NCBI GenBank assembly: GCA_027577595.1
Contig: JANBRJ010000120.1
Span: forward strand, 1 to 44,671
Direction: 5' to 3'
Source of the DNA: Coemansia sp. RSA 487
Taxonomy: Eukaryota; Kickxellomycota; Kickxellomycetes; Kickxellales; Kickxellaceae
DNA length: 44,671 bases
Positions 1-44,671 of the stretch are shown here, one piece after another (within the stretch, counting starts at the first letter, position 1; every line of letters starts with the position of its first letter). Under the pieces are notes generated by a model that had not been told where the DNA came from, made no database searches, and saw only the letters and a program-made list of their open reading frames with translations. The position numbers and the translations under genes are program-made.

Positions 1-159
1 GGCGCTTTAGCCAAATGGGGAGGGGCGGCGGATACCTGGCATAAATATTGATGCCCCCTTTCTCCGTTTGCTGTTATAATAATTTCCAGGTGTACATAGT
101 ATAGCTAATTCTAATTATCTATGCAATTATTAAACAAGTTTCTTTCATAGTCTATAAGC
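1..159. other. 3' flank of TRM61, no gene seen
   Basis: Short stretch downstream of the TRM61 stop codon up to the window edge. It has a G-rich start and an AT-rich remainder. I see no coding frame or RNA gene. Confidence 0.5.
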
Positions 160-1110
160 TTATTCAATAACCTCTGGCGCGAGAATGGCAAATGTCAGGT
201 AGCTTGTATGTCCACGAGCCAAGTCAGCGGGTTTTGAAACAAGAAGTTCAGTGATTCTGCTCTCCTCACCATTTTCGCCATTAGTCGAATCGCTGTCAAG
301 CTTACGTTTCTTTCGATCGTTCCTCGATTGCCTGAAATTGACCTTTTGTCCGTTGATTGCCTCGTCAATGTCAGGAAAAGGCACGGTGCGGACCTCGCCT
401 TCTTTTGCAAGACACTCAAACATGCGAATCTCTGAAAACCCATGTTCGTCCAGCGCTAGTGCCGTGGCCTGCACTTGCTCAATACATGGACTGAAGCAGC
501 ATATTCTTCCAATAGTATCCTTGCGTAGGGCATCCTTGGCCGTGGCAATTGCTTCCCAGGGCGCAGGTAGATCAAGAAACACGGCGTCTGCAATGTTGGA
601 TTTCCCAAAGCCATTAGCAATCACATCCCGGTGCTCAGTCGTTACAATATGCGAAATTCCATGTTCCTCAAATTCTTTCATTGCTGTAGCCGCGCGGATC
701 TCGTGGTACTCAAAGGTAAACAGATGACCAGTAGGAGCAATTGTTCGCGCAATAGAGTGCGAGAATGAGCCGCTGCCTGTTCCCGACTCGATCATGATCT
801 TTCCGGGTCTGAGGTCAAGGTAGAGCGAAATGAACGAAATGTCGGGGAGATACAGTATCTGAGTGCGATGCGGCACAACCTGTGTCCACAGTGCTGGGGT
901 TGGGTGCAGTAAATATACATATCCCTTTCCATCGTACGATCGTAGCTTGCTCCCGTACTTGAGGCCAATCATGTCGTCATGCCGGAAGCTGCCAAATCTG
1001 TTGTTGAATATCTCGCCCGACTTTGCGTAGATCGGACGCATTGCATCCGGCGTTAGATATACAATAATCGGATCGCCATTCTCAATGACGCTCTTGTACT
1101 GATGAAACAT
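160..1110 (-). CDS. TRM61: tRNA (adenine-58-N1) methyltransferase, catalytic subunit
   Basis: A 316-residue protein of the Trm61/Gcd14 family, which with Trm6 methylates adenine 58 of tRNA, including initiator tRNA-Met, in the nucleus. The N-terminal beta-rich region (about 1-90) precedes a Rossmann methyltransferase fold. SAM motif I is ESGTGSGSF at 108-116, an acidic residue follows in FEYHE (133-137), and the catalytic motif DLPAPW lies at 180-185. A basic, Lys/Arg-rich low-complexity segment (about 260-285) comes before the conserved C-terminal strand. The length is somewhat shorter than yeast Trm61 (383 aa) and no domain seems missing. The ATG at 1110 is the first in frame. A TCACGTGA palindrome lies about 140 bp upstream. 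No Trm6 partner is in the window. Confidence 0.95.
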   Translation of the reverse strand: MFHQYKSVIENGDPIIVYLTPDAMRPIYAKSGEIFNNRFGSFRHDDMIGLKYGSKLRSYDGKGYVYLLHPTPALWTQVVPHRTQILYLPDISFISLYLDLRPGKIMIESGTGSGSFSHSIARTIAPTGHLFTFEYHEIRAATAMKEFEEHGISHIVTTEHRDVIANGFGKSNIADAVFLDLPAPWEAIATAKDALRKDTIGRICCFSPCIEQVQATALALDEHGFSEIRMFECLAKEGEVRTVPFPDIDEAINGQKVNFRQSRNDRKKRKLDSDSTNGENGEESRITELLVSKPADLARGHTSYLTFAILAPEVIE

Positions 1111-1637
1111 TTACAGAATGGCTCAAGTTAGACTACTGACAATAAATAACCAGGAAAGACGCAACAAAACAGCACTGATTCAGTAATTTTCCAATCTTAG
1201 AGATGCGCCGTTTTTCCTGTGCCACATATGTGTCTGCTTTGTGGGAATAATGTCACGTGAACACAAGCTGATTTGAAAGTATTCGTTCAGATACACACAA
1301 TACACATAAAACAGTTATATTCATATTGAACTGACCCCCTGGGGCGTTATAATTGACATGTAAATAGTAAGTGTAGTAGCATGTGTGCAATCCGTGTGAA
1401 CAAAATAATACGAAAAGGAATATATGAAGCAGTATAGCTTGTAAAAAAAACCATTGAGGTTGTTACTTTTAGATACATGTTGGTTGACTATCTCCATAGC
1501 TAAACATTCGAGCAATGAATGCTAAGCATTTGGAACATCGGTTCCGCACAGTATAAAATACTGTAACCGAGTCAGCCCTTTTTAATAGGAATTTCCCTCA
1601 TACATGCAAATCATTTAATACATTTCAGATTGGCAGA
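1111..1637. other. divergent intergenic region TRM61 / acyltransferase
   Basis: A 527-bp AT-rich region between two divergently transcribed genes. It should hold both promoters. The only distinct site I see is the TCACGTGA palindrome at 1253-1260. Two AG dinucleotides after pyrimidine-rich tracts lie just before the acyltransferase ATG, so a 5' UTR intron is possible but cannot be shown. Confidence 0.5.
1253..1260. promoter_or_regulatory. TCACGTGA E-box-like palindrome
   Basis: Perfect 8-bp palindrome with a CACGTG core, the site bound by Cbf1/USF-type bHLH factors in fungi and animals. It lies about 140 bp upstream of the TRM61 start. The same 8-mer occurs at 11116-11123 upstream of the complex I subunit. 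Function is inferred from the motif only. Confidence 0.35.
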
Positions 1638-3098
1638 ATGGATAATATTCATCGGTTCGCAGCTAGCATTATATCGCAGGAAATCCCGTTGAGTGTGCTT
1701 GATACACAGGGCTCGTTTTCAAACATTCCATTTGTATTCTTTTTTGAAAACACCGACAACTCTCCCAGTTTTATGCCCAAGGATGTTCTACACCGATCGT
1801 TTTATAGAACCATGGAGCACTTCCCGATCTTTGCTGGCCACATCAAATGCAAAGGGCGAGGAAATGCAAAAATTGTTATTGACAAAGGCAGCATCAACGT
1901 GCCCGAGTATATCGAAGACACAAGTGACATTCATTTTGGTGAATTAAAGGCAGCTGGATTTGCATGGCATGCGTGGCCAAAAGGCGTGGCTACGACAGGG
2001 CCTTGTCCAAGTGCCGACAAAAATGGAGAAATAAAGCTCATCAACGTGCACGTAATTAGGCTAAGAGACAATAGCGGCATAATCATTTACATTAGCATAC
2101 CACACTACGCTGTTGACGGTGAGGCGCATATGGAGGTAGTTCGAAGATGGGGCACCATTTGCCTGATGATGCTAAACGACGACGAGGATAACATTAACAA
2201 GCTACCCGCCTTCAGCTTTGATCGTTCGGAAGTTCTTGCAAAGCTACCAAAAGCACGCATCCCTGTCGACAGTACTACAAGAAAGATATTTACAAAGCCC
2301 AGCATTATGTCGGAATGGCTTGCTTGGGTATCTCCAAGGATGCGTGGGTACCTTCAAAGCAAGATCATCAAGTGCCAGAAAGCCAGAACCCATCTGTTCC
2401 ACGTTTCACAAGAATCGTTTGGAAGGCTGAAAGACAAACTAAGTGAGCATCTTCCCAAAGACAACGATATCACAATCAACCATCTTCTACTTGCCCTGAC
2501 GACCAAAACACTCGCTCAGGCACACATGGCCGTGGCAAATGAAAAGAGAACAAGGCGGCTCACAATGAGGCTATGCAGAAGAAAGGAAGGCGTGCTACCG
2601 ATTGGTGTTGTTTTCGAAACACGCAGCCAGCTCAAACTAGCATCCAAGGGTTACATTGGCAATGTTCTTATGCCGAAGATTGTACTCAAGCCGCTAAATG
2701 AGTTGGAATCGACTACGACCACCGAGTCGTTGGCCAAAACGGTTTCTGGATTCGATGAGGTTGTGAATAACATCTCTGCACCGCTTGTGGCTAGTTATAT
2801 TGACATGGTGAATCCACGGCCATCGAGTTTTACGCGTCCGGCCATGAGCTTTAGTTTCCATAAATCAGCAATGACTTTTATATACGACATCATGCCAGAC
2901 ATGTACGTGACGGATTTTGGATATGGGCGCCCGATGTGGGTCAGTCCGGTAGAGCCATTCAGAGCCAATGCTGTGCTGCTGCTCACTGGAAGAGATTCCA
3001 AAGATGGTGTGGATGTATTCATGTCAACATTTCCGAAAGCTATGGACGAGATTCTAAAGAACGATTTTTGGATGAGCGTCGCACAAAAAATATACTAG
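1638..3098 (+). CDS. BAHD-family (transferase PF02458-type) acyltransferase
   Basis: A 486-residue acyl-CoA-dependent O/N-acyltransferase of the BAHD superfamily. The two hallmark motifs are present at the expected places: HYAVDG (HxxxDG, catalytic His156, Asp160) and DFGYGRP at 426-432, a form of the structural DFGWG motif with Tyr for Trp. Substrate cannot be predicted. Relatives act on alcohols and amines, such as trichothecene 3-O-acetyltransferase in fungi and phenylpropanoid enzymes in plants. No signal peptide or membrane segment is evident, so it is probably cytosolic. The ATG at 1638 is the first in frame. It converges on the mitochondrial AsnRS gene with only 44 bp between stop codons. 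There are no neighbouring biosynthetic genes to suggest a secondary-metabolite cluster. Confidence 0.85.
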   Translation: MDNIHRFAASIISQEIPLSVLDTQGSFSNIPFVFFFENTDNSPSFMPKDVLHRSFYRTMEHFPIFAGHIKCKGRGNAKIVIDKGSINVPEYIEDTSDIHFGELKAAGFAWHAWPKGVATTGPCPSADKNGEIKLINVHVIRLRDNSGIIIYISIPHYAVDGEAHMEVVRRWGTICLMMLNDDEDNINKLPAFSFDRSEVLAKLPKARIPVDSTTRKIFTKPSIMSEWLAWVSPRMRGYLQSKIIKCQKARTHLFHVSQESFGRLKDKLSEHLPKDNDITINHLLLALTTKTLAQAHMAVANEKRTRRLTMRLCRRKEGVLPIGVVFETRSQLKLASKGYIGNVLMPKIVLKPLNELESTTTTESLAKTVSGFDEVVNNISAPLVASYIDMVNPRPSSFTRPAMSFSFHKSAMTFIYDIMPDMYVTDFGYGRPMWVSPVEPFRANAVLLLTGRDSKDGVDVFMSTFPKAMDEILKNDFWMSVAQKIY

Positions 3099-3142
3099 TA
3101 AACACAAAGAAAAGTCAATAAAGTAACAGCTTTGTCTACCGT

Positions 3143-4597
3143 CTAATAAAGACACCGCCCAGAATGCCTTGGGAATGGAATAATGTCACGGATGCTTTCG
3201 AGTCCAGTTACCATTTGGATATATCTCTCAAATCCCATCCCAAATCCGCCATGAGGGGTGGTTCCATATCTGCGAAGGCTAGTGTACCAGTCCAACGACC
3301 CTTTCTCGATGCCAAACGCTTTGATTTTGTCTTTTATGCGCCCAAAGTCATGCTCACGAAGGCTTCCGCCTAGAAGCTCGCATGGACCAGGAACAAGCAA
3401 ATCCATGCACGCAACGGTCTTCCCGCCCGGGTTGGGCAGCATGTAAAAGGGCTTGATCTCAGCCGGGTAGTCAGTAACAAAGACAGGACCATCAAAATGC
3501 TTTGTAGCAAGATAGCGCTCGTGCTCGCTTTGCAGCCCTTGGCCCCATTGCGGCTTGAATACAAACTTTTGCGACGCATCTGCCTTCTGAAGAATGTCTA
3601 TTGCCTCGGTGTATGTGATGCGCACATATGGCTCGCTGCTCACTATTCGCTGTACAAGTTTTGCTAGCGCCTCGTGCTTTTGTGCAAAAAAGTCCAGCTC
3701 ATTACCAGCATTGTCTAAAAGATACTGTGTAGTTGATCGGATCATTTGTTCCTCAACGCTCAACAGTTGCTCTAGCTTCCTTACAAATGCGCATTCGGCT
3801 TCAACCATCCAAAACTCTGACAGATGCCGCCCAGTCTGGCTCGGCTCTGCACGAAAGGCCTGGTTAAAGTTGTACACGCGCTTAAATGCATTGCTGTATA
3901 CCTCGAGGTGTAGTTGGCCAGAAACCGTCAAGTTGACCTTTTTACCAAAGAAGTCCGACGCAGGATTCTCGGTACCAGGAGTGGCAAGCTGGAACGTCTC
4001 GCCGCCGCCTTCGCAGTCGTTGGTGGTTATTGTCGGAGTATGTATACGAACAAACTCATTGTCGTGAAAAAACTTGTGCAGACCCATCTCTGTGTGATCA
4101 CGAAGACGAGTGACAGCGCTGATCGTCTGTGACCGTGGGCGAATGTGCCCTATTTCTCGTAAAAACTCCATTGTGTGCCGTTTCTTTTGAAGAGGATATG
4201 TCTCAGGATCCGCGCTTCCGATAATGCAAACATCGATCGCTTGAATCTCCTTGCTTTGCTCACGACCGGGACTTTCGGTTAGCCGACCCTTGATCTCCAC
4301 GGAGCAGCCAGTGGAAAGTCCAGCAGCCATCTGCGGATCGTCCATTATGATCTGTATACCACGCAGTGTTGAGCCGTCGGATATTTCGGCAAACGCAAGC
4401 CGCTTCTGCACCCGAACAGACCTGACCCAGCCAGAGACTGTCACCTCGGATCCGGAAGTTCCTGTTTTGATCGTGCTGTGGAGTGTGGGCACCAAACCAA
4501 GCTGCGTTTTGTCTTTCGCGGCGCCGCTTAGCCATCGGGCGCATATTTGCGGGTGGCAAATTCGAAGTGGTATGCGAACGAGACTAGCTGATAGCAT
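3143..4597 (-). CDS. SLM5: asparaginyl-tRNA synthetase, mitochondrial
   Basis: A 484-residue class IIb aminoacyl-tRNA synthetase that charges mitochondrial tRNA-Asn. An Arg-containing, acid-free N-terminus of about 30 residues looks like a mitochondrial targeting peptide. It is followed by an OB-fold anticodon-binding domain (about 50-125) and the catalytic core. Class II motif 1 lies near FVRIHTPTI (182-190), motif 2 is FRAEPSQ...EFWMVEAE (about 248-267), and motif 3 is GFGMGFERYIQ (about 451-461, with the ATP-binding Arg). The protein ends in the AsnRS-typical IRDIIPFPR. Single-domain bacterial-like architecture supports the organellar rather than the cytosolic enzyme. The frame is open upstream to 4612, but the first ATG is at 4597. 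It shares a 287-bp divergent promoter with the helicase gene. Confidence 0.94.
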   Translation of the reverse strand: MLSASLVRIPLRICHPQICARWLSGAAKDKTQLGLVPTLHSTIKTGTSGSEVTVSGWVRSVRVQKRLAFAEISDGSTLRGIQIIMDDPQMAAGLSTGCSVEIKGRLTESPGREQSKEIQAIDVCIIGSADPETYPLQKKRHTMEFLREIGHIRPRSQTISAVTRLRDHTEMGLHKFFHDNEFVRIHTPTITTNDCEGGGETFQLATPGTENPASDFFGKKVNLTVSGQLHLEVYSNAFKRVYNFNQAFRAEPSQTGRHLSEFWMVEAECAFVRKLEQLLSVEEQMIRSTTQYLLDNAGNELDFFAQKHEALAKLVQRIVSSEPYVRITYTEAIDILQKADASQKFVFKPQWGQGLQSEHERYLATKHFDGPVFVTDYPAEIKPFYMLPNPGGKTVACMDLLVPGPCELLGGSLREHDFGRIKDKIKAFGIEKGSLDWYTSLRRYGTTPHGGFGMGFERYIQMVTGLESIRDIIPFPRHSGRCLY

Positions 4598-4884
4598 GCC
4601 AATAATTAACAATAAATGATAATGAAAAGCAGAAAGGACATCAATGAAAAGGCTTGCTTGCTCGATGTGTCAGTAACGCTATATCAGAATCACCGAACGC
4701 GATTGAGGCTTGATCGATTAAGAGTCAATCAACAAAGCATAAAAATTGTCTTTGGTTGGAAAAAAAACTTCTTTACTGTTGGCAAAACGATCTCGCTCTT
4801 TTTTCACTTTCCTTGTTTCTTCTAACCAACTTAGATATTCATTATTTTTAACTCTGCAAACTAGCATACTCTTTAATTTGGATA

Positions 4885-6480
4885 ATGCCTGACACTAGCA
4901 CCAGGGGCAAAAAGACAAAGACTGTAGTCGCCATGTCTGCGGAAGCCATGCAGACAAAGAAGGAAAGAAAAGAAAAGTATAATAACAAGAAGGAAAAGAA
5001 GGAAAAGAAGGAGAAACGCAGCAAGAAGCGTAGTAACAGCGATGCTTCCGACGGCGCTAGTGAACCATCCGAGGATGTAGCTAAAAAGATCAAGACAAGC
5101 AACAAAAGGACTGAAGTGCCCGCACAAGCAGCAGCCCAAACATCATCCGCCGTCACACCTGCCATTGCGCAGTCGTTTTACGAAAAGCACAACATTTGCG
5201 TCACGGGCGACGATGCATTCTTGCCTTTCCTCGAGTTCTCGCAAACACCGTTCAGCAGCAATATCCTCAAGGCGTGCAAAAAGTTTGCAGCGCCAACACC
5301 AATCCAGTCGGCGTGCTGGCCAGTTATCACCGCTAACCGTGATGTCATTGGTATTGCAGAGACTGGTTCGGGAAAGACATTCGCTTTTGCACTGCCAGCA
5401 GTGCACTACCTTTCGAACAAGTACGGCGACAAGGCAAAGAGATGCAACAAGCCCCTTGCGCTTATTGTTTCTCCGACACGCGAGCTTGCATTGCAGACGC
5501 ACGAGCAGTGTCTCGAGGCCGGAAAGTATCTCGGGATAACATCTGTGTGCTTGTTTGGAGGCGCTCCAAAGGGGCTCCAGCTCAAGGAGCTGAAAACGAC
5601 AAAGCCCGCTATCATTGTGGCAACACCTGGCCGTCTGCTGGACATCGTTGAGCACGACCAGGCGATGGACATATCGGAGGTGTCGTTTTTGGTTCTTGAC
5701 GAGGCAGATCGCATGCTGGATCAAGGCTTTGAAAGGGACATCACATCGATTATCGGGATGCTCAGTCAGGGCAATGACCGCCAAACAGTGATGTTCAGCG
5801 CTACGTGGCCCAAGAGCGTGCGTAACCTGGCGGACACCTTCCTGCGCAACCCTGTCAAGGTGTCTATTGGGTCGGACGAGATTGCAATCAACGAGCGCGT
5901 GAAGCAGATCGTCGAGGTTGTTGGTGGATTCGATAAGAACCGCAAGCTCCTTGATCTTTTGAAGACGTACCATAGATCGCGCAAGAACCGTGTGCTCGTT
6001 TTTGCACTTTACAAGAAAGAAGCTTCCCGGATCGAGTCGATGCTAAAGCAGAAAGGCTTCAATTGTACGTCGATCCACGGAGACAAGGCCCAGAACCAGC
6101 GGCTCGAGGCGATTGAGGCATTCCGCGACGGAAGCATCCCGCTTCTGATTGCTACAGATGTCGCTGCGCGTGGGCTCGATGTACCTGACGTCGAGTATGT
6201 CATCAACTACACGTTCCCGCTTACGATCGACGACTACACGCATCGCTGTGGTCGTACAGCGAGGGCTGGCAAGAAGGGCATTGCGCACACGTTCTTTACA
6301 GAGGATGACAAGAAGCACTCGGGTGGGCTTGTCAATGTGCTGAAGGCTGCAAACATGGATGTCCCAGAGGCGCTGCTGAAGTTTGGCACGACAGTCAAAA
6401 AGAAGGAGCATTCATCGTATGGCGCGTTCTTTAAGGATATCGATACGAGCGCCAAGCCAGTCAAGATTATCTTTGACTGA
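4885..6480 (+). CDS. DBP3: ATP-dependent DEAD-box RNA helicase, Dbp3-like
   Basis: A 531-residue DEAD-box helicase. The first ~75 residues are a Lys/Glu-rich basic tail, typical of nucleolar Dbp3. All core motifs are intact: Q motif APTPIQ (136-141), Walker A AETGSGKT (158-165), PTREL (197-201), TPGR (247-250), DEAD (272-275), SAT (305-307), ATDVAARGL (423-431) and HRCGRTAR (453-460). In yeast, Dbp3 helps process the A3 site in ITS1 of pre-rRNA and aids box C/D snoRNA dynamics during 60S assembly. Length matches the family (yeast 523 aa). The core is Dbp2/DDX5-like, so assignment to Dbp3 rather than a close relative rests mainly on the KKE-rich N-terminus and overall length. Confidence 0.9.
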   Translation: MPDTSTRGKKTKTVVAMSAEAMQTKKERKEKYNNKKEKKEKKEKRSKKRSNSDASDGASEPSEDVAKKIKTSNKRTEVPAQAAAQTSSAVTPAIAQSFYEKHNICVTGDDAFLPFLEFSQTPFSSNILKACKKFAAPTPIQSACWPVITANRDVIGIAETGSGKTFAFALPAVHYLSNKYGDKAKRCNKPLALIVSPTRELALQTHEQCLEAGKYLGITSVCLFGGAPKGLQLKELKTTKPAIIVATPGRLLDIVEHDQAMDISEVSFLVLDEADRMLDQGFERDITSIIGMLSQGNDRQTVMFSATWPKSVRNLADTFLRNPVKVSIGSDEIAINERVKQIVEVVGGFDKNRKLLDLLKTYHRSRKNRVLVFALYKKEASRIESMLKQKGFNCTSIHGDKAQNQRLEAIEAFRDGSIPLLIATDVAARGLDVPDVEYVINYTFPLTIDDYTHRCGRTARAGKKGIAHTFFTEDDKKHSGGLVNVLKAANMDVPEALLKFGTTVKKKEHSSYGAFFKDIDTSAKPVKIIFD

Positions 6481-6813
6481 GTCAAAAGTATCATATCTTC
6501 TCTTGTATAATGCAGTCTGCTGTATTCTTTGAGCTAGCATGAAATGCAAATTAAATCCATTAGTGTGGGCTGAAATCTCACAAGCTATTGGGCGAAAAAT
6601 ACCCTTTATTTTTCTGCGACTGTTGCAAAGAAAGCACAGGCAAAGGAACAAAACTGAACTGAATTGACTCTTTCCTCTTTCCTTTCTCTTCTTCTCCCCT
6701 TGGCCAACAGTTCTACAACTCCTTACAAGTTTATTATCGTTTATCGTTGTTTTTGACTTTATCATTTAAAGCCTTCTAAGCAATTCTCTGGTGCGTCGTT
6801 TCTACAGCCCGTA
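6481..6813. other. intergenic, 3' of DBP3 and promoter of transporter
   Basis: A 333-bp AT-rich region with pyrimidine-rich tracts near 6661-6705. It presumably holds the helicase terminator and the transporter promoter. No gene or structured RNA is seen. Confidence 0.5.
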
Positions 6814-8127
6814 ATGTCCTCTGAGCAGACGTATCAGCCTCTTCTGGTGGAACAACAGAGGAATAGCAATGAGCTGCGACCGGAATACGGAGCAGTGCAG
6901 CCACACCCTGTGACCGAGACAAACTTAGCTCCTGTCGTGCAGCATGGAGGCTCTATTGAAGCATTCTTCCACATTGTATGCATCACTGCAGGAACTGGAA
7001 TCCTTCAGCTCCCTTACGCACTCAAGGTTGGCGGCTGGGCTGGAGTTCTATACATTATACTTGCTGCTGTGATAGCTGCGTATAGCGGAGATATCCTTAT
7101 AAAATGCCTCTATTGCAAGCAGGGGGTTCGGTTGAAATCCTATCCTGAGGTTGCAGAGGCAGCCTTTGGGCGCCATGGACGAATCATTGTGCGGCTTCTA
7201 AAGGACTTTAATCTTCTTGGTGTGGTTGGGGTATATATTGTGCTTGCTGGCATCAATATCGATTCGCTTCTGGCAGGCACCGCTGGTGGGCAGCTTGGCG
7301 TGCAGTTCTGGAGTGCAGTCTCGGCGTTTCTTGTATGGATCGTGATTGTTTTTGCCCGCGAGGTCCACGATGTGGTTTTACTGAGCGTCTTTGGAACGTT
7401 GACAACCGTGGCAATGGTGGTTATTATCATTTGGCTTGGAATAAGCGACAGAGAGTATGCGCAGTCAAGACCACCGACGCAGCTAGTTAATATTGGGATG
7501 GCTCCCGTATCGCTGGCGTCGATTTGCTTTAGCTTTGGCGGCAATCTGAACTGGCCAGATATCGAGGCGTCAATGAAATCGCCCAAGATGTGGTCCAGGA
7601 CGCTTTCACTTGCTACGGCATTTGTTGCTTTTATCTACCTGTCCGTCGCTGGTATTGGGTATGGTGTTTACGGCGATCTTGTCAAGTCGCCTATTCTCCT
7701 GAGCCTTCCCTCAGGTATGGCAGTCGTTGTAGCCGACGCAATGATCACTGCCCATGTTTTGCTTGCATCTCCAGTCCTGCTGACTGCTGTCTTCATCGAG
7801 GCTGAGAACGACATGAGTATTGGCGTAGCTGCTTCTGGTTCTTTCCGAGCACAGCTCTATTGCAAGCTTTTGCGAAGCCTTTTAATGGGCGTCGTTGCAT
7901 TCTTTGCTGTGTTTGTGTCTGACTTTAGCAAGGTGATCCCAATACTTGGCGCTGTTGCTGCATCGCTGGTCGTTTTTGTCATCCCAGTTGCCTGCTACAT
8001 CCGCCTTTTCAAGACCCAAAGGGCTTTCTCTGTCTGGGAGTACGCTTGGTATGCGCTTATCGTCTGCGTAGGTCTTGTATGCCTTGTAATTGGCACCTCA
8101 CAAGCTATCTCCGACCTGTACAAATAG
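6814..8127 (+). CDS. amino acid transporter, AAAP family (vacuolar AVT-like)
   Basis: A 437-residue polytopic membrane protein of the amino acid/auxin permease family (Aa_trans). A hydrophilic cytosolic N-terminus of about 45 residues leads into the first membrane helix, which carries the family signature ITAGTGILQLPYAL (57-70). By eye about 10-11 hydrophobic segments follow, ending close to the C-terminus. In fungi the family includes the AVT vacuolar transporters that move neutral amino acids by proton exchange, and AVT-type is the likeliest class here. The short N-terminus is unlike yeast Avt1 (about 200 residues before TM1), so the substrate and even the membrane are open. It lies in tandem after DBP3, and downstream is the relic F-box gene on the opposite strand. 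Confidence 0.88.
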   Translation: MSSEQTYQPLLVEQQRNSNELRPEYGAVQPHPVTETNLAPVVQHGGSIEAFFHIVCITAGTGILQLPYALKVGGWAGVLYIILAAVIAAYSGDILIKCLYCKQGVRLKSYPEVAEAAFGRHGRIIVRLLKDFNLLGVVGVYIVLAGINIDSLLAGTAGGQLGVQFWSAVSAFLVWIVIVFAREVHDVVLLSVFGTLTTVAMVVIIIWLGISDREYAQSRPPTQLVNIGMAPVSLASICFSFGGNLNWPDIEASMKSPKMWSRTLSLATAFVAFIYLSVAGIGYGVYGDLVKSPILLSLPSGMAVVVADAMITAHVLLASPVLLTAVFIEAENDMSIGVAASGSFRAQLYCKLLRSLLMGVVAFFAVFVSDFSKVIPILGAVAASLVVFVIPVACYIRLFKTQRAFSVWEYAWYALIVCVGLVCLVIGTSQAISDLYK

Positions 8128-8154
8128 AACTTGGGACTAAACTTTGTATTTTTG

Positions 8155-9634
8155 CTAAGGTTGGTTTGTATAACCACAACCTCCTATACTGTATTTGGTT
8201 GCTAATGAATTTTGGATCAGGAGATAATGAGTATAAAATTCCATGCAACAAAATGGTGAAAAATAGCTTTCTAAATCGGCTACCAAGCCTTGGCGTATCT
8301 GATACCTATATGAATAGGTGCGAATTCCGGTTTGGCTATCCTTAACAATAGAATATTGGTGATCGGATGTCGCAAACATTGATAAAGCAGGGATTCGTAC
8401 AGGCAAATGGGTGACGCAAGTAAGGAAATCATGTGGGCTGTTAGGTTCAGTATTATAGATACAAAGTTTTGCCATTTTAGTTTCAAATTCCACGACCTTT
8501 TCCTGCGTCTCTTCTTCCCTTCCGCGCCTTATAATTTGCAAATTTTCATCGCCAAGACAAACCAAATAGACGTCGAGATGTAGAAGATTGTAAATATTTG
8601 GAACGAGCTTCAATAATACTTCAAGACTAATCGGTAGTTTTAGACTTGTAAGGTTTACCCAAGCTGCTGTTCGTTGAGTGTTGACTAATGCTTGATGAAT
8701 GACTTCGCATCCGTACGGATATATCCTGTTTCTAATGATTTATCGAAGGCTTTCTCTCCTTATCCGTTTGTCGATTATAATCCAATTCGAGAGTTTTCAG
8801 GTTTGTAAATCCGATGTACCCAGAAGTAAGATAAGCATGGAAGCTCCACCATGAAAAGGTGCTGGATATATCATGCAGATCCAAGCGTTGGAGTGATTTT
8901 GCGTATATAGGAAATCTGAGTCGTATTACCGTTTAGACTCAGCGAAAGATCTGTCAACATATCTGTGAATGATGATGGAGTTTGTTTAAGCAGAGACCAG
9001 CAATGCAAATATTGTAGACAACCAGCATATTCGTCAATAAGGATGAACAACGCTGATAAAAAGTGCTTTAGCGTCACAATAATCCATATGCAGGCAAGCT
9101 ATATTCGGTGCTCTGCGTTTAAAGTCAAAAATGTGTTTTGAAGCAGCTAATGCAAATTCCTTTAGCTCCAATCCATTGGATACTATAATAGAGCTAATAT
9201 ATCTACTATGGATTCTCAATGAGGTCAGACACAGCCAATATCCAACCCCTAGAGATAAAAGCTTTGTTAATACCGGACCACACTAACAAATATTTGGTTC
9301 TGGAAATGTAAACACATCCGAGTTTGTTACGCAGTTGCAGTTGTACTCGTCACGATCAGTGGATGATTCAAGATTGGCCCTGTAAGTAATATTATGGACA
9401 GAAAAATGGACACTACCCTTCGTATTGATGGATGGAAGGTTGAGCTCTCCCGATAAAATGTTAATAAAGGCTTGAGAAAACACATAGTCGCGAATCAATT
9501 CATGCCACTGGCAACACACTTAAAGTAAAGATATCTGTTTCTTCTATTCGTGAATGTTTTTCGGCTGGTTCTCCTAAAACGAGATAGAGAATGTGATAGA
9601 AAGCTGACTCATATATATCGTTTATATGTGCCAT
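8155..9634 (-). pseudogene. decayed F-box-like / LRR-type gene
   Basis: Broken minus-strand gene. From the ATG at 9634 it reads MAHINDIYESAFYHILYLVL and then a Cys-Trp-His-Glu-Leu stretch (near 9490-9510). This is the same layout as the start of the intact gene at 41535 (MHINELP...ILYW...LLSVCRVWRELV). The frame changes by 1-2 nt near 9510. Later pieces with LRR-like patterning lie at about 9519-9283, 9219-9034, 9077-8871 and 8613-8155. The last holds CVTHLPVRIPAL, a typical helix/strand repeat. At least three stops or frame changes separate these pieces, so it cannot make the full protein. I infer an old non-functional member of the F-box-like family. Low similarity in the middle leaves a spliced but diverged gene as a less likely alternative. 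Confidence 0.6.
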
Positions 9635-10139
9635 TTTAAATGGTATGCTCAAAAATAAATATGAAAAATAAAAGTAAAGAAACAAGGAAGTTATGTCTGG
9701 ATGAGCTGTCAAAAAATGACATGTGGATTGTGTACCTTGCACCATTCAACGTGTATACACATCATTCTTATTTGGTGCAATTGGTTTTGCACAGCACAGC
9801 AGCCAGAACTCAAGCCACAGCCTCAATGATTCCAGTTGGCAATAAAAAAATTAAACGATCACAACACCAAAGGGACACAGGGGACAGCCAATCAGAGCTG
9901 GCTTTATTTCTCCAAGATTTTGCAGGCAAAAAAGTACCTGAAGAAAAGCACAGAATACGTAAGCGTTTCAAGCTCTACTTTTCATGTAAAGCAATTTTAA
10001 ACATATCTTGCTCTTCACTTCGCTGTTTATTTTATTGTTCTCTATACACTTGCTATCACATCACTTCGCTTCAACCAACTCTCCTCATTGGACATTTTAT
10101 TTGTTTTTTTGCCACATCATATTGACAAAAGGCTAGCAA
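9635..10139. other. intergenic / proteasome alpha7 promoter
   Basis: A 505-bp region between the start of the relic F-box gene and the proteasome gene. It is open on the plus strand for 161 codons (9640-10125), but the composition is low-complexity and the predicted product looks like nothing known. A TTTGCCAC octamer at 10108-10115 is 8 of 9 bases of the reverse complement of the Rpn4 proteasome element. Confidence 0.45.
10108..10115 (-). promoter_or_regulatory. possible PACE (Rpn4-type) proteasome element
   Basis: TTTGCCAC followed by A, matching 8 of 9 positions of the inverted PACE site (GGTGGCAAA). It sits only about 25 bp before the alpha7 ATG. Rpn4-like control is known in Saccharomycotina and has not been shown outside that group as far as I know, so chance is a real alternative. 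Confidence 0.2.
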
Positions 10140-11034
10140 ATGACCTCGATTGGCACAGGTGTACGTAAAAGATGTGTTTTCAACTCACTGGTCTATTCTG
10201 CTTCAAGGAAGGCCTTGTTCAATCACATTACAGCTAATTATCTATTGTACTTTTAATATATTTCTTTACTACCTGTAGTACGACTTATCCGTCAGCACGT
10301 ATTCGCCAGACGGGCGCGTGTTCCAGGTGGAGTACGCTCAAAAGGCGGTGGACAACAGTGGAACGGCTATTGGGCTTCGTGTCAAGGATGGCGTTGTGCT
10401 GGCTGTAGAGAAGATCAAGCACTCGAGGCTTCTGGTGCCGCACTCCAACCAGCGCATTCTGACCGCAGGAAAGTACATTGGGATTGCGTCGGCCGGCTGG
10501 ATGTCCGATACGAGACACTTGGTGAAGCGTGTCCGCGAGGAAACGCGCAACTATACCGACACTTACAAAACCAAGGCACCCGCACACATCATTGCAGAGC
10601 GCCTGGGTATGTATGTACAGGCATACACGCTTTACTCGTCAGTCCGGCCGTTCGGTGTGAGCACCCTGCTGGCGTGCATGGACGCCAAAAAGCCGCAACT
10701 CTACATGATCGAGCCCTCGGGTCACTACGTGGGATACCGCGGTTGCGCTGTTGGCAAGGGAAAGCAGATCGCAAAGACTGAGATCGAAAAGTTGGACCTG
10801 GAAAACATGACTGTGCGCGAGGCTGCCAAGGAGGCAGCGCGTATTATCTACTCAGCACATGATGATACCAAGGACAAGCTGTTTGAGCTCGAGCTTTCAT
10901 GGGTTTGTGAGGAGTCTGACGGTCTCCACGTACATGTTCCTCAGGATGTGTACGACCAATCTGTCCAGTTTGCCGAGAGGTCCCTTGATGAAGACGACGA
11001 TGACAACGAGATGGAGGACGACGAAGACCTCTGA
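10140..11034 (+). CDS. PRE10: 20S proteasome subunit alpha7 (PSMA3/Pre10 type)
   Basis: Two exons: 10140-10160 (MTSIGTG) and 10279-11034, joined in phase 0 across a 118-nt intron with GTACGT donor and CTGTAG acceptor. The splice restores the alpha-subunit signature GYDLSVSTYSPDGRVFQVEYAQ exactly, so the model is firm. The product is 258 aa, close to human PSMA3 (255). The second-exon frame begins inside the signature with no ATG, which shows that exon 1 is needed. The fold is a non-catalytic alpha-type Ntn subunit of the outer heptameric ring. The acidic tail (Asp/Glu-rich, about the last 18 residues) is typical of alpha7 and separates it from other alpha subunits. Confidence 0.95.
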
Positions 11035-11115
11035 TCATATAGCTGCTCCCTTTCATTTCTTTAGTTACCTGTTCTGGAATCCCACCATTTTTTGTCAATT
11101 GCACTTTCGACTTTG

Positions 11116-11123
11116 TCACGTGA
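11116..11123. promoter_or_regulatory. TCACGTGA E-box-like palindrome
   Basis: Same perfect palindrome as at 1253-1260. It lies about 200 bp upstream of the complex I MWFE gene and about 80 bp after the proteasome stop. A Cbf1-type bHLH site is the known match for this motif. Confidence 0.35.
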
Positions 11124-11321
11124 ATCAAAATTCTGGATATCTATTGCGTAGGCGATTGACTGATAAAAGTGGCAAATTCAATTTTTCTCCACTTTGATTT
11201 GTTTTTGCTATTCCAATCTCGTCATTCTCTTTTCTTTTAATTTAACCGATTGCGGTATTTTGTTTTGTCCACTACAATTCTAGCACATTCGACCAGTCGC
11301 AGCGCTAAAATATAAAGCAAA

Positions 11322-11594
11322 ATGCCTTTTCCATTTGAGACTATCATTCCATTCGCCATTATCTCTGGCATGTTTACAGTGACTGGGTTTGGAATCCATT
11401 ACGCCCAGCACAAGCGCAATGAGAACAAATCGGTTCGGTACAGCATGGACGACTGGGACCGTAAAATGATGCAGCGCGATAAGCAGCTCACAGGCACGCC
11501 GCGTGGACAGGCGGATGGTCCGATTGCGCCAGAGGAATTCAAGGTCAACAGTGTCTGGGAGGTGCACCATTCATTCCGCAACGACTTCCTTTGA
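11322..11594 (+). CDS. NDUFA1: NADH:ubiquinone oxidoreductase subunit MWFE (NDUFA1)
   Basis: A 90-residue small accessory subunit of mitochondrial complex I. The N-terminus starts MPFPFE and has one transmembrane helix at about 8-27, followed by a matrix or intermembrane tail with the pattern SMDDWDRKMMQRDKQLTG. This corresponds to the fungal MWFE motif (Ser-x-Asp-x-Trp-Asp-Arg-x-Met-x-x-Arg-Asp). MWFE anchors in the membrane arm near ND1 and is needed for assembly. Single exon with no cleavable presequence, as in the family. The presence of complex I shows that the organism is not one of the fungi that lost it, such as Saccharomyces. Confidence 0.88.
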   Translation: MPFPFETIIPFAIISGMFTVTGFGIHYAQHKRNENKSVRYSMDDWDRKMMQRDKQLTGTPRGQADGPIAPEEFKVNSVWEVHHSFRNDFL

Positions 11595-12132
11595 AACCTT
11601 GTGGTTTTGCTGTGACGTTCCATTGGATTGTTTGGACACGTCAGCCAAGCGGAGCTGCTCAAAGCAGTACTTTCGTCAGTTCATACTTTTCTATCCTTCT
11701 CTTGTTTACTACCTTACATACACCACTAGTTATTTTCAATATGTAGTACCTGTTTATTGACGTACTGTATTCTTGATTATCGTTATTGCGTCTGGATCTG
11801 TTCCAAAACGCAGCTGCAGAAATAACAAGCGCTACAATGAGATGGTAGGATCTTTTCCATCAAGTAAATTTGATTACGATGTTTACATGTCAAATTTATC
11901 GATCAAATCAAAGCAATGGATCTACTCTTAAAAATTATTTTTTTGGCTTGTATGGAATACAAACAAATGGCTGCTTTGTTCAGAAACTATAACAGGGTTC
12001 GTTTCTTTTCTTTTCTAATTTGGCATTCTTACTTCATACTTGTTTGCTTTATATCCTTTACCCTTTCTCCTTTAGGTTTTGCTGTTATTTTTACCTTCCA
12101 GCGTAGCCTTTTAGAATACAAAACACGAAATA
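11595..12132. other. intergenic NDUFA1 / Srp40-like gene
   Basis: A 538-bp AT-rich region with a pyrimidine-rich tract near 12000-12080, likely the promoter and 5' leader of the Srp40-like gene. No convincing coding frame or RNA gene is visible. Confidence 0.5.
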
Positions 12133-13155
12133 ATGGCCGAAAGGAATATGAAGGAGCTTGTCTCAGCTTTCAAACTTCTCAAGGAGCTGAACCTTGTGAA
12201 AACCGCGGACACTTTGTTGGAAGAGTCCAAAAGCTTGGGAGAAAAAGAAGCAGGCGTGCTTGCTTTCTTTAATTCTCAGAAGCAAGAGTAAGTATTTGAA
12301 TGGCGAGCAAACTACAGCATGGGGACAGCGAACGCGAAAACAACAGAGGCTTACTAATGAGGCGATATAAATATTGTTGTTGATTTTTCACCTGGGTTTA
12401 GGGATGCTGCTTCGGATACTTCAGATTCTTCTAGTGATAGTGAATCAAGCGCTGAATCATCTTCAGACAAGGACTCTGACGGTAGCAGGCCCGATAGCAG
12501 GGAGGGCAGTTCTAACGACGTTTCGCGCTCTAGATCGGGAGCCAACACTAGCGATAGTAATACTAGCACCGATTCTAGTGACAGCGAATCGAGCACTAGC
12601 ACCTCCTCAAGCAGAAATCCCGAGAAGAGCGACAGTGACTCTAGCTCGGATACTAGCGGCAGTGACAACGACTCCAGCTCCAGCTCCAGCTCCAGCTCCA
12701 GCTCCAGCTCCAGCTCCAGTTCATCGTCAAGCAGCAGCTCTGATAGTAGTAGCGACAGCGATTCTAGCGATAGCGACTCCAGCGATAGTGATTCAGACTC
12801 TGACTCCAGTGACGATAATTCTAGCTCTAGCTCTAGCTCTAGCTCGGGGTCTGATTCTGACTCTGGTAGTAGCAGCGACTCTAGTTCATCATCAAGCAGC
12901 AGCGATGATAGCGACTCTAGTTCATCGTCAAGCAGCAGCGATGATAGCGACTCTAGTTCAGACTCCAGCGATAGCGACTCTAGCTCGAACTCAGACTCGA
13001 GTAGCAGCGATTCCAGCGACAATAATTCCAGTTCTGATTCTGATTCGAGCGATAGCAGCTCTAGTTCAGATGACTCTAGCTCCAGCTCTGATTCTGATTC
13101 TGATTCTGATTCTGATGCTGATGATGAGCCACCCAAGAAAAAGAAAAAGCTCTAA
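12133..13155 (+). CDS. LisH-containing Ser/Asp-rich Srp40/Nopp140-like nucleolar protein
   Basis: Two exons: 12133-12287 and 12402-13155, with a 114-nt intron (GTAAGT donor, TTTAG acceptor) splitting a Glu codon. The product is about 302 residues. Exon 1 encodes a LisH-like dimerisation helix pair (about residues 7-33, with Leu-Asn-Leu-Val-Lys-Thr-Ala-Asp), as in Nopp140/Srp40. Exon 2 encodes about 230 residues made almost wholly of Ser, Asp and Glu, a typical CK2 target, and ends in PPKKKKKL, a basic tail that could act as a nuclear signal. Srp40/Nopp140 are chaperones of box C/D and H/ACA snoRNPs. The usual C-terminal SRP40 domain is absent, so this is Srp40-like rather than a full orthologue. 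Hexamer DNA repeats suggest that the Ser/Asp run has expanded. Confidence 0.7.
12672..12719 (+). repeat. hexanucleotide microsatellite (CTCCAG)8
   Basis: Eight perfect tandem copies of a 6-bp unit inside exon 2 of the Srp40-like gene, encoding a pure Ser run. A second hexamer run (GATTCT-type, coding Asp-Ser) lies at about 13089-13115. Both preserve the frame and point to recent slippage. Confidence 0.85.
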
Positions 13156-13344
13156 GAATATCATTTGGCTAACAGCTCTTCTGGTCAAGAGCAACACCAT
13201 CCATTATCGTTGATGCAATGTCAAGTTAAAATTCTATATATATTTCGCCTCTTATTTTTGTGCTTTTCCTCTTTTAAAATATCATCAAAATACCCACTAT
13301 GAAAACGTTACCATTGATGCACTTGACCGAACACATACAAATGT

Positions 13345-14475
13345 TTAACTTCCAACAATAGAAGATCTCCGCGATGTTTTCGGTGTCCAAGATGTGAACG
13401 TGTCCGAGCCTACAGATTGCTGCTCAGCCTGAGATCCCGTGGAGTCCCCATGACCAGCGTTGTGATTTCTCCATGTTGCTATCTGATCCTTCTTTGACAA
13501 GTTGATAGCGCCGCGCCAAGCATCCCACCAAACAACATCGCGAGTGGCAGCGTCGATGATTGCCTGGGCATCGACCTTTCCGGCCGATGGCGCCGAGGAA
13601 TCGAGCTCTGTGCTGCATCTGCATCTGTCACACCATGTTCCGTACCAGTCGCCGCGCGGGTAAATGATAGCGTTGGCTGCATACTTGTGCCCGCCGATAT
13701 GTGATGTCGACCAAGCAGCAACATGCTTACCAAGGCCATGCTGGTCTATTAGTGCTCGCAGATCATCAAGTAGCTTTCCGCCGTGTACGCCGCACAAGCG
13801 GTCGCGTGAGCCGTGCGTGCACACAAAGATATGGCGGTTGTTAGTGAGCTCTAGCCAGCTGTGGTCAAACGGGGGATGCGGGAGCTGCGTGTGCATTGGT
13901 GACCAGGACGTTGGAAGCACATCGTGGCTCAGCCAGTCGAGAAGCCTGTTCACACCGTCAGAATCAAGTTGCCTGGCGACCAATCCGAGCGGAAATATTG
14001 CAACATCGATTCGCTTGTACTTGTTTTCTGAGCTGTGATCTTCGGCTGCTTGTGTGGAGATGCTGTTGCATCCACACATATTTTTCTTGAATGGCGCAAA
14101 GTCAGATAGCGTCACCATGGCTCTTCCTGGAAGCCGGATCGCGCCGCGCGCAAGCTCTGTGATGGTGGGGCTCATACCTTCGACCTTGGACGGCCATTCT
14201 GCGGAAGACGAATTGCAAACAATAAGGTGGTGTCTGTGCACGGCGACCGTGCCTACTCGTGGATCGACCATGTGTTTGCTGTCGCCGATGTGGTTACCAG
14301 TGCGGCCAACAGCCCCTAAGCTGCTTGAAAGTGTCCTCTGTATCTTTGTTGTGTGGAAAGCACGCAATACTGTAGTTGTTCCTACTGCTTGGCACAAGTG
14401 CTTGAACCGCCATGTGCCAACTGAAGGTCTTGCAACAAAGAAAGAGCAGCCAAGTTTCTTGTTATATAAACTCAT
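13345..14475 (-). CDS. sucrase/ferredoxin-like thioredoxin-fold Fe-S protein (Apd1/Aim32 family)
   Basis: A 376-residue member of the Suc_Fer-like family (PF06999). The N-terminus is rich in Arg, Ser and Thr and poor in acids, which would suit mitochondrial import. The thioredoxin-like ferredoxin domain carries the family's cluster-binding pattern: Cys219-x8-Cys228 in HIFVCTHGSRDRLCG, then His259 and His263 in HIGGHKYA. In yeast Apd1 the matching Cys and His pairs bind a 2Fe-2S cluster with two His ligands. Aim32 is the mitochondrial relative linked to thiol redox control of imported proteins. The apparent presequence favours an Aim32-like role, which is inference. The first 130 residues hold an extra Cys-x-Cys (134-136). 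The ATG at 14475 is the first in frame. Confidence 0.82.
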   Translation of the reverse strand: MSLYNKKLGCSFFVARPSVGTWRFKHLCQAVGTTTVLRAFHTTKIQRTLSSSLGAVGRTGNHIGDSKHMVDPRVGTVAVHRHHLIVCNSSSAEWPSKVEGMSPTITELARGAIRLPGRAMVTLSDFAPFKKNMCGCNSISTQAAEDHSSENKYKRIDVAIFPLGLVARQLDSDGVNRLLDWLSHDVLPTSWSPMHTQLPHPPFDHSWLELTNNRHIFVCTHGSRDRLCGVHGGKLLDDLRALIDQHGLGKHVAAWSTSHIGGHKYAANAIIYPRGDWYGTWCDRCRCSTELDSSAPSAGKVDAQAIIDAATRDVVWWDAWRGAINLSKKDQIATWRNHNAGHGDSTGSQAEQQSVGSDTFTSWTPKTSRRSSIVGS

Positions 14476-14637
14476 AGCCTGTTAAGAACGAAAATAGAAA
14501 ATAAATCTTTAGCAACACAAACAAGAAAGAAGTAAAAGTCCAGATTAAAGAAGAAAGGAAAGGAAAGGGAGAATCAGATAAGAACTGGAGGCAACAGCCA
14601 GACAAGATGTTGCTTACTCATCAGAAAAAAGGTGTCT

Positions 14638-15186
14638 TCAGGCGCCAATCTCCTTGCGGAGAATATCAGCCTCCGCCGCCATATCCTCAGGAGTACGCGG
14701 AGTGCGCTTGTCGTTGTCCACATGTGACGTAGCCACGACGCCAGTGGCGACTGCGTTGCTCTTTGATTCGTTTATCAGCTTATTCTTTTCCAGCTCACTG
14801 TAAATATCGTCGTTGTTTGCAAAGTCGCCAGGATGTCTGGGTATAACATGAAGATGGACATGAGAAACTGTCTGCCCTGCAGCTGCACCGTCTTGGATCG
14901 TCACCGTCAGCCCCTTGGCTTGGTACACGCGCTCGATCATCTTGCTGACCCGCTGGCCCTGCGCAAAGAGATCAGATACTTCGTCGCTCGTCAGGTCGTT
15001 GAAGCGCGCTACCTTGCGCTGTGTTGCCACAAGGACATGGCCCGGTCGAACAGGCTTGAGGTTGACGAATGCATAGCACAGCTTGCTGATCAGGAATGTC
15101 TGCGACAGCGGGATGGTGTTTGGCCCAAAGTGAAAGAATGATCTCTTGCCTGCGGCAGCCACTGACGAGGCTACAGTGGTAGACAT
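14638..15186 (-). CDS. HNT2: FHIT-type bis(5'-adenosyl)-triphosphatase (HIT family)
   Basis: A 182-residue HIT-superfamily hydrolase that cleaves diadenosine polyphosphates such as Ap3A into AMP and ADP. The histidine triad is HVHLHV at 109-114 (catalytic His111), preceded by Gln105 as in FHIT. The FHIT-specific N-terminus is visible (FGPNTIPLSQTF, then LVNxKPVxPGHVLV). The C-terminal RTPRTPEDMAAEADILR matches the FHIT/Aph1 tail, which separates it from HINT-type proteins. Length is the same as that of fission yeast Aph1 (182 aa). It is the second of four consecutive minus-strand genes. Nothing is missing. Confidence 0.93.
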   Translation of the reverse strand: MSTTVASSVAAAGKRSFFHFGPNTIPLSQTFLISKLCYAFVNLKPVRPGHVLVATQRKVARFNDLTSDEVSDLFAQGQRVSKMIERVYQAKGLTVTIQDGAAAGQTVSHVHLHVIPRHPGDFANNDDIYSELEKNKLINESKSNAVATGVVATSHVDNDKRTPRTPEDMAAEADILRKEIGA

Positions 15187-15440
15187 TGTGCGGAATCAGA
15201 TAAGCGGGTATGTTTTAGTGGAAAAAAACAGCAAAGAAGTCGAAAAAAGGGCAGACAATGCGATCAGAACAGATAAATACACAGCCAGAAAGAAGAAAGA
15301 GAGGTTGTTGTCTATGTCAATGCTCACATCGGAGAAGCACAGATGTTTCTCGCCAAGGTGTCTCAAAGGCTCAAGGGTCAGTTTGATTAACTTTTAAATT
15401 GTACAAATCAGCAAGGAGTTTCAAAAAGAAAAAAGACAAA

Positions 15441-16004
15441 CTAGAAGCCACGATCCGGTGATTCTTCGCGGCAAGGTTCAATAGTCGGCTCTTTTCGGTT
15501 GGCGCGCCGACGATTTTCGCGCTCATCGAGCTCCTCCCCATCGTCGTCCTGCGCCTGATGGCTAGACCTCTGCCTCCCTCGCCCCCCCTCGTCCTTGACA
15601 AACGCAAAGTCAACGGCAATCGGCTGGCCAAGGAATTTCTTGCCCGACGCCTTTTCCACCGCCCGAGTGGCCTCTTCAAACGAAGAGAACTCAATTAACG
15701 CATAGCCCTTGACGTATCCAGTCTGCCTGTCCAGGTTGAGATGCAGGTTGTGCACGCGTCCGTAGTCGCCAAAAAAGTCCTGCAAATCGTCCTCGCGCGC
15801 CTCTTCGTGGATGCCGGTCGCTACGACCACCCATCCCTCAACAGACCGCTGTGCAAGGGACTCTGGGATCTTTTCTATGTGCGCAGGCTGTCGCTTTGTC
15901 TCCTCGCTAGTTGTACGGTTCTCGACATCCATCTTGTTCTCTTCCGTTGCAGTTCCTCCACTCTGAGCGCTGCTGCCTGTAATAGCCACAGCTTTTCCCG
16001 TCAT
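15441..16004 (-). CDS. RBM8A: exon junction complex RNA-binding protein Y14 (RBM8A)
   Basis: A 187-residue Y14 orthologue. One RRM spans about 57-138. The Y14 signature RSVEGWVVVATGIHEEA leads into it, RNP1 is KGYALIEF (99-106), and LNLDRQTGY is diagnostic. In Y14 the RRM sheet binds Mago rather than RNA, forming the core that locks eIF4A3 on spliced mRNA. The N-terminal 50 residues are polar and disordered, and the C-terminal tail is rich in Arg, Asp and Glu with Ser-Pro near the end, as in animal Y14. Presence of Y14 fits a fungus with splicing-coupled mRNA marking, although genes here have few introns. ATG at 16004 has a stop-rich upstream region. Confidence 0.95.
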   Translation of the reverse strand: MTGKAVAITGSSAQSGGTATEENKMDVENRTTSEETKRQPAHIEKIPESLAQRSVEGWVVVATGIHEEAREDDLQDFFGDYGRVHNLHLNLDRQTGYVKGYALIEFSSFEEATRAVEKASGKKFLGQPIAVDFAFVKDEGGRGRQRSSHQAQDDDGEELDERENRRRANRKEPTIEPCREESPDRGF

Positions 16005-16288
16005 TTATAAGAACGCAAGTAGGCGGCGATGCTCTACTGGTTTTTGAAAAAAAGCTTAATATATTACGAAGTATGCAATGATGACAAAGAAAAGTAGATA
16101 AAAGGGAAAAGGTATGAAGAGCTTGTGTAGAGATCAGAGCCAGTTTGTATTTGTTGGGAGAAAGTTGGCCAGGGTCATTTATCTCTTGATCGAATTTACA
16201 ACCACAGATAGTGCTTACGGGTCGATCAGTTGATGACGATTCAGAGACAAAGTATGTGCAGAAGCGTTTTCACTCATTCGCCAGAGCG

Positions 16289-18130
16289 TCAGACAGAACG
16301 GGTACCGCCTTGGCGTACACCCAGGACGTCGATATAGCCGGCGCTCTCCTCAAACCACCAGCTGTTGTTGCGTAGAGCGCGCACAACCGACGGATGCAAG
16401 TGGGCCTTGCCATCGGGAGAGTGCGTCCCTTTGCCAGTGACAATGTGCAGGGGCTTTACGTTCTGTAGCTGGCGTGCGTCCGCAGTAGCCCTGGTGCGCA
16501 CATACCATGCGTTGACCTCCTCCAGGACAATAGCAACAGCTTCGGCGCATGTTAGACCGTGGAGGTCCACGACATTAGCGTCGTTCTGCCGCATCATCGC
16601 CACAGCGGACTGCGCAGCACGCATGCGCCACACCCGCGCCCTGGCGTCGTACTTGTGACCCTCGATCGAGTAGTACATTGCTGTGCCGCTGTGGCCGTGC
16701 ATGGTGCTGCGCCGTGAGTACGCCTTGGCCGCCTTGGCATACAGCTCGTTGCGTTTCAGTATAAGTGCCTCAGCGCGCTTGCGGCATTGGTCTGGATCGA
16801 CTGCGTGCTCGGCTACCCAGCCGCGGGCATCGGTCGTGAGGTCGGACAGAGGTATGCGCTCAAACGGGTCATGGATCGTATTTGGTTGGCTGGCCGGTTC
16901 GTTGGTGCCCAGCTTTGCTGAAGCTACCCGGTGGCGCGAAAGCCCCGGCGCCTGGTGCCACTTGGTGCCCTTTTTGGGGGCTGCTCTGATGGGCTGCTCT
17001 GGTTTCAGATCATCCTCGGCAGCGGGCTTGCTTTTGATCTGCAATAGCTTTTCGGCAGCATAGTCTGCATCCAAAGACCCGGCCACAGCTTTTTGCAAAA
17101 GCGCTTCTTCTTCGTCTGGGAAGGCTATGCGCAGCATATCTATTATATTCTCAGCATTTTGCCTTTCTTGTGCCGCCATTTTAAACAGACTCTCTTTAGG
17201 AGCAGGTTCTTTGTTGCGGCCCTTGGTTTTGGGCTGGCTGGACACAATGTCAGCGAGCTTTTCGACGGTCTTGTCGACATTTGCACCGCACTCGTGGTAG
17301 GCTGACTTTACTATGCGGATAGACAGCATCGGGAATATGCTGCAGATCGAATCCAGCTCCTTGTCTATTACATTCCATGCATTGCCGGACTCCTGCGATA
17401 GCGAACCATAGTCTACACCAGTGGTAGCAGAAAACCCGCCGTTATTTGCCCTATTGCTGCCGCTTTTCTTTTTCTTTTTGCTCTTTTTGCCTGAGCCAGA
17501 GATCTTGTACTTTGCGGCAATATCGTCTATCAACAGCGACGTGTTGGCCTGTGCCGATTTGGCTGCGGTGGGCTGTGTGCGCTTGTGGTACTTTTGGTTC
17601 TCCACAGCCTCCATGTCGTTGTAGAATGCATTGCTGATGATATCGATCGCTTCGACAGGATCCACCTGGAATGCAGACTTGTCCTGCGTAGTAAAGATCT
17701 CATCGACCTTTGTTGCTAGATAATCAGCCCCGCATTCGGGAAAGCAGGCGACGAGAAAGTCGATGAGCGCGTCTGTCGATGTGATGGGCTCGATAGTCTC
17801 AGAGCCTCCTGCCATATTGGAGCTTGACAAGTGCCTTACACCGCCCTGCGAGCTCACGTCGCTGGATAAAGGGCTGCTTGCAGTCGTTGTTGTTGCGGAG
17901 AGTGGCGCCCCAAGGCCTCCCTGGGAGTCGAGCGACCCCATAGAGCAGCTCTCGCTAAAGTCGACCAGCGACGATATTGAGCCGGATCTAGACTCCCCTC
18001 GCCCGCTTAGCATATGGATGATGTTGCGGCACTTGGGCCGGTCCTCGGCTTGCTCTGCCCAGATGGCGGCTATCAGGTGCTTGTCAACATCCTGGCCATA
18101 TTCTGATACAAGCGAGTCGAGCGTAATCAT
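16289..18130 (-). CDS. CUE2: Smr-domain protein, Cue2/N4BP2-like (CUE-like repeats, DUF1771, Smr)
   Basis: A 613-residue protein. Three CUE/UBA-like helical modules can be seen: around LIDFLVACFPECGADYLATK, ELDSICSIFPMLSIRIVKSA, and NIIDMLRIAFPDEEEALLQK. A Lys-rich linker lies between the first two. Near the C-terminus come DUF1771 (from about DPDQCRKRAEAL) and an Smr domain with DLHG at 522-525 and GKGTHS at 566-571. Cue2 in yeast and NONU-1 in worms have this order and cleave mRNA at collided ribosomes in no-go decay. CUE modules read ubiquitin on the ribosome. The Asp-x-His pair is intact. The frame is open to 18403 but the first ATG is at 18130. Function is inferred from architecture. Confidence 0.85.
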   Translation of the reverse strand: MITLDSLVSEYGQDVDKHLIAAIWAEQAEDRPKCRNIIHMLSGRGESRSGSISSLVDFSESCSMGSLDSQGGLGAPLSATTTTASSPLSSDVSSQGGVRHLSSSNMAGGSETIEPITSTDALIDFLVACFPECGADYLATKVDEIFTTQDKSAFQVDPVEAIDIISNAFYNDMEAVENQKYHKRTQPTAAKSAQANTSLLIDDIAAKYKISGSGKKSKKKKKSGSNRANNGGFSATTGVDYGSLSQESGNAWNVIDKELDSICSIFPMLSIRIVKSAYHECGANVDKTVEKLADIVSSQPKTKGRNKEPAPKESLFKMAAQERQNAENIIDMLRIAFPDEEEALLQKAVAGSLDADYAAEKLLQIKSKPAAEDDLKPEQPIRAAPKKGTKWHQAPGLSRHRVASAKLGTNEPASQPNTIHDPFERIPLSDLTTDARGWVAEHAVDPDQCRKRAEALILKRNELYAKAAKAYSRRSTMHGHSGTAMYYSIEGHKYDARARVWRMRAAQSAVAMMRQNDANVVDLHGLTCAEAVAIVLEEVNAWYVRTRATADARQLQNVKPLHIVTGKGTHSPDGKAHLHPSVVRALRNNSWWFEESAGYIDVLGVRQGGTRSV

Positions 18131-18813
18131 GGGTAAAAGTAGTTGTGTTTCAAACGTGCTGCACTGGCGGCATACATTCACAGGAAAGGGTATCCGGGAA
18201 GAGCAAAGAGAACTAGGAAGTCTGACAACACAATAAAAAGAATAGTAGTAAACAAAAGTTGACAAGAAAGGGAGCCTGGGGATCTGTTGGCGTTCAAGAG
18301 AATAGAAAAAGTAAAGACAATGGTTGATTTTGTCATTAAAAGGGAGATTGGGAAAAAAATCTATGACGAAAAAAGCGTCATTTTGTTTCAGTATTCTTGA
18401 CACCAGAGTTGAGGATCCTGCATCCTATCTGGCTGGTAATGTTAAACAGCTGTGAGCACTAAATGGCCATTGATGGTACCACACAATGCACACTGTCTTG
18501 CTGGATCAGTTTGAGCTAAAAGAAAAAAGCCTCATTTTCTGGGAAACGGAAAAGGGGTGAATCCGTATATTGTTTTCTGGCACGCTTGAACAAAAATTTT
18601 TTTTAAGCAGCAGACTTCGAACAGCCGTTTTATTATACAACTTTCTTTGTCTTCTTATCGGTGTTATTTTTATTTGGATTCTATCCCGCGTGTGTTTTTA
18701 GCAACTGTATTCCACGAATTCCAGACAGACACTCAAACAGCATTGCGGCTATTTTGTTTACATTTAATTACCAGCCAACAACAGCAGCAGCAAATAGTCA
18801 CTATATATTTACA
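18131..18813. other. divergent promoter region Smr gene / nucleoporin
   Basis: A 683-bp AT-rich region between two divergent genes. It holds poly-A/T tracts (for example near 18595-18605) and short pyrimidine runs. No ORF beginning with ATG and no RNA gene could be supported. It presumably contains both promoters. Confidence 0.5.
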
Positions 18814-20913
18814 ATGGGCAAACGCATTGCAGAGAAGCAGCTCACGCAGCTGAATCAACACGAGGAGGAAATGGAAGGCAGTAGCGACCACTTTGGCGAG
18901 GGAATCCGTATGGCTGACAAGATGGCACTGTCGCAGAGGGTGATCAAGAAGCCCAAGTCGCGTCTCCGCGGAATAGCTGGCAGCACCGCCACGGGTGCCA
19001 GTGAGCAGCCAAGCAAGCCCAGCGGTGCCTTTTCTGGATTTGCAGGCTTTGGGTCCCCAGTATCAACGGCTTCTACGAACGCCGCCAGCAGCGCAAATGT
19101 GGCTACTACTCCTACCAGCGGAGAGAACACAGGTGGCAGCGACTCGGCATCAAAGGGGATCTTCAAAGGATTCAGCTTTGCTCAGCCTCCTGCAGCAGCT
19201 GCTGCTACTGGTGCTGCTACTGGTGCTGCTACTGGTGCTGCTAAACCCAAGGTTACCTCTGTTCCAGCATTTGGCTCAGCTGGATCATTCGGAAGCAGTA
19301 ATAGCGTAGGAGGCGTAAGCACAGTGTTCAACGCCGGGTCCTTTGGTTCCAATAACGCCACCGCAAAGCAGCCGGCCGCATCCTTTGAAACCCCATTCAG
19401 TAGCAAAGCAACAGCCGCCAACGACGATGCCGGTAGCACTCAGAAAAAGAGCCCCTTTAGCTTTGGCGCTACAAACCCCACGGCCTCAAAACAGCCGGGG
19501 TTGGAGCATTCGCCAATGGATGCGGATTCCAAGCCAGCTACCGGCTTTAGCATGCCTGCGTTCAAGCCGCCCACATTGGGTGCCTCCACATCCGGTTCGT
19601 CCATGTTCAGCGGTACTCAGAAACAATCGTCCTCGTTCAGCACCCCGTTTATGGCGCCAAAACAAGCTGCTGCTGACACTTCGAATGCACTGGCAGCGAC
19701 AGAACCGGAATTGTCTGCGTCAAACGAGGAAGAGTTTTACAGAAACATCCGTGGTCTCAACGTGTCGCTGCAAAAGAAAATAGGCGACGCGGTTTCAGCT
19801 AATGCCTTTGTTGATCTGACGCCCTTGCTTGAGCAGTACGCAAATCACTGGAACTTGATCACAAAGAAACAGCCTGCGGGTAACAGTAGCACCAGCACAG
19901 CACCAAAGTCAGCATTCGACAACAAAGCAAGCACCTCGCTGGGCAGCAAGCCAGCTGTTGCTGCCACCCCATTCACAACACCAAGCACTACAGCTAGTGC
20001 ATCTGCAACATCGACATTCGCCTTTTCGCAGCCAGCCGCAAAAAACAACAAGCCCAAGCCGTTGTCGCCAGCACCTGCGAGTGAAAAAAAATTCACACCC
20101 AGCACTAATGCATTTAGCAGTTCTGCAATGGAAACATCACCAAAACCGCCGATTTCAACGCCATTCAAGTTTGGCGCTACCAACATGTCGGCGGGATCAA
20201 AGTCCAATTTTGCCTTTTCGTTCGGAAAGCCACCGCTTCCACAGCAGCAGTCACCGTCTGCACCAGTCTCAGACGACGCTGCAAAGAAACCGTTTTCGTT
20301 TGGATTCCTGCAAGCAGGGTCGCCGACCAAGACCACTGCTGCTGGTGGTGCGCCGGCAACAAAGCCTGTATTTACATTTGGGTTTGGCAACACGGACAGC
20401 ACCATTGGCGGTGCAGATAAGGTCAATAATCAGGATACAAAGGCCAGTATCAGCGGTGCAGCTGAAGGCGACAAGAATGATGTTGGCATGAACGGTGGCG
20501 ATGATGATGATGATAATGACGAGGAGCCCAGGTCGCCCAAAAAGCCATCGACAGCGGGGGAGGAAGGAGAGACGACCGAGCACCAGGTGCGCGCCAAAGT
20601 GTACATGTGGGACGGCAGAGAAAGCAAGTACAAGGATATGGGTGTTGGGCAGCTTAAAGTCAATACATGGGAAACCACCGACGCCCAAGCCAAACGTGCT
20701 CGCGTACTGTGCCGCCAAGAGGGGTCAAATAAGATCACGTTAAACGCCTCGCTGTTCAAGGAAATGATCGTCGAATACACGGCGGGCAAGAAGGAGCTGG
20801 GATTTCTGGTTATTGTCGATGGTAAGCCCACACGATACTTGATCCGTACTAGTTCGTCCGACTCCACTGCTACATTGCACGAGTGCATAGAAAGGGTCAA
20901 GTTGTCACTCTAG
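18814..20913 (+). CDS. NUP50: nucleoporin of the Nup50/Nup2 type with FG repeats and Ran-binding domain
   Basis: A 699-residue nuclear basket nucleoporin. The N-terminus MGKRIAEKQLTQLN followed by RVIKKPKSR is the importin-alpha binding module of Nup50 (animal MAKRxAxKELT...AIKKAKR). Scattered FG repeats (FGSP, SFGS, SFGA, SFGK, TFGF) lie in a long Ser/Ala/Thr-rich disordered region. A helical Nup50 middle motif is visible at about 359-400 (FYRNIRGLN...DLTPLLEQY). The last ~110 residues form a RanBP1-like domain beginning near HQVRAKVYMW (590). Nup50/Nup2 displaces cargo from importin-alpha at the basket and recycles it with RanGTP. The ATG at 18814 is the first in frame. A 12-bp tandem repeat (about 19200-19242) codes Ala-Thr-Gly-Ala. 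Confidence 0.9.
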   Translation: MGKRIAEKQLTQLNQHEEEMEGSSDHFGEGIRMADKMALSQRVIKKPKSRLRGIAGSTATGASEQPSKPSGAFSGFAGFGSPVSTASTNAASSANVATTPTSGENTGGSDSASKGIFKGFSFAQPPAAAAATGAATGAATGAAKPKVTSVPAFGSAGSFGSSNSVGGVSTVFNAGSFGSNNATAKQPAASFETPFSSKATAANDDAGSTQKKSPFSFGATNPTASKQPGLEHSPMDADSKPATGFSMPAFKPPTLGASTSGSSMFSGTQKQSSSFSTPFMAPKQAAADTSNALAATEPELSASNEEEFYRNIRGLNVSLQKKIGDAVSANAFVDLTPLLEQYANHWNLITKKQPAGNSSTSTAPKSAFDNKASTSLGSKPAVAATPFTTPSTTASASATSTFAFSQPAAKNNKPKPLSPAPASEKKFTPSTNAFSSSAMETSPKPPISTPFKFGATNMSAGSKSNFAFSFGKPPLPQQQSPSAPVSDDAAKKPFSFGFLQAGSPTKTTAAGGAPATKPVFTFGFGNTDSTIGGADKVNNQDTKASISGAAEGDKNDVGMNGGDDDDDNDEEPRSPKKPSTAGEEGETTEHQVRAKVYMWDGRESKYKDMGVGQLKVNTWETTDAQAKRARVLCRQEGSNKITLNASLFKEMIVEYTAGKKELGFLVIVDGKPTRYLIRTSSSDSTATLHECIERVKLSL

Positions 20914-21238
20914 GACTTGTTCTCTGTCTCCCATTTCTAGTATTTTTTATTCATCTCTTCCACCTTCGTGTATACTTCGCCTTTTGCAACTGGGAACTCT
21001 TGGTGGACAGAGATCAGCTAATATTCAATTGTGCTTTCGAGCAAACGTGGGTCTCTTGATCTGGAATACCACAGCGTCAACATCCAAACACCATTATTAT
21101 TTGGGGGCTCCAGAGTGTAATGGGAAGGCTTCTTGAAATTAAACAGTTTAAAAGAGTAAGCAATAGTATAGATATATAGTGAACTGGGGATCCGAATCTT
21201 TTTGGCTTTGTATTTTCTCGTGCCTGGCTTTGACTCGT
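20914..21238. other. convergent intergenic region nucleoporin / LIM gene
   Basis: A 325-bp AT-rich stretch between the stop codons of two converging genes, holding both 3' UTRs. I see no gene or strong hairpin. Confidence 0.5.
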
Positions 21239-24200
21239 CTACTCAAACATTGTCTGCGACTTGAGCGCCCATGGCGGGCGGAAGTTTGCGTTGCGGAACC
21301 GGCGTTCTAGGTTGTCCAGATGGACGTTTGGCGAGAATGCTGCGCCTGCACGATCACGGGGCGACGCAAAGTCGCTACTTCCGTTGATCTGGTCTTGGCT
21401 ATCGGCAAACGGGTCAAACTGTGAGGATGACGACGTGTTTGCGTTGTCCTGACGGCCGATTGCGCCAAAGTTAAGCACTTCAGCTATCGACGGGCCGCAA
21501 GGCGAGAGATAACGGCCTGACAAGTCCTGGCTGCTCGCACGGGAATGCTGTGGCGAACCAGAGATGCTCGCCTGGCTGCCGTTGATCTGTCTCTGTGCTT
21601 CCTGACGCAGGGCGTTAACGACGTTTGAATCGTAATGTGATTCACGGGAGCCAGCAAAAATGCTACGCGACCCGCTGCGCGGTCCCGACGAAGGCGGCGG
21701 AGACCGCGGTGGGCTAGCCGCTCTATTGTAGAAGGGTGTTTGCTGCTGTTTCTGCTGTTGCTGCGATGGCTGTGGTTGTGCCTTGTACTTCGGCTGGCCA
21801 GCAGTCTTTGGCTTGGGTACAGGAAGCGGCCGACGGGTCTCGCTGCTGCTGTTGCTGTTGCTCGTTGCTGTCCCGGTTCGTTGAGGCATGGGCGTCGAGT
21901 GACCATCTGGGGCTAGTCTACTGGCCGGCACAGGAGTTGACCGAGCAAAAGAGCCGTTGTCGATCTGCTCGGCAGCTGCATCCAGGAAGTTGCGCATGGC
22001 CGAGTTCATCCGGCGAGGCGTCCCCGACTCGTGAGGAACAGATGGTGGTGGCAATCTGTCCGAGTCGCCTTGTCCCGAATACATCGGCATGCTAGGCACT
22101 GGCGGAACTGCTGGGACGGTGCTGCCCCCATCAGGCACAAACCGCTCGCGAGAAACACCTGAGCGGCGGCGGTGGTGACGCGAACGCCGGCCCATCGTGC
22201 TCTTCTTGCGCATGAGGATACTGCGACGGCGCAAGAGCTCGTTTCCGTGCTTCTTGCAGTAGATGGCACCTTTGATGCGGATGGCGGCGGTGGAAGGCAC
22301 AACCTGGGAGCACTGGCGACAGCGCATGCATGTCCGGTGGTATCCGTAGCCTTCATGAACAACACGGTCGTTGAGATAAACGACATCGCCGCATCCAGGG
22401 CACAGCGGATGGTCCCAGCCGTTCAGGCTCTTTGTATCGTTGAGTAAAGCTGTAGATGGACGGGAAGCATTGGATCCAGGGCGCTCGATGCTGCTACCAC
22501 TCCTACCGTTGCCGCCACCGACAAGTGTGTTGCCGTCGCTGGTCTTTTGCATGGCAGCTGGAGCTGTAAAGCGCGATTTGACCGATGCAGGACTAGACTC
22601 GGGATCAATGGCGCTTGCGGGGTAGCGCTTTTCCAAAACCTTGGTTTTGACTTTCTTGTCGACCACGCGCTCGGTAATCCATGGTGTTCCAGAAGGAGAC
22701 GTAGCTTGCTCGCGCTCATAATGAGTCTGCCTGTCGACTCCAACATCGCCGTTGCGGCAGATCTGCGACTGGTCGCCCGCAAATGCCTTGACCATCTGGG
22801 CGTCCTTTTGGTCGCTTTTCTCACGCAGCTGCTGCATATGCTGCAAAAAGTCGTCGACCGAGGTAAATGACTCCATGATCGCGCGGTTCATCTGCTCGAA
22901 CTTCTTGTCGGAGATACCAGGGCGCACTGCAACAACCTTTGGGCGTGGCGCCGCAGTGTTTTCCTCACGGGCCTCAAAGTACCTTTTGTAATCCTTTTCA
23001 CAATAGACATGGCCGTCGACGGCACGGAATGTGGAGGATGTGAGCAGACAGTCGCAGGCCTCGCAGCGAAGGCAGCTGGCATGCATGACCTGTGGGCGGA
23101 CCACAATGTCATCCTTCTCCACGCCCTTGCCACAAACGCCGCAGCAGCCAGATTCGCACTTCTTGCTCGGCACATAACTATCCTTGTTGGTGAAAGCAGG
23201 GAGCAGAACGCCGCCGCCGCGCAGAGTTGACTGCGCACGCGTCTCGCCTGCTACGGAGGCAACTTTGCCGCCTCCTACAAGCACAGGGCTCCGTGGGCGA
23301 CTTAGATTGGGATATGAAGCAAGCGAGTCAATGTCCTCCTCCACAACCTTGGGAATGTTATAGGGGAGATTGGTGCTGCCGTTCGTCAGCGTGCTTGAAC
23401 TGCCAAACTCTGAGCCCTGACGAGGGCGGCTGCGGCGGCTCGCGAGTGAACCTGTTTCAAGGTCCAAGCGATCGACAACAGGCTCTTCCTGGTACTGATC
23501 TGCGGGTTCTGGTGTTGCTCTTTGGCCGACAGAATGCGAATGCGGCCGATAACGTGCTGATCCGGGCTGGTCTTGCTGTGAATCTGCGGGACGTTGCTGC
23601 TGCTGCTGCTGCTGCTGTGGCTGCTGTTGTGGCTGTTCCTGCGTGCCACCGTTCTCTTGTTCATGATTCTCTCTCGCACGGTTCTTTATGTGTGCAGGAG
23701 GAGATGGAAATCTCCCAAACACAGGTGTGGGCAAGCGATAAAGCTCAGGTGAGGGCGAGCGGTACCGAGACGTTGGTTCTCCAGCCTGCGTTTGTTGCTG
23801 CTGTTGCTGTTGCGGTGGGCGGTTGTATTGGGAAGCTCTTCCAGGAAAAGGCGCGCTGCGTTCCGATGGCTGGTACGCTGGACCACGCAATGGAGATGAT
23901 GCGTATGTCGGGGGTGCAGCACCACCATCACCACGGCCTGATGCAGCAATGGAGCCGGCGGGAGACCGTGATGAGAATGCAGAGGTACGGGTGGTGCTCC
24001 TAGGCGCAGGCTGTGGCGACGAGTAGCCTTTCGCAGCAGAAGGAATGCCAACCCTAGCGCTAGCAGCAATCGAAGCTGGCCGCTCAGCTGCACGAACTGA
24101 CTTGAGGTCGCTGGCAGAAGTATCCGGGCGTCCGTTGTCGGAGGCTGCAGGCGAGGCAAGGCTGCTCACAGAGGGCACATATCCGGTGGTGCGGCGCATA

Positions 24201-27200
24201 ACACTGGCAAGCTCGTTCTCACTGTCGTTTGCAACAATGGGCGATCCAGGTGTTCCACTGCCTCCACGAAGCACGCCGTCTGGCGAAGCAGCGCTGGCAC
24301 GGCTAGACAAAGCCGAACGATTGATAGCACCGCCTGTGCGTCCCATGACGACATCAAGTTCGGTAAGACTGCGGTTGTTTTCAGCACCGGGGTTTGCTGG
24401 AGTCGTACCTGAGCTGCGGGCTGTAGAACGATAAGCAGACGAGCCAGCCTCTGACGCTTTGGCTGACGAGAGGCGGGGTATCTGCGATCGGGTGTCGCGT
24501 CCGCTGTGACTAGCCGTGCTCTGGCGGCTATGGTAAGAGGCTGTGGAGACCGGCGACTTTGTGCGTTTGAGCCTTAAATCATCGACGCCTCCAGTGCGAC
24601 GTAGAACAGCTGCAAGCTCGGCTGACATGTCTTCAAGCCTCATTGGCAAACTTACAGACGACTCGTTGGCAGCATCGCGCTCAACAGGTACGGCTGCCTC
24701 CTCGTCATCGCCGGCTTCCGTGTTCCCATCGTTGTCGATCTGGTTTGCATCATCAAACTCCTTCCCAGCCATCAGCAGGACATCGGTGCGGATGGTTGAG
24801 TCCGATGCCCACAGCTTGCTTGCGCTGTCGGGGCGCATAGAATCCATCTTCGACACCATTGCGGAAATACGTGTCGACGCGCTAGCCGACCTCGAAGATG
24901 CGCCACCGCCAACAAGGCTGCTGTGCGACGCGACTGATTCGGCCTCATCTGCGACATGCTCACCGGCACAGCACCTGGATGTGCAGCTCTGCTCATGGAA
25001 GTCGTTCTCGATCCCAGCTAGCGCATCAGCTTCGGTCCGTCGCAGAACCTCTTCCAGCTCGCTCACAGCCTTCGCAACCTTGGATTCGGCTGGGTGCTTT
25101 TCCGAGAACGAGTTGGTCCCCTTGCGGCTGCTTTCGGGTCTAGTGCTAGTGGGTTGGGAATCGTCCTTTGCCGGTGTATCGCTGGGCTCGTCACGCACAG
25201 GAGACTCGTAGCGGCGACTGAACGGCGATTTGAAGGCTATGTCTGAGCTGGGCATCTCGCGCACAAAGATGGGCTGCGACTTGAGGATGGTAAACGCATC
25301 ACGCATATTTGGTGGCTTCACTCTGTACTTTTCGTCATCGTCCCAGTACCGTGGATCAAGGTTTTCAGCCCTGTTCTTGGCTCCAGCATTGGCGTTAGCA
25401 CCGGTCCCGTTTTGCTGCTGCTGCTGCTGCTGCTGCTGTCCAGAGCTGGTAGGTCGTGATGGCGGGCGCTGGGAACTGGCATCATCCCGGGACTGCTCCG
25501 ATTCCCCTTCACTAGGCTTATTGGCATCCTCTGCTGCATCGCTAGTTGATTTTTCGTTGCCATCACCATTGTCAGGAGCCAGGTCGGTCTTGTCAACGGG
25601 GTTGACGTTCGGGCTACTGCTGGTAGAGCCCGGATTGCTGCTGTGAACGCTCTCCGCAGGCACAACAGATGCTGCGACACTCATGCGGTCGCTGTAGAGT
25701 GTGTCGTAGTTTTGAGAGACTGGCGATAGCTGGTCCATTGACATGCCGCCGCCAACAAGAAGGCCGTCAGACACAGTGGTCCTCACTCCTTTTGGCACCG
25801 GGCTGACGCTTGTCCGGTCCAGTACATCGCGAAGCTCTGTCTCGCGGATGCTCAGGTAATGCCGTCCCGATGGTGACGAAGACACCGTTTGCTCGTTGTC
25901 TGAAGACGCCGCCTCCGACGCCTGTGCCTTGAGGAGCTCCTCAACGCTTGCGCGCAACTGCTCCTTCACCTGGGTGTCTGTCGTGTTATCAACAAGCAGT
26001 TTCAGTATCTCGCTGGAGCTCATCTCGCTGGAGCCCATAAAACGGTAGCGCCGGCGCAGCTCGTCCAGATACTTGCGCAGCATATGTTCTGGGTAATACT
26101 GCGTAAGCAGGTTCTCCACGCGCTCGCGGTAGTTGACCTTGTCCTTGGACGATCTGCGCGGTGGGAGCGCATACTTGTCCATGGGAAGCGACTGCCCTCG
26201 TGTGCCATCTCGGCCTTTTGTGCGGTGCTCTGGTGGAGCTGCTGGAGGGCCATTAAAGGCAGAAAACACCCCGTTTTCGGCCTCATGGTAGCATCCACCG
26301 CCACCGCGAAGCACCGATAAAGCAGGCGAACTCTTCCCCGTTCCAGCATCCTCTTCGGGGCTAACCGTTGTGGCGCTTGTGGATACAGATGTTCGGCTAG
26401 AGTTCCTGGTAGGCAAGCCCTCCGGGATTCCGCGCCATGTTGTCATTGTCGACTTGTCCTCCATCTTTGTCATCGACTGGCTGCGTGGGCGTGATTCAAA
26501 GAATGAACCTCCGCCGCCGACAAGAACAGGCGATGCGCAGAGCGCCGCAGTCAGGTGCGTTCGGGTCCTTGACTCGCGCAGACATTCCGAGTCGCTCATG
26601 ACCGACGCGTCCTCAAATGCTGGACGGATCTCCATAAAGCTCTGCCCCGCCGACGACAGACGCGATCTGGCGTACTCGCTCATACGGGTGTTGGCACGCG
26701 TGTCTGCAACCCTGCTGTACGATTCGATTGTTCTAAGCCGGCTGGGAGTATCCGCAATACGAGACACCACCGCCCTTGACACAGCTCTGCTATTGCTATC
26801 GCTGCTGCTTTCGGCGCTGCTTCCGTTGGTTCTCCCTGCGCCTCCTCCAGTGATCGTGGTCGGGGGCAATGGCCTAGGCTTCAGTGGCAGAGCTCGGATG
26901 TGAAGCTCAAGGCCGCCGTTTTCGGAGCGCTTGGTGGTGAACTGCGGGTTTCGCGTTTCGCCATTGGCAGTGGGATTCTGCGATTCGCTGTCGAAGGAGT
27001 CGTCCTGCTTCACGACAACGTCACCATCCTCGTTCCCAACAATCTACAAGGCATATGAAGAAGTGCATGCGACATAGAAATAGTCAGCCAGTTGTTGCGC
27101 CAGCATTATTAATTAGTCAGTACACGGGAAGAAGATGCAAAACAGGCAAGGATAATAGTCCAGCCAGGATTCGCACATAAATTGTCCGGAATCGCCAGAC

Positions 27201-28075
27201 ACAATACCAAAAGGACAATCGCCAGAATGCACTATGCCTACAGCTCTCGCACTCTCTCAACAGGACCCTCCTCCAATCGGCCAAGCGGTGAAAGCTGTCA
27301 GGATTCTGCACATCAGGAATATGTTGGACAAACCCCGACCTAGATTTCTTCGGATTGCAGAGGTGGGGTTTGGGCGCGGGTATGCACAACTCGGCCAATG
27401 TCTGCATTTAAACGCATCATATTCAGCTGGTTTGGCTTTGCTGGCACTCCCCTCTCTCTGCTCCAGCAATAAATGATCATATCACAGATGCATGGATGCG
27501 CGGTATAGTGCACCACATCTCAGGTTTGCATGCAAAAGTGAAAACAGGTATCGCCAGAACAAGCTGTTTAAAGTGCAAAGTTGCTATTTGAGCTGTAATG
27601 TGTGGAGTTTCTGAAATTTTAAACGCAAGGGAAAATGCGCGAGTTGAGGATAGCAGGGCGTGTAGAAAACAAGCACAGTGCACTAGAAGAAGACCAATGG
27701 GAGAAGCGGGAAAGGCGAATTGGGATCACCAACAAAAACGGCGCAATGTCCAGTTCTCTCTACAAAGCACAAAGGTGTTGTAGCATGGCTGGAAAGGAAA
27801 GAGATAGGAAAAAAAGTAACCCCTACATGAAATGCTGGCCATGCACAGAAACATGGACAAAGTAAACAACGGTTGCGCTTTGGCAAAAGCAGCACATCCC
27901 AAAAACGATCTGTTGTAGCTCATAGTAAACGTACCTTTACAGACACCTTGGTCGCAGCGCCATTGTCTCTGTCGTCGGCGTAGAGGTCGCCCGTAACATG
28001 GATGTCGTACTTGTACGGCGGGCCGCGCGAGAGCTGCTGTCCGCCATTGCTACTGCTACTACTGGGGGCATCCAT
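21239..28075 (-). CDS. very large paxillin-like protein with two LIM domains and interspersed short repeats
   Basis: Two supported exons: 27935-28075 (47 codons from ATG 28075) and 21239-27043, joined in phase 0 across an 891-nt intron (GTACGT donor, TTGTAG acceptor). They give about 1,981 residues. The large exon has no ATG at its 5' end, so an upstream exon is required. Two Cys/His zinc LIM domains lie at about 1345-1402 and 1595-1651. A helical segment (about 349-422) looks folded and most of the rest is Ser/Pro/Gln-rich and disordered. Two short motifs recur: L[VR]GGG eight times and ELxxV[LM]xRT five times. Architecture resembles paxillin/Pxl1 (disordered N-terminus with short helical motifs, C-terminal LIMs), which act in adhesion or polarity and cytokinesis, but the function here is unknown. 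A further 6-codon exon at 28474-28491 is possible. Confidence 0.75.
23593..23635 (-). repeat. CAG/CTG trinucleotide repeat (poly-Gln)
   Basis: Run of CTG-type triplets on the plus strand, read as CAG (Gln) in the LIM gene, with CAA/CCA interruptions. One of several poly-Gln runs in this protein, with others near 23800, 21740 and 25412-25439. Likely length-variable. Confidence 0.8.
25412..25439 (-). repeat. pure CAG trinucleotide repeat (nine Gln)
   Basis: Uninterrupted CTG triplets on the plus strand encoding about nine Gln in the LIM gene. Its purity suggests recent slippage. Confidence 0.85.
27044..27934 (-). other. long intron of the LIM gene (891 nt)
   Basis: Bounded by GTACGT (donor at 27934) and TTGTAG (acceptor at 27044) on the minus strand, phase 0. 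It is about eight times longer than the two other introns that I can define here (118 and 114 nt). No extra coding exon is convincing inside it. Some short frames exist on both strands without recognisable content. Confidence 0.65.
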
Positions 28076-28491
28076 TGCGGTGGCGGTAACGACGAGCTAC
28101 AGGGTGAAATGATTGCACAGCAATAGACAAAAAGGAGGCAAAAAGAGGGGAGAGATGGCCTGTGTTAGTCGTGTTCCGTCCAATTCGGGAATATTGTGAA
28201 TGGCTTGGCAAAGTAAACACAGAAAATCGTGGATTGCCAGTTATAGAACCTGAATCCAACAGTCTGGCAATCGCGAGCTTCTGACTGTGGTGGTTACCGA
28301 ATCCGGTGCTGCGTTTGCTTTCCCTCCATTTCCAGGGCGGAAAAAATCCAAAAGAGGGGGCGCGCCTCCTGTGTGTTACGCGCGGTCTCGGAGTTCCAAT
28401 AAATATTCTTCTACCAAGCCAAGTCAAGTGCTGATGAGTGTGGTTGGTGTCTGCTGTATCTAGGTAAACTTACATCGCTACAATCGACCAT

Positions 28492-31265
28492 TGCTATAAA
28501 CCCAGGTTATTAATCGAAACCGTAAACCAAACTGTTGGCTTTTGTTCAGCTAACGCTGGCAAACTATATACCCCACAGGCTTTGTGGGCGAGAATTAGAA
28601 CCGCTTTTTGATTCCTTATTGCTGCCAGTTAACGACTGGTCGCTCGCCTCGATAGAGAGAGAGAGAAAGCTGGCACACGGCAAAGCGAAGAAGAATACGT
28701 GCGCAGCTACGCGAAACAATCAAAAAAGTAGGCTCTAACAGTCTACCAGAACACCCTCCTATGGCTGTGTATGTTATCTGAAAAGGCGCAACGAAGAAGA
28801 CAGGTGTGCTGAGAGCTTTGTTCTCAATGTGTCGACAGCTAACTCGGCTCTGTTCAAGTGGCAACCAAGAAGAGCGTTTCTCCTATAAGTCTGGTTCCAA
28901 AGTTTCGGTTGAGAATGTGATATGTAATACAAGGTGCAAGGAACCGAAAAAAGAGCCAAGAGCGGGTTGTGGTGGATATGTGAGAATAAAAGAATGTATA
29001 TAATAAAAAGTGTATCGAGCTGAAATAAGAGCAATAAAAATAATAACAGGGATGAAAGAAACGAGAAGGGGATTTTTTTCCAGCTGCCTGGGCGAGCGGC
29101 AGGTCAAATACACGAGAAAAAAAATAAAAGCGACCTGATGGGGAGGGGTCGCGAAAGCAGCAGGATGCGTGAGCGACCTTCAGCTAAACATCCTTTCCCC
29201 TGCCAGCAAAACATGACACTTTTTTGGCCATGAGAGACGCACTCTTCCTCCAACATAGGCACAAAACTCCTCCGCAAGCAGCGCCTTTTCTGGGTGCGCT
29301 GTACTCCTTTTTCAGACCACGCAGAGCTTTTACGGCTACGCGTGTTCGATGCAGGGCGCAGATGCAATTGTTGGTTTGCAACTGGTATCTTCTTTCTCCT
29401 TTGCAGGGCTGTATGCTGGCCAAATATCCTTTTGGCTTTCTTTGTTCAGCATGTCTGCCTGCGCCTTGTTGCCCAAAGAAGCGCCCCTCCTTGCTTTCCA
29501 TTGTCGTATGCCAGGGAGGAGAGGGGCGGGAGGATAGGCCGTCATACCCGGAGATCTCTCCCGGTTTCTCTGTCTGTCTACAACATCCATGACCAGGTGC
29601 ACTATTGCGTGCCCCCGAACGCCAGCGACCGGGCAGGGAGTTCGTCAGCAGGCCCCAACCCCTTTTGGCAGGGACGGTGGCGGAGGTAGCCATCCGCCAG
29701 CGTAGACCCAGCGTGCACTCTGTTGACTATAAAAGATGTGCAGGATATTCCCAAGACACTACAACTCTGAACAATCGACATGACGTGCCTGCTCAAAGAG
29801 TTCCATACATGACAACTTGCCAGAATATCTCGAATCACACGTCTCTGTGCATTTCGACTCCCCCGACCTCCCTACATGCCTTGCTTTGTTTCGTTTTGCT
29901 CTTTGGTGGCGCTTGGGCTTCTGTTTGTTCCTGACACATGTGCATTTGCTAAACACATGAAGAGAGGCTAATGCATCACTATTTCTGTCTGAAATGATTA
30001 GAGCTCAGCCATGGCATTTGCTCTATCCATCTGCACTGGTGAGTCTAGTACGCCTTCGACTCGGTATCCAGCCTCTGTCCGCCATTATCCTTGTTACCTC
30101 GGCCACCACCCACATGAAACGTCAGAGAAACACGAAGCCCCCCCAATTCAATACTACATTTTCCCACACAAAAGTAAACGCAAAAGAAACGAAATGCTCA
30201 TGTTGTTTGTTTCCTTTGCAGGGTGAAGGGGGAAGAGGGCTTGATGCACACAAAGTGTACTGTACCCAAATACATGCGAATTTGGCTCCCTCCTTCAAAT
30301 GAAAATAAACACTACAAAATGCACAACAGATCTAAACACACGCAATATCGCATCATTGCTATTGGGGATGCAATGGTTGTGGAATCGAGCCATGTGCTTT
30401 TAGAGCCAAATTTCCCATTTGTTTACGCCTTTGCTATATTAATGTTATTGGGTACAAAAAAGGTCGTAAAGAACGGCTTTGTATAAAGAACATGGGAATA
30501 GATTGTCCACAAAGACCGGCCAAGACCTTGCAAACTTGCAAAGAAAGGTAGCATGTGCAGACCAGAGACTCAATCTCTTTGGCTCAAATGCTATAGCATT
30601 TGCTTTGTCGTTTTACTTGCACATTTGGCATGCTTAAAAGCACAAACCCAACACTCTTATTTCCACCATGTCCAGTTATTTGCAGCTCATTTTGCTTCTC
30701 CAAATCACGAGCTCCACACGCTATCCGCGAAGATCCGATGCCTCGTTTTGAGACGAAGTGCAGCCCAATGGATATTAACTATATTATATAGCTTTTTGTT
30801 CGCACAGGCAGACAAAAAGAGGGTCCAGACCAAACCAAATTAACTTTCTTTTTTCTGGGAAAAGCAGTAGAAAAACAGCTGTCTTGGGGCACAAGAAAAG
30901 CACTCGAGCTTGTCAGCAGAGGCGCCGTTCAAAATCGAGCTCCATATATCATATCACGTTATTTTCTAATCTATTCGAGCAAATGGAAACCTTTCAGTTT
31001 AGAAACTTGGCATCACTTTTTCCCACCTTTTTTCTCAGCTGTGACTTTTCCGCTTCTTTTTATTCTTCCAAACCAAGCTCTTTTTCTCGAATCGCTGCAT
31101 TCATTTCCGACGCTTTTTCTTTTTCCTCTTTAATTCCTCTTCATTTAATATTTGTTGCACTTTTGTGTTACAATCTCTCCACGACACATCACAGAACCAT
31201 TCTAATTAAACCACACCCAATCCACACGCCCTTATAACGTCCAAAGAAACGGTGGCCTCTTGGAA
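28492..31265. other. long intergenic region between LIM gene and Ndfip-like gene
   Basis: About 2.8 kb without a supportable protein gene, unusually long for this compact window. Frames of up to 169 codons occur (29184-29693, minus) but show no family features. A TATAAAAG box lies at 29728-29735 on the plus strand, followed only by a tiny frame. I see no tRNA-like B box. It should contain the divergent promoters and 5' leaders of both flanking genes, and possibly a non-coding transcript. Confidence 0.45.
29728..29735 (+). promoter_or_regulatory. consensus TATA box without an assigned gene
   Basis: Perfect TATAAAAG inside the long intergenic region. The first ATG downstream (about 50 bp later) opens a frame of only about ten codons. 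It may mark a non-coding RNA start, or be chance in AT-rich DNA. Confidence 0.25.
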
Positions 31266-32153
31266 ATGGTAAAGGAGCGCAGCTACAAGATTCTCGAGCA
31301 GCTCGACGAGTACGAGCTCCAGGACCACGACGAGTCCGGCATGGCTGTATACCATAGCGACTCCGAGGACCAGCTCACCCACGAGCACCGCATCAACGTC
31401 GCACCATCTGCCCTGGACGCTGACACAGATAGCGACGAGAGCGACGCCGAGGAGTTTACAGGAGCGCACTCGTCAGCCGCACACAACCAGCAGGGCAACG
31501 CCGCTAACGCAAGCTCCAGCTCCAATGCTGCAGCACCAGAAATGGCGGCGTCGAGCAGCGTTGGCAGCGTGACCGGTCCCGCCCCGACCGACGGCGTGTT
31601 TGCCAACATGTCGGCCAAGCCCGACCTTTATCTGGGCTATGACGACAAAGTCCCGAACGAGCCCTTGCCGACGTACCAGGACATATACGGGCCGCAGTCA
31701 TCCAGCGCACCGCCATACTTTGAGACAGCTGTGATTTCGGTTGGCGACGAGGACGAGCTCCTCATCGAGGGCCTCCCTGTTGGCTCGATTGGCGTCTTCT
31801 TGGTCAACATGGTTGTCTCGACTGCCTTCCAGGTCGTCGGGTACATGCTGACGTTCCTTCTGCACAGCTCGCACGCAGCAAAGGACGGGTCTCTGGCTGG
31901 GCTTGGAATCACGTTCATGAACTTTGGCTTCTACATCCGCACACATCTTGGACAGGGCGTGTTTGACGACGACCCAAGGAACGGCCAGCCGCCACACGGC
32001 GGCCCCGATTCTGACACGCCGCTGGACAATGCGTACTTTGCCTATCTGCTGATGATCATCGGCATAGTCATCTTCACAAAGGCAGTGTTTGACTATGTTC
32101 GTGCGCGGAGGCTTCAGACCATCATCGAAAGCTCACCCGAGCAGAACGTGTAA
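31266..32153 (+). CDS. BSD2: Ndfip/Bsd2-type membrane adaptor for NEDD4/Rsp5 ubiquitin ligase
   Basis: A 295-residue protein. The acidic, Ser/Ala-rich cytosolic N-terminus (about 1-170) carries a type LPxY motif (LPTY in EPLPTYQDIYG), the kind of site bound by WW domains of Rsp5/NEDD4. An APPYFE stretch follows but lacks the full PPxY spacing. Three hydrophobic segments follow, beginning at GSIGVFLVNMVVSTAFQVVG and ending in YFAYLLMIIGIVIFTKAVFDYV. The second is short and contains the conserved FMNFGFYI. Ndfip/Bsd2/Tre1 proteins sit in Golgi and endosomes and direct the ligase to membrane cargo such as metal transporters. The first ATG in frame is at 31266. The gene is short of PY motifs compared with animal Ndfip1, which has three. 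Confidence 0.85.
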   Translation: MVKERSYKILEQLDEYELQDHDESGMAVYHSDSEDQLTHEHRINVAPSALDADTDSDESDAEEFTGAHSSAAHNQQGNAANASSSSNAAAPEMAASSSVGSVTGPAPTDGVFANMSAKPDLYLGYDDKVPNEPLPTYQDIYGPQSSSAPPYFETAVISVGDEDELLIEGLPVGSIGVFLVNMVVSTAFQVVGYMLTFLLHSSHAAKDGSLAGLGITFMNFGFYIRTHLGQGVFDDDPRNGQPPHGGPDSDTPLDNAYFAYLLMIIGIVIFTKAVFDYVRARRLQTIIESSPEQNV

Positions 32154-32399
32154 AAAGAAGCTCCATCTCTCCACTATTCGTTTTCCTTGTGTACTTTTTG
32201 CTACCTTTGCTACCAGCAACCCCTTGCTCATGCTGGCTGGGGCTGGCCCATGGCTCTTTTTGCAGCAAGAGCCTTGGCGCCAGCCTCCTTTCTTTCGTTC
32301 TCTTCACATTGCTCTATTGTTCAGCTACACATTTTTGTTTTGTTTTGGCCAACCATTGCGCTTGAATAAACCGTCTATATACCTGTTCCTTTTTATTTC

Positions 32400-33197
32400 T
32401 TAGCGCGAGACGTAGCCACGAGACGACAGAATGTTGAACAGATTGCGGCCAAACTGCTCTCCAAAGGCCACCGCTTTGAGGCTGACATGCTTTGCAGCGT
32501 CCATGTCGTCGAAGCGGTGATCGAGAAACTCCCATGTGCCCTGGAACCCGGGGGACTTGTCCTCGCACATATAAAGCTCCGACGAAAGATACACACCAGC
32601 AAGCGCCGAACGACGCGCGTACCAGTCGATGCGCGTGCTCTTGTCATCCGCCAGGTACCACATTCGCGAGGATAGGTCGCCCAAGTACCGCATCGCCATC
32701 GGTACGTTCTGTGGCTGCGCCAACAGCGCAGCAGCCTCCGGCCACCGGCGAATATAAGGCTGTGTCATGCGCAATCGTGTTCTGCACAGGAGGCGCAGCT
32801 TATCTCTCGGGCTGTCGAACTCGTGGAGCTGGTCATCGACCTCTATGCACATGTCGTCGAGCGCCCGGTCCATGAAATGGGCGACAAGACCGAGACTGCC
32901 GCCGTTCTCTGCCGCCACCCCGCTGGCCATACTCGAGTGGCCGAGCTCGTTGGCTGCACTAACCACTGCCTGCTGCGTCCATCCGAGTTCGTTTACTTTG
33001 GTTAACGCAAGATCAAGAATCTCCAAGTGTGCGTTTGTCTTTGCGTTCGATGCACCACTGTGTGCGTTGTTGTCCGACGGCGGTGCACTGCTCATGCGCC
33101 GGGCATAGGATGTGTTGGCCATGGCAGCTGAGCAGAGGCGTGGCACGAAAGAATTTGCCCTCGCTACCGCCACAAGACGCATTGTCTGCGAATTCAT
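32400..33197 (-). CDS. COQ9: ubiquinone biosynthesis protein COQ9, mitochondrial
   Basis: A 265-residue COQ9 homologue. An Arg/Ala/Ser-rich, acid-free N-terminus of about 35 residues ending ARRMSSA fits a matrix targeting peptide. The body is an all-helical TetR-like lipid-binding fold. The COQ9 family core is clear near the C-terminus (RYLGDLSSRMWYLADDKSTRID... then CEDKSPGFQGTWEFLDHR). COQ9 binds isoprenoid intermediates and supports COQ7-dependent hydroxylation in the CoQ synthome on the inner membrane. The open frame extends to 33359 but the first ATG is at 33197. It diverges from the PI4K gene with 437 bp between start codons. Confidence 0.93.
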   Translation of the reverse strand: MNSQTMRLVAVARANSFVPRLCSAAMANTSYARRMSSAPPSDNNAHSGASNAKTNAHLEILDLALTKVNELGWTQQAVVSAANELGHSSMASGVAAENGGSLGLVAHFMDRALDDMCIEVDDQLHEFDSPRDKLRLLCRTRLRMTQPYIRRWPEAAALLAQPQNVPMAMRYLGDLSSRMWYLADDKSTRIDWYARRSALAGVYLSSELYMCEDKSPGFQGTWEFLDHRFDDMDAAKHVSLKAVAFGEQFGRNLFNILSSRGYVSR

Positions 33198-33634
33198 ATC
33201 TTGATAGGATTTCGAACTAGTAAAAAAAGATTGGCTAAAAACAACTGATTCCAAAAAGATAGAAAGTGGTTTGCTTGTCTTTGATCTCGGAACCGACCAA
33301 ATGCCACCCAGCCAAAATAAATATAAAAAAGATGAGCAAAAAAGTCCGCAATAGTTCAAGCATCCAAATAAACGCTGTGCTTTTCTTTGATGCTTTTCAT
33401 TTCTTTTTCACATGAGCCTCTTCCCTTATGTCTAAGCTTTTTTTTCTCCACCTCACTCCCTCATTTTTTTTATCATTTTCATTTGACAGCACACAAAATT
33501 CTCCAAAGAAAAACGTCGAGAAAACTGTGCGTGTTTGTCTAGAGCGCAATTCGTATCTTTCTTTGTTTCCGCTTTCCTCCCGCCAAAACCACCAGCACAG
33601 CACTTGCTCTTTTCGCGCAATTCTATAGACAAGA
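33198..33634. other. divergent promoter region COQ9 / PI4K
   Basis: A 437-bp AT-rich region with poly-T stretches near 33438-33480 on the plus strand. Both start codons face away from it. No other gene is seen. Confidence 0.5.
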
Positions 33635-36600
33635 ATGGAATGCCTCGACCTTCATTCGCTTATTCTCGAGGAACTTTCAGAGGTCCTGTCGATAACATGC
33701 GCACCACAGACCGCCGACACCGTCTTTGCTGCAGACCCGGCGATACTAAAGATCCTTGCACAGTGTCCACAGCTTCTAGAAAGAAACAGCGTTGGCAATG
33801 ATAAACCACGCCCGTCGAGCCGCATCAGAGTCGTTACTAAGCGCCAAGAAGATGCCATACTTGCGCTGGCGAAGCTGGTCAGTCAGCTGTCTTCGCCTGT
33901 TTCACGGCAGGCGTTGTTGGATCGTGTGCTATCGTACTTGGACGCACTGCCCAGCTACTCGTACAGTTTCTCCTCGTTTGGTGTCGATGGAGTGCCGGGC
34001 GAGCACTGGTTTTTGCAGCGGTTTATCGGCAGGCTTCTGGCGTGTGCTGCGTCGTCGCCAGACCTTGCCGACTCTATTCTAGAGCACGTTTGGGGCCACT
34101 TGAACCAACTTATCGGTATTCTTGAGACAGCCGACGTTGAGCGCATTGTTGTATTTGCTCTCCCTGCGCTGCTAGGATCCATGGAAGCCCTGGAGATGTC
34201 CCCTTTTCGTTATAGAGCCTCAGATGTGGCAATGGCAGATGCGCTCTCTGCTCGGTTGCTGTCAGAAAAGGTCGTCGATAATATACAGCAAGCAATTGGC
34301 GAGTCGTACACCGCCACAATATCCACACGCAGAACAGTATCGCTGTACTCGCAGGGCGGTATCGTACTGTCTGCAAACCATGTGCTGGCTCAGTTTTTGC
34401 TTGTTCTGCGTGCAATTCTCGAATCGCGTCTTGCGATACAGCTTGTAGAAGGCGGCGTTCTGGACGACGAGCTTATACATCGCAAGGATCCGCACCAGCT
34501 GTGGGAGCTGATGTCGCATATCGACACCCATCGCTGTCATTCTGATGGCGATAGATCCGGAATACGGTTGCCTGAAGACGACGGACTCGGCACGGCCTAC
34601 TCCCGCATTCTGTCCTTTAGTCTGCAGACGTATGGCGAGACGCGCAGCTCTCTCTTGCTTAGCCCAAAGATTGCTGCCGCCACTGTGTCTGACGCGGATG
34701 GCTGTGACGCTAGTACTGCCTCCAGATCGATACTAGCTACCGGCATGAGCATCATGTATCGCAGCATGTACACGAGCACTCTTGCGTGTATGCTACTTGG
34801 TCGCCTTGACTCGGGTCTTCTGGGCAGCATATTAGAGCACATCCAGGGCACGCATGTCCAGCAGCTGTCGAGCCTGACGGTTGTCTGCTTCCGGGTTCTG
34901 GTCATAGTTTCCGCCTTCTTCCCTTCCAGCAGAGGCGAGATTATCTCTGCTGTCAGCGGCTTTATAACCAGCCCGCCAAATGACCTTGCGCAAGAGCTTG
35001 TGTCCTCTGGCAGGGCCAGCAGAGACGAAGAGAGGCTGTTGCTGCCTGCAGCGGCCGCGCTCCACTCGTGCATGCGGCTGCTGAGTGTTGATAGGCAGAG
35101 TGCGGTCTCTGCTATCCACACGTTGTTTAACGCTCTTTCGGCATACTGCATTTCAGTCTCGGCCAGCGCCGAACCGTCCCAAGCCGCACTCCGCGTCTCA
35201 CGCAACGTCATAGTCGTTCTTTCGCAGCTGGCACTAATGTACAACGACGTGGAAATAACGTCGCTGGTTGTTGGAATGATCTGTTCGCCAAGCGTTGCTC
35301 TCTCGCCTGTGCTGCATTCGATAGCCATCCAGTGCGGAGCCAGAATAGCCACCATCGCCGAGCAGTCTGTGTTTGTCGATATTGTTGCCGCTGCTTTGAA
35401 GCACATCAGATTTGGCGATGCTACGGATTGTCCAAGCAATAGTGACATGTGTGATACGCTTATTAAGCTTGCATGGGGCGTTGCCGAGCAAACAGGCGTC
35501 ATTGAGGAGTATTTTTGCATGACTATGCGGTCCTTTGTTGACTCTAGCGTCGAGAGCCCAGCACCAGCAAAGTTTAAGAAAGGCGCTGTGACTCCGTTGT
35601 CCGTGTTCCTTCCTGTTTTGCAAGCGATAGTGTCGAGCAAAGGATACAGCATTGACAAGGAAGCCACTGCCGAGCAAATCTCGCTATGGAGAAACTTTTG
35701 GTTCCATATGGTTGTTCGTGGATACGTCACAGAAAAGTCATACACGTCTGCGTATGGCAAGATATACTCGACACTAGCCGCCAAATCACCGATACTTGTC
35801 CATCCGTCGTCGGTGAACTATCTGGAGACCGAGATCGAGTATAACTCTGTCTTGCAGCGCGAGTACAGCGATTCTGGGCTTTCGCATCTGCGCCAGTCGC
35901 TGGATCCGATTGTTTCCACACAGAGCCATACGCTTCTTCGCAACATCAGCTTCCCGCATGCGGCGTTCCTGCTGGCCACATACAGCGTGGAAATAGCCCG
36001 TGCTATGTCCGGCAACTGCGTTACGGTGCTACGCTATTTCAGCAACTCGGCTGTCACAAGCTCTACGTTGCTTCCAGCCATTGAGAGTATTGCCGACCTC
36101 GCAATCAGCGCCTACGTTCGCGAAATAACATCAAGAAAGTGGTCCATTGAAGCCTCGCTTGCCGGAAGCAGCAGCCGCGCGCCCAGCGAAAAGAGCCTTC
36201 CAGGGGCCAGCAAATTTAGAGGACATTCGACGCTTGCCCAAAACGGTCCGGTTACCATAGCAAAGACCGCTCGAGATGCTTCGCGCCCAGTGGTTGCGCA
36301 AGTACGTGAGCTGATGGTAGCGTCGTGTCACCACTTGATGCAGGTGAGCAAATGGGCTCAGCACTTTGTCGACAAGATCCTACGGTCGTTTCCTCAGGCG
36401 CTCCTCGACAGGACAGTTATCTGCACGCTATTTGAGCTTGTGCAGCTTGTGTGGAAGAGCTGCAAAGCCGAGCAGGACGACCAGTTTGTGCCTGTCTACC
36501 TGTTTACTTCGCAGTCCCTGGGAATCACTTTGCAGCTACCCGACTCGATCAGCTACCGTAAAACCTTGTTCTCGCAGTTCTCCGAATGCGCCAAGCGCTG

Positions 36601-39600
36601 GGTGGAGCTTGCCGGCAAGGCAGCTCCCATGGAGCTCGAGACGTTGCTCCAGATATACCTGTCGACGCCCTGCGACGACGACCTCAACTACGAGCCGCAC
36701 GTAGGACGAGCCCTTGCTCTGGACATTGGCAGTGCAATCAAGTATGGAATAACGCCCTCGGTTGATGCGAGCTCGACCATTGCGGCTCTGCCTTCGAATT
36801 CATCGTCCTTTACGTATCGTCTCAGCCAGCGCGGCTACATGCGGGGCCATCTTGGCAATGGCGCCGATGTCGCGGCGCTCAAGGAGCTGCTATCGGGCGT
36901 ATATTCTGTTGCAAAAGACGATCCAGGCGCACCTTTGCCAGAAGGCAGGCCGAGCATACGCGAGGTTATGGACCTTATGCACCAGGCGGCACAGCACATT
37001 ATAGCTACGCCAAAGCTGGACAGAGAGCTTGTCCGCCTGCTTGTGTGGGTGCCAATAGCGATGTTTGACGAGAGCCTTATGCGCGCAGCTCGCCATATCT
37101 GGACGATGCTGATTGTTGAGCGTGCAGACGTCGAGGTTCTTATTATGACCGAGCTCACGGTTGCCTGGACGTGGCTGATTCAGCAGTACCAGGGCTTGTT
37201 TTCGCAGCGCTTTGAGCCAAAGGACCCGTTTGCCGCAAAGATGTCGTACACGCCTTCGGACAAGTCGGCCAGATCGCGAGGCTATTCTGTTATCTCTCAT
37301 ACATTAAACCCGCATATGCAGCTGATCGAGTTTATCATGCAGCGCTTTGACTCTGTCAAGCACCTTCCGTACAGCAACTTTAGCGCCATAAATGCCATTC
37401 TGCGCATCCTTCAGGTGACGTTTGACAATGTTGACCGCATCACTACCAACTCCTTGGCGCGTGGGCCGCTGTTTATGCTAGTGCACCTCGGCTTCAAGCT
37501 TCTCAAGCTGGGATTCGAGAGCAGTCCGATATTGGAGACAAAGCTACGCGACGGGCTGTACTGTCTGGCTTTCCGCTGGTTTGCACTGCCGCCACACTGG
37601 AGCTTCAGCGGTAGCAAGATGTCATTAGCTCGGGAGATCCGTATTTTGATCGACACCCGCCACACTGTTAAGAGCGATACACCAGTGCTTCGTATTACAC
37701 CGTCGCTGAGCGGCAGATGGTCAGCCAATGTCACTGGACTTGGTGTCTCGTCTTTATCGCAAGCCTCCAATTCGAGCATTGGGAGCGGCGCTGTTGGTAG
37801 CGGCGCCCAGCCGATGACTGCGCTCAATGGTGGTGGTGGGACATCTTCACAAAAGCAACATAGCCACCATCATCACAGCCACCATCTTCCTCATCTGCAT
37901 CCAAGCCTGCATCTTCGCAGCCTCAATCCGCTCCACAGACACAAGCGCCAGTCGAGTCCGTCGAAATCTCAAAGCGGTCGGCTCGGGACAGTCCAATATT
38001 CAAGCGCAACAAGCGCTACTTCACTTGACGAAACCGCAAACGACCCTGATCGTGACCTTATCCTCAATGTCCCGCGTGAGAAGCTGAAGGAACGTGCTCT
38101 GCACAACCGGTCGCTGTTGCTACTACTTCTGGAGAGCGAGATATGCCGCATGTCCACATGGGCAAACCCTACCAACCAGAAGCTGAGCTATTTCCCAGAC
38201 GTTTCGCGGTTTGCACGCAGCACAGAGATATCGGAGCAAGGATGGCAGAACCTTGTCGATGATGCTTGGGTGGCCAATCCATCGCTGGCTGTGCAGCTAA
38301 CACATCGTTTCTCCCACCCTTCTATCAAGCGCGAGCTTGTTGGCCTTATATGCAGATATCCCGGGGAGCTGGTGAATGACCCCGATGCCCTTCCGCTGCT
38401 TATCGAACGGATGGGTGCCGGAGATTATGCGCAAGGTTCGGTGGCATTTCCGGTAGTCGGATCGGGCTCGGGAAGCACGGCAGAGCGGCACGATAAAGGC
38501 GGATCGAGTGCAACAGCTCTTGTCGGCAGTATCCTGTCTGACGGGGGCTCCAACAACCTTTCCACGCCCTTATCGTTTCGCGAGCAAAAGTTTCTGCTGT
38601 ACTGGGCTGCTGTACCGCCAATTACCTCAACATCGTACTTGTCATCCTCGGTCTCGCGCAACCCGCTTGTGCTGCAGTACACAATGCGTGCGCTGGAGTG
38701 TTTCCCGGTTGATACTACGTTCTTTTACATTCCCCAGCTGGTGCAGGCGCTCCGTTACGACAATTCGGGCTATACAGAGCGCGCGATAATCTCATCCGCA
38801 CAGATTTCGCAGCACTTTGCGCACCAGATCATTTGGAACATGAAAGCAAACATGTTCAAGGACGACGATTCCCAGGTACCAGACTCGCTGAAGCCCGTGC
38901 TTGAACGCATAATCGATGTTATTGTAGGCGGTCTCAGCGGCGATGATCGCACGTACTACCAGAAGGAGTTTGCGTTCTTTGGCGAGGTCACCGGCATATC
39001 TGGAAAACTGAAGCCCTTCATTAAGAAAAGCAAGCCTGAGAAGAAACGCAAGATCGATGAGGAGATGCGAAAGATCAAGGTTGAACCTGGCGTCTATTTG
39101 CCCAGCAACCCCGATGGCTTTGTTGTTGACATCGATTACAACAGTGGTCGTCCATTGCAGAGCCATGCAAAGGCGCCGTTTATGGCCACGTTCATCATTA
39201 GCAAGCCACAGTCGTCGGGTGATGAGGTTCAGGAGCTTCTCAAGGAATCGGACAGGACAGTGACGCCCTCAGGAAGTCTCGATGATAGCGAGGCAGCATC
39301 AGTGCTTGCAAATAATGAAGCATCGGCTGGAGGAAATGCTTCTGGTCCACCTGGAATGCAAGCAGATCCTGGTTCCGACAATGTCGATGCTAAATCTCCA
39401 AACGGTGCGACGGATGCGGATTACTTGGCTGCCAAACTTGCAAAGACAAAGGTAGAAACGCGCCGCACACTCAGCTCTGGGCTAAGCGACGCACCAGATC
39501 TTATTGGAATCATGCAGCACCAGAGCCAGCCACGAAGCGGACGTCCTAGTCGGGAATATTCTCGTGTCTCGAATGCAAATGCCAATGCCACCGAGACATC

Positions 39601-40525
39601 GACACCGCCTTCGTCCTCCTGCAAACGTCGCGAGACACCTGGTGGCGAGGCTGCAGAGGCAAGTACGACAGCTGGATACAGCGAAGATGCCAAAACCAAG
39701 AACCATGCCAGCAACACGAGCGATGAAAAGCGTGTTATTTCGCAGCTCTCGGCAATTTTCAAGGTTGGCGACGACTGTCGCCAGGACGTGTTAGCTCTGC
39801 AGCTGATAGCCGTATTCAAAAACATATTCACTTCATGTGGGCTTGATCTGTATCTATTCCCATATCGCGTTGTTGCAACAGCACCTGGGTGTGGCGTGAT
39901 TGATGTGATCCCAAACTCGATTTCCCGTGACCAGATGGGCCGCGAAAAGGTCAACTCGCTTAGCGACTACTTTGCCACCAAGTACCACGGCGTGGATTCA
40001 ATACAGTACCAACAGGCGCGTAGCAACTTTGTGCAATCACTAGCAGCATACTCGGTTCTGTCCTACTTGCTTCAATTTAAGGACCGCCACAACGGTAACA
40101 TTATGCTGGACGACCAGGGCCACATCGTGCACATCGACTTTGGGTTCATCCTGGACATTGCGCCTGGAGGCATCACGTTTGAGTCTGCACCGTTCAAGCT
40201 GACGACCGAGTACATCCAAGTGATGGGTGGATCTGCTGATGCACAGCCGTACAAGCTGTTTTGCGAGCTGTGCATCAAGGCATTTTTGGCAAGCCGTCCG
40301 TACGCGGAAAAAATTGTTCAGATCGTCTCTCTGATGCTTGAATCGGGACTACCTTGCTTCAAGGGCGAAACCACCCTTGCGAAGCTTCGTGGTCGGTTCC
40401 AGCTGGACAAGAGCGAGCGCGAGGCTGCGCAGTTTATGATGGATCGGATCAACGACTCGTACGAGAACAAGCGCACCGTGTTGTATGACCAGTTCCAAAA
40501 GGCAACTAACGGCATTCCATACTAG
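33635..40525 (+). CDS. STT4: phosphatidylinositol 4-kinase type III alpha (Stt4)
   Basis: A 2,296-residue lipid kinase in one uninterrupted exon, longer than yeast Stt4 (1,900) and human PI4KA (about 2,100). The long N-terminal half is an alpha-solenoid, followed by a PIK helical domain and the C-terminal kinase. Key motifs are FKVGDDCRQDVLALQL (glycine-loop/lysine region, near 2045), DRHNGNIM (catalytic loop from Asp2150) and IDFGF (metal-binding Asp2168). PI4K alpha makes PI4P at the plasma membrane with Efr3 and Ypp1, neither of which is in the window. Two oddities explain the extra length: a His-rich disordered insert at about 1405-1440 and a disordered insert of about 175 residues within the kinase N-lobe (about 1859-2033). 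The ATG at 33635 is the first in frame. Confidence 0.95.
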   Translation: MECLDLHSLILEELSEVLSITCAPQTADTVFAADPAILKILAQCPQLLERNSVGNDKPRPSSRIRVVTKRQEDAILALAKLVSQLSSPVSRQALLDRVLSYLDALPSYSYSFSSFGVDGVPGEHWFLQRFIGRLLACAASSPDLADSILEHVWGHLNQLIGILETADVERIVVFALPALLGSMEALEMSPFRYRASDVAMADALSARLLSEKVVDNIQQAIGESYTATISTRRTVSLYSQGGIVLSANHVLAQFLLVLRAILESRLAIQLVEGGVLDDELIHRKDPHQLWELMSHIDTHRCHSDGDRSGIRLPEDDGLGTAYSRILSFSLQTYGETRSSLLLSPKIAAATVSDADGCDASTASRSILATGMSIMYRSMYTSTLACMLLGRLDSGLLGSILEHIQGTHVQQLSSLTVVCFRVLVIVSAFFPSSRGEIISAVSGFITSPPNDLAQELVSSGRASRDEERLLLPAAAALHSCMRLLSVDRQSAVSAIHTLFNALSAYCISVSASAEPSQAALRVSRNVIVVLSQLALMYNDVEITSLVVGMICSPSVALSPVLHSIAIQCGARIATIAEQSVFVDIVAAALKHIRFGDATDCPSNSDMCDTLIKLAWGVAEQTGVIEEYFCMTMRSFVDSSVESPAPAKFKKGAVTPLSVFLPVLQAIVSSKGYSIDKEATAEQISLWRNFWFHMVVRGYVTEKSYTSAYGKIYSTLAAKSPILVHPSSVNYLETEIEYNSVLQREYSDSGLSHLRQSLDPIVSTQSHTLLRNISFPHAAFLLATYSVEIARAMSGNCVTVLRYFSNSAVTSSTLLPAIESIADLAISAYVREITSRKWSIEASLAGSSSRAPSEKSLPGASKFRGHSTLAQNGPVTIAKTARDASRPVVAQVRELMVASCHHLMQVSKWAQHFVDKILRSFPQALLDRTVICTLFELVQLVWKSCKAEQDDQFVPVYLFTSQSLGITLQLPDSISYRKTLFSQFSECAKRWVELAGKAAPMELETLLQIYLSTPCDDDLNYEPHVGRALALDIGSAIKYGITPSVDASSTIAALPSNSSSFTYRLSQRGYMRGHLGNGADVAALKELLSGVYSVAKDDPGAPLPEGRPSIREVMDLMHQAAQHIIATPKLDRELVRLLVWVPIAMFDESLMRAARHIWTMLIVERADVEVLIMTELTVAWTWLIQQYQGLFSQRFEPKDPFAAKMSYTPSDKSARSRGYSVISHTLNPHMQLIEFIMQRFDSVKHLPYSNFSAINAILRILQVTFDNVDRITTNSLARGPLFMLVHLGFKLLKLGFESSPILETKLRDGLYCLAFRWFALPPHWSFSGSKMSLAREIRILIDTRHTVKSDTPVLRITPSLSGRWSANVTGLGVSSLSQASNSSIGSGAVGSGAQPMTALNGGGGTSSQKQHSHHHHSHHLPHLHPSLHLRSLNPLHRHKRQSSPSKSQSGRLGTVQYSSATSATSLDETANDPDRDLILNVPREKLKERALHNRSLLLLLLESEICRMSTWANPTNQKLSYFPDVSRFARSTEISEQGWQNLVDDAWVANPSLAVQLTHRFSHPSIKRELVGLICRYPGELVNDPDALPLLIERMGAGDYAQGSVAFPVVGSGSGSTAERHDKGGSSATALVGSILSDGGSNNLSTPLSFREQKFLLYWAAVPPITSTSYLSSSVSRNPLVLQYTMRALECFPVDTTFFYIPQLVQALRYDNSGYTERAIISSAQISQHFAHQIIWNMKANMFKDDDSQVPDSLKPVLERIIDVIVGGLSGDDRTYYQKEFAFFGEVTGISGKLKPFIKKSKPEKKRKIDEEMRKIKVEPGVYLPSNPDGFVVDIDYNSGRPLQSHAKAPFMATFIISKPQSSGDEVQELLKESDRTVTPSGSLDDSEAASVLANNEASAGGNASGPPGMQADPGSDNVDAKSPNGATDADYLAAKLAKTKVETRRTLSSGLSDAPDLIGIMQHQSQPRSGRPSREYSRVSNANANATETSTPPSSSCKRRETPGGEAAEASTTAGYSEDAKTKNHASNTSDEKRVISQLSAIFKVGDDCRQDVLALQLIAVFKNIFTSCGLDLYLFPYRVVATAPGCGVIDVIPNSISRDQMGREKVNSLSDYFATKYHGVDSIQYQQARSNFVQSLAAYSVLSYLLQFKDRHNGNIMLDDQGHIVHIDFGFILDIAPGGITFESAPFKLTTEYIQVMGGSADAQPYKLFCELCIKAFLASRPYAEKIVQIVSLMLESGLPCFKGETTLAKLRGRFQLDKSEREAAQFMMDRINDSYENKRTVLYDQFQKATNGIPY

Positions 40526-40634
40526 TGTTTTTTCTTTTGACGAGACATCTACGCTGAGTACACTGTCTTCCGATGAACATGTTTATTTTAGAATGCTATA
40601 AAGTGACGAAAGAACTTTTTTGTTTTACTTGTAT

Positions 40635-40964
40635 CTATGCATCCTGCTCGCCGTCTTCCATATGCGCATCGACGTCCGCCTCCTGCTCCTGCGCAGCTGA
40701 GTCCATGGATTCGTCACCATCAAGTGGGATCTCGCGGATATACAAAATATTGTTGCAGCGGATTAGCAGCTCGCCGGGGAGCTCACCAGCAGAATTGCCG
40801 TCCTGGAACTCCTCAGCGTTGATAAGCTGGACGTTCATGTACGAGTCCGTTGATGCCAGCAGCCCCTTGTACTCCTGGCCCCACTTTAACCGAGCGACGA
40901 TGGGCTTACCGATAAGCGACTGCAGAAATGGTCTTGGATTTACGGGTGTGAACGTACTACTCAT
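40635..40964 (-). CDS. SMX3: small nuclear ribonucleoprotein SmF
   Basis: A 109-residue Sm protein. Sm1 and Sm2 are clear: [20 protein letters not shown], then [17 protein letters not shown], and [11 protein letters not shown]. These are characteristic of SmF rather than Lsm6. SmF sits in the heptameric ring around U1, U2, U4 and U5 snRNAs. The tail (about 82-109) is acidic and longer than in human SmF (86 aa). The open frame goes on to 41033 but the first ATG is at 40964. It converges on the PI4K gene with 109 bp between stops. It is the second spliceosome or splicing-linked gene here, with Y14. Confidence 0.94.
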
Positions 40965-41534
40965 TTTGAAGAAAACAAAAATAAAGATAAATAGATAACA
41001 ATACTTGGTTTCGCAAAATAAAAAAACGGTCAAAATACGGATTTTATTGTTAGGCTAAGTTGTTAGGATATCAAATTTATGGGCACCCCTTTTGGTGAAA
41101 AAATGGATGGGAGCAGGACCAGCCCAACAAATACTTTAGACTGAGCTCTGTAGCCAACCAAGCATGTAATTTAGACTTTTAACTAATGCTGATTCAGGCC
41201 ATCTGAATATTTATTGAAGATATCTCAGCTTTATTCGATACTCTCAGAATAGCACCAAACAAACAACCGAGATGTGTCCAGTCAGCAATTCTGTTTGCTC
41301 TAACAGGCATCCACACAAGCGAGACTGCAGTTCAAAGACAGTGGAGAAATACATAAAGATATGTAGCCATGGATTAATACAAAACCCCTTTGTGCAATTT
41401 CTCTTTATAATGTGGTTGAGACGATGCTTTGCACCATCTTTTAAATGAATAAAAGTAAATGTTCATACGGGCTTCTTTCTCTTTTCTTTGTTTTTGGATT
41501 ATTTTAGTTCTTCGGCTCTTTTAGTGTTTCGGAA
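40965..41534. other. intergenic region SmF / F-box-like gene
   Basis: A 570-bp AT-rich region between divergent genes. No coding frame or RNA gene is recognisable. A pyrimidine-rich tract precedes the F-box-like ATG (41468-41520). Confidence 0.5.
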
Positions 41535-43187
41535 ATGCATATCAACGAGCTTCCCGATGTGGTCCTTGCAAGTATTTTATATTGGGCTTGCAATGATAAT
41601 GACCGTCTATTCCCCAAACACTATAAACTAGAAACATGGAGAACCAAGCTTGCGCTTCTGTCCGTTTGCAGGGTGTGGAGAGAACTAGTCCTTCCAAATG
41701 TGCACATGACATCCTTTGTTGGGTGCATCCATGGAAAGTTCAACAATAGACATGGTAGCCCAATTCGAAATTATGCTGATTTAGAAAACACAGATTATGA
41801 AATCTCTGATTCTGAAGACTCGAATTCCGAAGGTTCTGATTCAGAGGGTTCTGGCACACATAGCAGATTTAATGAATCAAATGAGCTTGAGGTGGAAACA
41901 TACACAGTCAAGACTAATCTGGATGTAATTGACAAGAAAGGTGGAAAATGTTGGCCCAGAACTATTCAAATCTTTGTCAAAACATCCTGTGATCCAGTTC
42001 ACAGCTTCCAAGGGATAATAGAAAAGCTACGCTGCCATGCCACTTTACTAAAGAATGTAAGAAGGGTAGAGCTAATCTGTGTCCCACATTATAGAGGTGA
42101 TGCATGGACCGACAAACCTACTAGTATTGCAGAAGCAAGCTTTCTAGGTGGAGAGTTGTCTCAGCTTATTCCGTCAGTGAAGTTTATTGAATGGATTAAC
42201 GTTACTAATGCCCATGTGGCGATGGGATTTGCCAAGTCATTGATCAAAGGCTATGCACACCAACTGACAGGATTCAACTATCCACAAATAGCGCTTGAAG
42301 ATGTGCCAAGCTTTTCAGGTAGCCTGAGACATATTGAGGTAAATAGGTATTGTAGGAATATGGGCCATATGCCTCAGATATATGCAGAAAACCTGACATA
42401 CTTGGATTTAGGGTTTATAAGCAGTGAATTTGATTGGAGCTGCTTTGAAAGCAATAACAGTCCAGGATGTTTGAACTTTGCTAATTTGAAATGGCTTCGA
42501 CTAATGGTTGATGTTTATGTCATGGATGATGAGGTAACCTATGATCGGAGATATTCTGCAAGCAAATTCAACTACAAGGTGATCGCACCAAAACTTGAAA
42601 CTATAAATATTGAACTCTGCCCATACACATCCTCGTTTCTGTCATTGATACATGGATCAACGACTATAAGAAATGTTAAGTTGGATATGGGATGGGGATA
42701 TCTTTACTTTACTAGGTTAAATCTGAATAGAGCCAGAGCGTTATTTGCTAGATATGCAAAGTATAGCCAAGAGGAATACCAAACCATTAACGAGTACGCA
42801 TATATGAGTGATATACTTAATATCCACAATTTAGCAGAGTACACTAAAGCAATAGTTGAGCTTGATGACAAGCATCTTAACATTGTGCAAATGGACTGGA
42901 GATATCTTCAGGACATAACAATATATCACTCAGTCCATGTCAATGACTTGAAAGCATTATTTTCTAGGATACCAAACTTGGAGAAGATTCATTTCGGCAC
43001 ATTGGAATCAAAAGTAGATGATGAATTGGTTTTAGAAATACAAGATGAGGAGTCAATTGTTGAGCCTATAAGCCTCAGCTTAAAACATATTTCAGTTGGT
43101 GACACTGATGACTACACAGATCATGAAATGGATAAATTGAATGTATACTTAGGAAAGATATTTCCCAGTGCCTATATTACAAGGTAA
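41535..43187 (+). CDS. F-box-like protein with LRR-like C-terminal region
   Basis: A 550-residue protein with an F-box-like N-terminus: MHINELPDVVLASILYW, then LLSVCRVWRELVLPN (about 41-55). An acidic Ser/Asp/Glu insert follows at about 88-108. The rest has irregular leucine-rich patterning (such as LTYLDLGF, NLKWLRL, PNLEKIHFG, SLKHISVG), which suggests a solenoid substrate-recognition region. F-box proteins link substrates to SCF ubiquitin ligases, and the partner and substrate are unknown. This looks like a member of a lineage-expanded family, with relics at 8155-9634 and 43405-44671. It is intact, more AT-rich than the housekeeping genes, and faces its inverted copy tail to tail. Confidence 0.6.
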   Translation: MHINELPDVVLASILYWACNDNDRLFPKHYKLETWRTKLALLSVCRVWRELVLPNVHMTSFVGCIHGKFNNRHGSPIRNYADLENTDYEISDSEDSNSEGSDSEGSGTHSRFNESNELEVETYTVKTNLDVIDKKGGKCWPRTIQIFVKTSCDPVHSFQGIIEKLRCHATLLKNVRRVELICVPHYRGDAWTDKPTSIAEASFLGGELSQLIPSVKFIEWINVTNAHVAMGFAKSLIKGYAHQLTGFNYPQIALEDVPSFSGSLRHIEVNRYCRNMGHMPQIYAENLTYLDLGFISSEFDWSCFESNNSPGCLNFANLKWLRLMVDVYVMDDEVTYDRRYSASKFNYKVIAPKLETINIELCPYTSSFLSLIHGSTTIRNVKLDMGWGYLYFTRLNLNRARALFARYAKYSQEEYQTINEYAYMSDILNIHNLAEYTKAIVELDDKHLNIVQMDWRYLQDITIYHSVHVNDLKALFSRIPNLEKIHFGTLESKVDDELVLEIQDEESIVEPISLSLKHISVGDTDDYTDHEMDKLNVYLGKIFPSAYITR

Positions 43188-44671
43188 GCGCAAGACCCAA
43201 GACATCAAACAAGGAGTATAACGCTTTTTAGATGTTGGACTATAGTTTTGTAACCATTATAAAACACAAATGATTCTTTTAGGCATCTGCCTTTTGGATA
43301 TTTCTTTTCTTTAGCTAGCTTTCATTATTTTTATAATAGCTACAAAACTATAGTCCAATATCAAAAAGCGTTATACTCCTTGTTTGACGTCCTGGGTCCT
43401 GCGTTTACCCTGTAATACAGGCCCTGGGAAATATCTTTCCCAAGTATACATTCAATTTATCCATTTCATCCTCTGTGTAGTCATCGGTGTTGCCTACTGA
43501 AATATGTTTCAAGCTAAGGCTTATAGGCTCAACAACTGACTCCTCGCCTTGTATGTCTGAAACCAATTCATCATCTACTTTTGATTCCAATGTGCCGAAA
43601 TGGATCCTCTCCAAGTTTGGCATCCTAGAAAATAATGCTTTCAAGTCGTTGGCATGGACTGGGTATTGTATTTCGATCTCCATAAGATATTTTCAGTCCA
43701 TTTGCACAATGTTAAGATGCTCGTCATCAAGCCCGGTTCTTGCTTTAGTGTACTCTGCTAAATTATGGATTCTAAGAATATCACTCATATATGCATACTT
43801 GCTAACAGTTTGGGGTCCTTCATGGCTATTCTTTGCATATCTGGCAAACAACTCTCTGGCTTTATCCAGATTGAATCCAGTAAAGTTAAAATATCCCCAT
43901 CCAATTCTCAACTCAACATTTCTTATAGTTATTGATCCATGAATCGATGACAGAAATGGGAATATGTATGGGCAGTGTTCAATATGTATAGTTTCAAGTT
44001 TTGGTGCAATTACCTTGTAGTTGAATTTGCTTGCAGGATATTCCCAATTATTGGTTACCGCATCAAACATGTCACCAATATCAACCTTTAGTCGCAGCCA
44101 TTTCAAATTAGCAAAATTCAAGCATCTTGGACTGTCATTGTTTTCAAATGAGCTCCAATCAAATTCACTGCTTATATAGTTTAAATCCAAATATGTCAGG
44201 TTTTCTGCACATACTTGAGGCATATAGTCCATACGAAAATGAAACCCATCTACTTCAACATGTCTCAGGTTATCTGAAAAGCTAGGCACATCTTCAAGCG
44301 CTTTTCGTGGATAGTTGAATCCTGTCAGCTGGTGTGCATAGCCTTTGATCAGTGATTTGGCAAATCCCAGAATTACATCGGCATTAGTAAAATCAAGCCA
44401 TTCAATAAACTTTACTGATGGAATAAGTTGAGCCAACTCTTCACCTATCAAGCTTGCTTCTGCAATACTAATAGGGTTGTCAGCCTATAGATTACCTCCA
44501 AAATGTGGGACACAAATTAGCTCTGCACTTATCACAGTTTTTAATAAGCTGACATGGCAGCGTATCTTTTCTATTATCCCTTGGAGACTGTGGGCTGGAT
44601 CACAGGATGTTTTGACAAAGATTTGAATAGTTCTGGGCCAACATTTTCCACCTTTCTTGTCAATTACATCC
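41921..44671. repeat. large inverted repeat (arms over 1.3 kb, ~69-bp spacer)
   Basis: Left arm 41921-43262 and right arm 43332-44671 are reverse-complementary copies, with a spacer of about 69 bp (43263-43331). The similarity covers the coding part and also the 3' flank: for example CAAACAAGGAGTATAACGC at 43207 onward recurs inverted at about 43369-43387. The right arm is cut by the window edge. Coding parts agree at roughly three quarters to four fifths of residues by eye, while the flank nearest the spacer looks more alike. Confidence 0.85.
43405..44671 (-). pseudogene. inverted, partial paralogue of the F-box-like gene with two nonsense codons
   Basis: Minus-strand copy of the gene at 41535, cut at the window edge, so its F-box end is not visible. 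One frame can be followed from 44670 (DVIDKKGGKCWPRT) to a stop at 43405 without any frameshift. It is interrupted by two stops that replace Trp codons: TAG at 44485-44487 (where the other copy has TGG in DAWTD) and TGA at 43693-43695 (where the other copy has TGG in QMDWRY). The rest aligns throughout, ending GKIFPRACITG. Both changes are G-to-A. It is probably a young pseudogene. A short protein from the 5' part, or stop-codon readthrough, is possible but unsupported. Confidence 0.75.

Follow-up and report, generated by a model that had tools for sequence, protein, structure and literature searches.

Two families of recurrent short motifs in a long LIM-domain protein of Coemansia sp. RSA 487, a candidate multivalent scaffold

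A gene located on the reverse strand at positions 21239-28075 of the analyzed window (the whole stretch of 44,671 nucleotides of contig JANBRJ010000120.1 of Coemansia sp. RSA 487) encodes a LIM-domain protein of 1,981 amino acids in which two short motifs, ELxxV[LM]xRT (E motif) and L[VR]GG[GS] (G motif), recur exactly five and eight times, respectively. The excess of these motifs over shuffled sequences, the absence of near-copies, the unlike flanks and the presence of the E motif, and of a cluster of G motifs, in this gene alone are jointly a signature of selected short linear motifs. Judging from the sequence, a multivalent scaffold with two types of ligands is the most likely interpretation. 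The protein is probably a disordered LIM scaffold in which the E copies would be docking helices, the G copies might be peptides recognized by a second partner, and the pair of LIM domains would be the anchor.

Gene structure, LIM domains and motif positions

The gene appears to consist of two exons, both predicted from the sequence. Exon 1 (27935..28075, reverse strand), which encodes 47 residues, is open from the ATG, has a GT donor and is in phase with exon 2 (21239..27043, reverse strand), which encodes 1,934 residues followed by the stop and carries every motif copy and both LIM domains. The exons are separated by a putative GT..AG intron of 891 nt (GTACGT...TTGTAG; 27044..27934, reverse strand), and joining them across it gives the total of 1,981 residues, in agreement with the approximately 1,980 that had been originally predicted. 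LIM domain 1 (residues 1348-1398; 22991..23143, reverse strand) is identified by Pfam PF00412 and matches EPLIN (2d8y) and LMO4 in the PDB, and LIM domain 2 (residues 1595-1646; 22247..22402, reverse strand) is likewise a Pfam LIM match, with CRP1 and CRP2 as the PDB counterparts. The zinc-ligand pattern is complete at all eight positions in each of the two domains, which are 196 residues apart, and LIM 2 is followed by a C-terminal tail of 335 residues. Disorder-promoting residues account for 63% of residues 48-1340; this composition and the low pLDDT values of two structure models (a mean of 51, low confidence, in the AlphaFold2 single-sequence model of residues 325-480, and of 44, poor, in that of the LIM1-LIM2 region) are the basis on which the protein is considered a long, probably mostly disordered LIM-domain scaffold. 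A search of the genome with the 1,924-residue frame as the query (E up to 0.001) retrieved only the frame itself, but the reach of this search was limited, given that it missed the other LIM genes of the genome; among viral contigs, 600 pattern matches yielded no confirmed relative.

All motif copies were identified by pattern matching and are encoded on the reverse strand. The E motifs are ELRDVLDRT (E motif 1, residue 450; 25811..25837), ELEEVLRRT (E motif 2, residue 709; 25034..25060), ELAAVLRRT (E motif 3, residue 856; 24593..24619), ELDVVMGRT (E motif 4, residue 942; 24335..24361) and ELASVMRRT (E motif 5, residue 991; 24188..24214). The G motif has the form LVGGG in G motif 1 (residue 221; 26510..26524), G motif 3 (residue 476; 25745..25759), G motif 4 (residue 757; 24902..24916), G motif 6 (residue 1302; 23267..23281) and G motif 8 (residue 1554; 22511..22525); LRGGG in G motif 2 (residue 292; 26297..26311) and G motif 7 (residue 1321; 23210..23224); and LRGGS in G motif 5 (residue 972; 24257..24271). 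Twelve of the 13 copies are N-terminal to both LIM domains, the exception being G motif 8, which lies between LIM 1 and LIM 2. Thus, all 13 copies of the original prediction, 5 E and 8 G, were recovered in one frame, no more than 16 nt away from the coordinates given there.

Recurrence and origin of the motif copies

The scrambled-sequence check that had been proposed along with the original prediction places both motifs far above chance: the five E and eight G copies compare with shuffle means of about 0.0002 and 0.02. Specifically, 20,000 shuffles of the whole protein contained, on average, 0.00015 E and 0.017 G motifs per shuffle, with maxima of 1 and 2, and 20,000 shuffles within 50-residue blocks contained 0.0002 E and 0.027 G motifs, with the same maxima. 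An unhinted search for gapped 5-residue patterns (span of at most 9, at least three different residues, at least three copies) returned EL..V..RT (score 16.0) and LVGGG (15.3) as the top two patterns of the LIM protein, compared to 11.8 (R..S.S.SP) and then 8.9 for the highest-scoring of 71 background frames, each 300 or more amino acids long. For 4-residue patterns, the margin was thin (10.7 in the LIM protein vs 10.2 in the top background frame); by raw count, the best such pattern has 5 copies, and in 30 block shuffles the maximum was 3 in 20 cases and 4 in the other 10. The motifs thus show the properties of a generic array of short linear motifs, namely, above-chance recurrence as islands within unlike, probably disordered flanks. 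Across the 17.8-Mb genome, ELxxV[LM]xRT was not found outside the LIM protein gene, and no other gene contains a cluster of G motifs.

The LIM protein contains no E sites with one mismatch (0.009 expected by chance) or two mismatches (0.40 expected) and no G sites with one mismatch (0.65 expected). Because chance predicts so few single-mismatch copies, their absence does not amount to a deficit, and because the motif definition picks identical copies, the argument from invariance at the fixed positions is to some extent circular; what counts independently is the lack of an excess of near-copies together with the unlike flanks. The flanks are indeed unrelated, as had been claimed, with likeness no higher than that of random places: the observed value is reached by 0.17 and 0.29 of the random sets for the protein flanks and by 0.22 and 0.61 for the DNA flanks. 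The lack of degenerate copies in excess and the unrelated flanks also support the proposal that selection acts on the motifs themselves.

The codon usage is compatible with some role of duplication. The first leucine is encoded by CTT in 11 of the 13 copies of both motifs, compared to 28 of 100 leucines in the gene (hypergeometric p 8e-6; p 3.5e-4 with the frequency of CTT preceding G in 14 reading frames from elsewhere in the genome as the reference), in a test that was chosen once the codons had been seen. This bias seems to favor descent from old duplications over repeated convergence. Such duplications are compatible with function, in which case selection is not the sole source of the similarity between the motifs. 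That the copies are undecayed relics of old internal duplications, with no binding role, appears unlikely: the CTT bias is in line with this scenario, but decay is expected to produce partial copies and graded similarity of the flanks, whereas near-copies are lacking and the DNA flanks are at the random level. Furthermore, the wobble bases of the V, T and G codons vary from copy to copy, and the four rows reported by Tandem Repeats Finder for positions 21000-28100 are all away from the motifs. The two families might not be wholly independent of each other, given that three of the five best sites in the E-motif profile ranking after the true E copies are the three LRGG copies, albeit with scores of 3.4-5.5 bits vs 30-35 for the true copies.

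The E motif as a putative docking helix

Several observations are consistent with the amphipathic helix that had been proposed for the E motif. The hydrophobic moment of four of the five copies is above the 94th percentile of the protein; ELDVVMGRT, at the 53rd percentile, is just weakly amphipathic. Given that the residues preceding the glutamate in copies 1-5 are T, S, A, T and N, four of the five copies have a good helix N-cap. In the low-confidence model of residues 325-480, E motif 1 is helical (H124-133 of the model). A comparison of the five-copy profile with the PDB produced 11 matches to calmodulins and unrelated chains, none of them significant (E 0.14-5.6). Five of the best seven of these 11 matches involve a calmodulin helix (SSELATVMR, PDB 2lhh and others; E 0.14-0.75, non-significant), and the remaining two are to an unrelated enzyme. 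The calmodulin matches fit a helical first half of the E motif; unlike in calmodulin, no EF-hand loop was seen by eye before the E copies inspected, and the matching helix ends ahead of the invariant RT of the E motif.

Under the proposed mechanism, binding would induce in each E motif a short amphipathic helix, capped and two to three turns long. Similarly to LD-type helices, it would dock L0, V+3, [LM]+4 and T+7 in a hydrophobic groove of the partner, with E-1 and R+6 making fixed polar contacts. T+7 would be on the buried face, and therefore its phosphorylation could switch the binding off. The G motif, L[VR]GG[GS], might be an extended or turn-forming peptide that a second partner binds. 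Attachment to a cytoskeletal or polarity site would be the role of the two LIM domains, and the motif arrays would supply avidity and stoichiometry.

The same threonine could, in principle, be a kinase target, such that the motif would be a substrate site rather than a docking helix, and the R+6 T+7 pair is fixed in all five copies. This interpretation is quite unlikely. Basophilic kinases require R three or two positions ahead of the target, whereas in the E motif, R is fixed solely at -1 of T; the Prk1 target pattern, LxxQxTG, does not fit the motif either, and L0 and V+3 are left without explanation.

The partner of the docking helices could also be sought within the protein itself. The E motif is confined to one gene, and therefore a dedicated or an internal partner is plausible; in addition, a segment predicted to form four helices (residues 353-421; 25922..26128, reverse strand) immediately precedes E motif 1. 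The E helices might then dock on this segment or on each other, with the array driving condensation and no foreign ligand involved. We consider such self-association improbable: docking is beyond the confidence of the model from which the four helices come (mean pLDDT 51), and because a partner need not bear the motif, its absence from other genes says little.

Relationship to paxillin and to other motif classes

The comparison of the docking helix with paxillin, which was part of the original prediction, holds with respect to the hydrophobic spacing of LD motifs but not to the identity of the protein. Paxillin LD motifs have the consensus LDxLLxxL (as given in the excerpt of PMC7703752). Both the LD motifs and the E motif are short amphipathic helices (predicted, in the case of the latter) that are located in a disordered region N-terminal to the LIM domains and number four or five per protein. 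All five E copies contain L at position 0 and hydrophobic residues at +3 and +4, namely V+3, never L+3, followed by L or M. At +1, however, the residues are R, E, A, D and A, that is, D in one of the five copies and D or E in two; L+7 is replaced by T in all five; and the fixed R+6 is a feature that LD motifs lack. Neither LDxLLxxL nor the relaxed pattern [LMV][DE]x[LMIV][LMIV]xx[LMIVF] has a match in the LIM protein. Moreover, this protein contains two LIM domains compared to the four, C-terminal ones of animal paxillin, and its 1,924-residue frame has 14 PDB matches, including CRP1, CRP2, EPLIN and LMO4 but not paxillin, leupaxin or Hic-5. By sequence, therefore, the LIM protein is not a paxillin and the E motif is not an LD motif, although the E motif may function analogously to LD-type docking helices.

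A gene on contig C63 is a better candidate for the paxillin of this fungus, with LIM domains for which paxillin is the best PDB match (E 3.7e-13) and one exact, canonical LDxLLxxL. It is very improbable that the E motif is a true LD motif and the LIM protein the paxillin instead: the five helix-like motifs preceding the LIM domains, the spacing at 0, +3 and +4 shared with animal paxillin, and L0D+1 in ELDVVMGRT speak for this assignment, but T+7 in every copy, the missing D+1 in four of the five, the two LIM domains with CRP1 and EPLIN as the nearest PDB structures and the C63 gene speak against it. Two further LIM genes were detected in the genome, one on C88 that encodes LIM, C1 and RhoGAP domains, and one on C16 with two Pfam LIM matches, where reading by eye adds a third stretch resembling a LIM domain and one resembling RhoGAP. 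The fungal LIM proteins named in the excerpt of PMC3914944 include Pxl1, Lrg1 and Rga-type proteins. Similarly to the LIM protein, these combine LIM domains with long disordered regions, but their types are represented here by the other genes, on C63 (paxillin-like), C16 and C88. A paxillin of an anaerobic fungus (PMC5042518) is 5' partial and contains four LIM domains, such that the known sequence does not show the LD region. A Pfam search for vinculin in the genome had no match, but neither did the control genomes, which makes this negative uninformative.

If the motifs bind as proposed, this fungal LIM scaffold would possess a helical docking code parallel, but not homologous, to the paxillin LD system and would provide a test case for the origin of motif arrays. 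The C63 gene appears to possess an LD motif, and therefore the fungus lends itself to a comparison of an LD-bearing, paxillin-like protein with the rival, LD-like array. A more far-reaching version, possible but somewhat doubtful, is that E and G are two previously undescribed motif classes that jointly form a two-ligand code private to this LIM scaffold, which is not a paxillin. Two LIM scaffolds would then coexist, namely, paxillin, which carries a single classical LD motif, and the present protein, with an independently evolved, LD-like array of five helices and a dedicated receptor.

The claim that no named motif corresponds to the repeats is in line with a Pfam search of five 54-residue E segments (E up to 10), which identified no family, in a setting where the HMMER filters drop most weak matches. 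The consensus of the ubiquitin-interacting motif (UIM) is a single helix with an invariant Ala, a Ser and an acidic run in front. The E motif resembles it in the E preceding a large hydrophobic residue, the small +3, the aliphatic +4 and the hydroxyl +7 residues, and differs from UIM (PF02809) in that V occupies the position of the invariant Ala, T that of Ser, and no acidic run precedes the motif. WH2, MIM1, MIU, the NR box, Prk1 sites, PP1/PP2A docking, 14-3-3 and ubiquitin-tail LxGG cleavage were also considered and set aside on general grounds. The SFM motif VxxLxxxFE (Lifeact/ITPKA), described in the excerpt of PMC13364712 as a short linear F-actin-binding motif, helical and found in disordered cytoskeletal proteins, is a short helical motif as the E motif is predicted to be, but the spacing and the residues differ, and [VIL]xxLxxxFE has no match in the LIM protein. 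Literature searches for LVGGG or LRGGG returned a few papers that appear to be unrelated, and those pairing LIM domains with Kickxellomycotina returned none. Elsewhere in the genome, on contig C43, the sequence ELARVIERT is located in what appears, by eye, to be a protein kinase domain.

A LIM protein with two recurrent motif families

Contig C120, which constitutes the whole window, carries the LIM gene on its minus strand. Translating 21239-28075 reveals two coding parts: a short exon that begins with an ATG at 28075, and a single long frame that opens at 27043 and runs to a stop codon at 21239. When these are joined across a putative 891-nt GT..AG intron, predicted from the sequence, the reading frame is preserved and the protein has 1,981 residues, in agreement with the original prediction of about 1,980. 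All motif copies are within exon 2, so that the motif findings are independent of this intron. The two LIM domains, LIM1 and LIM2, contain complete zinc-ligand patterns; this long protein is disordered by composition. There are exactly five copies of ELxxV[LM]xRT (hereinafter the E motif; residues 450, 709, 856, 942 and 991) and exactly eight of L[VR]GG[GS] (the G motif; residues 221, 292, 476, 757, 972, 1302, 1321 and 1554), where five and about eight had been predicted; all eight L.GG sites of the protein read L[VR]GG[GS].

The recurrence of both motifs is real and well beyond chance. The prediction called for a scrambled-sequence check, which the recurrence withstands: the mean per shuffle was 0.00015 E and 0.017 G motifs in 20,000 whole-protein shuffles and 0.0002 and 0.027, respectively, in 20,000 shuffles confined to 50-residue blocks, with maxima of one E and two G motifs in both cases. 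In an unprompted search for gapped five-residue patterns (within nine residues, at least three different residues, at least three copies), the top two patterns of the LIM protein were EL..V..RT (16.0) and LVGGG (15.3); the top pattern per frame reached at most 11.8 (R..S.S.SP), and next 8.9, among 71 other frames, each 300 amino acids or longer, a convenience sample of stop-to-stop frames (not all genes, and many taken from loci chosen by a glycine-rich pattern) that excludes the frames of the LIM gene and those sharing 20 residues with a longer frame. With four-residue patterns, the lead is narrow (10.7 vs 10.2 in the background); by plain count, the best such pattern has five copies, and 30 block shuffles gave maxima of three (20 shuffles) or four (10 shuffles). 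From one gap to the next, the spacing of the E motifs (24214-25837) decreases in nearly constant proportion (259, 147, 86 and 49 residues; ratios 0.57, 0.59 and 0.57); such shrinking or growing spacings appeared in about 6.5e-5 of 200,000 random placements, in a test devised post hoc.

Near-copies, flanks and origin of the copies

Beyond the exact copies, the LIM protein lacks E sites at a distance of one mismatch (0.009 expected by chance) or two (0.40) and G sites at a distance of one (0.65); this is no excess rather than a deficit. At three mismatches there are three E sites vs 7.5 expected, and at two mismatches 13 G sites vs 14.3, neither being raised. Over 25 residues per side, the flanks of different copies resemble each other no more than random places do (0.086 vs 0.072 for E, 0.076 vs 0.071 for G), and the 60-base DNA flanks are likewise at the random level; identity looks slightly raised (0.25) only at the residue directly N-terminal to the G motif. 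The flanks are thus unrelated, as originally proposed, and together with the missing excess of near-copies this supports the claim that selection acts on the motifs themselves: all-or-nothing islands are what selection on short linear motifs is expected to produce. Codon usage, if its bias is real, suggests instead that the copies share descent by old duplication rather than having separate origins. The first leucine of the motif is CTT in 11 of the 13 copies, in both families, compared with 28 of 100 leucines of the gene (21239-27043; p 8e-6), a comparison devised after the codons had been seen; CTT accounts for 35% of the leucines preceding G in 14 other frames, and on that base p is 3.5e-4. 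However, old neutral repeats are expected to leave partial copies, and none are in excess here. The wobble bases of V, T and G vary among the motif copies, which accordingly do not look recent.

Nature of the motifs and a possible scaffold

Counting from the leucine of the E motif, L0, V+3, [LM]+4 and T+7 would share one helix face. Across the five copies, the E is preceded by T, S, A, T and N in turn, and a glycine follows within two residues in three of the five, which fits a short capped helix. Ranked within the protein, the hydrophobic moments of copies 1-5 fall at the 97th, 99th, 95th, 53rd and 96th percentile. The ubiquitin-interacting motif presumably has the same spacing, with Ala where the E motif has V and Ser where it has T. 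A single-sequence model of residues 325-480 (mean pLDDT 51) places a helix over E motif 1 and four helices ahead of it, which is suggestive only. This predicted four-helix segment (residues 353-421; 25922-26128), within the disordered part of the protein, had no Pfam match above the cut-off; two weak matches had E values of 0.046 and 0.93.

The likeness to paxillin LD motifs (LDxLLxxL) that had been pointed out holds in part. Against the LD consensus given in PMC7703752, L0 and the hydrophobic residues at +3/+4 are common to both motifs, but D+1 is missing in four of the five E copies and L+7 in all five, and the best PDB matches of the protein are not paxillin. The actin motif VxxLxxxFE (PMC13364712) is a pattern that the E motif fails. 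The Pfam search gave no match over the E segments. Linear-motif arrays are a known kind of object; we could not match the E or G motif class to a named family in Pfam, PDB and literature searches. The LIM protein may be a scaffold, anchored by its LIM domains, with the E motifs as five equivalent helical docking sites and the G motifs as eight short leucine-glycine sites. This two-ligand reading is reasonable but unproven, and the G motif, which we would guess to be an extended or turn-forming ligand, is its weaker half.

Genomic distribution, other LIM genes and neighbors

Across the 17.8-Mb genome, the E pattern with all codons was found at nine places, compared with 16 for the mirror pattern used as control. 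Five of these are in the LIM gene, three do not encode the motif when the letters are read, and one, ELARVIERT, is inside an apparent protein-kinase domain; thus, as bare DNA, the E pattern is not enriched genome-wide but is concentrated in the LIM gene. The G-motif patterns, which omit TTR leucine and AGR arginine, in a scan that skips simple repeats and misses intron-split motifs, gave 51 places vs 52 for the mirror (LVGGG, CTN leucine) and 61 vs 99 (LRGG[GS], CTN and CGN codons; one of the 61 antisense to the LIM gene), and the broader L-x-GGG is not enriched in the genome either (439 vs 558). Several G motifs close together occur only in the LIM gene, the nearest pairs elsewhere being 7.1 kb and 3.1 kb apart. 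In a whole-protein search of the genome, the LIM gene itself was the sole match.

The Pfam LIM search of the genome yielded 16 matches distributed over seven contigs, each contig being counted as one gene. The gene on contig C88 combines LIM, C1 and RhoGAP domains (Rga type); for that on C16 (Lrg1 type), Pfam reports two LIM matches, to which reading of the sequence by eye adds a RhoGAP-like stretch and a third LIM-like one. The LIM domains of the gene on C63 have paxillin as their best PDB match (E 3.7e-13), followed by Lhx4/ISL-2 (6.3e-9). Its frame (4047-6992, minus strand, of L059, the stretch 12000-20500 of C63) contains one exact LDxLLxxL, at residue 716, 84 residues ahead of the CxxC at 800 that starts the C-terminal LIM-like region and 135 ahead of residue 851, the position of the best Pfam match to LIM; a further CxxC is at residue 106. 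Shuffles of residues 101-982 contained a match in 8 of 20,000 cases. For the protein under study, the nearest PDB matches are EPLIN for LIM1 (2e-5) and CRP1 for LIM2 (2.5e-9), and paxillin is absent among its 14 PDB matches. The protein is therefore a separate LIM protein. Of the seven LIM genes (eight frames), its gene is the sole one with a match to the loose pattern [ED][LIVM]xx[VIL][LMIV]x[RK][ST]. The convergent neighbor of this gene (18661-20913) encodes a Nup50-type nucleoporin with NUP50 and RanBP1 domains. The window also contains an apparent phosphatidylinositol 4-kinase (33635-40525), a single long open frame of 2,296 residues in which Pfam identifies the domains PF00454 (PI4-kinase catalytic), PF00613 (PIK) and PF19274 (PI4K N-terminal).
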